Of a stretch of 64,000 nt of DNA, positions 1 through 64,000 are shown piece by piece (within the stretch, counting starts at the first letter, position 1; every line of letters starts with the position of its first letter). This DNA is from Methylomonas sp. 11b. Its GTDB lineage: Bacteria > Pseudomonadota > Gammaproteobacteria > Methylococcales > Methylomonadaceae. The translations under genes and the position numbers were made by a program. The DNA lies in contig NZ_KI911557.1 in the NCBI RefSeq assembly GCF_000515215.1, positions 434,001 through 498,000 of the forward strand. Reading direction: 5' to 3'. The notes beneath the pieces were generated by a model. That model searched no databases, was not told the origin of the DNA, and was given only the letters and a program-made list of their open reading frames with translations.

Positions 1-1
1 C

Positions 2-2020
2 TACGCCGATATTTTTGATTTGGGTCGTTACTCTGACCGGATTGAGGGAATTGGTGTTGAAAAGAAATATGTTTCACCCTATATCGCTCGCAAATCCGAT
101 GAGGCGGGCTGGGTGCCCGACAACGTTGAGTTTGGATTTAGCGTTGCTGAGCAAGGCACCACGCCGACTCAGAGCATTCCAATTGACCAGCAAGGTCGAC
201 ATGCTATTCAGGACGCTATTAATAAAGCTGAAATAGAAGGCTCAGAACAAGTAAATATTCCTGGGGTTCAACGTCCAGTCAGCATTGTTGAAGCGAAAGA
301 CCTGCTGAATGCAATAGATCATGCGGAAAACGAAGTTTTACAAGGGTCTTTTCAAGCCACCCACGCTTCGCCAAACGGACAATCGTTAATACTGAAAAGC
401 AATATTGACCGGATTGATTATCGTGAAGACAGACAGAAAACGCTTGAATTACCCAATGACGCCCAACCGTTATTACCTAAATCTTTACGCGAATCAATTC
501 AGCTAAAACAACATCAACTGCAAGGTGTGGCTTGGTTGCAAAATCTTTGGCGATATACGCCAGACTATTGCCGCGGTGCGCTGTTAGCCGACGACATGGG
601 ATTGGGCAAAACGCTACAAATTCTCACCTTTATGGCTCGCTGCTTAGAAGACCAGCCAGACATTGATCCCATGCTGATCGTTGCCCCGGTTTCGTTACTG
701 GAAAATTGGCAAGAAGAAATCGAAAAGTTTTTCCTGCCCCGCAGATTGCCCGTGATGATGCTCTATGGGCCAAGCTTACGCGATAAGAAACTGGACAAAT
801 CCGAGATTGATCCGCAGTTAATTCAGGAAGGCTTGGTGAAGTTTCTAGTGCCTAATTGGATAAGCAACGCAAAGATTGTGCTGACGACCTACGAAACCCT
901 CCGTGACTTGGAGTTCTCGCTGGCTGCTCAGGCTTGGTCAATTATGGTTTGCGACGAAGCACAAAAAATTAAGAATCCAGGTGCATTGGTTACTCGCGCA
1001 GCCAAAAAGCAAAATGTTCGCTTTAAGATTGCTTGTACGGGAACCCCCGTAGAAAATTCGCTAGCGGACATATGGTGCTTATTCGATTTTATTCAGCCGG
1101 GCTTGCTGGGTGCTTTAAACGATTTTGGCTCACGTTATCGCCGACCTATCGAAGCTAAAACCGACGAGGAAAAAGCCAGGGTTAACCAGTTGCAATCGTT
1201 AATCGATCCGCAAACTTTGCGTCGAACCAAGGCACAGGTAGCAAAAGACTTACCGAGCAAAATCGAAGTCGATAGTTGTCGGGATTTGCCTTTATCGAAC
1301 TACCAACGGCAATTATATGCACAAGCAGTTCAAAGCTATCGAGTAAACCAATCCAACCAAATCGGCAATAATCATTTAGGATTGATACAGTATTTACGCC
1401 AGTTGTGCTCAAGCCCTTACCCGCAGGGCAGGAAGGCTGATTTGTATGAGTCATTATCCGACCATGAAATCAAGTCACCGAAATTAAAATGGCTTTTATC
1501 GGCTTTGGGAGAAATCCAGCAACGCAACGAAAAAGTCATTGTCTTCGTTGAGTTTCATGACCTGCAACGTCAACTTCAAGCTTACATTGCTCAACGATTC
1601 GGCATTTTGCCCGATATTATCAATGGCACAACGTCAGCCGCTGCATCAGCCGTAAATAGTCGACAAAAAAGGATCCGAACCTTTCAAGAACGACCGGGAT
1701 TCGGCGTCATCATACTCTCGCCTTTAGCAGTTGGTTTTGGCGTCAATATCCAGGCCGCCAACCATGTTATTCACTATACCCGTACCTGGAATCCAGCTAA
1801 AGAAGATCAAGCAACCGATAGAGCCTATCGAATTGGTCAAACACGGGATGTCTTTGTCTACTATCCAGTAATCACCGCTGAGTTTGTCACCTTTGATATG
1901 AAGCTTGATAGCTTACTAAATTGGAAGAGGGGGTTGTCAGACAATATGTTGAATGGTTGTGGAGATCTTTCAGGTAATGATTTTGATGACTTGGTTTCGC
2001 CAGAAGGAGTATTTGATTAG
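2..2020 (+). CDS. SNF2-family DNA helicase/translocase, C-terminal part
   Basis: The reading frame is already open at base 2, so the true start lies left of the window. The visible 670 or so residues hold a complete SNF2 superfamily 2 motor. Walker A (DDMGLGKT) is near residue 196, the DEAQ Walker B near 317, the TGTPVEN motif III near 345, and the second RecA lobe ends with RAYRIGQT near 606. SNF2 proteins use ATP to translocate on duplex DNA. In bacteria they occur in RNA polymerase recycling (RapA), in defence systems such as DISARM, and as cargo of conjugative elements. It stands just before the traFHG block, where SXT-type elements carry variable genes, so an ICE cargo or defence role is plausible but unproven. 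The family call is firm; the specific role is not. Confidence 0.85.
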   Translation, partial: YADIFDLGRYSDRIEGIGVEKKYVSPYIARKSDEAGWVPDNVEFGFSVAEQGTTPTQSIPIDQQGRHAIQDAINKAEIEGSEQVNIPGVQRPVSIVEAKDLLNAIDHAENEVLQGSFQATHASPNGQSLILKSNIDRIDYREDRQKTLELPNDAQPLLPKSLRESIQLKQHQLQGVAWLQNLWRYTPDYCRGALLADDMGLGKTLQILTFMARCLEDQPDIDPMLIVAPVSLLENWQEEIEKFFLPRRLPVMMLYGPSLRDKKLDKSEIDPQLIQEGLVKFLVPNWISNAKIVLTTYETLRDLEFSLAAQAWSIMVCDEAQKIKNPGALVTRAAKKQNVRFKIACTGTPVENSLADIWCLFDFIQPGLLGALNDFGSRYRRPIEAKTDEEKARVNQLQSLIDPQTLRRTKAQVAKDLPSKIEVDSCRDLPLSNYQRQLYAQAVQSYRVNQSNQIGNNHLGLIQYLRQLCSSPYPQGRKADLYESLSDHEIKSPKLKWLLSALGEIQQRNEKVIVFVEFHDLQRQLQAYIAQRFGILPDIINGTTSAAASAVNSRQKRIRTFQERPGFGVIILSPLAVGFGVNIQAANHVIHYTRTWNPAKEDQATDRAYRIGQTRDVFVYYPVITAEFVTFDMKLDSLLNWKRGLSDNMLNGCGDLSGNDFDDLVSPEGVFD

Positions 2021-2100
2021 GATTTATAAGTCAGGTTTTGAAAGACCGCTATAGCTGTTGTAACTGTCGTTCAAAATTAGATTTGTTCATTTCTCCACTG

Positions 2101-2115
2101 ACGGCTTTTGGCCGT
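2101..2115. repeat. Short perfect hairpin downstream of the SNF2 gene
   Basis: ACGGC and GCCGT arms of 5 bp flank a TTTTG loop, 80 bp after the helicase stop. It resembles the hairpin at 2984-2999. There is no T-run, so it is not a clear terminator. The remaining stretch 2021-2286 shows no convincing gene. Confidence 0.4.
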
Positions 2116-2286
2116 TATGACACAGTGATAATTTCAATTTGCTCGCCGAATTCCAGACATTCGAATGGATTTCAGGATGTATTAATCGTTGAAATTGAAT
2201 GGCCATCCCGACCGACAGGTAATCGCCGTATCGGGGTCTATCTTTCTAGCAAGCCGATTGGAACAATGCTCGTAATCTTGCAATCA

Positions 2287-2772
2287 TCAACCGATGAATT
2301 TGTTATTGGCTTCGGCTTCAATTACCCTGCAATAACGCTGCAGAGCATCCCGAATTTTTCCCAATCGATCGAGCTGTTGCCGGATATGGGCAAACTCGGT
2401 TTCCAGTTCTTCGACTAATTCCGTCTCCCAGGCGGGTTCCCCCTTCAGCAGGTTGCCGAGCGGATAACGATAGCCGCGGCCTTTCTTAACGTACTGCGCA
2501 ATTGGCTTGGTTTGACCGTTTTGTCGTAACGTGGCCATGCGATACCACTCAATGCTGAAACCGCGTTGGTTTTCCCGGCAGCGGATGCGGACGCCGATTC
2601 GGCCCGATTCGCTTTTGCTGTGTTTTTGGCGCTGGCTTTTCATTTGGCGCCAATAATCATCGACCAATACTTTGGCTTGTGCCTGGAGATGATCGCACCG
2701 GGTTTCGATCCAATGCAGCAGGTCTTGTTCAGTAAGATTGAGCTGACTGTTGACAGGTTGTTCGCTTGACAT
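2287..2772 (-). CDS. MobI-like conjugative transfer protein (tentative)
   Basis: A 161-residue soluble, charged protein. It has a basic centre (RIGVRIRCRENQRGFSIEW), a conserved-looking KKGRGYRYP stretch and a C-terminal amphipathic helix rich in Glu and Leu. It has no signal peptide or membrane segment. Size, composition and position recall the MobI proteins of SXT/R391-type elements, which are needed for transfer and are encoded next to oriT. It is transcribed away from traF across a 487-bp gap full of inverted repeats, an arrangement like mobI-oriT. I cannot confirm the family without a profile search. The alternative is an ICE-borne hypothetical protein. The ATG at 2772 is used because the frame has no other good start. 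Confidence 0.5.
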   Translation of the reverse strand: MSSEQPVNSQLNLTEQDLLHWIETRCDHLQAQAKVLVDDYWRQMKSQRQKHSKSESGRIGVRIRCRENQRGFSIEWYRMATLRQNGQTKPIAQYVKKGRGYRYPLGNLLKGEPAWETELVEELETEFAHIRQQLDRLGKIRDALQRYCRVIEAEANNKFIG

Positions 2773-3259
2773 GAATTTTCCTATTACTTAACTGTAGGGA
2801 TAGACATGGACAATGCCTAACGGGATTTTCTTTTAATTCCGAGCCTTGGAAAGCGCCTTACTGCATAGCCATATGCACATTGAATCCCTACCGCAGTAGG
2901 CATTTCACTGTCATTTACTCGATGGCTCATTTAGGCATTGCCTTGGCAAAACGGCGTGACTCATGCCTACCTAGGAAATAACTTCGGCTTTCAGGCCGAT
3001 TGCCGTTGCCTCGTTTCCCTACTAGCGTAGGCAAATCGAAAGTCGATTTCCTGTTGGGATTTACGGGTCATCGCCCGTTCGCAATAACGCCAGTATTTTA
3101 GGCAACCGATATGGGGTACCGATTGCAGTTGACGCCGAATTTGCGATCGTCTGCCGTTACGGTCGGATTCTGCGATAGCTTTTGAACCATCTTGCAGCTG
3201 ATGGCGTTTTCGTCGTCAGCTGCAAAAGTCGCTGGGAAGATCTGACGGACAATGGCGCG
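2773..3259. other. Hairpin-rich intergenic region, candidate oriT and divergent promoter zone
   Basis: This gap between divergent genes holds many inverted repeats. CAATGCCTAA at 2811-2820 pairs with TTAGGCATTG at 2931-2940. CCTAC/GTAGG with 4-base loops occurs twice (2887-2900 and 3018-3031). TCGGC/GCCGA lies at 2984-2999, AAATCGA/TCGATTT with a 3-base loop at 3033-3049, ACGGG/CCCGT at 3063-3078, and TTGCAGCTGA/TCAGCTGCAA at 3192-3225. The heptamer GTAGGCA or its complement appears at 2896, 2964 and 3027. In SXT-type elements oriT lies beside mobI; the same role here is inferred. The last hairpin lies in the traF leader and could control translation. Confidence 0.45.
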
Positions 3260-4270
3260 ATGAACCGAATCGCCATTTCTTTACCAATCATCATGAGTTT
3301 GTGTCTCAGAGCCTCGCTGGCGATGGGTAAAGACGACGCGCCCGAGGTTTCCTATTTTGCCGACAAACAGCGCGGCTGGTTTTGGTATGAGGTGTTGCCG
3401 GAGCCGGCAAAACAAAACCAACCCGAAATTCAATCCGTTCAGGAAAAACCCAAGCCTGATATCAAACCGCCCAGCGTCGTTGAAACTGAAGTTGAAACCA
3501 CAAATCAAGCACAGACTTCTGCAGAACCCCAACCGATGTCTTCAGCCTGGTTAAAGCAAAACCTTGAGCATTACCTGAACCAGGCGATCGACGATCCGAG
3601 TCCCGAGAATGTGGCGGCGTTCTATTACCTACAGCGGGTGATGATGGATAAAGCCGAGCGGTTTACCAACGCCGCGCGCTACGTGGTGATGTCTGATCCG
3701 CAACTCGATGAAACCGTGCGCCGACCCGTGGCAACCTATGCGGCTAACGAAGCCAATCATCAAGCCAGTGTGGTCGCCGAACAGGCTTTGAAAGCGATTG
3801 CCGCCCAAGCCGGTATTTTGTTTTTCTTTCGGTCCGATTGCCCTTATTGCCATGTGCAGGCGCCGATTCTGGCCATGCTGGAAAACGCTTATGGTTTCAA
3901 AATCTATCCCGTGTCGCTGGATGGCCTACCGATGCCGAATAGCTTTTTTAGTCAGTTCAAGCGGGATAACGGTCAGGCCGCGATGTTGGGGGTTGAGCAA
4001 ACCCCTGCGCTTTTTCTGATGAAACCGCCCAAGCAAATCGTGCCGTTGGCGCAAGGCGCCTTGTCGCTGGAAGAAATCACCGGTCGGATTCTGCTGGCGG
4101 CCAAGGAAGCCGGCTGGATCGATGCCACGCAATACCAAACCACCCAGGGCATTCGTAACACGCCGATGTTGTTACCGACGGCCGGTAGCATCAGCCCTGC
4201 GGTCACTCGAGATCCACTGTCACTGATCCAGGCATTGCAACGCAGTGCGCATTTGGGGAGCACGCCATGA
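3260..4270 (+). CDS. traF: TraF, thioredoxin-fold conjugal transfer protein
   Basis: Periplasmic assembly protein of F-type type IV secretion systems, 336 residues. The chosen ATG is followed directly by a signal peptide (hydrophobic SLPIIMSLCLRASLA); an upstream TTG at 3182 would bury it. A proline- and glutamate-rich linker follows. The C-terminal half carries a thioredoxin-like fold with FRSDCPYC, a CxxC-type redox centre, so unlike F-plasmid TraF it may be active as a disulfide enzyme. The stop codon overlaps the traH start (ATGA at 4267-4270), which indicates translational coupling. Gene order traF-traH-traG is the SXT/R391 and F arrangement. Confidence 0.9.
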   Translation: MNRIAISLPIIMSLCLRASLAMGKDDAPEVSYFADKQRGWFWYEVLPEPAKQNQPEIQSVQEKPKPDIKPPSVVETEVETTNQAQTSAEPQPMSSAWLKQNLEHYLNQAIDDPSPENVAAFYYLQRVMMDKAERFTNAARYVVMSDPQLDETVRRPVATYAANEANHQASVVAEQALKAIAAQAGILFFFRSDCPYCHVQAPILAMLENAYGFKIYPVSLDGLPMPNSFFSQFKRDNGQAAMLGVEQTPALFLMKPPKQIVPLAQGALSLEEITGRILLAAKEAGWIDATQYQTTQGIRNTPMLLPTAGSISPAVTRDPLSLIQALQRSAHLGSTP

Positions 4271-5721
4271 CGTCGTTTACGATTCGATTACGCTATCGCC
4301 AGGTCGTTGTATTGATCCTGTTGATCGAGAGTTCTCTTCCAGCCTATGCCGACCTGCAACAGGAAATGGACAGTATGTTCGGCACCATGACCAATTTCAC
4401 GGCCCCAACCGCCCATTTGGGACAGCGCCGTGGCGTGATTACCGGCGGCAGCCTGGTGGCGCGCAATGGCATCACCAATACCAACCTGGTCTCGTTCGTG
4501 CCGCCGTCATTTAGCGCGGGTTGTGGCGGTATCGATTTGTTTGCCGGCAGCTTCAGTTTCATCAACTTCAACCAGTTCGTGCAATTGCTGCGCAATGTCG
4601 CCGCCAATGCCTCAGGCTATGCATTCCAACTCGCCGTCGGAGCGATGTGTCCCTGGTGTGCTTCGGTGATGACCGATCTGCAAAAGAAAATCCAGGAGAT
4701 GAACCAGATGTTCAGCAACTCCTGCCGGTTGGCGCAGGGCTTGGTGAACGATACCGTCAAAGCCTTCGACCTGCAAAGCAAAACCAACTTGTCCAATGCC
4801 TCGTTTACCCAAGGCATTTCGGATGTCTTTTCCAGTTGGACCAATACCAGCACCCTGGGCGATCCGGTACAGCAGGTCAAACAGAACGACCAGACGGATA
4901 TGACCAAGATCATCCAGGGTAATCTGGTGTGGCGGGCCTTGGTCAATCAGAACGCCGGCGGCTGGTTTCGGTTTGGTGGCAACAGTTTGCTGGAAGCGGC
5001 GATGAGTATTTCCGGAACGGTGATCGTCGATGCGCCGCAAGCCGCGCCCGACGGCAAAGGCGAGAACAATGCCATCAGCGCGCCGCCACCGGTGTTGCGG
5101 ATCAAGGATTTGATGTACGGCAATGACGCCGGCAACAGCTATCAGACCGTCAGGCTGTATACCTGTTCGGATGGCCACGATGCCGATCAGTGTCTCAAAC
5201 CCATTGTCCAGAATGTCAATCTGGTCGGCTTGAAGCAACGGGTGATGGAGATCTTGTTAGGATCGGCCAATTCCGGCAACGGTTTGATTTACAAATTCTC
5301 GACCAACAGCGGTCAAATCACCGACAGCGAAAAAGCCTTCATGCAAACTGTGCCGGATGCCATCGGCGGCATGATTCATAACCTGGCAAGGGAGGATGCC
5401 GGTATTGCCAAACTGTGGGCCGAAGAAGCGGCGCCGGTGATTGCCTTGGAACTGGCGCAATTGATTGTTAACGATTTGCTCGCCGCAGTACAAACCGCCG
5501 CGCACATGAACGACCATGCCTACGCCAAATTGCTGATGGATGCCTTGAAGGAGGATGCCCGTGAGCAGATTCAAGACGAGTACGTCACCATCGCCGGCCG
5601 CTACGGTAATCCGCAAACCTTGATGGCGTTTTACCAGCAATTGATGAATACCGTGAAGCCTAAACACTACGGCACCGTGGCGCAGTTGCCGGCTTCCGGG
5701 ATGGCTTGGCCAAGTCCTTAA
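4267..5721 (+). CDS. traH: TraH, conjugal transfer pilus assembly protein
   Basis: 484 residues with an N-terminal signal (VVVLILLIESSLPAYA). The TraH core follows: a GGSLVARN segment, a glycine-rich SAGCGGIDLFAGSFSFIN block and the CPWC motif in GAMCPWCASVMTDLQ. Paired cysteines further on (YTCSDGHDADQC) suit a periplasmic disulfide-bonded protein. TraH works with TraF, TraU, TraW and TrbC in pilus extension and retraction in F-type systems. It starts inside the traF stop codon and is followed 61 bp later by traG. Length matches the family, and no breaks are seen. Confidence 0.93.
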   Translation: MTSFTIRLRYRQVVVLILLIESSLPAYADLQQEMDSMFGTMTNFTAPTAHLGQRRGVITGGSLVARNGITNTNLVSFVPPSFSAGCGGIDLFAGSFSFINFNQFVQLLRNVAANASGYAFQLAVGAMCPWCASVMTDLQKKIQEMNQMFSNSCRLAQGLVNDTVKAFDLQSKTNLSNASFTQGISDVFSSWTNTSTLGDPVQQVKQNDQTDMTKIIQGNLVWRALVNQNAGGWFRFGGNSLLEAAMSISGTVIVDAPQAAPDGKGENNAISAPPPVLRIKDLMYGNDAGNSYQTVRLYTCSDGHDADQCLKPIVQNVNLVGLKQRVMEILLGSANSGNGLIYKFSTNSGQITDSEKAFMQTVPDAIGGMIHNLAREDAGIAKLWAEEAAPVIALELAQLIVNDLLAAVQTAAHMNDHAYAKLLMDALKEDAREQIQDEYVTIAGRYGNPQTLMAFYQQLMNTVKPKHYGTVAQLPASGMAWPSP

Positions 5722-5782
5722 ACGTTCATTCCACGTCCCCCATGATGGTTTTCTTCCTCGTTGTTTAAAAGGCAGGTCGCCC

Positions 5783-8700
5783 ATGTTTGAAATCTTCTCC
5801 GTGGGCGATTCCGCCTATTTGCAAGCTGTCCTGAATGCCATCGCGATGATCTCCGGGACTGGCGATTACCGGACCGCCGCAGCCGTCGGTGGTTTGATCG
5901 GGGTCATCATCGTCATGCTGCGGGCGCTGTTGCAATGGGATGGCAGGGGCATTCGCTATCAGGATTTATTGCTGGCCTATGTGTTGTGGTTGATGTTGTA
6001 TGCACCATCGGTGCGGGTGTCGATCGAAGATGCGTATACCGGCAGCGTGGTGGTTGTCGACAATGTGCCGTTGGGGCCGGCGGTAGTGGGTAGCGTGATG
6101 TCGAACATGGGCTATCGCACCACACGCTTGTTTGAGCAGGGCTTTGGCACACCGTCGATGACCGGCAATGGTTTTGCGGACAGTTTGCAGACTTTGACGG
6201 CGGTGCGGAAGAATCTGCTGTCGCGGGTGAATTTAGGCGCGGCCAACGTGCCGAATGCCGGCAGCGACATGGAAACCTCGTTTGCCAACTACGTGCGTGA
6301 ATGCACCTTGACCGGTGTCGATCTGAACCAGAAATCGGTGGATGCCATCTTGCGCGATGCCGATCCGTTGAATGCGATAAGGTTTGATTCCGACATCTAC
6401 ATGACGGAAATCTATGTCGGCGGACAACCGCAAACCAAAACCTGCACGGATGCCTGGGCCGATTTGAGCGTGGTAGCCACCGGTAATTTCGCGACGGCGC
6501 TGGAAGGTTTACTACAGCCCTCCCTTGGTGTGCCGGCGGCAGCCGACACGGTACCGAAAATTCAGGACGCCTTCGATGCTTTGGCCGGGCCAGGAGTAGT
6601 CGATGCCGCCGATTACATGCTGATGTCGGCCATTATGCCGATGTTCGAGAAAGGCGTCATCGGCCGGCATGAAGACGGCTTACACTGGAACAAGGCGGCG
6701 ATGGTCGAACAAGCCATTCAGCAACGCAATACCCAATGGGCGGCCGAGCAAACCCTGTTTGCCAAGATCGTTCGGCCCATGATGGCCTTCATCGAAGGTT
6801 TGAGTTATGCAATCGCCCCGATCATGGCCTTCGTGGTGATGCTGGGCAATGTCGGTATCCGGATGAATATCAGCTACTTCTCGATGCTGCTGTGGATCCA
6901 GTTGTGGATGCCGATTCTGGCGGTGATCAATCTGTTCATCCAGATGTCGGCCGCCGGCAAAATGGCAGCGCTGACCACGGCTACCTATAACCTGCCGTCG
7001 ATGATGGGCATTTACCAGCTGGACATGGAGTTGCAGCAATGGCTGTCGATTGGCGGCATGCTGGCGGCGTCGACACCGGCGATCACTTTGATGCTGATCT
7101 ATCGTGGAGCGGTAACCGCCACCCATTTCTTAGGACGCATGGATGGAGGTGATTACGTGAATGAGAAAATCGCCACGCCCGATGTGATCAGCCCGGCGCC
7201 GGTTTTGAATGCCCAGGCGCAACATCAATACAGTCCGTTGTCGGCGGTCACCCAAACTGGCGTCGACAAAGTGCTACCCACATTTACCGCCGGCAAAGAC
7301 ATGAGTACGGCGGTATCGTCGGCTTATAGCGCTTCTGAACAAGCCACCAGTAACTTCATGCACAGCGTGTCGTCGACGGCTTCGAAGTCAGCCAGCATCA
7401 GCAGCGATGCATTTGACAGCCGTTCGCTGGGTAATCAAATTGCCAGCAGTTCCAGTTATACCGATGCTTATAACCGTCAGTTCGGTGAAGCCTTTGCCAA
7501 GAAACATGCCGATACCGGGATTTCCGCCGATCAGTTCTCGGCGTTGGTGGCCGGCAGTGCCAATGCCGGGGCCAAGCTGGGTAGCGACCAATTGAGTGGT
7601 GCGATCTCGGGTCGCTTGCAAAACGACTTCAAAGTCAGTCAGGACAAGTCCGACGCCATCGCCGCCGACATCAGTCAAACCGTCAACGACAGTCAGGGCT
7701 ATCAAGCCGGCTTAGCCAAAAGCCTGGCGCTGGATGCACAAACCGGCACCCGAAACGTTGCCTCAATGGGGCTACAAAATCAATCGTTGTCCTCGTTGCA
7801 AAACAGCGCAACCGACGCGGTATCCGCCAGCGAATCCTATCAACAAACCCTATCGGCCCAACAACGCTTCGGGACTCAAGCGAGTTTCGGCGCGGCGGAA
7901 ACCGGGTACAAAATCGCGCACGATCCCGGCTTGATGGAACGTCTGGACCAAAACCTCGATCAATATGGGCTGCGTGGTGATACCCAACGACTGGCCTCGC
8001 AGTGGAAAGCCGCAGGTTGGATCAGCGATGCCGATCAAGCCTATGCCGCCGCTGGTATGTCGTTATTGACTGGGTTTTCGTCACCCAGTTACCGCACGCT
8101 GGATGATCAACAAACGCACCAGGCGCAACTCTTGGGTTACCAACTGCTGGGCGATGCCTTTAATGCACCGCAAGCCGATCAAACCTTGGATGCCAACCGT
8201 AATGAATCCCTGAAAGCCAATGCACCGGAAACAGGTAAGGTTCAGGCTACCGTCGAACAGGCTCAGCTTAAAGACCCACGCACTGAAACCGAATCGCTAA
8301 ATCAGCGTGCACAGGCACAGATTCGTTCGGCAACGGGGAAAATTGCCGGTGGCGAAGCCCGTGTCGAAGCACAATATGATCGTAACCTGGCAGAGCGTGA
8401 ACAAACTTCAAAAGAAGGCTTTGGGCAATTGGCGAATGTCAAAGCAGAGCACTTTAGACAATCGATTGCGGCAGCGGCCAATGAAATGCCTTCGGTAGCT
8501 GAGGCGTCGTTTGATTATTTGGGTGGTGGCATTTACAACTCAGCGAAGAATCTGGAAGCTGTGGGCTCCGTTAGCAATCAACATATCCGAGAGTTTGCTG
8601 AGTTTGTACAACAGGGTCAGGCAAAAGGGATGAGTATTTGGGATTCGATAAAGTATGCGTCAAACCAGTCGTATTCCGGTTTTAAAGACGCCTCGGAAGT

Positions 8701-8980
8701 ATGGGCAGATCAGAGAGTAAACGAAGTTGCAGATAGGTTGACTCCAGGTCAGCAGGCTTATTATCGAGCTGCCATGTTTGAAGCGGTTGCAGGAATTGCC
8801 GTTGCTGGCGAATATGGCGGCACCCTTGGTATTGCAAGAAGCCAGTTAATAGAAGAGGAAGGCAGTATCGAAGGTAATGATATCGCCAAGCTACTTAAAA
8901 GTGTAGCTGGTCAAGGCCGCATGGATCTGATTGACCAGATTGGGAATTACAATCGGGCGCGAGGCCGCATAAACTATTAA
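5783..8980 (+). CDS. traG: TraG, mating-pair formation and stabilisation protein
   Basis: 1065 residues. The N-terminal third is the TraG-N membrane domain, with hydrophobic segments near residues 30-50, 60-75, 330-350, 355-390 and 415-435. The long C-terminal part is alanine-, serine- and glutamine-rich, is predicted soluble, and has the low-complexity helical character of F-type TraG. In F and SXT systems TraG stabilises mating pairs and its C-terminus mediates entry exclusion in the recipient inner membrane. The frame is intact to its TAA. The next gene runs in the opposite direction with only 3 bp between stops, so the transfer operon ends here. Confidence 0.92.
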   Translation: MFEIFSVGDSAYLQAVLNAIAMISGTGDYRTAAAVGGLIGVIIVMLRALLQWDGRGIRYQDLLLAYVLWLMLYAPSVRVSIEDAYTGSVVVVDNVPLGPAVVGSVMSNMGYRTTRLFEQGFGTPSMTGNGFADSLQTLTAVRKNLLSRVNLGAANVPNAGSDMETSFANYVRECTLTGVDLNQKSVDAILRDADPLNAIRFDSDIYMTEIYVGGQPQTKTCTDAWADLSVVATGNFATALEGLLQPSLGVPAAADTVPKIQDAFDALAGPGVVDAADYMLMSAIMPMFEKGVIGRHEDGLHWNKAAMVEQAIQQRNTQWAAEQTLFAKIVRPMMAFIEGLSYAIAPIMAFVVMLGNVGIRMNISYFSMLLWIQLWMPILAVINLFIQMSAAGKMAALTTATYNLPSMMGIYQLDMELQQWLSIGGMLAASTPAITLMLIYRGAVTATHFLGRMDGGDYVNEKIATPDVISPAPVLNAQAQHQYSPLSAVTQTGVDKVLPTFTAGKDMSTAVSSAYSASEQATSNFMHSVSSTASKSASISSDAFDSRSLGNQIASSSSYTDAYNRQFGEAFAKKHADTGISADQFSALVAGSANAGAKLGSDQLSGAISGRLQNDFKVSQDKSDAIAADISQTVNDSQGYQAGLAKSLALDAQTGTRNVASMGLQNQSLSSLQNSATDAVSASESYQQTLSAQQRFGTQASFGAAETGYKIAHDPGLMERLDQNLDQYGLRGDTQRLASQWKAAGWISDADQAYAAAGMSLLTGFSSPSYRTLDDQQTHQAQLLGYQLLGDAFNAPQADQTLDANRNESLKANAPETGKVQATVEQAQLKDPRTETESLNQRAQAQIRSATGKIAGGEARVEAQYDRNLAEREQTSKEGFGQLANVKAEHFRQSIAAAANEMPSVAEASFDYLGGGIYNSAKNLEAVGSVSNQHIREFAEFVQQGQAKGMSIWDSIKYASNQSYSGFKDASEVWADQRVNEVADRLTPGQQAYYRAAMFEAVAGIAVAGEYGGTLGIARSQLIEEEGSIEGNDIAKLLKSVAGQGRMDLIDQIGNYNRARGRINY

Positions 8981-8983
8981 CTT

Positions 8984-9562
8984 TTACTGAGAATAATTTC
9001 TAGCGGCTGCAAAACCGGCTAGTATCCATCGAACTATCATCAGGAAGGAAGCCATCACGACGTAACGAGTTAGATCATCTCTAACATACTGAATCAGAAT
9101 TGCGATCAAAGCTATAGCCGACCAATAATAGCTACTGTTGTGCGATAACTGTTCCGCAATGAATTCGATAGTTTGATAAAAAAGTTCAGTTAGGCCGAAA
9201 GCGCTGAAAATGATGCTACCGAAAATCCCAAGGGCTTCCATCTCGCTAGGCAGTATTTCCATCGTTGCAAGAAGCCAAATCAAACCAAAGCCAGCGGCTA
9301 CCAAAGCTATTCGTTTAAACGCAGCGAATGAAACAATTTTTTGGGAAAACCGTTGTAAAAATTGCTGTAATCCACTCGGAAACCGCGCAAACGTCGCGCC
9401 ACAGAAAGGGCAAACCGACTTGGTTGGTCTGCCATAGTAAACGACTACTCTAGGCACCATGGATCGGCTACATTCGTTGCAAATCACGGTAGCATGATGT
9501 CCGGCAAAGACTGAGGGTTTGGAAGTGTCTTTTCGGCTTAATTGGGATGAGAATGTCGCCAT
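8984..9562 (-). CDS. Zinc-ribbon membrane protein of unknown function
   Basis: 192 residues. Residues 28-57 contain two Cys pairs (CNEC and CPFC), typical of a zinc ribbon. After that come about four hydrophobic stretches (IALVAAGFGLIWLLA, GIFGSIIFSAFGLTE, WSAIALIAILIQYV and VVMASFLMIVRWILAGF), so it is probably an inner-membrane protein with a cytosolic metal-binding head. A GGAG ribosome site precedes the ATG. It lies downstream of the FlhDC-like pair, probably in the same operon, and tail-to-tail with traG. SXT-type elements encode their entry-exclusion protein next to traG, so that role is possible, but I recognise no family. Confidence 0.65.
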   Translation of the reverse strand: MATFSSQLSRKDTSKPSVFAGHHATVICNECSRSMVPRVVVYYGRPTKSVCPFCGATFARFPSGLQQFLQRFSQKIVSFAAFKRIALVAAGFGLIWLLATMEILPSEMEALGIFGSIIFSAFGLTELFYQTIEFIAEQLSHNSSYYWSAIALIAILIQYVRDDLTRYVVMASFLMIVRWILAGFAAARNYSQ

Positions 9563-9639
9563 TGGTGGACTCCACTTCGAATATTCGGCTGATCCTGAAT
9601 TCTAGTGGCTACTATCCCAAGATTCTTGGAAAGAATCAA

Positions 9640-10191
9640 TTAGCCAATGAGGTATTTGGATTTACGCATCTGGTTTAGCACGCACATTTGGCAGACCTGT
9701 TGGTATTTACAGCCATGAATAACCAAATAGGGCGTATGGCAGGTCGTACAGTAAGGTAGTACTGCAAGTCCGTCTTTCAGGGCTTCGGTGATAATCCAGG
9801 CTTCATCGAAATTTGCAGGCCTTATGCGGCCAAACGGTCGACGTTCTTGAATATGGTTTGTATAGAATGCACAAAAAGTATCCCAGGCAAAAATCATAGC
9901 GTTCAGGTCTATTTCCGATCTGATATCACCCGGACAAGCGCTTCGATAGATTGAAGCAAATAGGGCCATGTACAGAAACGATTCGCGTGCCTGCGGCATC
10001 GCCGTAATACTTGGGACTAGCCCCGATACCGGGCTTTCTCGGTGCAAGGAAAAATAAAGGTTGCACAATTCTTTGGGGCGCAGGGTTTTGATGGCCCGGC
10101 ATGCCAATACCGTACGAAGCTTTCGCTTCAGTAATTGATAGGCCCAATACTGATCTTTAAGCCGAGTAGCATAGGCGCAATGGTTGCTCAT
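9640..10191 (-). CDS. FlhC-like transcriptional activator (SetC-type)
   Basis: 183 residues from the ATG that overlaps the upstream stop as ATGA (10188-10191); a longer upstream reading is not needed. It follows the FlhC pattern through its length: an LYFSLHRESPVSGLVPS segment equivalent to the FlhC LYKELRG..PPKG..P region, and a C-terminal zinc site with CTTC and CQMC pairs separated by about 16 residues. In SXT/R391 elements SetC and SetD, FlhC and FlhD relatives, switch on the transfer and excision operons. The paired genes and their position beside traG support the same master-activator role. Family call strong; regulon inferred. Confidence 0.85.
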   Translation of the reverse strand: MSNHCAYATRLKDQYWAYQLLKRKLRTVLACRAIKTLRPKELCNLYFSLHRESPVSGLVPSITAMPQARESFLYMALFASIYRSACPGDIRSEIDLNAMIFAWDTFCAFYTNHIQERRPFGRIRPANFDEAWIITEALKDGLAVLPYCTTCHTPYLVIHGCKYQQVCQMCVLNQMRKSKYLIG

Positions 10192-10499
10192 GACTCGGGA
10201 GGGTGGGTGGACAAAAGCATCAGGAGATCGATGGCCCGTGCATCGAGTACATCCGGGACTTCGGCTTTTGTGGTGTTTAGGAATTCGCTCCATTTGTGAG
10301 AGTTGAAACGGGGAACAAAGGTCAGGCAATCGTTTCGTGCCAGGCTCTTCAGTCGTTCGAGCGGCATCTTTCTGAGCAATGAAACCGCGTCTGCCGTTAA
10401 GCCCAGGCAGAACATTGCTTTCTGTTCGCTTTCGGAAAAAATTAAGGCTTGAGCGACGATGAGGTAGTCGAGATTGAGTTTGTAAAGGTTTTCATCCAT
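10188..10499 (-). CDS. FlhD-like transcriptional activator (SetD-type)
   Basis: 103 residues, close to FlhD length (about 116). The N-terminus LNLDYLIVAQALIF matches the FlhD INLSYLLLAQRLI region, followed by AMFCLGL (FlhD AMFRLGI) and a FNSH motif where FlhD has FDSH. FlhD forms a ring with FlhC to bind DNA and recruit RNA polymerase. An AGGA ribosome site lies about 8 bases before the ATG. The stop overlaps the start of the FlhC-like gene, so the two subunits are translationally coupled. It lies 18 bp downstream of the transglycosylase gene, in one leftward operon. Confidence 0.86.
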   Translation of the reverse strand: MDENLYKLNLDYLIVAQALIFSESEQKAMFCLGLTADAVSLLRKMPLERLKSLARNDCLTFVPRFNSHKWSEFLNTTKAEVPDVLDARAIDLLMLLSTHPPES

Positions 10500-10517
10500 T
10501 CTGCAATCCTCGATTGA

Positions 10518-11174
10518 CTAAAGAATTGCTCGGATTTGATTCGCCAGGGCAATCACTTTTTGCCCGTACTGGATGGCTGCTGGCTCGTTTTGCCAACTGT
10601 AATATCGGCCGATTCCATGAGCGAGATTGTCTGGCGCCGATTGGATGGCCTCTGAGAGTACGCTAGCGCCGATTTCGATATTGATGCTCGGGATCAAGAG
10701 TTGTTCGGGTTTCGCAACGCGGTGGCCATGCCATCGCAGATTCACTTGCATGATGCCGACGTCGATATTGCGCTTACCTTGGTCCAGCATTTGATTGAGT
10801 AAAACTTCTGCCTCCTGCTGACTGTTAGGAATAAAGGAGTTGCCAGCGTTATTGATGGCCCAGGGCCAGGGCATGACACGATTCTGTTCACCGTTTTTCC
10901 GCGACTCCATGAGCGCAACGGCATACAGAATATAGGGATCAATGCGATGTCTACGGGCAACTTGTCCCCACTGCGTGTTTTGAAATTTAGTGTTTGATGC
11001 CAGGGACTGTTGGCTGTTGCCATTCGCTTGAATGGAATCAGCAGCCATTGATTCCATGGGTTGGCTGATGAGGCAAAGGCCACTGAACAATCCAATCCAA
11101 AAATGCTTAATAGGGTTTTGGATTGAAACGCCAGGGTGCTTAACCCCCTGTTTTTTTATGTGAATAATTAACAT
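10518..11174 (-). CDS. Lytic transglycosylase (SLT-fold), conjugation-associated
   Basis: 218 residues with an N-terminal hydrophobic segment (FWIGLFSGLCLISQ) acting as signal or anchor. The lysozyme-like domain starts with DPYILYAVALMESRK, where the Glu in the MES motif is the expected catalytic acid. NIDVGIMQVNLRWHG is the conserved GxMQxN signature. Such enzymes open peptidoglycan locally for assembly of secretion channels, and SXT-type elements carry one near setDC. It is the first gene of the leftward operon that includes the FlhDC-like pair. The family is clear; the link to conjugation comes from context. Confidence 0.87.
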   Translation of the reverse strand: MLIIHIKKQGVKHPGVSIQNPIKHFWIGLFSGLCLISQPMESMAADSIQANGNSQQSLASNTKFQNTQWGQVARRHRIDPYILYAVALMESRKNGEQNRVMPWPWAINNAGNSFIPNSQQEAEVLLNQMLDQGKRNIDVGIMQVNLRWHGHRVAKPEQLLIPSINIEIGASVLSEAIQSAPDNLAHGIGRYYSWQNEPAAIQYGQKVIALANQIRAIL

Positions 11175-11574
11175 CGCTAGCTCACCGTTATGGTTTTGAA
11201 GCGAGTTTAAGACGTTGCCAGAAATTCTATATGTTCGAAAAACCTCTCTTTTAGCTGTTTTTCGCCGATCCTCCTGCTTTTTTACTTGATCTTATGATCG
11301 GAAGGAATGTGATGACTTGGGAGGGCGGATGGAGCTGAGGATTATGTGTGCCACCAAGAGCATTTTTATGGCGCGACTTTTAGTGTAGTGACAAATTAAA
11401 TGGCGCTATATAGTCAATAGCGACACAAAGCCCTGAATGGCTTCTGGGGCTTGACCAAAATCGACAATGAGGTGTTACTTCAATTTGATAAAACCGCTCG
11501 TTGGCTAGCTGAGCTGTATTGACTCGAAGGCTTGATTTTGGATGACTCAGGGCATTTGGGAATTACAATCCGGA
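11175..11574. other. Intergenic stretch at the right edge of the conjugative module
   Basis: A 400-bp gap between the transglycosylase and the MocR gene. It should contain the promoter of the leftward activator operon and possibly an element boundary, but I could not identify att repeats. On the plus strand, about 11430-11518 reads as a short open tail (GFWGLTKIDNEVLLQFDK) ending in TGA, perhaps a gene remnant; I do not recognise it. Confidence 0.3.
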
Positions 11575-12987
11575 CTATTCATCGTCGACCATTTGTCCCA
11601 ATTTGACCAACGCCTGATTGACTCGCTCGTCCCAATCCACCGCGCAATTCAGGCGGATGAAATTGCGGTATTTTTGTGTTGCCGAGAACATCGGGCCGGG
11701 CGCGATGCTGATACCTTGCGTTAACGCCCGCCGGCTCAACGCCGTCGCATCGACAGTTTCCGGCAGCTCCACCCAGATTACGAAGCCGCCCTCCGGTTGG
11801 GTAACACGAGTGCCAGACGGGAAATAAACGCCGATGGCCGCCGTCATTGTTTCCACCGCTTGCCGATATTGGTTGCGTGCCTGGCGCAGATGGCGTTCGT
11901 AGCCGCCCTTGGCCAGCATTTCCGCGACCGTCAATTGCGCATGGGTCGGCGTCGCCAGATTGCCGACGTATTTCAGGTATTCGGTTTGTTCCAGGTACGG
12001 CCCGGCCACCAGCCAACCCACCCGCAAACCGGGACACAGCGATTTGGAAAAAGACGAGCAATACAACACTCGTCCCTCGCTATCCCAGCTTTTCGCCATC
12101 GACGGCCGTTGCGGGCCGAAACCTAGGTCGCCGTAGATGTCGTCTTCGATCAGCGCGATCCGGTAGCGGTTGACCAGATCCACCAAGGCGCGCTTGCGGG
12201 CATCGCTCATGCAATAGCCCAGAGGATTGCTGTAGTTGGGAACCGCGATACAAGCCTTGATCGGCCATTGCTCGCAGGCCAGTTGCAGCGCGTCCAGCGC
12301 GATGCCGTCGCGCGGATGGGTCGGAATTTCGATCGCGCGTAGCGATAACGATTCGATGATCTGTAGTAGTCCGTAAAAAGTCGGCGATTCGATGGCGACG
12401 ATGTCGCCCGGTCGGGTGACCGCTTTCAAAGCCAGCGTCATCGCTTCCTGGCAGCCGTTGGTGATCAGAATGTCGTTGGGATCGACCGGGCAGCCTTGTT
12501 CCGACATACGGCGGGCGATTTGCCGGCGTAATTCCGGCGCGCCCGGCGGAAACTCGTAATTGGCAATGCGTTTGCTGTAGTGGCGGGCCACGTTGGCCGA
12601 CAGCTGGGCCATTTTTTGCGTCGGCAAAAACGACGCCGCCGGCACCGCTGCGCCCAACTGCACGATTCTCGGATCGTTGGCGGCCTTGACCAAACGCAAC
12701 ACCAATTCCTGACCCGTCACCAATGACGGTTCGCGCGGCGGCGCCGAAATTGCCGGCTCCTGCAGCGAACTGCGCGGACGCGACCTGACGTAATAACCCG
12801 AGCGCTGGCGAGCATCGAGATGACCCTGGTCCTCCAAAAGCCGCAATGCGCTGACTGCCGTTGCGGTGCTGACCTGATGTTGCTGACTGAGCTGACGAAC
12901 GCTGGGCAGGCGTGCCCCTGGTCGGTACAGATTCTGCGCGATGGCGTTGAGTAAATGTTCGGCGAGGTTTTCGTAACGAAGATTCAT
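11575..12987 (-). CDS. MocR-type GntR/aminotransferase transcriptional regulator
   Basis: 470 residues. Residues 1-70 form a GntR winged helix (RPGARLPSVRQLSQQHQVS). After a linker, residues 90-465 form a fold-type I aminotransferase domain with the PLP-lysine motif SSFSKSLCPGLRVGW. MocR regulators sense amino acids, GABA, taurine or PLP through the cofactor and control a neighbouring gene. It is divergent from the EamA-aminotransferase operon, and three TGTATCGAT-like sites lie in the 147-bp spacer. This makes control of that operon and of itself likely. The effector cannot be told from sequence alone. Confidence 0.92.
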   Translation of the reverse strand: MNLRYENLAEHLLNAIAQNLYRPGARLPSVRQLSQQHQVSTATAVSALRLLEDQGHLDARQRSGYYVRSRPRSSLQEPAISAPPREPSLVTGQELVLRLVKAANDPRIVQLGAAVPAASFLPTQKMAQLSANVARHYSKRIANYEFPPGAPELRRQIARRMSEQGCPVDPNDILITNGCQEAMTLALKAVTRPGDIVAIESPTFYGLLQIIESLSLRAIEIPTHPRDGIALDALQLACEQWPIKACIAVPNYSNPLGYCMSDARKRALVDLVNRYRIALIEDDIYGDLGFGPQRPSMAKSWDSEGRVLYCSSFSKSLCPGLRVGWLVAGPYLEQTEYLKYVGNLATPTHAQLTVAEMLAKGGYERHLRQARNQYRQAVETMTAAIGVYFPSGTRVTQPEGGFVIWVELPETVDATALSRRALTQGISIAPGPMFSATQKYRNFIRLNCAVDWDERVNQALVKLGQMVDDE

Positions 12988-13016
12988 GGCAGTTGCAATA
13001 CAGTTCCGGCGTTTAG

Positions 13017-13088
13017 GTATCGATACAATTTATCATCAGTCAAAATTGTATCGATGTAATTTACAGAATTTGCATCTGTATCGATAGT
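13017..13088. promoter_or_regulatory. Candidate MocR operator: inverted plus direct repeats
   Basis: A 13-bp arm ATCGATACAATTT at 13019-13031 is the perfect reverse complement of 13043-13055. A third copy of the core TGTATCGAT lies at 13077-13085, a direct repeat of the second arm about 30 bp away. Two direct repeats plus one inverted copy are typical of MocR/GabR/PdxR binding regions. The site sits between the divergent regulator and its likely target operon. Confidence 0.75.
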
Positions 13089-13134
13089 CTGATCATAGTC
13101 TAAAGTAGCCCCTCCAATCAAACAGGGCAAGACT

Positions 13135-14061
13135 ATGAAATTCCGCTTGTTGAACCGCGCCAAGTTTGCCGTTGGCGGCCGAAACCCTACGACGCTTCCC
13201 CAGCCTTCCGAGCTGACGCGCGGTTATTGGTTCGGCTGCGCGGGCATCCTCGGTTTCAGCTTGACATTGCCGGCGACCCGGCTGGCGGTGGCGGAACTCG
13301 ATCCGGTATTCGTCGGCCTGGGCCGAGCGGTCGCCGCTTCGTTGTTGGCGGCATTGGCGTTGTGGTGGCGAGGCGGTCGCTTGCCCAAAGGCAGCCAATG
13401 GCTCAGGTTGGCCGCAACCGCCAGCGGGGTGGTGATCTGCTTTCCTCTGTTGTCGGCGTTGGCGTTGCAACACGTTTCTGCAGTGCATGGTGCCGTGGTG
13501 GTAGGGCTGACGCCGTTGTTGACCGCCGGTTTCGGCGTGCTGTTGTCGGGTGATCGGCCGGCATGGCGATTCTGGCTGGCAACGGCATTGGGTAGCTCCG
13601 CGATCCTGATCTTCGTTTACCGGTCCGGTGTGGCAGGTTTGCAGCAAGCCGATCTGTATTTACTGGCGGCGATTGCCTGCGTGGCCTACGGTTATGCCGA
13701 AGGTGCGCGGTTGGCCAAACAGCTCGGCGCTTGGCAAACCATCAGCTGGGCCTTATTGATAAGTGCACCGCTGTTGCTGCCGTGGGTGGTGCAAACCGCG
13801 CCGCCGCGCTTCGAGCTGGTCGGCTGGCCTAGTCTGTTGGGCTTCGCCTACGTCAGTGTGGTCAGCATGTATCTGGCATTTTTTGCCTGGTATCGCGGTT
13901 TGGCGCTGGGCGGTACCGCGCGGATCGGCCAACTGCAATTGCTGCAGCCGTTTCTAAGCATGGCGGCGGGTTCGGCGTTGATCGGCGAAAGCGTCGAGAT
14001 TGAACAATTGGCAACCGCGTTGGCGGTTCTGGCTTGTGTTGTGATCAGCCGAAAATCGTAA
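13135..14061 (+). CDS. EamA/DMT-family inner-membrane transporter
   Basis: 308 residues with about ten hydrophobic segments and the internal duplication typical of drug/metabolite transporters (EamA). The first repeat includes ATRLAVAELDPVFVGLGR and ALQHVSAVHGAVVVGLTPLLT; the second ends with GGTARIGQLQLLQPFLSM. A non-membrane N-terminus of about 30 residues precedes the first helix. Members often export amino acids or related metabolites. It is the first gene of the operon facing the MocR regulator and is followed 29 bp later by a PLP aminotransferase, suggesting amino-acid-related export. Substrate unknown. Confidence 0.88.
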   Translation: MKFRLLNRAKFAVGGRNPTTLPQPSELTRGYWFGCAGILGFSLTLPATRLAVAELDPVFVGLGRAVAASLLAALALWWRGGRLPKGSQWLRLAATASGVVICFPLLSALALQHVSAVHGAVVVGLTPLLTAGFGVLLSGDRPAWRFWLATALGSSAILIFVYRSGVAGLQQADLYLLAAIACVAYGYAEGARLAKQLGAWQTISWALLISAPLLLPWVVQTAPPRFELVGWPSLLGFAYVSVVSMYLAFFAWYRGLALGGTARIGQLQLLQPFLSMAAGSALIGESVEIEQLATALAVLACVVISRKS

Positions 14062-14090
14062 AAACAAAATTTATTTTTCAGGAGAAATCG

Positions 14091-14969
14091 ATGAAACCCC
14101 TCTCAATGTGTTGGTTGAACGGTGAACTGATGCCCGCCGAACAAGCTTTCATTCCGGTCAACGACCACGGACTGCTGTACGGCGACGGCGTGTTCGAAGG
14201 CATACGCTTTTACAAGCGCCGTGCCTTCCGTCTGCAACGGCATTTGCAGCGACTGCAGCTGTCGGCGCGGGCGATTGCGCTGGAAATACCCCTCTCTACC
14301 GACGAATTAACAACCGTCATCGGACGGCTGATCGAAGCGTTTGCCGACGACGACGGCTATATCCGTTTAATGGTCACACGCGGCGCCGGAGCGCTGGGCT
14401 TGAATCCCAAAAGCTGTTCGCAGCCCAATGTCATCGCCATTGCCGACCAGTTGACGATGATAGCCCTTGACGAACAACAGGCCGGTGCGAGGCTAATCGT
14501 GTCCTCGATACGCCGCTTGCCGGCCGACGGCCTGGATCCGCGCATCAAAAGCCTGAATTATTTGAACCACATCCTGGCCAAGATCGAAGCCAACCATGCC
14601 GGCGCCGACGAAGCAATCCTGCTCAACGCCCAAGGCCGGGTCGCCGAAGGCACCGCCGACAATGTCTTCATCGTCCGCGACGGCTGCTTACTGACGCCGC
14701 CTTGCAGCGAGGGCGCGTTGGAAGGTATCACCCGCGTATTGGTGCTACAGTTGGCGCGGGACAACGGCATCGAAACCAGGGAGCAGCCCTTGGGCGTGTA
14801 CGACCTGTATGCTGCCGACGAATGTTTCTTGACAGGCACCGGCGCGGAACTGATTCCGGTCGCCAGTATCGACTGCCGATCAATGCCTGGTTGCCCCGGC
14901 CCGGTATTTCAAAGCTTGCAACAGGCCTTTCGGCGAACCATAGACCAAGAGTGCGGAGGCATCTCATGA
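14091..14969 (+). CDS. Class IV PLP aminotransferase (branched-chain/D-amino-acid type)
   Basis: 292 residues of fold-type IV. The N-terminus has NDHGLLYGDGVFEGIRFY, the catalytic lysine is in KSLNYLNHILAKIEA, and the C-terminal part has EGTADNVFIV and CSEGALEGITRV. Family members include IlvE, D-alanine aminotransferase and aminodeoxychorismate lyase, and sequence alone does not decide. An AGGAGA ribosome site lies 6 bases before the ATG. The stop overlaps the next start (ATGA at 14966-14969), so it is co-translated with the DinB gene. As a partner of a MocR regulator and an EamA exporter it probably handles the same amino compound. Confidence 0.87.
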   Translation: MKPLSMCWLNGELMPAEQAFIPVNDHGLLYGDGVFEGIRFYKRRAFRLQRHLQRLQLSARAIALEIPLSTDELTTVIGRLIEAFADDDGYIRLMVTRGAGALGLNPKSCSQPNVIAIADQLTMIALDEQQAGARLIVSSIRRLPADGLDPRIKSLNYLNHILAKIEANHAGADEAILLNAQGRVAEGTADNVFIVRDGCLLTPPCSEGALEGITRVLVLQLARDNGIETREQPLGVYDLYAADECFLTGTGAELIPVASIDCRSMPGCPGPVFQSLQQAFRRTIDQECGGIS

Positions 14970-15466
14970 ATTTGTTGGAAAATTTGCTGTTGCTGGCGCG
15001 TTACAGCCAGTGGGTCAACCAGCGTCTGTACGACGCTTGCGCTACCTTGGCGGATGCCGAACGCAAACAGGATAGGAGCGTATTTTTTCATTCCATACAC
15101 GGCACCTGGAACCATCTGCTGCTGGGTGATCGCGTCTGGCTGGCGCGGTTGCAAGGTCGGCCGGTGCCGTATCAGCGCTTGGATTTGGAGCTCTACACCG
15201 ACTTCGCTGAACTGCGGGCAGCGTAAGCCGATTGCGACCAGACTTTGCTGGATTGGATTCAAGGCTTGCAAGCCGACGATTTGCAACGGCGCTTCGCCTT
15301 TCGCAGTCTGTCCACCGGGCAAGATAAAGTGTTGGCCGTGGCTACCATGCTGACTACCTTGTTGAACCACAAAACTCACCATCGCGGCCAAATCACCGCG
15401 CTGTTGAGCCAGTGCGGTTGCGATTACGGCGGCATCGATTTTATCTGCGCGCCGTTTGTCGACTAA
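14966..15466 (+). pseudogene. DinB-family protein interrupted by one in-frame TAA
   Basis: The frame starts at the ATGA overlap with the aminotransferase and codes the first half of a DinB four-helix protein (LLLARYSQWVNQRLYDAC, then HGTWNHLLLGDRVW, whose His is a metal ligand). At 15224-15226 there is a TAA. The same frame continues without shift to 15466 and gives the second half, including NHKTHHRGQIT with the remaining histidine ligands. A single G-to-T change (GAA to TAA) would explain it. Either the gene is newly inactivated, the base is a sequencing error, or two fragments are made. Full length would be 166 residues, normal for DinB/YfiT-type proteins, which are metal-dependent enzymes often using thiol cofactors. 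Confidence 0.85.
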
Positions 15467-15499
15467 TCTTGCATTTTTTAACTCTTAGGATCATTCCCA

Positions 15500-15991
15500 A
15501 TGACTGAATCAGCGCCCCCAATTGCCGTCGTAGCGGAGCAAGTGCCGCCACGCGCAAGAAAATCCTTGTATCCGCAAGCCATTTTGGACCTGCATGGCGC
15601 CCGGCTGGCAGGCCGGGAAAAGCGGGCGTTAGGCGAATTATTCGGCCTGCAAAACTTCGGCGTCAATCTAACCAAATTGGAACCCGGCGCGATTTCCGCG
15701 TTGCGCCATGCACATAGCCAGCAGGACGAGTTCATCTACATCTTGCAAGGCTGCCCAACCCTTTACACCGATGTCGGCCCCACGCCTTTGTCGCCCGGCA
15801 TGTGTGCCGGTTTTAAAGCCGGCAGCGGCGATGCCCACCGGTTAGTCAACGAATCAACGAGTGATGTCCTGTATCTGGAAATCGGCGACCGCAGCGCGGG
15901 TGACCAAGTCGTCTACCCGGACGACGACTTGCAGGCTGCCTTTGTCGACAATAGCTTCCGCTTCGCCCGCAAGGACGGCACGCCGTATTGA
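15500..15991 (+). CDS. Cupin-domain protein
   Basis: 163 residues. The central single cupin barrel runs from about residue 50 to 135. Motif 1 is RHAHSQQDEFIYILQG (H, H and E metal-ligand positions) and motif 2 is AGSGDAHRLVNES. The C-terminal tail (YPDDDLQAAFVDNSFRF) resembles small cupins often annotated as auxin-binding or RemF-like. It is the fourth gene of the MocR-facing operon, 33 bp after the DinB frame. The substrate or bound metal is unknown. Confidence 0.83.
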   Translation: MTESAPPIAVVAEQVPPRARKSLYPQAILDLHGARLAGREKRALGELFGLQNFGVNLTKLEPGAISALRHAHSQQDEFIYILQGCPTLYTDVGPTPLSPGMCAGFKAGSGDAHRLVNESTSDVLYLEIGDRSAGDQVVYPDDDLQAAFVDNSFRFARKDGTPY

Positions 15992-16054
15992 GCGCTTTGA
16001 AATTTTTCGCCGCCAAGATAGGCGATTCCTGTTACAGCGTCGCGCAAACCTGAC

Positions 16055-16636
16055 ATGCAAATCATCCTGTTAAGACACGGCAAACCGGCTGTCCAACTGT
16101 CGGGCATGGCTCGCGGCAAGGATTTGGCCGCTATCGCCAAGGCCTACGACGCATCCGGCATCGTCGACCGGCCACCGCCGGAAATCTTGGCGGAACTGCG
16201 CCATCTCAGCTACGTGGTATGCAGCGATTTGCCGCGCTCGGTCGAATCGGCCCATGCGTTGGGGTTTGGCCAATTGCATGTGGCGGATAGCTTGTTTCGC
16301 GAATCGGCGCTGCCGCATTTCGACAGCGGTTTGATTGCACTACCCATTACGGCGTGGGTGATGGTTTGTCGATTGCTCTGGTTGGCCGGTTTTGGGCAAA
16401 ACGGCGAAGCTTATGCAGTTGCCAAGTGCCGGGCGCTACAGGCCGCAAACCGGCTGATCGGCTTGGCGGAAGCGCATGGCAACGTCTTGCTGGTCGGTCA
16501 CGGCCTGATGAATTACCTGATTGCCCAACAACTGCGCGCCAACGGCTGGCGCGGCCCGGCCAAGCCGGGAAAACGTTTTTGGGAGTATGGAGTATATGAA
16601 TGCGGCGCAGTCAGTGCTGGACTGGTGAAAACATAA
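16055..16636 (+). CDS. Histidine phosphatase family protein
   Basis: 193 residues. It begins with the LLRHGKP signature of phosphoglycerate-mutase-like histidine phosphatases (catalytic His), followed by CSDLPRSVESA with the expected arginine, an FRESALP segment and the second catalytic His in LLVGHGLMNYL. These enzymes remove phosphate from small molecules or proteins through a phosphohistidine. It closes the operon that starts with the EamA gene, 63 bp after the cupin. An intact active site suggests function; the substrate is unknown. Confidence 0.87.
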   Translation: MQIILLRHGKPAVQLSGMARGKDLAAIAKAYDASGIVDRPPPEILAELRHLSYVVCSDLPRSVESAHALGFGQLHVADSLFRESALPHFDSGLIALPITAWVMVCRLLWLAGFGQNGEAYAVAKCRALQAANRLIGLAEAHGNVLLVGHGLMNYLIAQQLRANGWRGPAKPGKRFWEYGVYECGAVSAGLVKT

Positions 16637-16799
16637 AACTCTAGTCGCGTACAAAGGCTTAATTGCGGGATAGTGGTGGCTGGTCACTGAGTAAAGTCCA
16701 ACCCTTGCGGTCGAACGCTCCATCTGATTCAATGGTTCAGATTTGGCCTTAACCAACCACTGTTACTTGGTTCCGATGATAGACGAAAGGAAAAAACAA

Positions 16800-16913
16800 A
16801 TGCAGATCAATGCTTTATTGCGTCGATGTAAATTTAGCGGTAGATATGTTGTTAACCATCTAATTCCTTGTTATGCCTCACAGGAGACGAGTCGTGGAAC
16901 GACTGGAAATTAA
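16800..16913 (+). CDS. 37-residue ORF across the first cassette boundary
   Basis: A strong AAAGGA ribosome site lies 7-8 bases before the ATG at 16800. The ORF crosses the cassette core site GTTATGC (16870-16876) and ends at 16913, just inside the first cassette gene, which starts at 16894 in another frame. This layout recalls ORF-11 of the class 1 integron attI site, which boosts translation of the first cassette gene. Coding function is not otherwise supported, and 16637-16799 contains nothing I recognise. Confidence 0.4.
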   Translation: MQINALLRRCKFSGRYVVNHLIPCYASQETSRGTTGN

Positions 16914-17313
16914 TATCCCAGAATCTGAGTTTCAGCGTCTTAACACCCTGTTTCCGCCAACAGTAAAGAGCTCAACCGTAGGCAATAGAGCCGTAGAGCT
17001 AACAAAATTCCATTTCAGATCTATAGACCCACTGTGCTCATTCCGAGAAAAAGTGGAAGACTGTGATCTCGAAATCACATCAAATGGTCAAGTCCAGCGA
17101 ATAGAGATCAAGGGTACCGCCGCAGCCAACGTTGCTTGGTCAAAGTTGAAAATCAACGGCACTCAATCACATACAGCTCTTCTTGCTGGCATGCTTCTGT
17201 ATCGCGTCATCCGGGTATACGAGCGAAACCCAGCAATATTGGTATTGCGTTATCCTGAAGACTTCTCAATGAATCCAGAGCCGCGATGGAGCGTAAAACA
17301 AAATGAGGCATAA
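16894..17313 (+). CDS. Cassette gene 1: PD-(D/E)XK-like or DUF3883-like protein
   Basis: 139 residues from a GTG that lies 6 bases after a CAGGAGA ribosome site; an in-frame ATG at 16873 lacks one. The middle reads DCDLEITSNGQVQRIEIKGT, the D...ExK pattern of restriction-endonuclease folds, and is followed by a mixed alpha-beta stretch ending AILVLRYP. This resembles the NO VEIN/DUF3883 type of nuclease-like domain. The start follows a cassette core site at 16870 and the TAA stop lies inside attC1, as usual for integron cassettes. Catalytic activity is unproven, and an antiphage or DNA-modification role is a guess. Confidence 0.62.
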   Translation: MERLEINIPESEFQRLNTLFPPTVKSSTVGNRAVELTKFHFRSIDPLCSFREKVEDCDLEITSNGQVQRIEIKGTAAANVAWSKLKINGTQSHTALLAGMLLYRVIRVYERNPAILVLRYPEDFSMNPEPRWSVKQNEA

Positions 17314-17370
17314 CGAATAAGGTTAGATTGTGTGAGCAACGCGAACCACAATCTGAACCGTTTGTTGGAC
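17308..17370 (+). repeat. attC recombination site 1
   Basis: Left end GCATAAC is the exact complement of GTTATGC at 16870, the core site that starts this cassette. Inner arms GGTTAGATTGTG and CACAATCTGAACC pair with one unpaired extra base. The right end GTTGGAC fits GTTRRRY. All features are those of an integron attC (63 bp), oriented left to right. Confidence 0.88.
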
Positions 17371-17557
17371 AAGCCCGGATTACAAAATAGCGGTCATTTA
17401 ATATGGGAAATGTTTCTTGACAAGATGTTGAGACTACGATATTTAGAAAATATCTTTTTCCAGATGTATTCTTATGAAAATCAATGAGTTGAATAATGTG
17501 CGTTTTTGGGTGATTTTCATGCGGGTCAGTGTAAATTGAAGGGCTAACGTAAGCAAT

Positions 17558-17794
17558 ATGCAAATACATGCTTCAATTGATTTCAGCGGACTGATGGCTG
17601 GGTATTTAAGCCCCGGTTTTTGTGATTGCCCTCACTTTGGGTCGTTTATACATTCACAGTTTTTCACTGCGACAAGGCTTGCTTTTTTCTCCGCGTTAGC
17701 GGCTTCGTCCAACAAGTGCATCAAGTTCGCTCCCTTCGGTCGCCCGATTCGCAAAAGCGAGGTGCTTTTGCTCTCGGCTTATGCACAGCGTTAG
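17558..17794 (+). CDS. Cassette 2: possible 78-residue ORF of unknown function
   Basis: Cassette 2 runs from 17365 to 17790 and has no convincing gene. The best candidate starts at ATG 17558 and ends on the TAG inside the attC2 core, a frequent feature of cassette ORFs. No good ribosome site is visible and the last 28 residues are translated attC. It may equally be a cassette without a gene or one holding an RNA. Confidence 0.3.
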   Translation: MQIHASIDFSGLMAGYLSPGFCDCPHFGSFIHSQFFTATRLAFFSALAASSNKCIKFAPFGRPIRKSEVLLLSAYAQR

Positions 17795-17796
17795 CC
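17707..17796 (+). repeat. attC recombination site 2
   Basis: Left core GTCCAAC is the exact complement of GTTGGAC that starts cassette 2. Inner arms TGCATCAAG and CTTATGCA pair with one unpaired base. The right core is GTTAGCC at 17790-17796. The 90-bp site contains the CGCTCCCTTCGGTCGC segment seen in many attC sites. Confidence 0.9.
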
Positions 17797-17843
17797 ATCT
17801 CGCCCCAGACTTATCTCACTGCACTCTTTAAGAAGAATTCATC

Positions 17844-18341
17844 ATGGCAACGGTTCACATAGTCTTTGGCCAGCAAGGTGCTGGTAAGACAACCTATTCA
17901 AGTACGCTTGCCGATCAAGAGCAAGGCGTGCGTTTTTCAATTGACGATTGGATAGGCGAGTTGTACGCCCCGGATTTACCAAATCCGATAAACATCGCCT
18001 GGATAATGGAGCGCGTCCAACGTTGCGAGCAAAGAATCTGGGCGGTGGCGTCAGATGTGGCGCAACGTGGCGGAAACGTGGTCCTAGACCTCGGATTCAT
18101 GAAGGTCGCCGACAGGTCCAGGTTTGTTGCTCTGGCCCAAGCTAAGAGTCTTTCCGTGCGCACCCACTTTGTAACTACGCCCCTTGAGATTCGGAGAAAT
18201 CGTGTTCTCTCTCGAAATGTCAGCAAAGGTGATTCGTTTTCTTTTGAAGTAACGCCCGCCATGTTTGACTTCATGGAAACGCAGTTCCAGATGCCCACCG
18301 AAAGTGAACTGTCAACCTCTGTCGTGTTCAACCCCCAATGA
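17844..18341 (+). CDS. Cassette gene 3: P-loop kinase-like ATPase
   Basis: 165 residues. Walker A GQQGAGKTT lies at residues 9-17, followed by FSIDDWIGELY, the usual acidic motif after strand 2 of zeta-toxin and AAA_33 type kinases. NVVLDLGFM acts as Walker B, and an arginine-rich lid (RRNRVLSRN) comes after. Proteins of this type phosphorylate small molecules, nucleotides or antibiotics. It lies 47 bp after attC2, and its cassette ends at attC3. The substrate is unknown; the fold call is good. Confidence 0.8.
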   Translation: MATVHIVFGQQGAGKTTYSSTLADQEQGVRFSIDDWIGELYAPDLPNPINIAWIMERVQRCEQRIWAVASDVAQRGGNVVLDLGFMKVADRSRFVALAQAKSLSVRTHFVTTPLEIRRNRVLSRNVSKGDSFSFEVTPAMFDFMETQFQMPTESELSTSVVFNPQ

Positions 18342-18369
18342 CGGCACAGATAGTTCAGAGCCGCCCGAG

Positions 18370-18441
18370 GGCTAACCCGGCAGTCACATGGACCTCGCAC
18401 GAAAGGCCGCACAAGGCCTGTTACCTTTCTTTACGCTGGGC
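18370..18441 (+). repeat. attC recombination site 3 (degenerate)
   Basis: The left core GGCTAAC exactly complements GTTAGCC, which begins cassette 3. The right end is less clear: GCTGGGC at 18435-18441 would be a one-base variant of GTTGGGC, which is what the next attC (GCCCAAC) predicts. Internal arms pair only weakly, so the site may be decayed. Confidence 0.55.
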
Positions 18442-18492
18442 CCCTGCACCAAAGGCGGTACCCAATCGCACCCCAAAGTAAATTGAGCAACC

Positions 18493-18822
18493 GTGGCTCG
18501 AGACAAAGGACTTGAAGAGATAGTCTTCGACGATCTCAGAACGACACCTGGCATCACGGACAAAGCAATGTTTGGCGGCTGGGCTTGGCTACTTTGGGGA
18601 AATCTGCTCTGTGGAGCACGTGATGACGGAATGCTTTTGCGGTTGGGAAAGGGTAACGACGATTGGGCTCTCGCCGTCCCAGGCATTGAGCCCATGGTCT
18701 CTCGCGGGAAACACATGGCTGGCTGGGTTCGCGCCGATTCGCGCGCTTTCGGAAACGACGAGATGCGCAGCAAACTCATAGCTGCCGCTCTTCAATTCGT
18801 TTCCTCGCTGCCCAAGAAGTAG
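18493..18822 (+). CDS. Cassette gene 4: TfoX N-terminal-domain family protein
   Basis: 109 residues starting with GTG. It has the TfoX-N pattern: ITDKAMFGGWAWLLWGNLLCG, then DGMLLRLGKG and a C-terminal RSKLIAAALQFV helix. Stand-alone TfoX-N proteins are common in integron cassettes and elsewhere; their molecular role is unclear, although full TfoX regulates competence in Haemophilus and Vibrio. The gene lies between attC3 and the disrupted attC4. Confidence 0.8.
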   Translation: MARDKGLEEIVFDDLRTTPGITDKAMFGGWAWLLWGNLLCGARDDGMLLRLGKGNDDWALAVPGIEPMVSRGKHMAGWVRADSRAFGNDEMRSKLIAAALQFVSSLPKK

Positions 18823-18896
18823 GGCCTATGTGTACGGCATCTTCGGCGTTGCCGCCTAGCGCTCTTGAGCTCTCTCATTGTTTCAGCCATCAGTGG

Positions 18897-18952
18897 CCCA
18901 ACATGGCGCTCAACCTCGCTCCCTTCGGTCGCTGGACGCTGCGCGATAAAGG
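18897..18952 (+). repeat. attC recombination site 4, left half, cut by IS66
   Basis: GCCCAAC core followed by ATGGCGCTCAACCTCGC and the typical CCCTTCGGTCGC block and GCTGCGCGATAAAG. The expected right arm and GTTRRRY core are missing because GTAAGCG, an IS66-type terminus, starts at 18953. Confidence 0.72.
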
Positions 18953-19985
18953 TAAGCGAGTGACCCTACCACTTTGCCCTTTCAGGCAAAGTCTGTTTAA
19001 TGGCGTCGATTTGCTCCGGTGTCAAAGGTAGCAATTCATCAATGCGGCTATTGGGCCAGATCGGCAGTTTTTCCAACGTCTCCTTTAACCATGCTACCGG
19101 GTTTAGACCATTAAGCTTGGCAGTACCGAGTAAGGTTTGAATAGCGGCGGCACGTTGCCCAGCACGTTCGGAACCGGTAAATAGCCAGTTCTTTTTGCCC
19201 AGCGCAATGGGTCGGATGCAGTTTTCCACCGGGTTATTGTCGATGGGCAGATGCCCTGTTTCCGCATAGCGGATCAACGCTGGCCAACGTTTTAAAGTGT
19301 AGTCCAAGGCTTTGGCAGACGCACCGCCGTGGGCGGTGCCGATACGGGTTTTCATGAGCCAGTCATGGAAGGCTCGCAGTTGTGGCAGACTCTTTTCCAC
19401 ACGCAATTGCCGACGGGCTTCGATGCTCATTTCTTTGCCTTCGGCTTCGATGGCATAGAGCGCACCGATGCGCTGCAAGACTTCAAAGGCCATGGGACTT
19501 TGATTGGCTTGATGTAAATCGAAGAACTTTCGGCGCGCATGGGCCAGACAAGCCAGCTCGATGCAAGCTTCGCCGTTGCCCGTGTTCGCGAACAGGGCTT
19601 TGTAGCCGACATAGTCATCGACCATCAGGTGACCTTTCCAGGTGCCCAGAAACTGACGAGCATGTTCGCCGCCTCGGCCCTTTTGGTAGTCGAAGACGAT
19701 GAGTCGCGGTCCGGCATCCGCCAGATCGTTGCTGCGATAGGCCCAGAGATAAGCTTTCTTGGTTTTGCCGCTGCCGGGGTCGAGTTGCGCCACCGGCGTT
19801 TCGTCGGCATGCAAGGTATTGCCTTGCAGTAGGTGCCCAGTCAGACGATCTACCAAGGGTTGTAGCGCCACACCGACGCGTCCGACCCAGTCGGCCAAGG
19901 TTGACCGGGACAAGATGAGGTTGTCACGGGCGGCGATTTGCTCCAGGCGATAGAGCGGCAGATGGTCCTGATATTTGCCGATCAT
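18953..19985 (-). mobile_element. IS66-family insertion sequence remnant
   Basis: Left terminus GTAAGCG at 18953 lies 13 bp beyond the transposase stop, as in intact IS66 elements. The element contains only the C-terminal part of the DDE transposase and ends abruptly at the Tn3-type inverted repeat at 19986. Accessory genes tnpA and tnpB and the other terminus are absent from the window. Confidence 0.85.
18966..19985 (-). pseudogene. IS66 transposase (TnpC), N-terminally truncated
   Basis: 339 residues remain of a protein usually about 500-530 long. The remainder begins in the conserved KYQDHLPLYRLEQI block and includes HADETPVAQLDPG (first Asp), the LMVDDYVGYKALF region, and NPVENCIRPIALGKKNWLF with the catalytic Glu and the IS66 C-terminal domain. 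The zinc-finger and DNA-binding N-terminus is lost where the Tn3-family repeat begins. It cannot be a functional transposase. Confidence 0.88.
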
Positions 19986-20025
19986 GGGGTTTGAGGCGCA
20001 GTGGAACGGAAAACCGGGTTAGCGC
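19986..20025 (+). repeat. Tn3-family terminal inverted repeat, left end
   Basis: Starts GGGGTTTGAGGCGCAG and includes TGGAACGGAAAACC, close to the canonical Tn3 38-bp repeat (GGGGTCTGACGCTCAGTG...). It lies 77 bp beyond the tnpA stop. It pairs with 35647-35686, with mismatches only at positions 16 and 31 of 40. Confidence 0.95.
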
Positions 20026-20102
20026 TTATCATGATGCGCCTTTGGGGTGGCCGCATTCGAAATTGTAAGCATCGATTTTGCTGCAAGCAGCGCTAACCAC
20101 CT

Positions 20103-23096
20103 TCAGTTATCTTTGCCCTCTTGATCGCGTAATGGTCTTAGCTCTCCGTTCGCGACCGATTCCGGTACCGAAAACGAATACCGTCCAAACATGTTGATAT
20201 GTTCATGCTGTAAAGGCGACAATCGGCTGACATCTTCGTCACTAACCGGATAACCTTCCATTCGAAGTTGGTTCAATGCGGCCTCCATATAAATGGTGTT
20301 CCATAACACAATCATATTCAGCACAAGGCCGAGAGCCCCCAATTGATCTTCTTGGCCTTCCCGATAATGTTGACGTAACTCGCCGCGTTTGCCGTGGAAA
20401 ACTGCACGGGCTACGCTGTGACGACCTTCTCCTCGATTTAGCTGGGTCAGAGTACTCCGGCGCATGGCCTCGTCATCAATATACATTAAGGTGTGAAGCG
20501 TCTTCTCAATACGCCCGAATTCGGCAATAGCCTGGGCCAATCGAGTTGGCCTATCGCCTACTTGAAGTGTACGCATGATGCCGGAGGCGGGAACTCTGCC
20601 CAGCTTAAGCGAGCCCGCCAACCGTAACATATCGTCCCAATGTGGCGTTATTTTCTTCAAACTGAGTTGATGCTTTGAGATCGAATTGAGTAAACCGTAG
20701 TCAGCTTTGGGATCAATCCGCCAAAAGCGGGTGCCGCCGACATCGGCTAAACGCGGACAGAATCGGTAACCGAGCAGGCGAAACAGGCCAAACACCACGT
20801 CGCTGTATGCACCGGTGTCAGTCATGATCTGCGTCGGTTGTAGATCGGTTTGCTGCTCAAGCACCACCGCTAATAAGATTAAGCTGTCCCGTAGCGTACC
20901 CGGCACCAGGATGGCATTCAGTCCGGAAAACTGGTTCGATAGTAGATTGTACCAAGTCACACCGCGACCGGTACCATAGTATTTTGGGTTGGGGCCGGCA
21001 TGAACAGTACGCACAGGGACAACGAAACGCATGCCATCCGCTGAGGCTACCTCGCCGCCACCCCAGACATTCGCCAACGTAAGGCGGCTTTGTGCCGCGA
21101 CCAGTGTGGCGTTGGCTGCGGTTAAGGTGTCGTCACGAATGTAGTTCTGGTCGACCCAGGATAACCGGTCACGTTTAAGCGCCGTTACATCCCCTCGAAT
21201 CAATGGCTCCAATCCGGTATTACAGGCTTCGGCCATCAACACCGCGCACAAACTGACATGGAGATCGGTGGCACGTGCCGAGCGTTCCGAGACATGGGTA
21301 AAAGCATCGGTGAAATTCGTGCGTGCGGCAATCTCCAGCATGAGCTCCGGCAGCTCAACTCGCGGCAACATATTGGCAACTTTATCGCGTAGCGCGGTCA
21401 GCGAGGCCGGTTCGTCCAATTTGTCCAGTGGACTGAGTACCAGTTCTTGTTTGTCGCCAATCGTATCGAATCGCACTGCTTGATTGTCAGGCAGTCTGGC
21501 GGCAACGGCTCGGTAAGTAATATCCAGCTCGTTGGTTATGGCCGTGAGCGTAGGCTCTGGGGCAGCGGATAATCCGAGCGTTCGGCAGATCAGTGGCCGC
21601 GTAGTTTCCCATTCTTCGCCTTTAAGCAGACCGGCACGCGGATCGGCATAACGCCAACTGGGCGCAACGAACACGTCCCGCCGGCGTAATGCGGTTTGTA
21701 ATTTCTCCAGCACACAAAAGGTGTAGGCGTGTAAATCGAATGAATCATCATCGCCCTGCACATGTTTTTGCCACGACTTGTCAGCCAATTCGAGCGGCGC
21801 ATCGTTTCCGGGTTTCTTCAGGGTGATATTGGTGCGTAGCCAATCAAAAGCGGCTACGACTGGCTCGCCATCAGAGTTTGCCCCGAAGCGGATATGCTCA
21901 AGCAGTGCGGGCAAAAACCGACGCACCGTTTTGTACTTGGCATCAAACTCATGATAATACACGTCGTCAGCGGGCCGAATTAGGGCAATCACACCATCAA
22001 CGGCTTGCGTCAGTGCGTCACGCGGAATTCTCTCAAACAATTGGGAACGCAGCTCAACATCGGGGAGCCCCGTATCCAACAGAATTTGGCAGGCGCCGGC
22101 TAAGGTTGCAGCCGCTTTATCGAGGTCTTTCAGCGTGCGAAGCCGCGCTTTTTTATCGGCTTTGATGGCGGCATTAAACAGGTCGCGTAGTAGCGCTTCC
22201 AATACTTCCAGCGCATCGTCTTGCGCAGTGGCCTCCAAGCAATGCACAAAGGCAACCAGTGTAGCCAGTCGGCGCTGATGCGGCAAACGCAATATTGCAC
22301 TTACTTTGGCGGTACTCGCGTATCTGGCCAAGGCCGCCAAGCGCGTCGTCGGAATGTGAGCCACTGACAATTTAATGCCAAGTTGGCGTACCGAATGTAG
22401 TCGAAGCAAAGCTTGTATCAGCGATGGGCCGCTAATCATCACCGGCCCAGTCCGCAAGCGATCCAATTGTGAATTACGATTGCCGTCTGCTATCAGCAAA
22501 AGCTTTTCAAGCCCTGCTTGCTGTCCACTACTGATGCCACGGCACAGCGATTGCCATAGTCGCTTCTCCACCCGACTGCGCAGACGGGCGATGTAACGTT
22601 CGAGGGTACTATAGCCTGGCAGCAAAACCTTATGCGTTACCAGCCAGGTAGTTGTTCGCTCGAACAGCACACTAGGCCGGTCAGTACCCGTCCAGCACAA
22701 AGAATATAACCAGCGAGTGAGACGAAAACCGACTTGAGGCTCGGTAATTTCGACATAGCCATAACAAGTACGGATTTCTGTCGCATGTTGCAATCGCTGT
22801 TCACCGAGGCTGTACGCCCGCAGACTATCCGTGATCGTAAGGCCCAGTTGCTTGGCTAGCGTTTGCATGACCGGAACGGGTATATCCAGCGGGTCGTCCA
22901 GGAAAGTACCCAAGTAGCGAACGGTGCAAAGTTGAGCGGCGAAACCAAACCGGTTGTGATCACCGCGCTTTTTGGCGATCAGCGCATGAGCAGCGTCATC
23001 AAGATGAAAGTAACGGGCCAAGTCATCACCTGATAAAGTCGCGGTAAAGCGGCCATAATTTTCACGCTGTTCGTTGGGCAGAAAGCCGACAGGCAT
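20103..23096 (-). CDS. tnpA: Tn3-family transposase TnpA
   Basis: 997 residues, full length for the family. The N-terminus (FLPNEQRENYGRF) is the DUF4158 DNA-binding region. The C-terminal third carries the DDE catalytic core, including QIMTDTGAYSDVVFGLF and, near the end, RHSVARAVFHGKRGELRQHYREGQEDQLGAL with LVLNMIVLWNT. It is replicative: TnpA binds the 38-40-bp end repeats and forms a cointegrate that TnpR resolves. No breaks are visible, so it is probably active. The promoter presumably lies in the 63-bp gap after tnpR or further up in the res region. Confidence 0.95.
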   Translation of the reverse strand: MPVGFLPNEQRENYGRFTATLSGDDLARYFHLDDAAHALIAKKRGDHNRFGFAAQLCTVRYLGTFLDDPLDIPVPVMQTLAKQLGLTITDSLRAYSLGEQRLQHATEIRTCYGYVEITEPQVGFRLTRWLYSLCWTGTDRPSVLFERTTTWLVTHKVLLPGYSTLERYIARLRSRVEKRLWQSLCRGISSGQQAGLEKLLLIADGNRNSQLDRLRTGPVMISGPSLIQALLRLHSVRQLGIKLSVAHIPTTRLAALARYASTAKVSAILRLPHQRRLATLVAFVHCLEATAQDDALEVLEALLRDLFNAAIKADKKARLRTLKDLDKAAATLAGACQILLDTGLPDVELRSQLFERIPRDALTQAVDGVIALIRPADDVYYHEFDAKYKTVRRFLPALLEHIRFGANSDGEPVVAAFDWLRTNITLKKPGNDAPLELADKSWQKHVQGDDDSFDLHAYTFCVLEKLQTALRRRDVFVAPSWRYADPRAGLLKGEEWETTRPLICRTLGLSAAPEPTLTAITNELDITYRAVAARLPDNQAVRFDTIGDKQELVLSPLDKLDEPASLTALRDKVANMLPRVELPELMLEIAARTNFTDAFTHVSERSARATDLHVSLCAVLMAEACNTGLEPLIRGDVTALKRDRLSWVDQNYIRDDTLTAANATLVAAQSRLTLANVWGGGEVASADGMRFVVPVRTVHAGPNPKYYGTGRGVTWYNLLSNQFSGLNAILVPGTLRDSLILLAVVLEQQTDLQPTQIMTDTGAYSDVVFGLFRLLGYRFCPRLADVGGTRFWRIDPKADYGLLNSISKHQLSLKKITPHWDDMLRLAGSLKLGRVPASGIMRTLQVGDRPTRLAQAIAEFGRIEKTLHTLMYIDDEAMRRSTLTQLNRGEGRHSVARAVFHGKRGELRQHYREGQEDQLGALGLVLNMIVLWNTIYMEAALNQLRMEGYPVSDEDVSRLSPLQHEHINMFGRYSFSVPESVANGELRPLRDQEGKDN

Positions 23097-23159
23097 ATGA
23101 TTTAACTTTACCTATAATGGTTGGCGCTGGCCTTGCGATATCACCAGATTAAACGTCTT

Positions 23160-23777
23160 CTAACCACTGGCCAGCAACTTTACCCCATCCGGCCGCAGTT
23201 CTCCCTTGGGTGAAACATGTCGATACAATGTTTGCCGGGTAATGCTCAGTTCCTTACAGAGATTTCCTACCGTTGTTTCCGGCTGCCCCATCGCCGCCAT
23301 AGCCAGCCGTAGTTTGGCAGGCGTCATCTTAAAGGGTCTACCGCCTTTCCTACCGCGTGCTCGGGCTGACGCCAAACCGGCTACAGTTCTTTCTGAAATC
23401 AATTCACGCTCAAACTCAGACAGCGCGGCAAAAATGCCAAAGACCAGCTTGCCGGCAGCGGTTGTCGTGTCAATAGCAGCGCCGTGGCCGGTTAAAACCT
23501 TGAGACCAACACCTCTAATGGTTAGATCATGTACCGTGTTAATCAAATGTCGGAGATCACGTCCCAGTCGATCAAGTTTCCACACCAGTAAAGTGTCTCC
23601 TTCACGCAATGCCTTGAGACAGGCAGCTAAACCGGGGCGGTCTTCTCGTTTTCCCGATGCATGATCTTCATAAAGGTGCTTTGAATCGACACCGGCCAGC
23701 ATTAACGCATCACGCTGCAAATCGCATGCCTGAGAACCGTCTGCTTTTGAAACCCGCATGTAACCAATTAACATCAT
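23160..23777 (-). CDS. tnpR: Tn3-family serine resolvase TnpR
   Basis: 205 residues. The catalytic Ser lies in the N-terminal YMRVSKADGSQ motif, followed by WKLDRLGRDLRHL (conserved Arg residues), the FERELISERT helix and a C-terminal helix-turn-helix (GNLCKELSITRQTLYRHV). It resolves cointegrates at res and often represses its own operon. Two adjacent methionine codons could serve as start (23777 or 23774). The res sites start 8 bp upstream, as expected. Confidence 0.94.
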   Translation of the reverse strand: MMLIGYMRVSKADGSQACDLQRDALMLAGVDSKHLYEDHASGKREDRPGLAACLKALREGDTLLVWKLDRLGRDLRHLINTVHDLTIRGVGLKVLTGHGAAIDTTTAAGKLVFGIFAALSEFERELISERTVAGLASARARGRKGGRPFKMTPAKLRLAMAAMGQPETTVGNLCKELSITRQTLYRHVSPKGELRPDGVKLLASG

Positions 23778-23784
23778 TCCGCCT

Positions 23785-23935
23785 TGTCACTTATACGTTC
23801 GATTAAGTGACAGGGCTAAAGAATATTCTTTACTGCGCCAAAATTGTCACTTAAACCGTCATTTATAGTATGACATGCAAAAGGTATGAAATTAATATTT
23901 AGTGACAAAAATCGCACCGGAAATTCGATGTTGGC
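23785..23935. promoter_or_regulatory. res site of the Tn3-family transposon
   Basis: Subsite with perfect TGTCACTTA/TAAGTGACA arms at 23785-23812, a second one with TGTCA/TGACA ends at 23845-23875, and a probable third that begins with TTAGTGACA near 23899. Three resolvase-binding subsites upstream of tnpR are the normal res organisation. Promoters of tnpR are expected here. From there to 24034 I see only one further TGTCAC half-site near 23979. Confidence 0.75.
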
Positions 23936-24034
23936 AAAAATTAGCGCGGCTCACGCTTGATTTCAAATCATCAGAAAATTGTCACAAGGTCAATTTAGAC
24001 CAAGGGAATAGCGCAGTCGTCAGTACATGGCACA

Positions 24035-24646
24035 TCAGACTCGCAACAATCCACGCTGTATTTGAATAGACAACCAAGCGGCCGCGATCCCGAGCAGCCA
24101 ACGACCGCCCAATTCGCAAAACACCATCCAGTCCACATACCACGGAATAGCACGAGGACTACTGCCTGACTCGGCGATGTCTTGAAACGATATTTCTAAT
24201 TTGCCTAATAGCTGTGCCGGCAAAGTGGCCATAACCACCAGAACTGCAGCCAACAAACCCAAACCGACCAACAATAATCGCTGCCGCCAGCCTTGCACCG
24301 GCCAAACCAGCAGAATCGAACCTTCAATCACTAGCGGCACAAAGCTATGCAGCAAATGGGCGGATGATTTCAACTCGGTGCCAGGCGGAATGAAATGATT
24401 GGCGTTCAAGTAAACAGGCCTAAGCACCCAGGCCGACAACTCAATCGAATAATCCAATTGAGATTGCACTGATTTCAGTAAGTTTAAGCTTGATGATAGG
24501 TCGGGAGCCATTGAGATCATGACCGCCTTAAGCAGCGGGAACAGCCCTTTTGCCAGCCATTCCCCAAAATACAAAACCAAGCCGGACAACACTAGCCAGG
24601 CCAGCAGACCTTTCATGGTCAGAACAAACAGCTCACGCCGGTTCAT
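24035..24646 (-). CDS. Exosortase-associated membrane protein
   Basis: 203 residues from the ATG at 24646, which overlaps the end of the exosortase gene by 14 bp. There are about four membrane segments: LLAWLVLSGLVLYFGEWLA near the start, LVIEGSILLVW, LLLVGLGLLAAVLVVMATLPA and LLGIAAAWLSI at the end. Between the first two lies a periplasm-sized loop. It resembles the small membrane proteins encoded right after exosortase H (annotated as exosortase H-associated), although I cannot confirm the subfamily. It is the last gene of the transposon cargo and probably a partner of the sorting enzyme. Confidence 0.65.
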   Translation of the reverse strand: MNRRELFVLTMKGLLAWLVLSGLVLYFGEWLAKGLFPLLKAVMISMAPDLSSSLNLLKSVQSQLDYSIELSAWVLRPVYLNANHFIPPGTELKSSAHLLHSFVPLVIEGSILLVWPVQGWRQRLLLVGLGLLAAVLVVMATLPAQLLGKLEISFQDIAESGSSPRAIPWYVDWMVFCELGGRWLLGIAAAWLSIQIQRGLLRV

Positions 24647-25205
24647 GACTTTGATTCGTTGAACCGAACGCCCACCAGGCAAAATAAAAACACCCCAACA
24701 CCACCATTAAGGTCGGTGCCACATAGGTATGAATCAGCTGAAACCAGCCGGGTTGGTAAGCGATGACGAAATACAACGCAAAGATACGCAGTAGATTGAG
24801 GCTATAAATCAAACCGATGCCCAGCAATAAACCGAGCAGTTTCCGCTTTAATCCGCACGGAAACACCAGAACGGCGGACACCACCAAAAACAACACACCG
24901 GCACCGTCACAGCCACGCACGATCTCCAGATCGGCCTTGGCCGAAAGCAAATGATTCTGCTTGGCCGATACATGCTCCAACGGAGCCAGCCAGTTGACCA
25001 GATCGGCGCAAATTGCCACCACGCCGTGGTAGTAGATGACATTGGCAAACAGGCCGACTGGAATCTTAAAATAGGCGTAGTCGAGTAGCGCGTAGCAGGC
25101 TACGAATAGTATGAATTGCAACCTCTCATGTCGGCCATATAGGCGACTAGCCTCAGAAGGGAGGTTGCATGAAAACAATAGCGTTACCTTCCATGTCGTG
25201 TTCAA
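24633..25205 (-). CDS. Exosortase/archaeosortase-family transpeptidase
   Basis: A 190-residue multi-pass membrane protein with the full exosortase triad: Cys99 in IVRGCDGAG, Arg140 in LNLLRIF and His159 in QLIHTYVAP. Exosortases cleave C-terminal sorting signals in the inner membrane and are thought to attach the protein to another molecule. The short size and the following membrane partner suggest an XrtH- or XrtM-like subtype; I am not sure which. A likely substrate with a matching C-terminal tail is encoded at the other end of the same cargo (34092-35333). The start is uncertain: TTG at 25205 or a later TTG near residue 29. Confidence 0.85.
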   Translation of the reverse strand: MNTTWKVTLLFSCNLPSEASRLYGRHERLQFILFVACYALLDYAYFKIPVGLFANVIYYHGVVAICADLVNWLAPLEHVSAKQNHLLSAKADLEIVRGCDGAGVLFLVVSAVLVFPCGLKRKLLGLLLGIGLIYSLNLLRIFALYFVIAYQPGWFQLIHTYVAPTLMVVLGCFYFAWWAFGSTNQSHEPA

Positions 25206-25258
25206 GACGTCCAGGCTTTTGGTGGACTCGATGCTGGCATCCTATAAGCCTTATCGAG

Positions 25259-26083
25259 TTATTTCAAAAGCTCAAACGACTTCTGATATTCCTTTGATAA
25301 TGCTGAATATCTCTGTGCCAATTCAGGTGCCTGTCCTAATTCAACGCCTTGTGTCAGCAAGTACCTTACTATTTTGTCACTTCCATGCAATACAGCCATT
25401 TCGATCAAAGACCATCCATAACCATCACGAGTATTAAGATCAATTGATGAGGGTAAGGCGGCAGCAAACTTTTCTGGATCGTTTTTTCGCAAAGATTTCC
25501 CCAGTTCAGATTCGTCGGGTCGTCTAAGATTTTGCTCTCGCGGCGATCTGAGGTCTTGTACCAAGCGTCCGCCAGAATCTAGGTATTTCGCTGCCTCCGG
25601 CCCGACATAATTAATACCGATATGCTCGAAACGCTTACGGATTGATTTTTTGAAGGCGTTGAAGATCGCAAGAGAATCCGGATGCATGGAATTCGTGGAC
25701 AGGCATCCCTTAATAAAGCCTTCTCCCCACTCTTCGCTTTTGTGAAAGCCGCAAGGGTCCAAAAATACAAAGTCGTAGTTTGGAGGGTCACCAATCTGAG
25801 AGGGCATAAACCCGTACTTTTCGGGAGTTTGCCGTTTATCCCAAAATTTGAATGGCAGCTCAGCGTTAACTGGCAATACGAAAAACCTAGTCTCACAAGA
25901 ACTTGGCCATTTACAAAAATCAAAATCAGGTACTTCTAAAGGCGATTTATAAACTGGAAAATCCGGTTCAAGCCGCCATTCATCCACAACATATTTCAGG
26001 TCAAATTGCGATGAAATATCCGATATGACAAGAGCATAATCATTTTTTGTTGCAAAATGATAGATGGAATGACCCCTAGACAT
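25259..26083 (-). CDS. Candidate immunity protein with ankyrin repeat
   Basis: 274 residues, soluble, with no signal. The first 190 residues match nothing I know. The last third holds an ankyrin-like unit (DGYGWSLIEMAVLHGSDKIVRYLLTQG). The ATG follows an AGGTAA ribosome site and lies 13 bp after the RHS gene stop. A small soluble protein directly behind an RHS gene with a variable C-terminus is the standard position of the cognate immunity gene, and ankyrin-type immunity proteins are known. Immunity is therefore inferred from position and fold. The 53-bp gap to the exosortase gene keeps it in the same cargo operon. Confidence 0.65.
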   Translation of the reverse strand: MSRGHSIYHFATKNDYALVISDISSQFDLKYVVDEWRLEPDFPVYKSPLEVPDFDFCKWPSSCETRFFVLPVNAELPFKFWDKRQTPEKYGFMPSQIGDPPNYDFVFLDPCGFHKSEEWGEGFIKGCLSTNSMHPDSLAIFNAFKKSIRKRFEHIGINYVGPEAAKYLDSGGRLVQDLRSPREQNLRRPDESELGKSLRKNDPEKFAAALPSSIDLNTRDGYGWSLIEMAVLHGSDKIVRYLLTQGVELGQAPELAQRYSALSKEYQKSFELLK

Positions 26084-26096
26084 TACTTGATTACCT

Positions 26097-29000
26097 TTAC
26101 TTTGAATACACAGATCGCATCATATTGGTATTGGCTTTGTTTGGGTAGAGCACGAAGCCACCATTGGCTGATGAGCTCCAAAAATTGGAAGAATTCCAAT
26201 TGATGGAACTTGTATTGGGAACAATGTCGCTGCCAGCTCCAACCGAGCCCACACCACCTGGCGTTAGAAAATCAATCACAAAATTGCCGACATCATTCCA
26301 CGTAATTCCTGTCCCGAAAATACCGCTACTGGCGTTGGCACTGCCCGCTGCTGTGGCACCGATAACGCCGCCGGTGACTTTTGAAACCATTTGAAATTCG
26401 CTATCCGGACGAAGATTTTGAATTTTAACACCTGCCGCAATTTCTCTGGCTACTGGCGTAATACCATCGGCGCGCGTAGTCACGGTGTTAATGATCAGCT
26501 CTTTTCCTGTTTGAATATTTTTTAGCACAATATCGCCATAGGCTCCACCTTTAGCGCCTCCAGTAGCAGGATTGGGAATTAAAACTTCTGCTTTGCCGCC
26601 CCCACTTTTCAGCACCCAGTCACCAGTAGCGAGATATTCATCCGCAATCGCTTTGTTCAGCGCCCTGGTTTCAGCAGATCCTAATCGGCCACCTAATTTT
26701 GCAAGTCCTGAAACGATATTGGAAATTAGGTCCAATCCCGTTGGATCATTGGCGTTAACCGGGTTGTTATCGACATAGGCATAGAAATTAATTCCAGCCG
26801 CAAACCCCTTCGGGTCTTCCGAGATAAACCGCCCAGTATTGGGATCATAATACCTGGCCCGATAATAATAAAACCCGCTCTCCCCATCGGCTTCCCGGCC
26901 GGTATATTTCTGCGCGGCGTTGCTGGTACCGGTTGAGCTTAGGTTGCCGCCGAAGGCGGTGTAGCTTTGGGTGGCCTGGATTTGGCCGTCGTGGGCACTT
27001 TGCCCCAACACAGATTGCAAGGCGTCGTGGTGGTAGGTACTGTTGACCATCCTGTTGTTGGCGTCGCGGTGGTAGCCGTTGACCACTTCGTCGATCACCG
27101 TGCCGCGCAGGTATTGGTCGCGTAACGCGCCGTTACTCTCGTAAATGGCTTCCAGGTGTTCGCCTTCCAGGTAGTAACGGCTGGTCAGGCTGGCGGCTTT
27201 TTGGATGCGGTAGCCGGATGGATCGTAGCGGTATTGGCTGGTGTTGATTTGTTTGACGCGGTTGTTGGCGTCCCAAGTTAAAGTTAGGCTGCGGTTGCCG
27301 CTGACGTTGGTGAGGCTGCCGTTGGCATCGTATTGGTAGCTTTCGAAGACGGTACCTGTTGGGCTGCCGGTGCGGATGTCTTTGAGCTGGTTGGCGGCAT
27401 CGACGTTGTAATATTTGACGCTGCCGGCCTTTGTATAGGTCTTGCGGTTGCCGACCTTGTCGTAGCTGAAGCTTTCATCGTTGGCGGTACCGGGGTAGTC
27501 GGCGCTGAGCAAACGATATGCCGGGTCGTAGCCGAAGGTAGTGGTACCCGTGACTTGGCCGCTGGCGTTATGGTCGATCTGAGTCAAAATGTTGCCGAGC
27601 CGGTCACGCGTGTAGCTCGTATCGTTAACCAGCTGGCCGGTAAGCGTGGTATTTTTCAGTTGCGTCAAGCGGCCCGCTGCGTCCCAGCCGTAGCGGGTTT
27701 GGGCGCCGTTACTGAGGATGCGGTCCAGTAACCGGCCCGCGCCGTCGTAATGGTAACTGACTTGCAGGTATGCAGGGTTGGTCTCGGCCACCAGACGATT
27801 GGCATTGTCGTACTGGTAGTCGGTGATGTCACCCTGGTAGTCGGTTTTGGTGTCTATATTACCGACCGGGTCGTAAGCCCAACTTAGGGTTTTGCTGGAG
27901 CGGCTGTCGGTTTTGCTTTTGAGCTGGTGTTTGGCGGTGTAGGTATACGTATAGGTGACATCGGCGTTTTGGCTTTGGATCAGATCGCCAAATAGGTCGT
28001 AGGTATAGACTTCCTGACTGCTGTCGATTAAATGATCGGTTTGGGTCAGACGGTTCAGACGGTCGTAGGTGTGCCGGCTAACCTGGCCCTTGCGGTCGGT
28101 GGTCTCGATCAGGTTGCCGGCTTCGTCGTAGACGGACAGCTGGGTCTTGTCGGTCGGGGTTTCGATGAGCGGATCGACGGTTTCGGTCAAGCGTCCCAGG
28201 TCGTCGTAATGGAAGGCAGTGGTATGGTTTTCGGCATCGGTAACTGTAAGGCGGTTGCCGAGCAGATCGTAACTGTAGGCGGTGATGTTGCCTTGGGCAT
28301 CCTTGCTTTGCTTGAGGCGATTTAACTCGTCATATTGCCGGCTTTCGCTGCAGCCGTCGGCGTTGAGGGGTTGATGGCCGGGGTCGCCGACATTGCTGAT
28401 CGCATTGGCGTCGATGAGGCAGGTTTGGTTGCCGTTGGCGTCGTAAGAAAAACTGGTCTCGAAGCCCAAAGGATCGACGACCTTGGTCAAGCGACCGACG
28501 GCGTCGTACTCGCTTTTGACGGTTTCGCCGTTGTCGTTGGTGACGGCAATCGCTTCGCCCCGTAGATTGTATTTCGTTTCAGTGCGATGGCCGTTGCCGT
28601 CGATGGCCGCCGTTTTACGATTCATCGCGTCGTATTCGTATTTTGTGGAATGGCCGTTAGCATCGATCTGGCTGCTTAGATTGCCGGCTTCATCGTAACC
28701 GAATTGGCTGGTTTTGCCGAACACATCGGTGGTAGCGATGCGGCGGTCGGCGGCATCGTACTGATGGGTGGCGTCAGTACAGATGACGTAGCCGCCGCTG
28801 GGAGCCGCACAGCCCACTTTGGCTACGCTGGTGGGATACCAAGTCTTTTCCTGAGCCACTTGGCCGTTGGCGTCGAACACGGTTTCCTGGATGCGGCCTT
28901 CGGGATCGGTGACCTTGACGGGCCGGTCCAGCGAGTCATAGGTATAGGTGGTGGTTAATGCCAACAATGTGGCGTTGGTCGGCGAAGTCCGACGATAGAA

Positions 29001-30746
29001 TGTTTCGGTTTGTTTCCGGCCCAGACTGTCATAGGTGAAGTGGGTATGCAGGGTCTGCCCGGACCCGGTGACATTGGTATCAGCCAGCTTCAAGCCGTTA
29101 CTGCCCGCCTCGTAAGTGTAGGCGGTAACCCGTTTGCGGACGGTGTTGCCGGGTATCAGATACTCGGTCAGCGTCGCCAGAGTGCCGTCGGCATTCCAGC
29201 AATAATCGTGCAGTTTGACGTTGGCTTGGCCGTTCAGCGTAGACAGGGTCAGCGCTTGCGGCTTACCGTTCAAGGCGCAGCCGGCCGTGCTGGTATAAAA
29301 ACTGGTGGTGATGACGGTGCCGCGCTTGTCCTTGACCGTGGCTACTTGATCGTAAGGACCGTAAGTCGTGTCGACGGTTTGATTTAAGGCGTCTTGCTCG
29401 CGGGAAACGTTGCCGCCGGTGTCGGAGGCACCGCTCAAGGCTTTGTCGAGCCGGTAGCTGTATTGCGTGGCATAACCCAGCGCGTCATACTTTTTATTGC
29501 GAATACCGTCGCTTTGGTTTTCGAACAGCAATAAACCGCCGTCGGCTTCTTCCAGTTTGGTCATCCGGCCGTCAGCATCATAACTGTAGCGGCGGATGCC
29601 GCCGCGTGGGTCGGTGACGCGGGTGGTTTTGCGGTAGAGGTCGTAGTCCAGGGTTTCCGTGTGGTTCAACGCATTGTGGTAATTGAAGGCCCGACCGTTT
29701 TGGTAGTAATTGAAGGTGGTTTTGACGGTCTGGCTGTTGCGTTGCAGCGGCTGAACAATCTCGTGCAGCAAATGCCCGGCTTGATAGGTATAGCTGACGA
29801 CTTGGTTCAGGGGGTTGGTTTTGCCGGTCAGATCGCTGCCGCTAAAGTTATAACGCCATTGACGTCCCGTCCAATCGGTAATGTCTTTGAGATGATTGTC
29901 GGCATAATAGGTGAACACCAGACCGCTACGACCGCTAATACCCAAATTATCGGTCACCGTGGACAGTCGCCCGTTGGCATCATAAGTCAGGGTCAAACGG
30001 TCGCCCCAAGAATTATCGATGAATTTCAAACGAGCAGTGAGGTTGGGCGTGGTTTTTAAATTACCGCTAACCGTCTCAAAGGTGTATTTAGTGCCGTTTC
30101 TGAAGGTCAGCGTGTGCTGACCCGCGGCGCTGTCCAAGGTCAATGTGTCGTAGACGCCTTTGGGGGTGGTCACTGCATAACTGGTTTCATTAACCAAAAA
30201 GTTCTGCTCGCCGCCGCGTTCGTCGGTATAGGTGATCGACGAGGTTTTATTGTTGGCGTTTTCCGATTTCTGTATGCTGTTGCAATTGGGACAAATCCCG
30301 AAATCGTTGGATTCCAGACGCATGCCGTAGGAATGCACCCAACCGAAACCCAGTCCACGATCAACCGTCGTAGCACTGGGCGCGCTGTTATAGGTGCGGG
30401 TGAACAAGTAGTTAAGCGCATTGCGCCCGCGAATCTGAATATCGGTTTCGTCGTGGTAATTGTTGCCGGAGACCGTTGACACCGGGTCCGCCGTCGATGG
30501 CGTCTTGACTTGATCGTTATTGACTGTGCCGACCAGTATCTTGTCATTGAACTGATCGTTATTGAAAGTTGGGGAGACCGATATGGCACCGGTATTAATG
30601 GCGGTAGCCGGTTCAAGCGCTACACGGCCATCGACGTAACCGCCCGCGAATATGGATTCCGCCAACATCAAGTTTAAAACGGCGAACGTTGCCACCATCC
30701 AGTGGCGACGAATAGGTCGGTTAATCGGGTTGCGGTTCCGGTCCAT
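26097..30746 (-). CDS. RHS-repeat polymorphic toxin-like protein with N-terminal signal
   Basis: 1549 residues. The N-terminus has a signal-like stretch (MVATFAVLNLMLAESIFAGG). A DUF6531-type segment follows, then dozens of YD/RHS repeats (YDxxG motifs) that build the hollow shell. The RHS-associated core ends ARYYDPNTGRFISEDP...DPTGL. After that come about 210 non-repeat residues, a variable C-terminal domain with GAYGDIVLKN and TGKELIINTVTTR, possibly a restriction-endonuclease-like toxin. There is no PAAR or VgrG feature, so export is probably by Sec rather than type VI secretion. ATG 30746 is chosen just after the upstream stop; GTG 30761 is an alternative. Confidence 0.9.
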   Translation of the reverse strand: MDRNRNPINRPIRRHWMVATFAVLNLMLAESIFAGGYVDGRVALEPATAINTGAISVSPTFNNDQFNDKILVGTVNNDQVKTPSTADPVSTVSGNNYHDETDIQIRGRNALNYLFTRTYNSAPSATTVDRGLGFGWVHSYGMRLESNDFGICPNCNSIQKSENANNKTSSITYTDERGGEQNFLVNETSYAVTTPKGVYDTLTLDSAAGQHTLTFRNGTKYTFETVSGNLKTTPNLTARLKFIDNSWGDRLTLTYDANGRLSTVTDNLGISGRSGLVFTYYADNHLKDITDWTGRQWRYNFSGSDLTGKTNPLNQVVSYTYQAGHLLHEIVQPLQRNSQTVKTTFNYYQNGRAFNYHNALNHTETLDYDLYRKTTRVTDPRGGIRRYSYDADGRMTKLEEADGGLLLFENQSDGIRNKKYDALGYATQYSYRLDKALSGASDTGGNVSREQDALNQTVDTTYGPYDQVATVKDKRGTVITTSFYTSTAGCALNGKPQALTLSTLNGQANVKLHDYCWNADGTLATLTEYLIPGNTVRKRVTAYTYEAGSNGLKLADTNVTGSGQTLHTHFTYDSLGRKQTETFYRRTSPTNATLLALTTTYTYDSLDRPVKVTDPEGRIQETVFDANGQVAQEKTWYPTSVAKVGCAAPSGGYVICTDATHQYDAADRRIATTDVFGKTSQFGYDEAGNLSSQIDANGHSTKYEYDAMNRKTAAIDGNGHRTETKYNLRGEAIAVTNDNGETVKSEYDAVGRLTKVVDPLGFETSFSYDANGNQTCLIDANAISNVGDPGHQPLNADGCSESRQYDELNRLKQSKDAQGNITAYSYDLLGNRLTVTDAENHTTAFHYDDLGRLTETVDPLIETPTDKTQLSVYDEAGNLIETTDRKGQVSRHTYDRLNRLTQTDHLIDSSQEVYTYDLFGDLIQSQNADVTYTYTYTAKHQLKSKTDSRSSKTLSWAYDPVGNIDTKTDYQGDITDYQYDNANRLVAETNPAYLQVSYHYDGAGRLLDRILSNGAQTRYGWDAAGRLTQLKNTTLTGQLVNDTSYTRDRLGNILTQIDHNASGQVTGTTTFGYDPAYRLLSADYPGTANDESFSYDKVGNRKTYTKAGSVKYYNVDAANQLKDIRTGSPTGTVFESYQYDANGSLTNVSGNRSLTLTWDANNRVKQINTSQYRYDPSGYRIQKAASLTSRYYLEGEHLEAIYESNGALRDQYLRGTVIDEVVNGYHRDANNRMVNSTYHHDALQSVLGQSAHDGQIQATQSYTAFGGNLSSTGTSNAAQKYTGREADGESGFYYYRARYYDPNTGRFISEDPKGFAAGINFYAYVDNNPVNANDPTGLDLISNIVSGLAKLGGRLGSAETRALNKAIADEYLATGDWVLKSGGGKAEVLIPNPATGGAKGGAYGDIVLKNIQTGKELIINTVTTRADGITPVAREIAAGVKIQNLRPDSEFQMVSKVTGGVIGATAAGSANASSGIFGTGITWNDVGNFVIDFLTPGGVGSVGAGSDIVPNTSSINWNSSNFWSSSANGGFVLYPNKANTNMMRSVYSK

Positions 30747-30750
30747 GTTG

Positions 30751-33387
30751 TTAATTACCACGGTTGAGGATTTCGAAAGACAGCGAGTTTAGCCGTCCGG
30801 TCGAAGTCGTATACACTTTGCGGATGTCGACCTCGAAATGGTTACTGGGGCCAGCGACTAAAGTGGCGGGCAAGGTATATTCGACCCAGGATTGACTGGT
30901 ATCGCGCAACAATAAATCGTTGCGGATGCCAGCGACGGTCGTAGTCGAGTAAACATTGGCCGCGAGGGTTTTGGAACGGTAGGCAAAATCGGTGCTGATA
31001 AAGCCTTGCGCAGCATCCAGATAATTAAAAAAAGCTGTATTCGTACCGCCTCGGATGCTGTTAAAACTGTTTTGCATGAGTACCAGAGCGGAATCAATGG
31101 TCGTACCATCTCCCCAACTGGCTCCGCAGGCGCCACCGGCGGTCAAAGTGGTCGAACCGCCATAGGTGGTCTTCCAACCATTGAGGGTGTTTTCGTTTTG
31201 ATCGCAGTTAGTGAGGTAGCCATTCCAATTGTCGTTGTAATAAGAAAGCGTTCCTAGTCGTGAATCGGTTGCGCCGGCAGGCGCTTTTTTCAGCATATCG
31301 AACCCCTCTAGCGCGGTTGTCGTCGTATGCGACCAACTGTTTGGCGTAGTGTTGAATAAGGTGCGCGATGCCAGCGAAAAAGGCGAAGGTGCCGAAGCCC
31401 CGAAACCGACCGAATTGAGAAAAGCCGGTACGGTATTGGTGGTCGTATCGCGTTTGACGTTGACAAGGCTAGAGCCGCCCGCCAAGGCCATCTGGATGCC
31501 GCGCACCGTCGATACGGCATCGTAGCCGGTTAATTCCTGCCAGGTTTCGTGTTCCAACGACGAGGAAATATGGCCCAGGAATTCGAACTGGCGGTTCGAG
31601 TAATTAAGGGCTGCCTCATGGCTGCGGTACGAGCCACCGATGGTAATACCCTTCATGTCGATTAACAAACCACCCGGCAGGACGGAAAATGCGGTGCCGT
31701 CGATGTATTCAACATCGTACACAGAGCTGACCACACCGAGAAAACCGATGATTGGCGTCTTGGTTTTCATCAGATGATCAGCTCGCTCGAACTGTTCGCG
31801 CTGGTTGGCATAATACTGGGTAGCCGCAACATATAGCAGACCGCCGGTTAGGGCATCCAGAGCCGGTTTGTTTTGTAAAAGCGGTAAGTCTGAAGCGTCC
31901 CAGCCATTGTTTGTGGTATCCACATAGGGTGTGCAGTTCATACCGCTGGTATAATCGCAAGCCTGCCCATTACTGCCGGGGTCGGCGGGATTAAAAACGA
32001 TCTTGTAGTTGACGTTATCGGCCAACAGTTGATCCGCCGCCCGATGCACTTGCGACCAGTTAGACGATTCGCCGCCGGTGGCGATCAAATAATAACCGCC
32101 GATGATGCCGGAATAGGTCGCTGTAATGGTTCGATCATTGGTACCTCCACTGGGATCGGGGGAACCGTCCATCGTCACCGTAATGGTATAGGGGTTACCG
32201 ATGGCGGGGGTATAGCCGGAGATAGTGCCGTTACCCGACAGCGGACGGGCTATTTCAGTACCGCCTAATCGGGTGACCATATTGGGGATATTACCTGGCG
32301 GCGGAAACTCGGTAGTGAGCGTCAAGCGCCTGGTATTCAGTTCCGCTAATAAGGCATTGCCCGCGCCCAGATTAACGGTCAGCGTGCCGCCGCCGGATAG
32401 TGGGGCGACCATATAGATGCTGATCGACAATCGCTTACCCCATTTTTTCGGCTCGCTAGCGGGTACGGCCGCATCGTGCAGGGCCACCGAATCGTAGCGC
32501 CGAATGCTGCCTATTACCGGGTAAGGCAGAGAGGCAGGTAATAACCCATCTCGAATTTCGACAATTTGCCCGGCATCGGCGACATCCTCCAGGGTTTTAC
32601 CGGGATTGCTGCTACGCAACCAGGTTGCAATCTGTTCTTCCAGAATGGTCAGCGGGTTTTTATCTTTACGCAGCTGTGTATCGGTCGCGGAATCCTTAAT
32701 GGCATTGTAATAGCCGGTATAGTCGAAACTCAGAGCATTGTAGGGATCGATATTCAAACCATTGTAGGTCTTTTGTTTAAAACTGCCATCCAATGGAATC
32801 CAATTACAACGTGACACATTTGCCGGCAGCGCGCAGTCTACCGACGAGTTGGTCGTCAACCCCCGGTATTGATCGAAAGGCACTAACACTTCGGCCCACA
32901 CGTGTTCCAAATCCACCGTACTGCGATCAGCAGCCAGCGTGACACCTTGAATGCCCTGGTCTTTCAACACTTGCACAGCGACATCGAGATTGCTAATTCT
33001 CAGCCAGTTGGTCAACTGAGTTGCGGGTAGCCGGACGATGCCAACAGCATAGCGGGCCGGGATGTTCTGCGAACGCAGCATGGCAATCAACGCGGTAGCG
33101 ATGTCGACATCGCTACCGCGTTGCCCCATAAAGGTATTGATCGACCCCGAACGCGAACCGTGGTAAGCGGAAAACTCAAATTGGTTACGCACATACTCAT
33201 AAATGGCAACCGCGTTTTTTAATTGAGCTGATTTATCAACTAAAGGTTGGGCCTCGCTACCTGTGAAAATGATTTCAGGCGTTTCGGATTGCAGCGCAAA
33301 TGCCTCGGTTACGGGTAAAACGGTGGCTAAACCCAAGGAAATGGCGAATGAGCGAAGTATTTGCGGCAAATACCGGCGTGGCAACAT
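30751..33387 (-). CDS. Secreted transglutaminase-fold protein lacking the catalytic cysteine
   Basis: 878 residues with a signal peptide (ILRSFAISLGLATVLPVTEAFA). Residues 60-205 form a transglutaminase-like core: DIATALIAMLRSQNIPARYAVG, LEHVWAEV (His162) and WIPLDGSF (Asp200). The position of the nucleophilic Cys (G-x-C-x-D-x-A) reads GSDVDIA, so Cys is replaced by Asp93. The remaining 670 residues are a long beta-rich region of unknown type. Its stop lies 4 bp before the RHS start, so the two are tightly linked. It may process, scaffold or present the RHS protein, but enzymatic cross-linking by the usual mechanism is unlikely. Confidence 0.8.
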   Translation of the reverse strand: MLPRRYLPQILRSFAISLGLATVLPVTEAFALQSETPEIIFTGSEAQPLVDKSAQLKNAVAIYEYVRNQFEFSAYHGSRSGSINTFMGQRGSDVDIATALIAMLRSQNIPARYAVGIVRLPATQLTNWLRISNLDVAVQVLKDQGIQGVTLAADRSTVDLEHVWAEVLVPFDQYRGLTTNSSVDCALPANVSRCNWIPLDGSFKQKTYNGLNIDPYNALSFDYTGYYNAIKDSATDTQLRKDKNPLTILEEQIATWLRSSNPGKTLEDVADAGQIVEIRDGLLPASLPYPVIGSIRRYDSVALHDAAVPASEPKKWGKRLSISIYMVAPLSGGGTLTVNLGAGNALLAELNTRRLTLTTEFPPPGNIPNMVTRLGGTEIARPLSGNGTISGYTPAIGNPYTITVTMDGSPDPSGGTNDRTITATYSGIIGGYYLIATGGESSNWSQVHRAADQLLADNVNYKIVFNPADPGSNGQACDYTSGMNCTPYVDTTNNGWDASDLPLLQNKPALDALTGGLLYVAATQYYANQREQFERADHLMKTKTPIIGFLGVVSSVYDVEYIDGTAFSVLPGGLLIDMKGITIGGSYRSHEAALNYSNRQFEFLGHISSSLEHETWQELTGYDAVSTVRGIQMALAGGSSLVNVKRDTTTNTVPAFLNSVGFGASAPSPFSLASRTLFNTTPNSWSHTTTTALEGFDMLKKAPAGATDSRLGTLSYYNDNWNGYLTNCDQNENTLNGWKTTYGGSTTLTAGGACGASWGDGTTIDSALVLMQNSFNSIRGGTNTAFFNYLDAAQGFISTDFAYRSKTLAANVYSTTTVAGIRNDLLLRDTSQSWVEYTLPATLVAGPSNHFEVDIRKVYTTSTGRLNSLSFEILNRGN

Positions 33388-33399
33388 GACGATTCCTTG

Positions 33400-34092
33400 T
33401 TAGTGATTGGATTTGTTTTTACGGCTTTGTTTGGAGGTTGGTTTGGATGCTTCGGCTTCTTCCCAGGGCATGGCTTGAATGGTTGGGGTTTTGCTAGCCA
33501 GCGGCAAGTCAATGACGCCGTGTTTTTCGAATTTGAGCCGCTCGCGAAAATCTCGTAATAGAGTGACTCGGTCTGTGTTGGTGTCGCTGATGGTTGCTTC
33601 GAGCTTGTCCGCCCATTGTTCGAAAAGTCGCCCTCGCTGCTCACCCACTGGAAAGCCTGCGGAATACAGTTCGTGTTTTGCGGCGGCCTTGGTCCGGCTT
33701 TGCCATTGGCTTGCGTCCTGACGAAGCTTTGTCACCACATCCCAGGCTTGCGTTCTTGCAGTTGCGCGTAAGGCGTCGCTTGTTGCTTGCTGGTTTGGTG
33801 CTACCACGGGGGCTTTATTTCCCAGGCTGATGCGGACTGTTTGCGATGGCAATGCTTCTGCTGCGATTAATTTATCCAAGGTTGTACGTAACTGTACCAG
33901 TTGCTCTTTTTCCGGCGACTCTTCCTGTACCTTATTTTTAGCTTGTAGCACCTGGCGCCCAATCAAGCGGATGGCATCCAGTTTTTCCGGAGGCAGTGCG
34001 TGGCTGGCTGTGTTTGCCTCCGTTTGACTGGCAGACTTTGAGTCTGCATGCGCCGTAAAGGCTGCCAGAAGCAAACATAACATAATGCGCAT
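33400..34092 (-). CDS. Small secreted protein of unknown function
   Basis: 230 residues from the second ATG of the cluster (34092), spaced 7 bases from GGAG. This start overlaps the preceding stop as TAATG. The N-terminus is a clear signal peptide (MRIMLCLLLAAFTAHA). The mature part is charged, mostly helical and rich in Gln, Lys and Glu, and ends with a basic tail (KPTSKQSRKNKSNH). No domain is recognised. Tight coupling on both sides (12 bp to the next gene) makes it a core component of the cargo operon. Confidence 0.75.
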   Translation of the reverse strand: MRIMLCLLLAAFTAHADSKSASQTEANTASHALPPEKLDAIRLIGRQVLQAKNKVQEESPEKEQLVQLRTTLDKLIAAEALPSQTVRISLGNKAPVVAPNQQATSDALRATARTQAWDVVTKLRQDASQWQSRTKAAAKHELYSAGFPVGEQRGRLFEQWADKLEATISDTNTDRVTLLRDFRERLKFEKHGVIDLPLASKTPTIQAMPWEEAEASKPTSKQSRKNKSNH

Positions 34093-35333
34093 TACCATAC
34101 TCCTTTGCTGATAGACGAACGACGGCAATAACCCATGATGGCAAACAACCCCAGAGCCATCAGGAGTTGGCCCAACACCGGCACCGCCGGCACCTGTACT
34201 GGTGCGCCAGGGTTGCCTGGATTTCCGGTCCAGTCCAGCGACGCCAGTTGCGTCAAACCGGATAATGGGGTTATGTTGGCAAGATTGTTATTGTTAAGAT
34301 TGGCGCTGGCCAGATTGACGGCCCATTCCAGCCCGGTTAGATCGGCAATGCCCTGATTGACGGCGGTCAGGTTAGTCAACTGCGCTAGTTCGCCTCGGTT
34401 CAGATAATCCATGGAGTTACGCCCCAATGCCAGATTGATCGCCTTGCGCAAGGCTTGGTCGGGGATGGTGACGGGCGTGGATTGAACCGATGAATTGGCG
34501 GCAGTGGCCACTGCCCGCGTCGCTAATGCGGTGGTATAAGGATCGGCATCCCAGTTGCCGTCCAGTCCCTGGCTGGCAGTTAGTCGCGACAGAAAGGTGG
34601 TGGCAAGGGTGTTGTTGCCGGCCTCTTGCGCGGCCTGTGCTGCCAGCGCCTGAATAACCGTCGGCGCAGTTGAGTTGACTATTGTATTGAGCGTACTTAG
34701 GCCGTTACTTATAACGCTGGCAAGTGTGCCATCCTGCACGGTGTAACGGCTTAGTGCTTGAATCACGAGCGCAGTAACGGCCGGGTCACTACTGCCGGCA
34801 TTACCAACCGCCCAGCCTTGATCGTTAGTGCCGGTACGCTGGCTACTTTTCAGAAAATCGAGAGCTGGCTGTACTTGTATACTGCTGCCCAGATCGGCAT
34901 AAGCGATCAGTGCCAGAGCGGTATCGATGGCCGAGCTGGTATAGATCGGAGACAACCCCCAGCCAGAAAAGACGGTGCCGTTACGCGTTTGGGCGTTTTG
35001 CAAATAGGTCAACGCATAACCGAGATCATCGCCATGACTATTGAGTGTGCCTGCACGACGAGAAATTAGATCGACGTTGCCACTATCGTGGCTTTCCAGC
35101 CAGGTAAGGCCGGCGAAGAAGGCTTTTTGTCGTTTGTATGCGGTACCAAGTGCGCGAACAACGGCACTGGTATAAACCGGCTGAATGTCTGCGCTTGCTC
35201 CCCAGCTGCCATCGATGTTCTGTTGCCCCGCTAACCATTGAGCACCTTTCGCCGTCGGTTGATCGTAAATTCCCGCATGGACCGAAAGGCTAAGCGACAG
35301 TAGGCATAATGCGAATGCTCTGCAAAATATCAT
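34092..35333 (-). CDS. Repeat protein with exosortase-type C-terminal sorting signal
   Basis: 413 residues. A signal peptide covers residues 1-20 (FALCLLSLSLSVHA). Residues 25-275 contain repeats of the terpene-cyclase/prenyltransferase alpha-toroid type (AQWLAGQQNIDGSWG, then DQGWAVG and LDGNWDADPY). Residues 318-370 are a short leucine-rich repeat block. Residues 381-405 form a tripartite tail: VPAVPVLG, then a hydrophobic helix (QLLMALGLFAIMGY) and CRR. That is the layout of an IPTL/PEP-CTERM-like exosortase substrate, and an exosortase is encoded in the same cargo. It is first in the operon. The enzyme fold is unlikely to act as a cyclase; display on the cell surface is inferred. Confidence 0.78.
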   Translation of the reverse strand: MIFCRAFALCLLSLSLSVHAGIYDQPTAKGAQWLAGQQNIDGSWGASADIQPVYTSAVVRALGTAYKRQKAFFAGLTWLESHDSGNVDLISRRAGTLNSHGDDLGYALTYLQNAQTRNGTVFSGWGLSPIYTSSAIDTALALIAYADLGSSIQVQPALDFLKSSQRTGTNDQGWAVGNAGSSDPAVTALVIQALSRYTVQDGTLASVISNGLSTLNTIVNSTAPTVIQALAAQAAQEAGNNTLATTFLSRLTASQGLDGNWDADPYTTALATRAVATAANSSVQSTPVTIPDQALRKAINLALGRNSMDYLNRGELAQLTNLTAVNQGIADLTGLEWAVNLASANLNNNNLANITPLSGLTQLASLDWTGNPGNPGAPVQVPAVPVLGQLLMALGLFAIMGYCRRSSISKGVW

Positions 35334-35646
35334 GGAATAACATCCCTTTTATTCTGGTTGCGAAACTCGGTTGTGGCTTGATGGCAATTACTTAATGGCC
35401 GCCGCTAACATGCCAAATATCGAGCATTACACTGAAAAATACAGGGGAAATGTGACGAATGTATTAAAGGCTAAAAATACATCATCAACTGAGCTGTTGG
35501 TGGGGAGTTTTGTTCACTGAAACACTGTCGACATTAGGCCGGAACGTAGCCCCGTCAGGCATTGAAGGAGCAATATGTCCTATTTTTAATGTATGAGGTA
35601 GCACCTGAAGTGGAGATGAATTTATCCTGACAGCCCATTAACATGG
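35334..35646. other. Upstream region of the transposon cargo operon
   Basis: 313 bp between the first cargo gene and the right inverted repeat. It is AT-richer than the genes and has no ORF that I trust. It should contain the cargo promoter. I could not single out a -35/-10 pair with confidence. Confidence 0.4.
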
Positions 35647-35686
35647 GCGCTAACTCGGTTTTCCGTTCCATTGCGCCTCAAACCCC
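35647..35686 (-). repeat. Tn3-family terminal inverted repeat, right end
   Basis: On the minus strand it starts GGGGTTTGAGGCGCAA and ends GTTAGCGC, with 38 of 40 matches to 19986-20025. The outer end is base 35686, followed by AAAAA. It supplies the last 12 codons of the truncated membrane-protein gene at 35650-36120. Confidence 0.95.
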
Positions 35687-36120
35687 AAAAATCCCGGCGA
35701 TTCGCTGTCCGGTTGTGCATAGACTTTATACACCGTCGGCCCGAAACCCAGCGCGTCGACTACCGTCAACACCACTACCGCCCAGAGTGGATCGGCGGTT
35801 AGATACCATGTCGGCAAAGCCGATAGGGCCGCCACAAAAAAGCCCCAGTCGCTATGGGTAATGGTCAAATCGCCCGGCCGCCGATAGGCCAGAAATGCCA
35901 CCAAGATGGTCAAACTGCCCGACACACCGATCGGCCAAGCACCGACGCCGCCGCGATCCGCGATTTGCGCCAGAAATACCACGAAGGTGGTGCAGCCCCA
36001 AATCACCCAGGAGAACACATGCGGCTGAACGGCGCCTTTAACGATAGCACGTATGTAGGGCAGCAATGTGCCGATGGTCAACGCAATCGCCATGGCACTG
36101 AGCACGGGTTTTAACGGCAT
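35650..36120 (-). pseudogene. Small multi-pass membrane protein, C-terminus cut by the transposon
   Basis: 156 residues from the ATG at 36120. Four to six hydrophobic segments are seen (VLSAMAIALTIGTLLPYI, VFSWVIWGCTTFVVFLAQ, VGSGSLTILVAFLAY-like, FFVAALSALPTWYL and LWAVVVLTVVDALGFGP). Its last 12 residues (EAQWNGKPS and those just before) are encoded by the transposon repeat, so the native end is lost. The missing piece is probably short and some function may persist. Family not identified; the fold is reminiscent of small PQ-loop or SemiSWEET-like carriers. Confidence 0.7.
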
Positions 36121-36408
36121 TTCGATTCCAGATAAAGAGGGCGGATGCACATTTTAATGGGCATTGCCGCGTGTGCCTACCGGTTGCGTATTCCGATGCA
36201 AAAATGCAATCAACTTGTATGCTTAAGACATTATGGTTGCACTGATACAAGCGTAAGCACTGCTCGCAAGTGCGTTAGTCTGCTTCATTAACCTGGCTAG
36301 CGACAATAGGAAAAAATTGGTTCTTAGGATAGCAATTATGATCAGGATACCCATTCTGGAGCATGACAGAATAATCCCGCCTAGAAGATATTAGAGATTA
36401 CTGGAACA

Positions 36409-37287
36409 ATGACTGACCTAGCTATGCAGAGATGTTCATATAAAGACAGAATGGACCGAGTATGTGACTACATCCGGGACAACCTTGATGAAGATTTATC
36501 TGTAGAAAGATTAAGCCGGATTGCCTTATTTTCGAAATATCACTTCCATCGGCAATTTTCTGAGTATATGGGGATTAATGTCTTCAGATTTATCCAGTTG
36601 ATACGTTTAAAACGAGCATCATACCAGTTGGCATTTAGCCAAAATCTGCGGATTATCGATATCGCATTTGATGCCAAATTCGAAAATCCGGAATCGTTTG
36701 CCCGCGCATTTAAAAAATCCTTTGGTCAGACACCCTCACAATTCAGAAAAAAACCGCAATGGAAGTCCTGGCATGAAAAATATCGGCTACCCATACCCAG
36801 AGGAAAAACCAACATGCAAGTAAACATCGTGAAATTTAAAGAAACCAAAGTTGCCGTATTAGAGCACCGTGGGGCGGTTGAGACATTGAACGATTCGGTC
36901 GGGGTCTTTATCGAATGGCGCAAGGCCAGCCAATTGTCCCCTGTGAAAACCAGCAATACTTACGGACTCGCCTACGACGACCCCAAAATCACGCCCCCTG
37001 AAAAATTCAGATTTGACCTCTGCGGCTCAGTCGAAACTGACGTGCCGGAGAATCCGCAAGGTGTCATGACTAAAATCATCCCAGGAGGGCGTTGCGCTGT
37101 AATTCGCCATCTAGGCCCGCATGAAGCAATGGACGACAAGATACGTTTTTTATACGGGACATGGTTGCCAGAAAGCAATGAAGAATTACGGGAATTTCCT
37201 TGTTTTTTTCACTATCTGAACCTCTTCCCTGATGTGTCCGAACAGGAGTTGATCACTAATATATATTTGCCTTTGAAAGAAATTTGA
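36409..37287 (+). CDS. AraC-family regulator with GyrI-like effector domain
   Basis: 292 residues. Residues 8-112 are an AraC double helix-turn-helix (VERLSRIALFSKYHFHRQFS and IIDIAFDAKFENPESFARAFKKSFGQTPSQFRK). Residues 130-290 are a GyrI/BmrR-type small-molecule domain that starts VNIVKFKETKVAVLEHRG and has the GGRCAVIRHLGPH strand. This Rob/SoxS-with-GyrI architecture responds to lipophilic or drug-like ligands. Two nearby start codons (ATG 36409 and 36424) are possible. It stands alone; its target is unknown. Bases 36121-36408 hold no other gene. Confidence 0.9.
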   Translation: MTDLAMQRCSYKDRMDRVCDYIRDNLDEDLSVERLSRIALFSKYHFHRQFSEYMGINVFRFIQLIRLKRASYQLAFSQNLRIIDIAFDAKFENPESFARAFKKSFGQTPSQFRKKPQWKSWHEKYRLPIPRGKTNMQVNIVKFKETKVAVLEHRGAVETLNDSVGVFIEWRKASQLSPVKTSNTYGLAYDDPKITPPEKFRFDLCGSVETDVPENPQGVMTKIIPGGRCAVIRHLGPHEAMDDKIRFLYGTWLPESNEELREFPCFFHYLNLFPDVSEQELITNIYLPLKEI

Positions 37288-37609
37288 ATTATTACATCAT
37301 GGCCAAGGGAGGACATAAGGATTCGGCCCCGGTACGATTCAAATACGACCAAAAACATGTCGCTTGTATGTCTGCATGGCCGAGGGCGCACAAGTGACAT
37401 ACTTAGGTGTTCCGCGGCTATGCCGCTGGGTGTGCAAACGGGTAGGGGGTATCGGTTTTCATCGAACATTCCCGATACCGGATTGTTGACCTTTTTGTAT
37501 ATAGAGACCAATAGTTTCAACAACACGACCTTTTTGAGTCGACTAGACTGATCCATCCTATCCATGGTTGATTTGGCGACAGTCCCCGCTCGGACGGTTT
37601 GGAGGCTAA
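37288..37609. other. Gene-free stretch
   Basis: No ORF with family resemblance and no clear terminator. It separates the AraC-type regulator from a field of conjugative-element relics and is probably decayed DNA. Confidence 0.4.
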
Positions 37610-38110
37610 TCACGCCCGCTTTGGCAGGATCTTGGGATTGGTCGAACTGGTGGCGACGCCCTGAGTGCGCATGATGTGTTTGAGCGGGGTTTTGGGCAGA
37701 TTGTCAGAGATGTCACTGTCTATGATGCGCAGGGCGATCGGTTATTGACGTTACCCAGCACTGGCGGGCCTTATCCTGGGAACCCGTACGGGCCGCAAAA
37801 TCCGTAAAGGTTTGTGTGGCGATGAACAATCGGAATTTTGTGCCGCGGCCTTTGTTCAAAACTTGAATGAAAGGATCGTTGATGACTTCAGTCGCCTCGT
37901 CGACGACACATTCACTGGTCGATCCGAAGCGCCTTATTATCGGCGACAGCAGCCAAATCGGCCAACAGAATCGAGCCAATCGTACTGCCCACTATGCCAT
38001 CCGATAACGAGTCCAGGCCGATATAAGCGACTTGGTTTTTTTCGATGATGTGTCCGGTATTGGCGGTCGGCCGCACATGATCCGCGTCGTGTGGGTTTGG
38101 GGCAGCATGC
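37610..38110 (-). pseudogene. traD: traD (type IV coupling protein) relic with frameshifts
   Basis: Three minus-strand blocks in different frames match the C-terminal motor domain of SXT/TOL-type TraD. First comes KNQVAYIGLDSLSDGIVGS with SILLADLAAVA (about 37935-38080), then VVDEATEVINDPFIQVLNKG with FIATQTFTDFAARTGSQDKA (37740-37910), then ISDNLPKTPLKHIMRTQGVA (about 37640-37700). Frame changes and missing sequence between and around them show a dead fragment of the coupling ATPase gene. It is evidence of a second, decayed conjugative element about 27 kb from the traFHG block. Confidence 0.8.
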
Positions 38111-38495
38111 AAACTTGTGAAGGTGTTCGATAAAAAAGAGTGTGTTGTGAAGATCTGGCACCTAAAAGCCAAGGAATTGAGACGATGAGGCGTTTCATTA
38201 GTGACAGTATAGGTTTTAGTATAGTAAATTAAGTATAATATAAAAAAATCCTTATATTTCATGGGTAATACACTGCTGCATCATCGGCGTGTGTTGCATT
38301 TTCTCGTCTTGCTTGGTGCCTTGTGTTTTCTGGTTCTTCATTTGTAAGCAGATTACGCCTAAGTAATATTTGTTTGTTTTATGTTGAGCATAATATTATC
38401 GACACTTATGAAAACTTACCTGTAGTTCACCTTTTAGACTGGGTTTTTTCCGGTTAGCCGCGCGCCATCATTCGCTTCAAAAAGCCTATGCCAAA

Positions 38496-38835
38496 ATGCA
38501 ATTCGACCCCCGTACCGCTAAAGCTTTGCTACCTGGACAGCATATGGCTTTTGATGATTACTTAGGACTGCGTTTGTTTGCCATGGCAAAGGTCAGAACC
38601 TGGTTTATAGAAGCACTGTTGATGGAAACCTTCGACAAGTATCGATTGGTCGTTGGTGGTCTATGTCATTCCCATTGGCTATTGTCGCTTGGGAAGCTTT
38701 GAAAAACCAGCGCGATTCTGGCAGGGATCCTGCTTTAGAAACAAAGCAAGTGAAATTAGAGGAAAAGCCTACGTTAAAACAATAGGCGGCAAATGCTGAG
38801 GACGCTTATGATGCCGGTCGCCTAAACTTGATTGG
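38496..38835 (+). pseudogene. Tyrosine integrase N-terminal relic
   Basis: The frame from 38496 begins like the arm-binding domain of ICE or island integrases (FDPRTAKALLPGQHMAFDDY and LGLRLFA). A one-base shift near 38607 moves the continuation to another frame: YRSTVDGNLRQVSIGRWW, SFPLAIVAWEALKNQRDSG, RDPALETKQVKLEEKP, then a TAG and AANAEDAYDAGRLN. The catalytic domain is missing. Together with the traD relic it marks the remains of an excised or decayed integrative element. Confidence 0.75.
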
Positions 38836-39144
38836 GTTTTACGACGTTAAGTTACCGATCTGGATGATTGGGAAAAATGGCCTCATTGTGATTGCTATCC
38901 GTTGTCGATTGATAGCGTTTGGGATAGCGCACTTTCAGCTTGAGTTGCAGCATCACCTGACGCGTTTTATATCGCCCAACAGCAAATCCTTGCTTTTTCA
39001 ACTCATTCGACAAGCGGCGTGAACCATAACACTAATTACAAATTATATTCGGGACGTTTGTGTTGGTTGCTCTCGCTCATATTCACCTCAAAAGACGGTA
39101 TAAAGAGTGTCCTGTGAAATGTCCGGCATGATTAAACTATTTCA
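38836..39144. other. Gene-free stretch after the integrase relic
   Basis: A 64-residue open frame at 38828-39022 has no recognisable family and no ribosome site; I treat it as chance or decayed sequence. Nothing else is seen. The stretch 38111-38495 between the two relics is also gene-free and AT-rich. Confidence 0.35.
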
Positions 39145-39993
39145 TTAGCCGTTGGCCGCAGATAACTGGACGCTTTGTTCGAAATAGTCCCCCTGTACCA
39201 ACTCGAAGCCGGTATTGCGAGCCAATGCCGCTGTGCGTTTGTCGTCGATCTGCAGCATGAAGCTTTGGCTGTTGATCGATCTTGCCAAACTGCTTAACTG
39301 TTGGAGTTTTTCCAGAAGTTTATTGTCGCGGATACGGTCCAATTCCAGCGCCGAGATACCGACAAAGTTGGGCGCCGCACGGGTGATGAGCTCGAAGGCC
39401 GATTTTTCCAGCGAGTGATAATCAAACTTCAACGCCAATTGGTAGCCGCGGCGTTGATAGTTGTTCAGGCCTTTTAGCAGCAATTGGTAAAAACCGGCAT
39501 AAGCGTTGTTTGCAGTCAATGTGATGGCGACATTGGCAGTTTGCAGGCCGCAAGCTACTATCACTTCTTCAAAATAAGCGCCATGATCCTCTTTGACCCC
39601 GAGTATATGCCGCGGGTCGACTTCCAGAAACAATAATTCGTCCAGATGTGCTTGCGGCAAATAGTTCAGCATGTGTACGGCTCGTGACATCCGGTCGAAA
39701 TTGATGATGGATTCGACATTGGCTTGTTCGGCCTGGGGCAGGGCCAGGTATTGTTCCAGTTCGCTGCTTTCAATGGTCTGTTTGTTGATAGTGGATACGT
39801 TCAGTTGCGCAATGTGACCGATAACATTTGCTGTGCGCAAAGTCTGGCGCAGGGGCGACAATCTGCTACCGATGCAGATCGGGCCGAATATCCCGTGCAC
39901 CGCGCCGTTGTCCAGCACAAATGGCCGTAAGCCGTTATTGTGTTCTTGCTCCAGTCTATCGTTAAAATATTCGACTAATTGTTGTAAAGGCAT
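39145..39993 (-). CDS. Degenerate EAL-domain-like protein
   Basis: 282 residues. The second half follows an EAL phosphodiesterase: the helix-strand order with LALKFDYHSLEKSAFELI, then PNFVGISALELDRIRD, where active EAL proteins have a DxxKID-like strand, and a last block GFELVQGDYFEQSV equal to the usual G...QGYYF. The EAL triad itself and the metal-binding DDFG motif are not visible. It is therefore probably a catalytically inactive cyclic-di-GMP receptor or scaffold. It stands alone on the minus strand; bases 39994-40319 hold nothing recognisable. Confidence 0.65.
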   Translation of the reverse strand: MPLQQLVEYFNDRLEQEHNNGLRPFVLDNGAVHGIFGPICIGSRLSPLRQTLRTANVIGHIAQLNVSTINKQTIESSELEQYLALPQAEQANVESIINFDRMSRAVHMLNYLPQAHLDELLFLEVDPRHILGVKEDHGAYFEEVIVACGLQTANVAITLTANNAYAGFYQLLLKGLNNYQRRGYQLALKFDYHSLEKSAFELITRAAPNFVGISALELDRIRDNKLLEKLQQLSSLARSINSQSFMLQIDDKRTAALARNTGFELVQGDYFEQSVQLSAANG

Positions 39994-40319
39994 GAGTATC
40001 TGTCCAGTAAGTCCCTAGTAACTGATGGTTTGCTGATAAACGCAAAGGTTAGCGAAACTAACTCATTAAATAAAACGATAATATTTGAAGTTAATATGCC
40101 AAGATTAGAAATGCAGGCACTAAGCCAGGCATGCCGTTTTTAGGGAAGTGGTCAAACCCAATCCGACCCTCTGGTCAACATGATCGAATTGGTGTTTCTG
40201 TCCATACTTTTAGATGCGGAACTCGTCCAAATAGGGTTCGGACAAGTCCCGGTAAGCCGAGTTGCTGTCTAGAAATGCCTTAAAGCCTCATGGATTTTTG
40301 GCGTTCGGGGCAGATGTAT

Positions 40320-40781
40320 TTATTCGCGAACCCGAATCAAATCGTGGCAGCTTTTGCAAGATGCGCCAACTTTGCCGAATTGGGCTTTGATTTCCGCTAC
40401 GTCGCCGTTAGCCGCCACTTTTTGCAATTCGTTGGCTTCCTTGATGAACGTCGCTTCGATTTCCTTCACTTCGTCCTGTTTTTCGAAGAATTCCGGCTTC
40501 AGACGCGTCGCTTTCCAGCCGGTACCTTTATCGGTGCCCGGGCCGTAAAGGCTGAGTAGACCGGAATTGGCGACCGCGGCAACAGCATTCGCGGCAGCGA
40601 TCACCTGATCTTTATTAAAGGTTTCCGGATGGTCAGCTGCTTGCGCTTTGATTTTCGCAGTATTCCAGCCCAAGAACGAGTAGGCGGATTGGCGGAAGCG
40701 GATCTGGTCTTCTATGTCGCCGGCCACAGCCGCTGTCGTGACAGCGCCCAGCGCCAGTGTGATTATCAGTTTCAATTTCAT
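40320..40781 (-). CDS. Cytochrome c'
   Basis: 153 residues from the ATG at 40781, placed after an AAGGAG ribosome site. The signal peptide covers about residues 1-20 (LIITLALGAVTTAAVA). The mature four-helix protein has the family's N-terminal IRFRQSAY region and the C-terminal haem motif CKSCH, with the Arg two to three residues on (LIRVRE). Cytochromes c' bind NO or CO in the periplasm; in methanotrophs related c-type cytochromes take part in N-oxide handling. It lies 38 bp downstream of a cytochrome b561-type gene, the usual pair. Confidence 0.93.
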   Translation of the reverse strand: MKLKLIITLALGAVTTAAVAGDIEDQIRFRQSAYSFLGWNTAKIKAQAADHPETFNKDQVIAAANAVAAVANSGLLSLYGPGTDKGTGWKATRLKPEFFEKQDEVKEIEATFIKEANELQKVAANGDVAEIKAQFGKVGASCKSCHDLIRVRE

Positions 40782-40819
40782 GGGGTTAACTCCTTGTGGT
40801 GTTGTAGAAAAAGTAACGT

Positions 40820-41530
40820 TTAGGTTTTTGGATGGGCCGTAGCCGTTTGGAAGCTGGCCAAGGGCGCCAGATAATTCACAAAACCGCCGCTCCAAACGCC
40901 CCAGACTACCGTCACCGCGATTAACAAAGTGATCACGAAGCGGATCGGGCCGACTGGTTTGATCGGGGAGGGTGCCAAGGATTTAGGCAATTGCTTTTTG
41001 CCGGTCAGCATCGCGACAACCAGATTGGTTTTTTTCAGGCGTTGGTACAAGACAATCGCGCTGACATGCACCGCGACCAAGCCCAGCAGGATATTCACTG
41101 CAAAAATATGCCATCCGCTCAATTTATCGCTGACCTCTTTGTCGATGGCATGAAACAGCGGACCTTCAAAAGCAATATCGTCGTTAGCGAACAAGCCGGT
41201 GATAGCCAGAAAACTCAACACCGCCAGCAAGGCGATAATCGCTATGGCGCCGGCAGGATTATGGCCAACGCCTTGCCATTCGCCTTTTACGTATTCGACT
41301 AGTCTGGAAACCGTCGGAAAGAAACTGGCGAAGCGGGCATGAGTGGTACCAATAAAGCCCCAGATCAATCTAAAGACCAGCAAGCCCAGAATCAAACTGC
41401 CGAAGCGGGCATGCCAGTCGGTCAGATTGCCGCCCAGTTTGCCGGTGGCGTAAGCGCCGACCACGGCTACTACCAACAACCAGTGAAACAGTCGTAATGG
41501 CCAATCCCAAATATGCACTTCCACTTTCAT
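40820..41530 (-). CDS. Cytochrome b561-type membrane protein
   Basis: 236 residues. It begins VHIWDWPLRLFHWLL, the first haem-ligand helix of the Ni/Fe-hydrogenase b-type and b561 family, followed by helices with WHARFGSLILGLLVFRLIWGF, a long VLSFLAITGLF and GWHIFAVNILLGLVAVHV with two more His. A C-terminal single helix (FVITLLIAVTVVWGVW) follows. It transfers electrons from the quinone pool, likely to the cytochrome c' encoded next. It is in the same leftward run as the dienelactone hydrolase, 18 bp after that gene. Confidence 0.88.
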   Translation of the reverse strand: MKVEVHIWDWPLRLFHWLLVVAVVGAYATGKLGGNLTDWHARFGSLILGLLVFRLIWGFIGTTHARFASFFPTVSRLVEYVKGEWQGVGHNPAGAIAIIALLAVLSFLAITGLFANDDIAFEGPLFHAIDKEVSDKLSGWHIFAVNILLGLVAVHVSAIVLYQRLKKTNLVVAMLTGKKQLPKSLAPSPIKPVGPIRFVITLLIAVTVVWGVWSGGFVNYLAPLASFQTATAHPKT

Positions 41531-41548
41531 TGAAATCCTCCCGATGGT

Positions 41549-42442
41549 TTAACTGTCGCGCAGATAAGCGTTGAAGAAACTGACGGTTCTGTCCCAGGCT
41601 AGTTTGGCGGTGGCAGCGTCGTAGCGTGGGGTGGTGTCGTTGTTAAAACCGTGTTGCACGCTCGGATAGGTGTGGGCTTCGTAATTGACGCCAGCTTTTT
41701 GCAGGGCCGCTTCATAAGCCGGCCAGCCAGCATTGATGCGGTCGTCGACGCCAGCGTAATGGATCAGTAAAGGGGCTTTGATTTTTGCGGCCTGATCGGC
41801 GGCAGGTTGGGCGCCGTAGAACGGTACGCCAGCGCCCAGATCCGGCAGACGGGTGGCCAGGAAGTTGACGATGCCTCCGCCGTAGCAAAAACCTACCGCG
41901 CCGAGCTTGCCGTTACTTTGCGGCAGCTTTTTAATGGCTTGCGCTGCCGCCAAAAAGTCGGCCTGGGTTTTTTCCTTATCCAGTTTTTGGAACAATTCGC
42001 GGGCCTTGTCTTCATCGCCCGGATAACCGCCCAAGGTAAACAGCGCGTCCGGTGCGAAGGCAATGAAATTATCCAGCGCCAGGCGGCGAGCGATGTCTTG
42101 GATATGCGGATTCAAACCACGATTTTCGTGGATAACCAGCACCACTGGTAGTTTGTTGGCGGCTTTGGCCGGTTGTACCAAGTAACCGCGAATCTTGCCG
42201 TTACCATGCGGGGAGGGGTATTCCACATAGGTGGCTTTAATGCGCGGATCATCGTCTGCTACTTGCTTGGCTTCGGCGAAGCGCGGGTTAAGTGCTTCCA
42301 GCAGGGCTTCGGCGGTCAGGCCGAGTAGGGCGTATTTAGGCACCGATGATAAAAAGTCCCGCCGGGAAATATAGCCATGCACGTATTTATCAAAAGCTTG
42401 TAACGCTTCTGGATGAAAGTCTTGAGCGGTCTTGCGCGCCAT
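41549..42442 (-). CDS. Dienelactone hydrolase family protein with Tat-like leader
   Basis: 297 residues. The N-terminal region has SRRDFLSSVPKYALLGLTAEALLEAL, a twin-arginine-type leader although about 25 residues precede it. The alpha/beta hydrolase domain has HENRGLNPHIQDIARRLA, the nucleophile Cys in GAVGFCYGGG, Asp in AGVDDRINAG and His in SVQHGFNN. That is a complete Cys/Asp/His triad. Family members hydrolyse dienelactone or other cyclic esters; the real substrate here is unknown. It heads the leftward run with cytochrome b and c'. Bases 42443-42600 contain no gene. Confidence 0.87.
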   Translation of the reverse strand: MARKTAQDFHPEALQAFDKYVHGYISRRDFLSSVPKYALLGLTAEALLEALNPRFAEAKQVADDDPRIKATYVEYPSPHGNGKIRGYLVQPAKAANKLPVVLVIHENRGLNPHIQDIARRLALDNFIAFAPDALFTLGGYPGDEDKARELFQKLDKEKTQADFLAAAQAIKKLPQSNGKLGAVGFCYGGGIVNFLATRLPDLGAGVPFYGAQPAADQAAKIKAPLLIHYAGVDDRINAGWPAYEAALQKAGVNYEAHTYPSVQHGFNNDTTPRYDAATAKLAWDRTVSFFNAYLRDS

Positions 42443-42600
42443 CCTAAAGTTCTCCTAAAAGTTTGTGCCTAAACGCAAATAAACCCTGGACGCAGCAGCG
42501 GCATCCTTGGTCTTGGCGTGGTTCGGGTTGTGCTGGTGCCGCAGCCTTCGCCGCCGCGATTAACCAGCCGGGCAAACTTGTTACCCGGCCAGTTCATGAT

Positions 42601-43011
42601 TTATTGCGGAACGGTCAGAACCGACAGCTTAGTGACGCCGGCTCGTTCGATGGATGACATCACTTTGGCAACGATGCCGTATTGCACCGCGTCGTCCGCG
42701 TTCAGGTTTAAAGCAAACTCAGGGTTGGCCGCCAGGCGGTTTCGCAATTCGCCTTCGATGATTTCCAACGGAAACTCTTGTTTATCGATGTAGATTTTGC
42801 CCTGGGCATCCACACTCAGATACGAGGCCGCTTTGTCGTCCGGCGGCGCGGTTTCCGCAGTTTTCGGCAGGTTGACGTGTACCGCCTGGGTCAACAAGGG
42901 GGCGGTGACGATAAACACCACCAGCAGCACCAACATCACATCCACCAAAGGGGTGACGTTGATTTCACCCATTACGTCATCGCCGCCGTCGTCTTTAGTA
43001 TTGAAAGCCAT
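42601..43011 (-). CDS. exbD: ExbD/TolR biopolymer transport protein
   Basis: 136 residues: a short cytosolic start, one membrane segment with the key Asp (INVTPLVDVMLVLLVVFIV), and a periplasmic domain that begins LLTQAVHVNLPKT. ExbD forms the proton channel with ExbB and energises TonB. The start codon overlaps the exbB stop at 43011, so it is coupled. Confidence 0.93.
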   Translation of the reverse strand: MAFNTKDDGGDDVMGEINVTPLVDVMLVLLVVFIVTAPLLTQAVHVNLPKTAETAPPDDKAASYLSVDAQGKIYIDKQEFPLEIIEGELRNRLAANPEFALNLNADDAVQYGIVAKVMSSIERAGVTKLSVLTVPQ

Positions 43012-43787
43012 TATGCGTGCGCCTCTTTCGCGATTAATTCTTCATGAGTGTCTTTGATATTGGACTTTTTGCCGCCGCTGACATCGGTCAAACGTGCGGA
43101 AGCTGCCGCCGCTGCCGGTTTACTGCCAGCGCGTTCGATGATGAACGAGCTTTTCAGAGCCAAGTGCACGAAGTCGATGGCAAAGTCGTCCAGGAAGGCC
43201 CAAACCACTTTGTTACGGCGGATGAAAAAGTTGTAACCCACAACCGCAGGTACCGCGACCGCGATACCCACAGCGGTGGCGATCAAGGCTTCACCGATAG
43301 GGCCGGCGACCACTTCCAAGCTGGCCGAACCGGTTTTGCTGATATTGGTCAACGCACCCATGATGCCCCACACGGTACCGAACAAGCCCACGAACGGCGA
43401 GATACTGCCAATGGTCGCCAGCACCGCCAGGCCGCTTTCCAGCGAACCGCGTTCTTTTTGCATTTGCTGGCGCAAACGTCTGTCCAGCAATTCCTGTCTG
43501 TCCCAGGTGTGTTCCAGATCGTGAGTGGATGCACCGCCGTCAGTTTCGATCAACGTGGAGAAACCGATGCCGGCGACTCGTGCTGCAGGGCCGTCCTGGT
43601 TTTCCAAGTGCGCAGCCGCTTGAATGTTGGGCGCGCTCCAAAACTCCTTGTTGTAACGGCGGTTGTGATAGGAAATGCGAATGTGTTGAACGCTTTTGAT
43701 CAGGATTAAGCCCCAGGTCACGACCGAAGCGGCGATTAAGGTGTTCAGGGTGCCATCGACGATGACATTGGTTGCGATATCAGACAT
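43011..43787 (-). CDS. exbB: ExbB/TolQ proton-channel protein
   Basis: 258 residues with three membrane segments: LIAASVVTWGLILI, the pair around GLAVLATIGSISPFVGLFGTVWGIM, and LIATAVGIAVAVPAVVGYNFF. The conserved loop and Thr/Gly pattern of MotA/TolQ/ExbB channels is present. A Pro/Ala/Ser-rich tail follows the last helix. It lies 20 bp after tonB and overlaps exbD by one base. It drives TonB-dependent outer-membrane uptake of iron chelates, copper chelates or cobalamin. Confidence 0.93.
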   Translation of the reverse strand: MSDIATNVIVDGTLNTLIAASVVTWGLILIKSVQHIRISYHNRRYNKEFWSAPNIQAAAHLENQDGPAARVAGIGFSTLIETDGGASTHDLEHTWDRQELLDRRLRQQMQKERGSLESGLAVLATIGSISPFVGLFGTVWGIMGALTNISKTGSASLEVVAGPIGEALIATAVGIAVAVPAVVGYNFFIRRNKVVWAFLDDFAIDFVHLALKSSFIIERAGSKPAAAAASARLTDVSGGKKSNIKDTHEELIAKEAHA

Positions 43788-43807
43788 TTTTGATCCTCAA
43801 AAAATAA

Positions 43808-44635
43808 TTACAATTTAAAAGTAAATGGAACCGTGGTGTAGCGGGCAATCGCCGTATCGCCGCGTTTGGCCGGCACGAAAGACCACTTGAGAACGGCTTT
43901 GACGGCAGCATCGTCCAGGATTTTCTGGCCGCTGGATTTGCTGACGGTAACGCTATCGGTGGTGCCGTCGGGTAGCACGTGTACTTTCATCACCACTTTT
44001 CCTTCCCAGCCACGTTCTTGCGCGACTTCCGGATATTCGGGCAGTGGGTTGTGCAGGTAAGCCGCGTCGGCTACCGGCTCGGTGATTTTTTCTTCAACCA
44101 CTGGCGCCGGCGGGGCTGGCGGTGCGGTAGGCGCTGCCGGCGCGGTATCTACTACCGGAGTCGGATCGGGCGCGGGTGCTTGCTCTACCACTTTTTCCAC
44201 GGGTTTAGGCTTTTGCGGTTTCAGTGGTACTACCTTGGGAGTGGGTGGCTTAGGTTTGACCAAGGGTGGCGGTGGGGGCACCGGTTTGGGTTGTGGTCTT
44301 GTCAGCGTGATTTGGACTTTGGTCTCAGGCTTGATCGGCTCCACAATTTCCTGCTCAAACGCCGCGCCGCTAAAGTGATTGACCACGGTGTTGTGGATAA
44401 AAATAGTCAGCACGCCGATTAGTAAAAAATCTACCCATTTATGATCGCGCGTTTCAGTGACGTACTTAAAATCCCCCAAGGCAACTGCGACTCGCGAATG
44501 CGTTAAACCTTCGGACAATTGAGCGACAGACGGTTTTAACGAAACAACGTCCGCTGCGTCCCAATCTGCGGGAGCGCCCGCCGGTGCAAATTTATTAAAA
44601 GTCGCTAAAGGACTGCTCATGCCACTGTTCCCCAT
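43808..44635 (-). CDS. tonB: TonB energy transducer
   Basis: 275 residues. A longer than usual cytosolic start (about 85 residues) precedes the single membrane helix (WVDFLLIGVLTIFIHNTVV). The Pro/Lys- and Pro/Ala-rich spacer follows at about 120-200, and the C-terminal TonB domain at 205-275 has YLHNPLPEYPEVAQERGWEG and KVVMKVHVLPDG. It is the first gene of tonB-exbB-exbD on the minus strand. I see no clear Fur box upstream. An ATG at codon 6 is an alternative start. Confidence 0.92.
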   Translation of the reverse strand: MGNSGMSSPLATFNKFAPAGAPADWDAADVVSLKPSVAQLSEGLTHSRVAVALGDFKYVTETRDHKWVDFLLIGVLTIFIHNTVVNHFSGAAFEQEIVEPIKPETKVQITLTRPQPKPVPPPPPLVKPKPPTPKVVPLKPQKPKPVEKVVEQAPAPDPTPVVDTAPAAPTAPPAPPAPVVEEKITEPVADAAYLHNPLPEYPEVAQERGWEGKVVMKVHVLPDGTTDSVTVSKSSGQKILDDAAVKAVLKWSFVPAKRGDTAIARYTTVPFTFKL

Positions 44636-45921
44636 TTCTTAAATATAAATGCCATATTCCCTGTTGTGCCGCGCTAAGTAGGCGGCTGTTTGATACGCTA
44701 AATAAGCTTTGATTAGTGCTGTTGATTTCCAATACAGCACGAGCTGTGCCAGATTGTCGAATAGCGTCGCTATGTTTGGTATGGATGGCAGGTAAGAACG
44801 CTAAGTGGTTTATTTATCGATTGTTTTTAGGGCGAAAGTTGGGTTAGGCGCGAGCGGATAGCGAGGGATTTTAGTTGGTATTAACTGCTGAATTGCTTGC
44901 TGAGCACCAATTTCCCGGGTCTTGTGTTTAGGAGGTGTTTGTAGGGCAACAGTTGTTGAGTGGAAGTGTTACTTAGCTGTTGCGACTCGCAATCGAAAAC
45001 GCGTAAACCAGCAATCAGCACAAATTTCGACCAGGATTAAATGCCGCTGACGGGCATTCAAGCCGACATTATCTGCAACTGAATCGGCTTTGTTGCATAA
45101 AGCGGCACTGCTCAAGCGGTTTGCCAAACTGGGCAGGCCGGTCAACGTTGCCATGCCCTAAATCCGTCTAACTGATTTGGGGAAAGGGGGTAGTTTGGTT
45201 TTCACAGGATTTATGAGAACCGGGGAGTCGCTATTTTTGCCGAAAGATTTTTTCGGGCATCCTGCTGGAAAAAATCGGCAAAAATTACGCGACGGCTTAT
45301 GCCTTCGGCGCCCCGATTCGTCCGCGTCACCTCGTTCCGACCCAACAAGGTGTCGAAACATCGGCTCTCGCATGACTTAACGCCGTGTCGCGATGCCTTG
45401 CAGGTTTTCTCCGCTTCGCTGCGAAAACCCGCCCGGCGCTACGGCTATCGGGGACTAAAAATCTTCACTTCGCTGGCGCTCCGTTTCCAAGATTTTCAGC
45501 GAAGGCCTGAGTACAGCAAACCCGGCTTGCAATGAATTTGCTGCCTAGTTTGGTGTGTATCCTAGTGGTTTGGCATCAATTATGCTCGAAAATTTATGAG
45601 ATTTGTTTGTCAACTAATTGACTATCATAAGAAAAATTTTGCAACTAAGCGTTTTAAAATTCGCCAATTAACCGTGATCGGACTATTATTAGTGACGTTT
45701 CCAGGATTGTATTTGCAGCCTGGTTCGCAGTAACCAATTAAAATTGTGTTAAGCGATCAATGTTTAGATAGAACCCCATTTGCTAGAGCGGATTGTTAGT
45801 CGTCGCAACAATTTTGGCCGCTACCGGCAGATAGCTTAGACCGAGCAGGTTGGACAAACTCATGTAGAAGGAGGGTTTGTTTGCCGAGCTCATAATGCCA
45901 ACTTTGGAACAGGAGGAAATC
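44636..45921. other. 1.3-kb stretch without a supported gene
   Basis: No ORF here resembles a known family. There is an inverted pair GGTTTTC/GAAAACC near 45412-45440 and a purine-rich tract near 45180-45290. The tonB promoter should lie in the first 200 bp, and the promoter of the small secreted gene at the end. The rest could be decayed DNA or an unrecognised RNA. Confidence 0.35.
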
Positions 45922-46284
45922 ATGAAAGCCCATGATTTTTCGTTTCTAAAGCAGTCCAAACCAGTTTCCGCCATCATCGGCGGCTTGCTAGTTATTTGTG
46001 CGCTAAACGTTTTTGCGGATGCACCGCCTCCAGAAAGCTTCGACACGCCCTCCGCGTTAATTCTGACCCCATCGGACCAAGCGCTGACAGCCGACGCCAC
46101 TGATAGCTCGAATCTTTTGTTGAGTAATACCGGGCGCGGCACGGCAAACCTTAAACCGACTGAAAAACGCAAAAGCCGGCCGGTGAACTTGGGTTGCGGT
46201 GTCGATGTGAACCAATTTCCCAGTGAAGACAATTCGCTGTCTAGTCGATTCGTTGGGGCGTGCGATTTGAAGCTTCGCTACTGA
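45922..46284 (+). CDS. Small secreted protein of unknown function
   Basis: 120 residues from the ATG preceded at 8-12 bases by AGGAGG, a near-perfect ribosome site that fixes the start. The N-terminus is basic then hydrophobic (SAIIGGLLVICALNVFADA), a signal peptide. The mature part of about 90 residues has two cysteines (GCGVDVNQF and GACDLKLRY), probably bridged. No family recognised. Confidence 0.7.
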   Translation: MKAHDFSFLKQSKPVSAIIGGLLVICALNVFADAPPPESFDTPSALILTPSDQALTADATDSSNLLLSNTGRGTANLKPTEKRKSRPVNLGCGVDVNQFPSEDNSLSSRFVGACDLKLRY

Positions 46285-46349
46285 AGTCAGGTATCTGTCG
46301 GTCTGGCGAGGCTAGGTCTGAAGTTTAAGTTTTACGCCTGGAAATGCAC

Positions 46350-46949
46350 TTAGCCGACCAAATGTTGGATTTGCTGGCTGGTAATCGCGACGGTATTTAA
46401 TTTGCGGATTTGCGGTTCGATGCCGTCGAAATTGCCGCGGAACTCCATCAGACGCAACTCGGCTTCAATATCGGCTACTTCCAATAGGTTTTTCAGCAGC
46501 CTATCCTGCATTTCTCGCAAGCCGCGCTGTCGGCCGAAATAACCTTCCAGGCATTCACCCACCAGCATGAATGCCGCGGCAAATACAGTCAATACGGCAA
46601 ACGCCAGTACCAACTTGGGTATTCCCTGAGTCAAGGCTGCTATCAATGCGCCGGCCGACAAGGTGGCGATGGTGCTGCCGATCAGACGTAAGCGCACCGA
46701 ACCTCGCAAACGCACGCTCAGCAAATTATAAATACTCAAACACTCCTGCTTGACTAGGCCTTTGGTGCTCATGGCTAAATCGACCAGCAACTGCGATTGC
46801 GAATCGCTGTCTTGCCCCATTAATTTTCCGGGCCTGAGGGTTTCGGTGTAACCGGGATGTTTCGCGCAAATTTGATCCAGCAATTCCGGTCTTAACCTGC
46901 TTAGCAGATTGACCAGAGCCTGGATATCAAGAGCGATTGAGTCAAGCAT
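46350..46949 (-). CDS. Predicted membrane protein with cytosolic coiled region
   Basis: 199 residues. A soluble first half has a helical repeat-like pattern (LVNLLSRLRPELLDQI). Two adjacent membrane helices (LIGSTIATLSAGALIAALTQG and LVLAFAVLTVFAAAFMLVG) follow, then a charged helical tail with RGLREMQDRLLKNLLEVADIEAEL. No family recognised and no operon partner. The frame is clean and codon use looks normal, so it is probably real. Confidence 0.65.
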   Translation of the reverse strand: MLDSIALDIQALVNLLSRLRPELLDQICAKHPGYTETLRPGKLMGQDSDSQSQLLVDLAMSTKGLVKQECLSIYNLLSVRLRGSVRLRLIGSTIATLSAGALIAALTQGIPKLVLAFAVLTVFAAAFMLVGECLEGYFGRQRGLREMQDRLLKNLLEVADIEAELRLMEFRGNFDGIEPQIRKLNTVAITSQQIQHLVG

Positions 46950-47170
46950 GCATATCTCCGCCGGGGCGTGTAAATGGACAACACCTCAATAATAACCGGG
47001 CTTGGCTATTGCGGGCACTGTTTTTTCGGCATTACGCAAGTTTAGGAGAATTGGCGCAAAAACCAAGGAGATAAGCTTTGTTAAAGCAAGTGGCCTTGAT
47101 GATGCACGATGAGATCGAGCTGAAATGTCTTAATTGATCGGCGTTTTGTTGGATCGAAATGCGAGATTAT

Positions 47171-47206
47171 CCAGTACGCCAGGCCTCGTGCTGCCTGGCG
47201 TACTGG
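47171..47206. terminator. Strong 14-bp hairpin after the nitrilase gene
   Basis: CCAGTACGCCAGGC pairs perfectly with GCCTGGCGTACTGG around an 8-base loop. It lies 22 bp beyond the nitrilase stop codon on the minus strand. A T-run is not evident on either side, so it may stop transcription by Rho or protect the mRNA end rather than act as a classic intrinsic terminator. Confidence 0.55.
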
Positions 47207-47227
47207 TTAGAAAAGGGTTGTGAGTGC

Positions 47228-48088
47228 CTAGCGGCAATCGAATTGCTTAGGCCAATCCCGGTAATTAAACACCTGACCTTCCTGACGGACGATGTCGACG
47301 GCGGAGAGGTCCAAATCGGCGTAGACCCATTGAACATGGTTGTATTCGCCAATCGCCAGAATGCCGTTATTCGGAAATCCACGATCTACCGGCGTGTAAA
47401 TCGCCGCCGCACCGCAGTTCACATCCACCGCTTCCGACCAATCTGCGTTACCGACCAATGAGGCTTGTACTACGTAGCATTGGTTTTCCAAGGCGCGGGC
47501 TTGGCAACCGATGCGCACCCGATAATAGCCGGCTTCGGTATCGGTACAGCTCGGCACCAAAATCAAGCTGGCACCGCGCTCGGCTTGTTGGCGGGCATAG
47601 TGTGGGAACTCGCTGTCGTAGCAAATGTTGATCGCGACTTTACCGAACACAGTATCGAATAACTTGATGTCCAGGCCGCGGGAAATATGCCATTGCTCGT
47701 TCTCAAAGCGAGTCATCGTGAGCTTTTCTTGATAATCCACGTCGCCTTGCGGGGTGAAGAAATAAGCGTGATTGCGAAATTCGCCACTGTCGTGTTTGAC
47801 CGGGTAAGTGCCGGCCTGGATGTAAACCCGGTATTCGGCGGCCAGGGTTTTGAATAGGTCCAGATAACCCGGCAGCAAGGTTTGCAAGGCATCCAGTTGG
47901 CCGTTCAACGAAGAATAAACCTCCTTCGGAAACAACGATGCCAATTCCATGCAGGCATATTCCGGGAACAACAGAATCTCGGCTTTGTTCTCGGCGGCTT
48001 CCTTGACCCAGCTGCGGGCCTTGGCTGCGAAATTTTCCCAGGTTTCCAGGAAGCTGATGTCGTATTGGGCGCTGGCGATTTTAGGCAC
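47228..48088 (-). CDS. Carbon-nitrogen hydrolase (nitrilase superfamily)
   Basis: 286 residues with the complete nitrilase triad: Glu in ILLFPEYACMEL, Lys in YQEKLTMTRFE and Cys in VAINICYDSEFP. Branch members hydrolyse amides or nitriles, and this one resembles the bacterial amidohydrolases paired with GNAT genes. Its start overlaps the end of the acetyltransferase gene by 8 bp, so the two are co-translated. Substrate unknown. Confidence 0.9.
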   Translation of the reverse strand: MPKIASAQYDISFLETWENFAAKARSWVKEAAENKAEILLFPEYACMELASLFPKEVYSSLNGQLDALQTLLPGYLDLFKTLAAEYRVYIQAGTYPVKHDSGEFRNHAYFFTPQGDVDYQEKLTMTRFENEQWHISRGLDIKLFDTVFGKVAINICYDSEFPHYARQQAERGASLILVPSCTDTEAGYYRVRIGCQARALENQCYVVQASLVGNADWSEAVDVNCGAAAIYTPVDRGFPNNGILAIGEYNHVQWVYADLDLSAVDIVRQEGQVFNYRDWPKQFDCR

Positions 48089-48683
48089 GGTCTTCTCTCA
48101 ACCAAAAAGTCATGGGTTTGGCGGTTTCTGCGACGTCGTCGAGATCTTTCCAGGTATAGGTGGTTTTCAGCTCGGGATGTTTGACGTAGCCACGCTTGTT
48201 CCAAAATGTATCCAGCGGCACGTAATCCGCCGGCCGGCGCGGATGGTCAAGCGGGCGTTCAACGCAGCAGAAGGTGATGTGTTTAAAACCGCCCAAATCT
48301 TCGGCATGGGCTTCGCGTTGTTCGAAGAAGCGCACGCCTATGCCCAAGCCGCGATAAGCCTTGTTTAGCACCGATTCCCCGCAATAAAACACCTCATCCG
48401 GGTTGTAGCCGTTCTCAACGAATGGTTTTTTGACCTCGTCGGTTTCGTATTTCAATGGTATCGCCGTCGACGCGCCGATGATGGCGTCGCCATCGAACGC
48501 CAGCACGATGACGCTTTCCGGGCAATTTATGTAAGTTTGCAGGTATTTCTTTTCGTACTCGTAATCGCCGTCATACAAATACGGAAAATCCCGGAACACC
48601 TCGATGCGCAGTCGCGCCAGTTCCGGAATGTATTGAATCAGGGCTTCGCCGCTGAGGCGCTGGATGCGGATGTCTTTGCTCAT
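48081..48683 (-). CDS. GNAT-family N-acetyltransferase
   Basis: 200 residues. The acetyl-CoA loop appears as LNKAYRGLGIGVRFFEQREAHA (motif A, R/Q-x-x-G-x-G). Before it are GDAIIGASTAIPL and FYCGESV, and after it HITFCCVERPLDHP. It is first in a two-gene unit with a nitrilase-type hydrolase; such pairs suggest linked acylation and deacylation of a small molecule. An 8-bp overlap supports coupling. Confidence 0.87.
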   Translation of the reverse strand: MSKDIRIQRLSGEALIQYIPELARLRIEVFRDFPYLYDGDYEYEKKYLQTYINCPESVIVLAFDGDAIIGASTAIPLKYETDEVKKPFVENGYNPDEVFYCGESVLNKAYRGLGIGVRFFEQREAHAEDLGGFKHITFCCVERPLDHPRRPADYVPLDTFWNKRGYVKHPELKTTYTWKDLDDVAETAKPMTFWLREDRA

Positions 48684-48808
48684 GCTGGTTTGCGGTTGAA
48701 TGAAAACAAAATGTCGGTCGCCAAGGTTAAGGCGCGAGAGACATATTGTATTGTAGGCGGTAGCTAATTGCCTATGGCAAAGGTTTATGAATCTATTACA
48801 CCGGCCAG

Positions 48809-49117
48809 CTAATCAACTTTCAACGCAGCTCCCGTTTCGTCAAAGCGTAACAGGTCGATCTCGCCGTCCGCATCCGTTATCTCCGCCTCGGCTAGAACCC
48901 CGTTAGCATGATAGGTATAGACATGGCGTAATTCCACTTCGCCATAGACCAGTTTTTCCAGCAGCATTAGACGTTGATCGGCAGCGTAGCAGCCGCGGAA
49001 GTAGGTGTTGCGGTTTTCCAGATGGCTTTCGTCTGCCAGTTCGTTGACTAGTTTCAACGGTAATTTCACGCCGCTATAGCTGATGAAATAGCGGGTATCC
49101 CAGTTTTCTAATTCCAC
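48809..49117 (-). CDS. Small conserved protein, DUF6156-like
   Basis: 102 residues. FISYSGVKLPLKLVNEL, NRNTYFRGCYAADQRL and LVYGEVELRHVYTYHANG are spaced like the DUF6156 family, which is small and of unknown function; I rely on memory for that name. It is soluble with no signal. A hairpin CCTATTTC/GAAATAGG lies 20-50 bp upstream of its start and may control expression. Bases 49118-49441 hold no other gene. Confidence 0.65.
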   Translation of the reverse strand: MELENWDTRYFISYSGVKLPLKLVNELADESHLENRNTYFRGCYAADQRLMLLEKLVYGEVELRHVYTYHANGVLAEAEITDADGEIDLLRFDETGAALKVD

Positions 49118-49441
49118 TTTTGTTTTCCCAGGTTAAAAAACCTATTTCCGCAATATTTGTGCCGAAATAGGTGGCCCGTATTACCTGGGGTCGCCGGTGA
49201 TTTGGCTCGGCTACGCTGTGACAAATCGTTCGCGGCTTTTGCGGATTGTCGGTTTTGCTACAGTGTGCCGAGCAGCAATCCGGTGGGGAAATGTCACAAT
49301 CGCAGCAAAGGCATGACGAATAAGCGCAGTGCATCCGCCAAGTACTGAAGGGAAAGCGGGAAGCGTTGCGCTTATCCGCCCTATGCCGATCCGACTGGCT
49401 TCGTTTTTGCTTGATCTAGGTTTTTAATCAGCCTAGTGCCT

Positions 49442-50797
49442 ATGAAACTGTTTCTGGATTGGTCGTCTTATGAAAACGCCGGGATGGGCGACGCCTATGC
49501 CGATATTCCCAAGCATGGCGCCGACTTTGCCAAGGCCGTGGCAGTGTGCATCGGCAGCAAGCAATGCGAACGGGATGCCAAAGGGGTGATGTGCCCTAGT
49601 TTTAGGGTGACGCAAAATCCCGGCCTGTCGCCCGGCGGCCGAGTGAGAGCCTTGAAAGCAGCATTGAACGCCGAAAACGACGCGGCCTTTTTCAATCCGG
49701 AATTGGCCGAAACCATGGCCTTGTGCATCAGTTGCAAAGGCTGCAAGCGCGAGTGCGAGAACGAAGTGGACATGGCCTTGATCAAGGCCGAGTTTCTGGC
49801 GCAGCAAGTGCGGCGCAATGGCTTGACGCTGCGGCGGCGCTTGTGGGCGGAGTTACCGAAAATACTGCGTTGGCGCGCGCTCCGGCCCTTAATCCAATGG
49901 CGCAATCGCATGCCGCTGCTGGCGCGTTTAGGCGAAGCCTGGCTGGGCATCAGCGCCAAAGTCCGCTTGCCGGAACCCGCCGCGCAAGCGTTTCAGGTGC
50001 CGGCGCAATCCGAATTAAGTTTGCATCCGGAGTTAGTCGAGAAACAGGTCGTGCTGCTGGTCGATACCTTTAATTATTACTTTAATCCGGCCGCCGCCGA
50101 AGCCGCTAAAAAACTGCTGAATACCGCTGGTTATCATGTGCATATTGCTACGCCCTTGGCTGGCGATGAAGCGGATCGGCCCTTATGCTGTGGCCGCACT
50201 TATTTTTCCAATGGTCTGATCGATAAGGCCCGCATCGAAGCGCAGCGCATGCTGGCGGCTCTCGCCGAGCATGTCGCTGCGGGGCGCACGATCATTGGCT
50301 TGGAACCGTCCTGCATTCTCAGTTTGCGTGACGAATATTTAAAGCTGGGTTTAGGCGAACCGGCGCAAAAACTGGCGGAAAAGGTCTTGTTACTGGAAGA
50401 GTTTATCGTCCGCGAACAAGCCGGCAAACGCTGGCCTATAGAGTTTCAAGCCATCCCCGGCGTTAACAGTTTGCTGTTGCACGGCCACTGCCATCAAAAA
50501 GCCGTTGGTGCGATCAAGTCGGTGCGCAAACTTCTCAAGCAACTGCCGGATCTGAAATTCGAACTGATCGAATCGTCCTGCTGCGGCATGGCCGGCAACT
50601 TTGGCGTCGAAGCCGAGCATTACGATCAAGCCCAAGCCATGGCCGAGTTGGCCTTATTTCCAGCGCTACGTGCCGAACCTGACGCACTGCTGGTCAGCAA
50701 CGGTTTCTCTTGTCAGCAGCAGATCGGCAATGGCGGTTTCGCCAAGCCGCTGCATTTAGCCGAAGTACTTTGTTTAGCCTTACCGTCACAGGATTGA
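49442..50797 (+). CDS. (Fe-S)-binding reductase subunit with CCG domains (GlcF-like)
   Basis: 451 residues. The N-terminus contains cysteines of two 4Fe-4S sites: CIGSKQC...GVMCPSFRVT and CISCKGCKRECENEVD. The C-terminal half has two CCG domains, one ending CCGRTYFSNGL and the other SCCGMAGNFG, with HGHCHQKA before it. In many bacteria this is fused to a GlcD-like FAD oxidase; here it is separate and no flavoprotein gene is adjacent. It probably passes electrons from a 2-hydroxyacid to the chain. The first site looks irregular (CxxxxxC). Start at ATG 49442, with GTG 49436 possible. Confidence 0.82.
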   Translation: MKLFLDWSSYENAGMGDAYADIPKHGADFAKAVAVCIGSKQCERDAKGVMCPSFRVTQNPGLSPGGRVRALKAALNAENDAAFFNPELAETMALCISCKGCKRECENEVDMALIKAEFLAQQVRRNGLTLRRRLWAELPKILRWRALRPLIQWRNRMPLLARLGEAWLGISAKVRLPEPAAQAFQVPAQSELSLHPELVEKQVVLLVDTFNYYFNPAAAEAAKKLLNTAGYHVHIATPLAGDEADRPLCCGRTYFSNGLIDKARIEAQRMLAALAEHVAAGRTIIGLEPSCILSLRDEYLKLGLGEPAQKLAEKVLLLEEFIVREQAGKRWPIEFQAIPGVNSLLLHGHCHQKAVGAIKSVRKLLKQLPDLKFELIESSCCGMAGNFGVEAEHYDQAQAMAELALFPALRAEPDALLVSNGFSCQQQIGNGGFAKPLHLAEVLCLALPSQD

Positions 50798-50801
50798 TGC
50801 C

Positions 50802-52508
50802 ATGAAATTAACCATCGACAAACGTCATCTCGAACAACTGCTTAACGATCACCCCCGCTTGCAAAGCATCAATGAGCAATTGCGTTTTGGCACCAAGGCG
50901 CAAGTGCCTTACGATTTACTCAGTGAGGCAGAATTAGCCAGTCTGGCCGACATCTACTTGCAACACGGTGAAGCCTTACAACAGCAAGCGGCGCTATTGA
51001 TAGCCTTGCAAGCGGCGCTGGCCGACAACAGCCATCGCTACAACGTCGATCAACTGGAAATGTTGTTGCCGGCAATTGCCAATTATTTATTGGAGGGCGG
51101 GCTGCGTGGTTGGCTATTTCATGTGCAGCCTTCCGGCAGAACCTTGGCTTATCTGATCACTCGCCTGGATTACACCCCACCGGGAGAAGAAGAAGCCGGG
51201 CGGATCTTGATCGAATTAAAGGCCAACACCAAGGGTAAAATCATGGTGGAGAGCCTCATCATTCGTAGCAAAGATCTGGCGAACAAAACCATCCCGGAGA
51301 TTTTTGCCACCAAAGGGTACTTAAAAGAAACCCCGGAATTAATCGCCAGTTACGATGAGGCTACCGCGCGGTATTTTGACTGGCGGGCGCGCTATGGCGA
51401 ACAGTTTTCCGGGTGGGGTACCGGCGAATATGCCGAGGACCCAACCGCCAGCCATCGCAGCAGCGACTGGACGCGGAAGAATACGGTGGTTATGTCCTCC
51501 GGCGGCGGGATCTGCCGCTTGGTCAACGACGAAAATATCCTCAGCGAACGGGCGTTGAGCCTGGATGCCTCCGGCGACATTCTCGGCACTTATCTACGCA
51601 AAGCCGGTAAAAGCATGCGCTATGACAGCAAAACCGAAAGCGCCATGGAAGCCGCCAAAGCCGATGTCCCCAAAGGTATGTTCACGGAAATGCCGGTCCA
51701 TGGCTATATCCTGATGTTTCATTTGGAGTTGCATCACCACGTTTGGGTGCACGTCGACGATACCCAGCCATATGTGTATCAGCCGGAATTGAAACAAAAA
51801 CTGATTTTGCCACCGGAACAAACCGATCTGATAGACATCCTGACGGCGGAAATGGACATGCTGATGGACGACATCGTCGCCGGCAAATCCGGCGGCACCA
51901 CGGTGCTGTGTGCAGGTCCTGCGGGTGTAGGTAAGACTCTGACCGCCGAAGTCTATTCGGAAATCATCAAGCGGCCCTTGTACCGGGTGCATTCCGGGCA
52001 GTTGGGTTTAAACGTCGCGGAGATGGAAAAAACCTTGAAGGACACTTTGATCCGCGCCCAGCGCTGGGGCGCGGTGATGTTGATCGACGAAGCCGACGTG
52101 TACATCAAAAGCCGTGCTGACAACCTGGCCTCCAATGCCGTGGTCGGTGTGTTCTTGCGGGTGCTGGAGTATTTCAACGGCCTGCTGTTCCTGACCACCA
52201 ATCGAGTGGACGACATCGACGAAGCTATTATTTCCCGCTGTATCGCCATGCTCCGCTACCACGCCCCGGATCATGCGGACAGATGCAAAATCTGGCGGGT
52301 CATGACTGAGCAATTTAGCTTGCCGGTCAAAGAAGAATTGATCGACGAATTGGCAGCCATCTTTCCCGGCGCTACGGGGCGCGACATCAAGGGCCTGACC
52401 AAACTGGTCGCCAAATTCTGCCAGCAAAAACAACTGGCGCCGGAGCTAGAGGTATTTAAGCGCTGCTCGGTGTTTAGAGGCCTGGAGTTGCTGGACGAAG
52501 CCGCCTAA
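50802..52508 (+). CDS. AAA-family ATPase
   Basis: 568 residues. The first 340 residues are a family-specific region without known domain. The AAA module has Walker A GPAGVGKT near residue 371, Walker B VMLIDEAD near 425, sensor 1 FLTTNRVDDID and the arginine finger region EAIISRCIAM. A C-terminal lid includes FPGATGRDIKGLTKL. It resembles FtsH/ATAD-type classic AAA proteins rather than AAA+ regulators. It starts 4 bp after the Fe-S protein gene, so both are expressed together, perhaps as a chaperone for that enzyme. The function is not established. Confidence 0.82.
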   Translation: MKLTIDKRHLEQLLNDHPRLQSINEQLRFGTKAQVPYDLLSEAELASLADIYLQHGEALQQQAALLIALQAALADNSHRYNVDQLEMLLPAIANYLLEGGLRGWLFHVQPSGRTLAYLITRLDYTPPGEEEAGRILIELKANTKGKIMVESLIIRSKDLANKTIPEIFATKGYLKETPELIASYDEATARYFDWRARYGEQFSGWGTGEYAEDPTASHRSSDWTRKNTVVMSSGGGICRLVNDENILSERALSLDASGDILGTYLRKAGKSMRYDSKTESAMEAAKADVPKGMFTEMPVHGYILMFHLELHHHVWVHVDDTQPYVYQPELKQKLILPPEQTDLIDILTAEMDMLMDDIVAGKSGGTTVLCAGPAGVGKTLTAEVYSEIIKRPLYRVHSGQLGLNVAEMEKTLKDTLIRAQRWGAVMLIDEADVYIKSRADNLASNAVVGVFLRVLEYFNGLLFLTTNRVDDIDEAIISRCIAMLRYHAPDHADRCKIWRVMTEQFSLPVKEELIDELAAIFPGATGRDIKGLTKLVAKFCQQKQLAPELEVFKRCSVFRGLELLDEAA

Positions 52509-52686
52509 TTTAAAAATCGGGTGGCTGTTTGCCTCGAATAGGGGTGAATCACAAATACACTTAATATTGTTACTGTTTTATTAAGTAAAACAATATATTA
52601 CCGCTTGCGTGTATTGTTGAATTTAAATAAGCCGATATAGTGAATGCGAGATTTCGTTTCGACCGACAAACGGTCCGGGAGGGCAA

Positions 52687-52878
52687 ATGAAGATCGCTAA
52701 GATAGGAAACACCGGCATAGCTATGCTGATCATTGTCATTGCCGGTTTGCTGGGCATACTACCGATGGGATTGGTCTTTTCGATATTGCTCTTTGCCGCC
52801 CTGATACGGGGTAGCGTGATGTTGATTGATAAAGCCATTGATAGCGGGGCACAAGCGAAGGAAATTGATCGGCATTAA
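52687..52878 (+). CDS. Small membrane protein of unknown function
   Basis: 63 residues with a good GGGAGG ribosome site 5-6 bases before the ATG. Two short hydrophobic helices (GIAMLIIVIAGLLGILP and GLVFSILLFAALIRG) are joined at a Pro-Met-Gly turn, and a charged tail follows. No family recognised. The clear ribosome site supports it. Confidence 0.6.
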   Translation: MKIAKIGNTGIAMLIIVIAGLLGILPMGLVFSILLFAALIRGSVMLIDKAIDSGAQAKEIDRH

Positions 52879-52961
52879 TGATATTTACCAATAGCCTGAA
52901 GTTTAGGAAAACCAATCCTTAGGACTCTGGTGGCCGGCATAAAAGTTAAGTTGTATACATT

Positions 52962-52990
52962 AAGCCCAACATTCGCATTTTGTTGGGCTT
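52962..52990. terminator. Hairpin with 10-bp stem between the small membrane gene and cassette array
   Basis: AAGCCCAACA and TGTTGGGCTT pair around a 9-base loop. There is no T-run after either arm. It can act as a bidirectional stop between the rightward small gene and the leftward cassette genes, but it also resembles dispersed hairpin repeats common in proteobacteria. Confidence 0.5.
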
Positions 52991-53006
52991 CGCTCTGCTC
53001 TCTATA

Positions 53007-53165
53007 TTATTGCAATATCACAACCGGTTGAGCACCGTCGGGTCGGGCGGCTAGCGCCCCACCATAGTAGTACTCTTGGCAAAGGAGGGCATCGAGGACT
53101 TTGTCATCAATATCCGGCCATTGCCCAATAAGCTCGAATTCAACGGAGTCCATTTTGCGGAACAT
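53007..53165 (-). CDS. Cassette gene C: 52-residue protein of unknown function
   Basis: A short leftward ORF that starts inside the core site of the attC at 53162 (ATG 53165; a second ATG at 53153 is 4 codons in). It encodes MDSVEFELIGQWPDIDD, then LDALLCQEYYYGGALA and a final PVVILQ. Being the third gene after an attC supports it as a cassette gene, but no attC follows, so the cassette or array may be truncated. No known family. Confidence 0.45.
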   Translation of the reverse strand: MFRKMDSVEFELIGQWPDIDDKVLDALLCQEYYYGGALAARPDGAQPVVILQ

Positions 53166-53218
53166 AACGTTCGAATTAACGGGCGCCGCCAGGCGTCCCG
53201 TTGAATGAGGGGTTAGGT
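53162..53218 (-). repeat. attC recombination site (array 2, after Mrr-like cassette)
   Basis: Read on the minus strand it starts ACCTAAC and ends GTTATGT. Inner arms TTCAACGGG and CCCGTTAA pair with one unpaired C. Length 57 bp. It follows the stop of the Mrr-like gene, as expected. Confidence 0.88.
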
Positions 53219-54010
53219 TTCAATTTTTGATACTGAGCCATCGTCATTCAGGTAGCAAGCTTGATTTGCTAAAACGTCTTCCATGATGGCCCGCGCTGTA
53301 TCGTTCAGAACGACCTCATCAGTAGTTTGGAAGCGATGCATTGTTAGGCGGTATTGAACTTCAGCGATACGAAGCAAGCCTAGCTCCGTTTTGTCGTATA
53401 GATCGACTGGCTCCACAGTGCCTATACCTTCTTCTGTCATTGTTTCGTTAACGAACTGAACGAGACCAATTTTCTCTTCTCCATTCGCATCGAACAGCAC
53501 GGTGTTTCGGTTCCACTGAGAAGCAATTGAAAAAGAAGTCAGCCCTCTTTCTTTGAGGCGCTCTTTGGCTTGTTCTTCGTCGTATTTGATGTGCAAGATA
53601 TCCGTGTTCGGGGCAGTGAAATTTGAGGTGATGCTCACAGATTTGAGCAGGTGATTGACAGTGACTAGGCGAACGCCATTCGCTTTGGCTATGAGTACGG
53701 CGCCTTGTTGATACCCTACGGTAGTAGCAAATACTCCAGTGACGTTTCCAATGTCTTGGATGGTTCCGACAAAAGAAGCTACATCAGATTTTTTTACTCG
53801 ACTGTTGTAGTGCTTGCATTCGATACAGGTCTTGTAGGTGACGCCAGCAACTTTGAATTCCCAATATACATCAATTTGATGCGTGGCCCCGGAACGGCCT
53901 TTTATCTTCACGTTGTGAAGAACGTTTACGTTGTCAAATTGATCATTTCGGACGAGTGCCGCGTGAAGATCGCGTACAAGCACTTCATATTCAGTTGATA
54001 TGCGTGTCAT
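53213..54010 (-). CDS. Cassette gene A: Mrr-like restriction endonuclease
   Basis: 265 residues from ATG 54010, close to the cassette core. The Mrr-type nuclease core lies in residues 10-110: HQIDVYWEF (catalytic Asp), KTCIECKHYN (ExK) and VASFVGTIQDIGNVTGVFATT with a later GYQQGAVLIAKANGV, the usual Q-x-x helix. The C-terminal half is a separate domain of unknown type. Mrr-family enzymes cut modified or foreign DNA. The gene is framed by two attC sites on the minus strand, which makes it a mobile cassette and a candidate defence gene. Confidence 0.83.
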   Translation of the reverse strand: MTRISTEYEVLVRDLHAALVRNDQFDNVNVLHNVKIKGRSGATHQIDVYWEFKVAGVTYKTCIECKHYNSRVKKSDVASFVGTIQDIGNVTGVFATTVGYQQGAVLIAKANGVRLVTVNHLLKSVSITSNFTAPNTDILHIKYDEEQAKERLKERGLTSFSIASQWNRNTVLFDANGEEKIGLVQFVNETMTEEGIGTVEPVDLYDKTELGLLRIAEVQYRLTMHRFQTTDEVVLNDTARAIMEDVLANQACYLNDDGSVSKIET

Positions 54011-54025
54011 ATACGAGGGGTTGGA

Positions 54026-54094
54026 ACTTAACGTGGAGCTAAGGGGCGGCTGCCGGCTTGCCGGCAGGCGTCCCACTTGAGCGCAGGGTTAGAG
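54026..54094 (-). repeat. attC recombination site (array 2, after DUF6998-like cassette)
   Basis: Minus strand: CTCTAAC at its start, exact complement of GTTAGAG at 54566-54572, which begins this cassette. Inner arms GCTCAAG and CTTAGC pair with one unpaired base, and the right core is GTTAAGT. Length 69 bp. Confidence 0.9.
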
Positions 54095-54560
54095 CGCGCT
54101 TTGGGATGCGATCAGCCGGCGCTACCTTGGCGTTAAGTTTTGAAAGAGCTGAGACGGACACAGAGTGCAAATTTGTTTTCGTTGGCTTTCGGTTCTTCAC
54201 GGCCTCCCAAGCGAGCGCGCCAGGGCCGTTGAATACCTCTGAAAATGTGCCATCGCTGTGAATTTGTATTCCGATGTAGTAGAGCGGGATGTGGTCAACC
54301 GGAAAGGTCAGATTCTTTTGCATTGTTGCTTTTATCTGAACAAGTCGGCCGTCACTGGCAGTTGCATCGTGGTGCTTTTGCAGATCCTCAAATAGCTTGA
54401 TGTCGTAAGCTTCTTCCGCCAATACCTCGCCGAGGTCGCCGACCAATCGGCCATCGAGAGTGAATTGTTTTTTCTGTGTCTTGTACGACTGGCGCAATAG
54501 CTCAACAATCGCAAGCAATTGCCTAACTGCATCGGGAATGGTGATTGGCTTCTGAGGCAT
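54039..54560 (-). CDS. Cassette gene B: DUF6998-like, nuclease-fold protein
   Basis: 173 residues from ATG 54560, 6 bases inside the cassette start; a longer reading would cross the core site. The centre has LDGRLVGDLGEVLAEEAYD, HHDATASDGRLVQIKAT and LTFPVDHIPLYYIGI, a D...QxK pattern that resembles a PD-(D/E)XK fold and the family I recall as DUF6998. The last 20 residues are translated attC and the stop is inside the attC, as usual. Bases 54573-54722 to its right contain no gene and no further attC. Confidence 0.7.
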   Translation of the reverse strand: MPQKPITIPDAVRQLLAIVELLRQSYKTQKKQFTLDGRLVGDLGEVLAEEAYDIKLFEDLQKHHDATASDGRLVQIKATMQKNLTFPVDHIPLYYIGIQIHSDGTFSEVFNGPGALAWEAVKNRKPTKTNLHSVSVSALSKLNAKVAPADRIPKRALTLRSSGTPAGKPAAAP

Positions 54561-54722
54561 AAGCGCTCTAACTACAATTAGACATCCTAAATGACGCAAA
54601 ACATTGGGTCAAAACGATGTCCAAACGTTTTAAAAAAATAAAAATATCGGTTCATTTCAACTGTGTGTCTGTATTTAGCACTGCCTAAATCAAATTGGTT
54701 AACCATCAAAAGTTTACCCAAA

Positions 54723-55004
54723 CTACTTCTGCAACCGCCCCCGCCGCGCATCCATTGGATTCTGCGTTAAAGGTCGGTAAATTTCGACACGATCTTCTGG
54801 GCACAGAGTTTTATCCAAATTACAAACTACCCCAAAAATCCCCACCTTCTGCTGACTTAAATCGATTTCCGGAAACTCCCGCAATATCCCGGAAGCTTCT
54901 ATGGCTTGATCGACGCTGGAATTTGCCTTCAGGCTGACAGGAATCATCAATTGTCGTTCTGGCGTGGCGTAAGCCACCTCAACCGCAATCAACTCATCCG
55001 CCAT
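54723..55004 (-). CDS. rnfH: RnfH-family ubiquitin-like protein
   Basis: 93 residues with a ubiquitin-like fold: IAVEVAYATPERQ, VDQAIEASGIL, KVGIFGVVCNLD and EDRVEIYRPL are family signatures. It is the classical neighbour of ratA. The start overlaps the ratA stop by 11 bp. The function is unclear. Confidence 0.93.
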   Translation of the reverse strand: MADELIAVEVAYATPERQLMIPVSLKANSSVDQAIEASGILREFPEIDLSQQKVGIFGVVCNLDKTLCPEDRVEIYRPLTQNPMDARRGRLQK

Positions 55005-55431
55005 ACAAGGCTTTTGCGCGTTGGGTGAAGGAGGAGACCATGGTGTTGCAGATCTGATTAAACACCGGGCCGAAGGCCAGGTTGGCCAGCATACCGGAGA
55101 TCTCGAACTCCAGGTCCAGCGAGATTTTGCTGGCGTCTTCGCGCAAGGGCATAAAGCTCCAAAATCCCTCCAGCGAGGAAAACGGCCCGTCCAGCAAGCT
55201 GATCTGGATTCTGCCGCCTTGATCGACTTTATTGCGGGTGGTAAAGGATTTATGAAAGCCGGCCTTGGCGATGTCGATTTGGCCTTCGACGATGTTGCCT
55301 TCGCGTTTCAATATTTTGCTGCCGGAACACCAAGGTAAGAACTTGGGATACGACTCGATATCATCCACCAGATCAAACATTTGCTTGGCAGAAAACTTGA
55401 CCAAGGCGCTTTTTTGTACAACCGTGATCAT
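54994..55431 (-). CDS. ratA: RatA/Coq10-family START-domain protein
   Basis: 145 residues with the START/Coq10 pattern: KFSAKQMFDLVDDIESYPKFLPWC, GFHKSFTTRNK, LLDGPFSSLEGFW and a final helix with NTMVSSFTQRAKALY. It has been called RatA in E. coli, where it was proposed to block ribosome subunit joining; other evidence supports a quinone-related role. It begins directly after the stop of the sodium transporter gene (TAA then ATG) and overlaps rnfH. Gene pair ratA-rnfH near smpB is typical of gammaproteobacteria. Confidence 0.92.
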   Translation of the reverse strand: MITVVQKSALVKFSAKQMFDLVDDIESYPKFLPWCSGSKILKREGNIVEGQIDIAKAGFHKSFTTRNKVDQGGRIQISLLDGPFSSLEGFWSFMPLREDASKISLDLEFEISGMLANLAFGPVFNQICNTMVSSFTQRAKALYGG

Positions 55432-56790
55432 TTACAGCACCCCGAGTACATGTAAGAAGACGATGAACACTGCTGCCGGCGCTACGTATTTGATTAGAAA
55501 TTGCCAAGCCTGAAAGCCTTGCGCCGGCAGTTCCAGTTCCTGCTCCGCATGGGCTTGTTTCATCATCCAGCCGGCAAACACCGCGATGCACAAACCGCCC
55601 AAAGGCAGCATCAGGTTGGCGGTCAGGTAATCCAGCAGTTCGAACAGATTTTTATCGAAGATTTTGAATTCTGACCAGATGTTAAAGGAAAACACCACCG
55701 CCACACCCAAGCCCCAGCAAGCAGCGCCTGCCCAGACGCAGGCTTTTTGCCTATCAATATTTTTGTTTTCCACCAGCCAGGCCACGGCCGGTTCAATCAA
55801 AGAAATTGAAGAGGTGAGGGCGGCGAAAAACAGCAATACAAAAAACAGCACGCCGAATAACCAACCGCCACTCATGTGACCAAAGGCTAACGGCAGCGTT
55901 TGAAAGATCAGGCCCGGACCGGTGGCAACTTCCAGTTGATTGGCAAACACCAAGGGAAAAATGGCGATGCCGGCCAGCAAGGCTACCGCGGTATCCGCGC
56001 CGGCAATAAAAAAGGTGGTTTTGGCAATCGAGACATGGCTGGGCAGGTAAGAGCCGTAAACCATGATCGCGCCCATGCCCAAACTTAGGGTGAAGAAGGC
56101 GTGGCCCATCGCGGTCAGCACCGCGTCGGCGTTGATTTTGCTGAAATCGGGGCTGAACAAAAAGTGGATGCCTTGCGCATAGGAGCCGGAAGCCATCGCA
56201 TAAGCCACCAAAATAATCAGGATCACAAATAAGGCCGGCATTAAAAAGCGCACGGCTTTTTCCAGGCCGCCTTTCACCCCGCGCATCACCACTTGCATGG
56301 TGATGAACATGAACACGGTGTGCCAGAAAATTTGTTGAATCGGACTGGCCATCAAATTGTCGAACATTTGCTTCACTTCGCCGGCGTCGGTACCGAAGAA
56401 ACCGCCGAAAAAGGCTTTAAAGATATAAGCCATCGACCAGCCGGCAATCACGCTATAGTAGGCCAGGATTAAAAAACCGGCGATCATGCCCATCCAGCCC
56501 AAATAGCCCCAACGTGGATCAGCTTTGGCTTCTTCGGCCAAGGATTGCATGGTGTTGATCGGGCTTTGCCGGCCACGTCGGCCCAGCATGATTTCCGCAA
56601 TCATGATGGGTATGCCGATGGCTGCCACGCAGATTAAATACACCATCACAAAGGCGCCGCCGCCGTTTTGGCCGGTGATGTAAGGAAATTTCCAGATATT
56701 ACCCAAACCGACCGCCGAACCGGTGGCGGCCAGAATAAAGGCGAAACGGGAGGACCATTCGCCGTGGATGGATGGGGTTTTATCGGTCAT
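55432..56790 (-). CDS. Sodium-dependent transporter (NSS family)
   Basis: 452 residues from ATG 56790; upstream readings lack signals. It has about 11-12 membrane helices. The signature RFAFILAATGSAVGLGNIWKFPYITGQNGGGAF (shown here as RFAFILAATGSAVGLG and NIWKFPYITGQNGGG) is helix 1, which binds Na+ and substrate. Bacterial NSS members carry amino acids such as tryptophan, leucine or tyrosine. The gene runs divergently from smpB with 100 bp between, and leads straight into ratA. Confidence 0.92.
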   Translation of the reverse strand: MTDKTPSIHGEWSSRFAFILAATGSAVGLGNIWKFPYITGQNGGGAFVMVYLICVAAIGIPIMIAEIMLGRRGRQSPINTMQSLAEEAKADPRWGYLGWMGMIAGFLILAYYSVIAGWSMAYIFKAFFGGFFGTDAGEVKQMFDNLMASPIQQIFWHTVFMFITMQVVMRGVKGGLEKAVRFLMPALFVILIILVAYAMASGSYAQGIHFLFSPDFSKINADAVLTAMGHAFFTLSLGMGAIMVYGSYLPSHVSIAKTTFFIAGADTAVALLAGIAIFPLVFANQLEVATGPGLIFQTLPLAFGHMSGGWLFGVLFFVLLFFAALTSSISLIEPAVAWLVENKNIDRQKACVWAGAACWGLGVAVVFSFNIWSEFKIFDKNLFELLDYLTANLMLPLGGLCIAVFAGWMMKQAHAEQELELPAQGFQAWQFLIKYVAPAAVFIVFLHVLGVL

Positions 56791-56890
56791 GTTGGGGAGC
56801 CCTTGTGTTTTTATATCGTTATTTAACGGGTGTGTGAGTAAAATATCAAAATTCACGTTTTCAGTCAGTTTAAAAAAACTTCGCTACAGA

Positions 56891-57376
56891 ATGGCAGCCA
56901 AAAAATCCAAGAAGGACAACAAAGCCACCGATAACACGATTGCGGTTAATCGCCAGGCTTCCCACGAGTACACCATAGACGAGACTTTCGAAGCCGGTTT
57001 GGTATTGGAAGGTTGGGAAGTGAAAAGCTTGCGTGACGGCCGGATTCAGCTGAAAGAGAGCTATGTCGAGATCAGACGCGGCGAGGCTTGGCTGAGTGGG
57101 GCGCATGTGTCGGCTTTATTGTCGGCGTCCACCCACGTCAATCCGGACGCGGTACGCAAGAAAAAATTATTGTTACACCGACGTGAATTGAACAAGCTGA
57201 TCGGCTCGGTGGAACGCAAAGGCTACACCCTGATTCCGCTATCGATGTATTGGATCAAGGGCCGCGCCAAGCTGAAAATCGGTCTGGCGAAAGGTAAAAA
57301 ATTGCACGACAAGCGCGCAGCTTCCAAAGACAAGGATTGGCAGCGAGACCGAGCGCGCATCATGAAGCACGGCTAA
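56891..57376 (+). CDS. smpB: SsrA-binding protein SmpB
   Basis: 161 residues. Family motifs are all present: NRQASHEYTIDETFEAGLVL, GWEVKSLRDGRIQLKESY, LLLHRRELNKLIG, KGYTLIPLSMYW and the basic tail with KLHDKRAASKDKDWQRD. SmpB guides tmRNA to stalled ribosomes. The ATG at 56891 fits the family start; the tmRNA gene is not in this window. The next gene starts 6 bp downstream. Confidence 0.96.
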   Translation: MAAKKSKKDNKATDNTIAVNRQASHEYTIDETFEAGLVLEGWEVKSLRDGRIQLKESYVEIRRGEAWLSGAHVSALLSASTHVNPDAVRKKKLLLHRRELNKLIGSVERKGYTLIPLSMYWIKGRAKLKIGLAKGKKLHDKRAASKDKDWQRDRARIMKHG

Positions 57377-57381
57377 TTTCG

Positions 57382-57948
57382 ATGACGATGCATCCCAATT
57401 TACTGGACGCTGACAACAGCGTTTTGCTGGTGGTGGACATTCAGGGGCGTTTGTCGACGGCTATGCCGGCTTTAGACCAGCAACAGATGCTCACACACGG
57501 TCGGCGCTTGTTGCAGGCCGCCGGGTTGTTAGATGTGCCGGTGTTATTGACCGAACAGTATCCGCAAAGGCTGGGGTCAACGCAAACCGAGATTAGCGAG
57601 TGTTTGCCGGGCAATACCCGTACCTTTAGTAAAACCGGTTTTTCTTGTTGCGCCGCGGACGGCTTCAAGCAAGCCCTGACTGATACCGGTCGGAAGCAGG
57701 TTGTGGTGATAGGTCAGGAAGCGCATGTGTGCGTGTTGCAAACCGCGCTTGAGTTGTTAAGTGCAAACTATCAAGTTCATGTGTTGGCTGATGCGGTTTG
57801 TTCGCGCCAAGTCCAGCACAAAGATTACGCCTTGCAGCGCATGCTGCAGCAAGGTGTCACGTTGAGCTGTCACGAATCGGTGTTGTTCGAATGGTTGCGG
57901 GATGCTCGGCATAGCCATTTCAAAACTATTTCAGCGCTTTTGCGTTAA
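57382..57948 (+). CDS. Isochorismatase-family hydrolase
   Basis: 188 residues. Catalytic features of the family: Asp in LLVVDIQGRL, Lys in TFSKTGFSCC and Cys in GQEAHVCVLQTA. Members hydrolyse isochorismate, nicotinamide or similar compounds; the short single-domain form here is often annotated simply as hydrolase. ATG 57382 (or 57388) lies just 6 bp after smpB, and apbE follows 16 bp later, so the three are probably co-transcribed. Confidence 0.88.
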   Translation: MTMHPNLLDADNSVLLVVDIQGRLSTAMPALDQQQMLTHGRRLLQAAGLLDVPVLLTEQYPQRLGSTQTEISECLPGNTRTFSKTGFSCCAADGFKQALTDTGRKQVVVIGQEAHVCVLQTALELLSANYQVHVLADAVCSRQVQHKDYALQRMLQQGVTLSCHESVLFEWLRDARHSHFKTISALLR

Positions 57949-57963
57949 TTGCACGGGGGTTTA

Positions 57964-58989
57964 ATGCTACGGAAAGGATGGATCGCGGTAATACTGGGAT
58001 TGTTGCTGGTACTGGGATGTGCGGAGCCGCTGCCGCCAGTAAAGACTTTTAGCGGTTTCGCGCAAGGTACTACGTATCACATCAGTTATTGGACGCCCCA
58101 AGCGCGGGATGATGCGCAAGTCAGCGCTGAAGTTGAAAAAGTTTTCCTGGATTTGGATAAAACCTTATCCAATTACCGACCGGACTCGACAATCGAACAA
58201 TTTAACGCCAACACGTCGACAAATATTCAGCTGGTCGGCGACGAAATCGTGGCTTTGTTTAAAGTGGCCGACAACGTCAGCAAGCTGAGCCAGGGGTGTT
58301 ACGATTTGACCATCAAGCCTTTGTTCGAGATGTGGGGTTTCATGGGGGAAGAGTTGACTATCCCAGACGATGCGGCGCTGCAAGCAGCTTTGGCGAATGT
58401 CGGCATGGACAAATTGCAGCTGGTCGACGATAGTCATATGTCGAAAAAACTGCCGAATGTACGAGTGGATTTGTCGTCAATCGCCCAGGGTTATAGTGTC
58501 GAGAAAATCAGCAACACGCTTGAGGCTTTGGGTATCCAAAACTATCTGGTGGAAATCGGCGGCGAATTAAAAGCGCTGGGTAGCAAACCGGACGGTAAGG
58601 CCTGGCGGATTGCGGTGGAAAAACCGCTGCCGGGCGAACAAAAAATGCACAAAGTGGTGACATTACCAAAGGAAACGCCGATGTCGGTGATGACCTCGGG
58701 TACTTACCGGCATTATTTCGACGTCAAAGGCAAGCGTTACAGCCACATTCTGGATGCCCGCAACGGCAAGCCGGTAACGCACGATTTAGTTGCTGTCAGT
58801 GTGTTTAACGAAAGCCCGACCATAGCCGACGCCTGGTCTACCGCTTTATTGTGCCTGGGGCAGGAAGAAGGGATGAAACTTGCCGATGCTGAGAAATTGC
58901 AAGTGATGTTTATCCAGCAACAAGGCACCGAGTTTTTGGAAAGTAAAACCAGGGCCTTGACTATGTCCACCCAAGTGACGATTAACTAG
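57964..58989 (+). CDS. apbE: FAD:protein FMN transferase ApbE, lipoprotein
   Basis: 341 residues from ATG 57964. The N-terminus is a lipoprotein signal (GLLLVLGCAEP, lipobox Cys). The ApbE core has GTTYHISYW, LSNYRPDSTIEQFN, LSSIAQGYSVEKI, EIGGELKALGSKPDGKAWRI and the metal/FAD motif SHILDARNGKPV. ApbE attaches FMN to threonines of RNF/NQR subunits and other flavoproteins in the periplasm. Full length and intact. Confidence 0.94.
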   Translation: MLRKGWIAVILGLLLVLGCAEPLPPVKTFSGFAQGTTYHISYWTPQARDDAQVSAEVEKVFLDLDKTLSNYRPDSTIEQFNANTSTNIQLVGDEIVALFKVADNVSKLSQGCYDLTIKPLFEMWGFMGEELTIPDDAALQAALANVGMDKLQLVDDSHMSKKLPNVRVDLSSIAQGYSVEKISNTLEALGIQNYLVEIGGELKALGSKPDGKAWRIAVEKPLPGEQKMHKVVTLPKETPMSVMTSGTYRHYFDVKGKRYSHILDARNGKPVTHDLVAVSVFNESPTIADAWSTALLCLGQEEGMKLADAEKLQVMFIQQQGTEFLESKTRALTMSTQVTIN

Positions 58990-59041
58990 GCTAAGGCCTA
59001 TCGTGGTAGTATCCGCGCAAAACTGAAGCGGGGGAGATTTT

Positions 59042-59803
59042 ATGTGGGGTCTAAACGATCACTTGACGTTTGCCGTGCATGGTGGCGGCGATAACGGTGG
59101 AGGAGTGGCCGGTGGGGTGGAGAGCTTATTGTCCTTCCTAGAAGTGCTGGTGCGGCAATCTCCTTCGGAAAGTCTGGATAGTTTATTGCCGGGCGTTGCT
59201 GCGTTACAAAATATTCATCCCTTGCTGGTGCATTTCCCGATTGCGTTGTTGACTATGTTCTTCACTCTGGATTTGATCGGCAGCGTGGCGAAGCGCTCGG
59301 AGTGGCGGCAGATAGCCGGCGCATTTCTGTATCTGGGTACCGTGTTTGCCGCGCTTACCGTGGCGGCCGGTTTAGTGGCGGCAGGGAGTGTGGCGCATGG
59401 TGGTGATGTTCACGAGATCATGGAGCATCATGAGCATCTGGGTATTTCGGTATTGAGTCTGGCTACTGCGCTGTCGGCGTGGCGTTTGTTTAGCAAAGGG
59501 CTGATAGTCGGACCAGCTAACACGCTGTACTTGTTGATGGCGGCGATTTTAGCCGCCTTGTTGGCGTTTGCCGCCGATCTGGGTGGTCTGATGGTTTATA
59601 AACATGGCGTCTCGGTGCACGCTGCGGATCAAGTCAATCAAGCGGCGGCGCGCGCTCATGAACACGAAGGTGCTGTTGAGGATAGTTTGCCGGCAACGCA
59701 TGAAGAAGCCGAAGTCGAAGATTTGAAACCGGAAGATAGTCATCAGGACGAAACGACGCATGGCGTTGCCGGTCATCATCACGACCATCATCATGCCCAT
59801 TGA
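59042..59803 (+). CDS. DUF2231-like membrane protein with His-rich tail
   Basis: 253 residues. The start is glycine-rich. From residue 55 the DUF2231 pattern follows: LQNIHPLLVHFPIALLTMFF as first helix, then three more helices (FLYLGTVFAALTVAAGLVAAG, LSLATALSAWRLF and LLMAAILAALLAFAADLGG). The end is rich in His, Glu and Asp (GVAGHHHDHHHAH), probably binding metal. The function of DUF2231 is unknown, though many members sit near haem or metal genes. It is followed by a strong intrinsic terminator. Confidence 0.8.
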   Translation: MWGLNDHLTFAVHGGGDNGGGVAGGVESLLSFLEVLVRQSPSESLDSLLPGVAALQNIHPLLVHFPIALLTMFFTLDLIGSVAKRSEWRQIAGAFLYLGTVFAALTVAAGLVAAGSVAHGGDVHEIMEHHEHLGISVLSLATALSAWRLFSKGLIVGPANTLYLLMAAILAALLAFAADLGGLMVYKHGVSVHAADQVNQAAARAHEHEGAVEDSLPATHEEAEVEDLKPEDSHQDETTHGVAGHHHDHHHAH

Positions 59804-59827
59804 CGCCCGCCTGAAGAGCCGTCGGAC

Positions 59828-59855
59828 AAAGGCTGACAAGGGTCAGCCTTTTTTT
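59828..59855 (+). terminator. Rho-independent terminator before trpF
   Basis: AAAGGCTGAC pairs perfectly with GTCAGCCTTT around an AAGG loop, and seven T bases follow (59849-59855). It separates the DUF2231 gene from the trp cluster. Confidence 0.95.
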
Positions 59856-59922
59856 ATTGGTCCCGACATGACATATCGGATAGCTGTGTTATCCTACGCC
59901 GCCATTTTTTGTGAGGCTTTGG

Positions 59923-60543
59923 ATGCGTACCCGCGTTAAAATTTGCGGCTTTACCCGAGTGGAAGATGCGCTTTGTGCCGCCAATTTGGGCGTGGATGCT
60001 ATTGGTTTGGTGTTTTATCCGCCCAGTCCAAGAAACGTAAGCATCGAACAAGCCGCAAGCATCAGCAGAGCATTGCCAGCCTTTGTTAACGTGGTAGCCT
60101 TGTTCGTCGATGCCGCGCCGGCTTTGATTCGTGAAGTCTTGAATAAAGTAAGGGTGGATTGCCTGCAATTTCATGGCGATGAGCCTGCAGATGGTTGCCG
60201 GATTTACGATAAATCGTATATCAAAGCCATTCGCATGCAAGCGGATACGGACGTTCTAGGGTTGCAAAAGCAATACAACGATGCGGCCGGATTACTGTTG
60301 GATGCCTATCATCCGGGAATGCAGGGCGGCAGCGGTAGCGGTTTTGACTGGGATTTGATTCCGACGACCCGCAGTTTGCCGATCATTCTCGCGGGCGGAT
60401 TGACGCCGGAAAATGCCGGGGAAGCGATTAAAGCTGTAAAACCGTATGCAATGGATGTGAGCAGCGGTGTTGAGGCCGGGAAAGGCATCAAGGATGCAGC
60501 GAAAATGGCTGCGTTTATAAGAAAAACTAATCAAGCGACTTGA
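59923..60543 (+). CDS. trpF: Phosphoribosylanthranilate isomerase TrpF
   Basis: 206 residues from ATG 59923, after a GAGG ribosome site; GTG 59911 is a poorer start. The beta-alpha barrel motifs are [12 protein letters not shown] (catalytic Cys), [41 protein letters not shown] (catalytic Asp) and [15 protein letters not shown]. It isomerises PRA to CdRP, step three of tryptophan synthesis. trpB starts 5 bp after its stop. Confidence 0.96.
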
Positions 60544-60548
60544 GAACT

Positions 60549-61751
60549 ATGACAGAAAGATACGATATGCCGGATGCCCGGGGCCATTTCGGGCCTTACG
60601 GCGGTATTTTTGTGGCGGAAACGCTGATGCCGGCCATTACCGAATTGAACGAAGCCTATCAGCGCTATATGCAGGATCCGGAGTTCCTCGCCGAGTTGGA
60701 TGCCGATCTCAAGGATTATGTCGGTCGACCGTCGCCGCTGTATCATGCAGAACGCTGGAGTAAGCATTTGGGCGGTGCGCAGATTTATCTGAAGCGCGAA
60801 GATCTCAATCATACCGGCGCACACAAAGTTAACAACACGGTCGGTCAAGCCCTGTTGGCTAAGCGCATGGGCAAGACCCGCATCATCGCCGAAACCGGCG
60901 CCGGTCAGCATGGCGTTGCCACCGCGACTGTCGCGGCGCGTCTGGGCTTGGAGTGTGTGGTGTACATGGGCGCAGTGGACGTGGCCCGCCAATCCCTGAA
61001 TGTCTATCGAATGAAGTTGTTGGGCGCCACCGTGGTGCCTGTGCAATCAGGCTCTAAAACCCTCAAAGACGCATTGAACGAAGCTCTGCGCGATTGGGTG
61101 ACCAATATCGATAATACTTTTTATATTATTGGCACCGTGGCCGGTCCGCATCCCTATCCGGCAATGGTTCGGGATTTTCAGGCTGTGATTGGCCGTGAAG
61201 CCCGTCAACAATGCATCGACCAAACCGGCCGCTTGCCCGACGTGCTCTTGGCATGCGTGGGCGGCGGTTCCAATGCCATCGGCTTGTTTTATCCGTTTAT
61301 CGACGACAAGTCCGTGAAAATGATCGGCGTCGAAGCGGCCGGCGACGGCGTTGAAACCGGTCGTCATTCAGCACCGCTATGTGCCGGCCGTCCTGGCGTA
61401 TTGCACGGCAACCGGACGTATTTGATGGCTGACGACGATGGCGAAATCATCGAAACCCATTCTATCTCCGCCGGCCTGGATTATCCCGGCGTTGGCCCTG
61501 AGCATGCCTGGCTGAAAGATACCGGTCGAGCCCAGTATGTGAACATAACCGACGACGAAGCCATGGCTGGCTTTCATGCCTTAACCCGCATGGAAGGTAT
61601 TATTCCGGCTCTGGAATCCAGCCATGCCATGGCTTATGCGATGAAACTGGCGCCCACCATGCGCAAGGATCAAATCATTGTTATTAATTTGTCCGGACGC
61701 GGCGATAAAGATATGCAAACGATTATGCAACGCGAGGGCATCAGTTTATGA
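60549..61751 (+). CDS. trpB: Tryptophan synthase beta chain TrpB
   Basis: 400 residues. The PLP lysine is in [18 protein letters not shown], and [29 protein letters not shown] and the C-terminal [10 protein letters not shown] are conserved. It joins indole and serine to tryptophan. Start ATG 60549 leaves 5 bp after trpF; the stop overlaps the trpA ATG (ATGA at 61748-61751). Confidence 0.97.
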
Positions 61752-62551
61752 GCCGTTTAGCTAACAAATTTGCCGAATTGAGAGCCTCCGGCCGTAAAGC
61801 CTTAATTCCGTTTATTACTGCCGGTGATCCTTATCCGGAATTCACCGTCCCTTTGCTGCACGAAATGGTCGCGGCTGGTGCCGACGTCATTGAATTGGGT
61901 GTGCCGTTTTCCGATCCGATGGCCGATGGCCCGGTAATACAACGCGCCAGTGAGCGTGCGTTATCGCACCATGTTGGTTTGCGAAAAGTATTGAGCATGG
62001 CCATCGAGTTTCGGAAAACCGATCAGACCACGCCATTGGTGTTGATGGGTTACCTAAACCCGATCGAAATCATGGGTTACGAAGATTTTGCCAATGCTGC
62101 GCAACGCGCCGATGTTGACGGTGTGTTGACCGTGGATTTGCCGCCGGAAGAATCCGAGGCTTGCGTCCATATGCTGCGCGAGCGCGGCATAGATCAGATT
62201 TTTTTACTGGCGCCTAACACCACTGCTGAACGGATTCAGAAAATGGATGCAGTGGGCAGCGGCTATTTATATTACGTGTCGCTGAAAGGCGTCACCGGTG
62301 CCGGGCATTTGGATACCGCCGATGTCGAACAAAAATTACAACTGATTCGCCAGAATACCGCTTTGCCGGTTGGGGTTGGTTTCGGAGTCAAGGATGCCGA
62401 CACCGCGAAAACTATCGCCGCTATTGCCGACGGTGTCGTGGTGGGTAGCGCGCTGATCAGTAAAATAGAAGCAAATCTCGATGATCCTCAGCAAGCCAAG
62501 CATGAGATCATCACCCTGTTGAAATCCATGCGCGAAGCCATGGATGTTTAA
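61748..62551 (+). CDS. trpA: Tryptophan synthase alpha chain TrpA
   Basis: 267 residues. Catalytic Glu in [17 protein letters not shown] and Asp in [13 protein letters not shown], plus [23 protein letters not shown] and [10 protein letters not shown] are all present. It releases indole from indole-glycerol phosphate and channels it to TrpB. Translationally coupled to trpB. Confidence 0.97.
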
Positions 62552-62575
62552 GCTTTCAAGCGGAGACTACACCGA

Positions 62576-63517
62576 ATGAGTTGGTTTGAAAAACTGGTCC
62601 CCTCTGCCATCAGAACCGAATCCTCGCAGAAGAAAACCACCGTGCCGGAAGGCTTGTGGAATAAATGTCCGCGTTGCGATGCGATTTTGTTCAACGCCGA
62701 GCTAGAAAAAAACTTAAGCGTTTGCCCAAAATGCGATCACCATTTACGCATTTCGGCGCGCAAACGGCTGAATATGTTTTTGGATGAAGATGGCCGTCAA
62801 GAGATCGGTGCTGGATTAAAGCCCAGCGATCCTTTGAAGTTCAAGGACAGCAAACGCTATAAAGATCGCATCAGTCAGGCGCAAAAACAAAGCAACGAGA
62901 ACGATGCATTGGTGGTGATGAAAGGTACGCTGAAAGGCGCCGGTATCGTCGCTGCGGCGTTTGATTTTGGTTTCATGGGCGGTTCGATGGGCTCGGTGGT
63001 TGGCGAGCGATTCGTGCGCGGCGTGAACGAAAGTTTGCGTTTGGGTGTGCCGTTCATCGTCTTTACTGCCAGCGGCGGTGCCAGAATGCAGGAGTCTTTG
63101 TTCTCGCTGTTTCAAATGACCAAAACCAGCGCGGCCTTAACCAAATTAGCCGAAGCCGGAATTCCGTATATTTCCTTCATGACCGATCCAACTATGGGCG
63201 GTGTTTCCGCCAGTCTGGCGATGTTGGGCGACATAAACGTAGCCGAACCGGACGCCTTAATCGGTTTTGCTGGTCCGCGAGTCATCGAGCAAACGGTTCG
63301 TGAAAAGTTGCCGGAAGGTTTCCAGCGCAGCGAATTTCTCCAGGAACACGGAGCCATAGACATGATCGTTGATCGCCGCGAGATGCGCGATAAAATAGCC
63401 AGTATTCTGGCTATTATGTGCGCCGGTAGCAGCAGCGCGGACGTGGTCGACGTTATTCCTTACAGTGAGCCATTAAGCAATCAGGGTGAGAGCGATAATC
63501 CGCAGCCTCAGGAATAA
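62576..63517 (+). CDS. accD: Acetyl-CoA carboxylase carboxyltransferase beta subunit AccD
   Basis: 313 residues. The N-terminal zinc ribbon is [10 protein letters not shown] and [11 protein letters not shown]. The crotonase-fold domain has [32 protein letters not shown] and [16 protein letters not shown]. It transfers carboxylate from biotin to acetyl-CoA, with AccA. It lies 24 bp after trpA, and folC follows; this trpBA-accD-folC order is widespread in gammaproteobacteria. Confidence 0.97.
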
Positions 63518-63528
63518 ATACGGTCGAA

Positions 63529-64000
63529 ATGACACGTTTTGATTCGCTGCAAGCCTGGTTGGACTGGCAGGAAAAATTACATCCTCGGCCTATCGATTTG
63601 GGATTGGGACGGGTTGCCGGCGTATATCGGCAGCTTAACCCCGAGCAGAAAAAGCCGCTGACTATTACAGTTGCCGGCACCAACGGCAAGGGTTCCTGCG
63701 TGGCATTTCTGGAAGCGATATATCGCGCCGGGGGCTATAGAGTGGGTGCTTACACATCGCCGCATATTTTGCGTTATAACGAACGCATTCGTATTGATGG
63801 CGAGCCCGTTGCCGATGCGATGATTTGCGACGCTTTTGCCCGTATAGATGCGGCACGCGGCGAGACCAGTTTGAGCTATTTCGAGTTTGGCACATTGGCG
63901 GCGTTGAGTATTTTCGCCGACGCGGGTCTGGATATTCAGTTGCTGGAAGTCGGTTTGGGCGGCAGGCTCGATGCGGTGAATATTGTTGATCCCGATGCGG
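63529..64000 (+). CDS. folC: Bifunctional dihydrofolate/folylpolyglutamate synthase FolC, 5' part
   Basis: 157 residues visible; the frame is still open at the window end. It starts ATG 63529, 11 bp after the accD stop. The Mur-ligase-type P-loop TITVAGTNGKGSCV is present, followed by GAYTSPHILRYNERIRIDG and EVGLGGRLDAVN, FolC signatures. It adds glutamate to folates. Confidence 0.95.
   Translation, partial: MTRFDSLQAWLDWQEKLHPRPIDLGLGRVAGVYRQLNPEQKKPLTITVAGTNGKGSCVAFLEAIYRAGGYRVGAYTSPHILRYNERIRIDGEPVADAMICDAFARIDAARGETSLSYFEFGTLAALSIFADAGLDIQLLEVGLGGRLDAVNIVDPDA

Follow-up and report, generated by a model that had tools for sequence, protein, structure and literature searches.

Within the 64-kb stretch of Methylomonas sp. 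11b DNA analysed here (the window) we have identified what is very probably a replicative transposon of the Tn3 family, 15.7 kb long and resident on the chromosome, which possesses a transposase (TnpA), a resolvase with its resolution site (TnpR/res) and 40-bp ends, and which carries an XrtM exosortase and RHS operon as cargo. At the level of sequence, exact ends, stop-free transposition genes, a complete cargo operon and recurrence on four other Tn3 elements are demonstrated. Exosortases have so far been treated as chromosomal systems for the sorting of surface proteins, and we know of no Tn3 elements with exosortase and RHS freight. The proposal of the first-pass annotation that this combination represents a new type of Tn3 cargo is supported, and is extended to five Tn3 elements; a search of the open-licence literature, itself incomplete, yielded no paper on XrtM, on Tn3 transposons with an exosortase or on exosortases as mobile cargo. 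With at least five different transposon types carrying an exosortase together with its presumed substrate and a toxin-like RHS operon, cell-surface sorting would become a horizontally transferable trait and exosortases would be linked to competition between bacteria. The elements also offer small natural units in which the action of XrtM on its substrate could be tested.

The element is bounded by two inverted repeats, one on the tnpA side (19986–20025, plus strand) and one on the cargo side (35647–35686, minus strand), which are identical at 38 of 40 positions and start with GGGG; terminal inverted repeats of about 38–40 bp with such a start are a hallmark of the Tn3 family. In a BLAST comparison of 20 kb this was the sole inverted pair at E≤1e-3, of at least 22 nt and more than 1 kb apart (E approximately 1e-12), and a second repeat finder gave another 25 pairs with a minimum length of 20 nt, of which the 24 listed were 70–81% alike. 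To the left, an IS66 transposase gene missing its N-terminal part (18966–19985, minus strand; NF033517 matched from model position 97) is broken at 19985, and homology to eight IS66 loci stops exactly there in four, within 1 bp in three and 20 bp short in one. To the right, a membrane-protein gene (35687–36150, minus strand), the G005 homolog of which is about 45 codons longer, is cut at 35687. Homology to this gene halts at that position in both relatives whose match reaches the border (L146 and L148), one of which clearly runs on past the break, and in a third (L147) the match lies further inside only, not extending to 35687. Chance repeats are ruled out by the E value and by the cuts in both flanking genes. 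Tn3 transposons on pKF715B of P. putida and on a plasmid of Rhodanobacter denitrificans have TnpAs 68–70% identical to that of the window; the Rhodanobacter end beside its TnpA is identical to the window ends at 31 of 36 positions, and the pKF715B ends share 22–24 of the first 27 bases, diverging further in. Because each repeat interrupts another gene and resembles the ends of these transposons, both are, on sequence grounds, genuine transposon ends, and their mutual match together with this resemblance bears out the earlier view that they belong to one element and do not flank the cargo by chance. The pKF715B element carries mer genes for mercury resistance, whereas that of the window carries the exosortase–RHS operon.

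All of the genes that the first-pass annotation had placed between the repeats, namely tnpA, tnpR, a res region and seven co-directional cargo genes, were confirmed there, the res-like region by its motifs. The tnpA gene (20103–23096, minus strand) encodes a transposase of 997 aa scoring 1038 bits against NF033527 (cut-off 500 bits) and 501 bits against PF01526. Residues 25–993 are homologous to the solved Tn4430 transposase, and D687, D760 and E890 are invariant in an alignment of eight TnpAs, so that the window TnpA is a large DDE transposase as in other members of the Tn3 family. The tnpR gene (23160–23777, minus strand) encodes a serine resolvase (PF00239) with 96% amino acid identity to that of the FW.007 element described below. 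It is also 91% identical to a resolvase lying beside TniB and TniQ genes in the same genome, which we take to be of the Tn5053/Tn402 type (tniA-tniB-tniQ-tniR); unlike in such elements, the transposase in the window is a Tn3 TnpA. Upstream of tnpR, the region 23785–23985 (no strand assigned) contains TGTCAC/GTGACA motifs at 23785, 23807, 23845, 23902 and 23980, shares 76% identity across 196 nt with the matching region of the FW.007 element and is predicted to function as the res site, completing a putative resolution system. The window element is single-copy in its own genome and no TnpA more than 51% identical to its own was found in the other 150 of 151 genomes searched; movement of this element has thus not been seen, and its present-day mobility is something we infer.

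The seven cargo ORFs (24035–35333, minus strand) overlap or are at most 53 bp apart, and among them is the complete sorting system claimed for this DNA at the outset. The exosortase (24633–25205, minus strand; 190 aa) scores 227.9 bits against TIGR04300, for which the curated cut-off is 125 bits, identifying it as XrtM, and it has the catalytic Cys, Arg and His by which exosortases are defined, as Cys98, Arg139 and His158, invariant in 18 of 18 aligned sequences. Its conserved membrane partner, for which we have coined the name xrtP (24035–24682, minus strand; 215 aa; alignment of 12), has no Pfam or NCBIfam match and adjoins XrtM in 23 of 28 loci searched by tblastn. The first gene of the operon (34092–35333, minus strand; 413 aa) encodes the presumed substrate, a protein with a squalene-cyclase-like domain (SQHop_cyclase_C, 34.5 bits) and a C-terminal tail of QVPAVP, a hydrophobic stretch and Arg, which is the form of a sorting tail and is predicted to be cleaved. 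This tail type is common to many XrtM loci: an automatic scan detected VPA-type tails in 15 of 35 XrtM contexts and VPT, VPD or VPF variants in a further three, and VPA tails are also present in L054 and L077, where the scan filter missed them, and in G593. A structure predicted for the presumed substrate is of poor quality (mean pLDDT 47), and its best Foldseek matches, to complement C3d-type domains (best E 9e-4), give a hint only of likeness to them. In family score, catalytic residues, VPA-type tail and membrane partner the window system is like other XrtM systems.

The RHS-repeat protein (26097–30761, minus strand; 1554 aa) contains RHS_repeat, DUF6531 and Rhs_assc_core domains followed by a variable C-terminus of 211 aa (26097–26732, minus strand), the architecture of RHS polymorphic toxins. 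This C-terminus has no Pfam match; a 91% identical version is present on plasmid pLM6. The RHS gene is immediately followed by that of a putative immunity protein (25259–26083, minus strand; 274 aa; Ank_3 at E=0.005, below cut-off), which shares 73% identity across 190 aa with the product of a post-RHS gene on pLM6, the RHS gene upstream of which has the same C-terminus as that of the window. Among the elements the RHS C-terminus varies, with an HNH domain in L066 and another kind in L057 and L064, and each differing C-terminus is followed by a different gene. Of the RHS/immunity pair proposed earlier, the RHS repeats, Rhs core and adjoining gene thus stand, with toxin activity of the C-terminus suggested by family and position and an immunity role for the next gene product suggested by its position. 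Upstream are genes for a transglutaminase-like protein (30751–33387, minus strand; 878 aa; PF01841, 52.6 bits) and for a hypothetical protein (33400–34128, minus strand; 242 aa), which matched no family above cut-off and has relatives 50% identical in L054 and 32% in L077. The catalytic motif of transglutaminases is GxC; the domain here reads GSD, and the protein may therefore not be an active enzyme. Unlike RHS polymorphic toxins, the system in the window has an exosortase link and an RHS protein that, in common with the transglutaminase-like protein, has an N-terminus judged Sec-like by eye, and a transglutaminase-like protein either precedes the RHS protein or is fused to it.

The first-pass annotation had asked whether such cargo occurs between Tn3 repeats elsewhere, or without them, and both are the case. 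The same kind of cargo lies between other Tn3 repeats, with different transposases, in four other genomes: FW.007 (L057), G031 (L064), G049 (L066) and G593. TnpA identities among the five element types are 19–57%. Clean 5-bp target duplications flank two of them, L064 (ACAAT) and L066 (TTTAA); neither L057 nor G593 showed one. The two flanks of L057 are separated by 252 bp in a related gene that is uninterrupted, and the tnpA of G593 is broken. In total, 5 of 38 XrtM loci in the Methylococcales lie inside inverted-repeat-bounded Tn3 elements and four more have Tn3 remnants, whereas in the remaining 29, unlike in the window, no Tn3 TnpA or matching end was found nearby. An exclusive link is thereby ruled out and the transposon reading is still supported: Tn3 is a recurrent carrier of XrtM cargo, not the only one. 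Inverted pairs of 42–140 bp span XrtM without any TnpA in two contexts (L062 and G649), from which it follows that a repeat pair alone proves little, and these were not counted as Tn3. A panel entry with matches in L075 (L190) is probably an insertion-sequence gene, as these matches coincide with a 1.35-kb inverted pair there, and was left out. No XrtM relatives were found in a scan of viral contigs or, at E≤1e-30, in 397 other genomes drawn from the phylum; weaker relatives outside the clearly named Methylococcales, in a gammaproteobacterial MAG (51%) and Roseateles (36%), came from a scan of named genomes.

It might be argued that XrtM–RHS modules are ordinary island genes of the Methylococcales that were caught passively between Tn3 ends, the link being without functional meaning. 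The many contexts free of Tn3 and the modules found on plasmids of Methylomonas DH-1, M. koyamae LM6 and AM2-LC are in keeping with such hitch-hiking, but we consider it unlikely, as five different transposon types share the same cargo, the xrtP end adjoins tnpR in all five (20–257 bp) and 3 of 23 XrtM loci of the genus have a near-full Tn3 TnpA no more than 5 kb away, against 0.054 expected (Poisson P=2.5e-5, assuming random placement). On a tree of XrtM and its partner (33 rows), which predates recognition of the G593 element and so counts the same locus (row L088) as 'other', the Tn3 label needs three changes, at least two of them forced, and shows no clear clustering (as low a count arose in 58 of 500 shuffles). 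In the G031 element three different Tn3 end types are stacked at the cargo end, and this, with the constant position of the module end at the resolvase gene, suggests that the module has passed between Tn3 lineages. We tentatively put forward, as a possibility somewhat short of an even chance, that in XrtM–RHS modules methanotrophs have a dedicated mobile system of surface weapons, captured repeatedly by several Tn3 lineages and passed from lineage to lineage, in which the exosortase displays RHS toxins by an undescribed route.

Our current working model is that the product of the first gene would be exported and recognized via its QVPAVP tail, and that XrtM, with its xrtP membrane partner, would cut it, after which it would be anchored to the cell surface. 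Together with the anchored protein, the transglutaminase-like protein and the RHS protein may then act as a surface-displayed polymorphic toxin, the variable C-terminus of which would be neutralized in the producer by the product of the next gene, so that weapon, immunity and the machinery for display would travel together on transposition. Alternatively, the RHS and transglutaminase-like proteins could be structural or adhesive surface proteins, rather than weapons, that depend on the exosortase-anchored protein as a base. Their Sec-like N-termini and the restriction of Pfam matches in the RHS protein to RHS repeats and DUF6531, with none in its C-terminal end, are compatible with such a role, yet C-termini that vary after the Rhs core, one of them with an HNH nuclease domain, and that are each followed by a different gene make it improbable.

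To return to the transposon itself, no 5-bp target duplication was found on comparison of its flanks (ATCAT versus AAAAA), from which we conclude that the window copy was probably rearranged after insertion. A target duplication is a mark of insertion that rearrangement can erase, and the element is still classed as Tn3-family, with a rearranged flank; intramolecular transposition or recombination following insertion (an adjacent deletion) that replaced one flank would best explain its loss. A common chromosomal locus for the cargo, which had been named as evidence against a transposon, was looked for in 37 other XrtM contexts and is rejected, since the window flanks accompany the cargo in none of them; among matches over 250 bp within the fetched stretches, the window outside the element gave a single one of 291 bp, located away from the cargo. 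That the repeats are remnants of two separate insertions of related transposons around chromosomal cargo, as the missing duplication and flanks from unrelated genes might suggest, is very unlikely: the ends are inverted, match closely and surround a single tnpA and a single tnpR, tblastn detected no further tnpA in the 64-kb window, the window flanks accompany the cargo in none of the 37 other contexts, and two elements carrying cargo of the same kind have clean duplications. As a separate observation, the literature match for an exosortase together with an RHS repeat concerns Apibacter.

The window, which corresponds to positions 434001-498000 of a 5.41-Mb single-contig genome, holds what its sequence identifies as a Tn3-family element with defined ends, intact reading frames and a complete cargo. 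As the first-pass annotation had claimed, two 40-bp inverted repeats (19986-20025 and 35647-35686; 38/40 identical) enclose tnpA, tnpR, a res-like region and seven closely spaced genes, all on the minus strand. Residues 25-993 of the 997-aa TnpA are homologous to the Tn4430 transposase, whose structure is solved, and D687, D760 and E890, which we take from Tn4430 to be the DDE triad, are invariant in an alignment of eight TnpAs. The suggestion that the two repeats are the ends of one transposon was also borne out, since flank homologies break at the repeats and the ends resemble those of related elements. On the left, homology to IS66 transposase ends at 19985 in four of the eight IS66 loci compared, breaks within one base in three and stops 20 bases short in one. 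On the right, homology to a membrane-protein gene ends at 35687 in two relatives (L146 and L148), a third (L147) matching only further inside the gene; in G005, the genome containing L146, this gene extends approximately 45 codons beyond the break. Both window ends match, at 31/36 positions, an end that adjoins a related TnpA on a plasmid from Rhodanobacter, and 22-24 of the first 27 bases of the window ends agree with the two ends of the mercury-resistance element of Pseudomonas putida pKF715B. No 5-bp target duplication flanks the window element (ATCAT vs AAAAA); the simplest reading, we infer, is later rearrangement of this copy by intramolecular transposition (adjacent deletion) or recombination, because each flank is an interrupted gene and the two genes are unlike in kind. 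Approximately 11 kb to the left of the transposon lie TraF, TraH and TraG-type conjugation genes (20-8980), adjoined by a helicase whose best match, below the cut-off, is Zorya ZorD.

In order of transcription, the cargo encodes a squalene-cyclase-like domain protein with a QVPAVP-hydrophobic-Arg tail, a hypothetical protein, a transglutaminase-like protein, an RHS protein of 1554 aa, a putative immunity protein, the exosortase XrtM and its membrane partner, whose gene (24035-24682, minus strand, 215 aa) we call xrtP. The exosortase with Cys, Arg and His noted on first reading scores 227.9 bits as XrtM against a cut-off of 125, and Cys98, Arg139 and His158, presumably the catalytic residues, are retained in 18/18 aligned sequences. 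The tail ascribed to the substrate gene is likewise present, and VPA tails recur at XrtM loci: an automatic scan found them in 15/35 XrtM contexts, a further three showing VPT, VPD or VPF variants, and VPA tails are also carried by G593 and by L054 and L077, which the scan filter passed over. Judging from the protein families, the tail protein would be exported, recognized via its tail and cut by XrtM, staying held at the surface; the RHS and transglutaminase-like proteins would be exported via their N-termini, which look Sec-like by eye, and the variable RHS end would be a toxin to which the next gene confers immunity.

Within the order, 30 of 311 genomes have XrtM above the cut-off, at 39 loci in total. 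None of 397 other genomes sampled from the phylum gave a match at E<=1e-30; scanning named genomes additionally turned up relatives in one gammaproteobacterial MAG (51%) and one Roseateles (36%). Our survey of the surroundings covered 38 of these loci (all except G586), many stretches being cut by contig ends. Five, the window among them, lie inside an inverted-repeat pair with a Tn3 TnpA, so that similar cargo was found between repeats in four other Tn3 elements. That of L057 interrupts the tnpA of a different transposon, where 252 bp of target sequence are absent; L064 (genome G031) has 128-bp ends and the duplication ACAAT; L066 (G049) has the duplication TTTAA; and G593 has 40-bp ends and no duplication, its cargo lying between tnpR and a fragmented tnpA. 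Pairwise TnpA identity among the five element types is 18.7-57.3%, with L169, a 91-96% relative, replacing the G593 TnpA. Tn3 remnants of unequal strength occur at four more loci: two L064-type ends and a tnpA piece at L063; one end and tnpA pieces at L068; several ends at L070, with a full TnpA approximately 19 kb off; and at L077 a 25-aa tnpA fragment no more than 1 kb from xrtP and a further piece 22 kb off. The other 29 gave no Tn3 sign when searched with the end types and TnpAs in hand; at two of these (L062 and G649) inverted pairs span XrtM.

The XrtM-RHS modules might be ordinary island genes caught by chance between Tn3 ends. In the genus (37 genomes, 158.9 Mb; by our own row counts, 37 near-full TnpA matches and 23 XrtM loci), three XrtM loci have a TnpA no more than 5 kb away, against 0.054 expected (Poisson P 2.5e-5; P 6e-4 with a 10-kb limit and all 56 TnpA matches), a test that presumes random placement, which mobile regions violate. 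Chance capture does not predict that xrtP should end beside tnpR in all five elements, as it does at 257 bp in the window, 20 bp in L057, 33 bp in L064, 23 bp in L066 and 199 bp in G593, with resolvases that differ in type (33-35% identical to that of the window, except L057 at 96%). Nor does it predict the end repeats of three different Tn3 types stacked at the cargo-side end of the G031 element (L064 3772-4134), which read as if this cargo had been carried in turn by different transposons. The tnpR-res blocks of the window and L057 share 85% DNA identity, inverted relative to the cargo, and their TnpAs are 24% identical, a combination that we interpret from sequence comparison as modular exchange. 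Tn3 elements usually carry resistance, catabolic or toxin-antitoxin genes. We know of no exosortase or exosortase-RHS cargo on Tn3, and an incomplete literature search found no description of one; the window element thus belongs to a known mobile-element family and carries what may be a new cargo class.

A single protein of approximately 2470 aa combines the transglutaminase-like and RHS parts in each of L057, L064 and L066; the RHS C-terminus of L066 has an HNH domain, and those of L057 and L064 are of one common, different kind. The window RHS C-terminus is 91% identical to that of a second RHS gene on Methylomonas koyamae plasmid pLM6, and the putative immunity protein shares 73% identity over 190 aa with the product of the gene that comes next on pLM6. 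The transglutaminase-like domain of the window (30751-33387) has GSDVDIA, as does L054; active enzymes of this type have GxC, and the protein may be a non-catalytic relative serving as a binding module. At some XrtM loci (the window, L063, L054, L070, L077 and L101) the RHS proteins end in a conserved tail of approximately 24 aa, in the window GGFVLYPNKANTNMMRSVYSK (26097-26171), preceded by differing C-terminal domains. This tail, present in 3/151 related genomes and three Methylomonas plasmid records, is not hydrophobic, which rules out an exosortase signal; to call it a secretion tag or an anchor for cassette exchange would be guesswork.

Elsewhere in the genome that contains the window (C1, approximately 89.9-94.4 kb; L083 5954-10432), matches to Mu-like transposase, TniB and TniQ lie beside a resolvase, at approximately 94 kb, that is 91% identical to the window TnpR; this Tn5053/Tn402-like element has its resolvase type in common with Tn3 elements. 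On a 133,659-bp contig of another genome (G032:C3), perfect copies spaced 20,158 bp apart between approximately 50 and 115 kb contain a Tn3 element with a TnpA 82% identical to that of L064, together with orphan RHS C-terminal pieces bearing the conserved tail.
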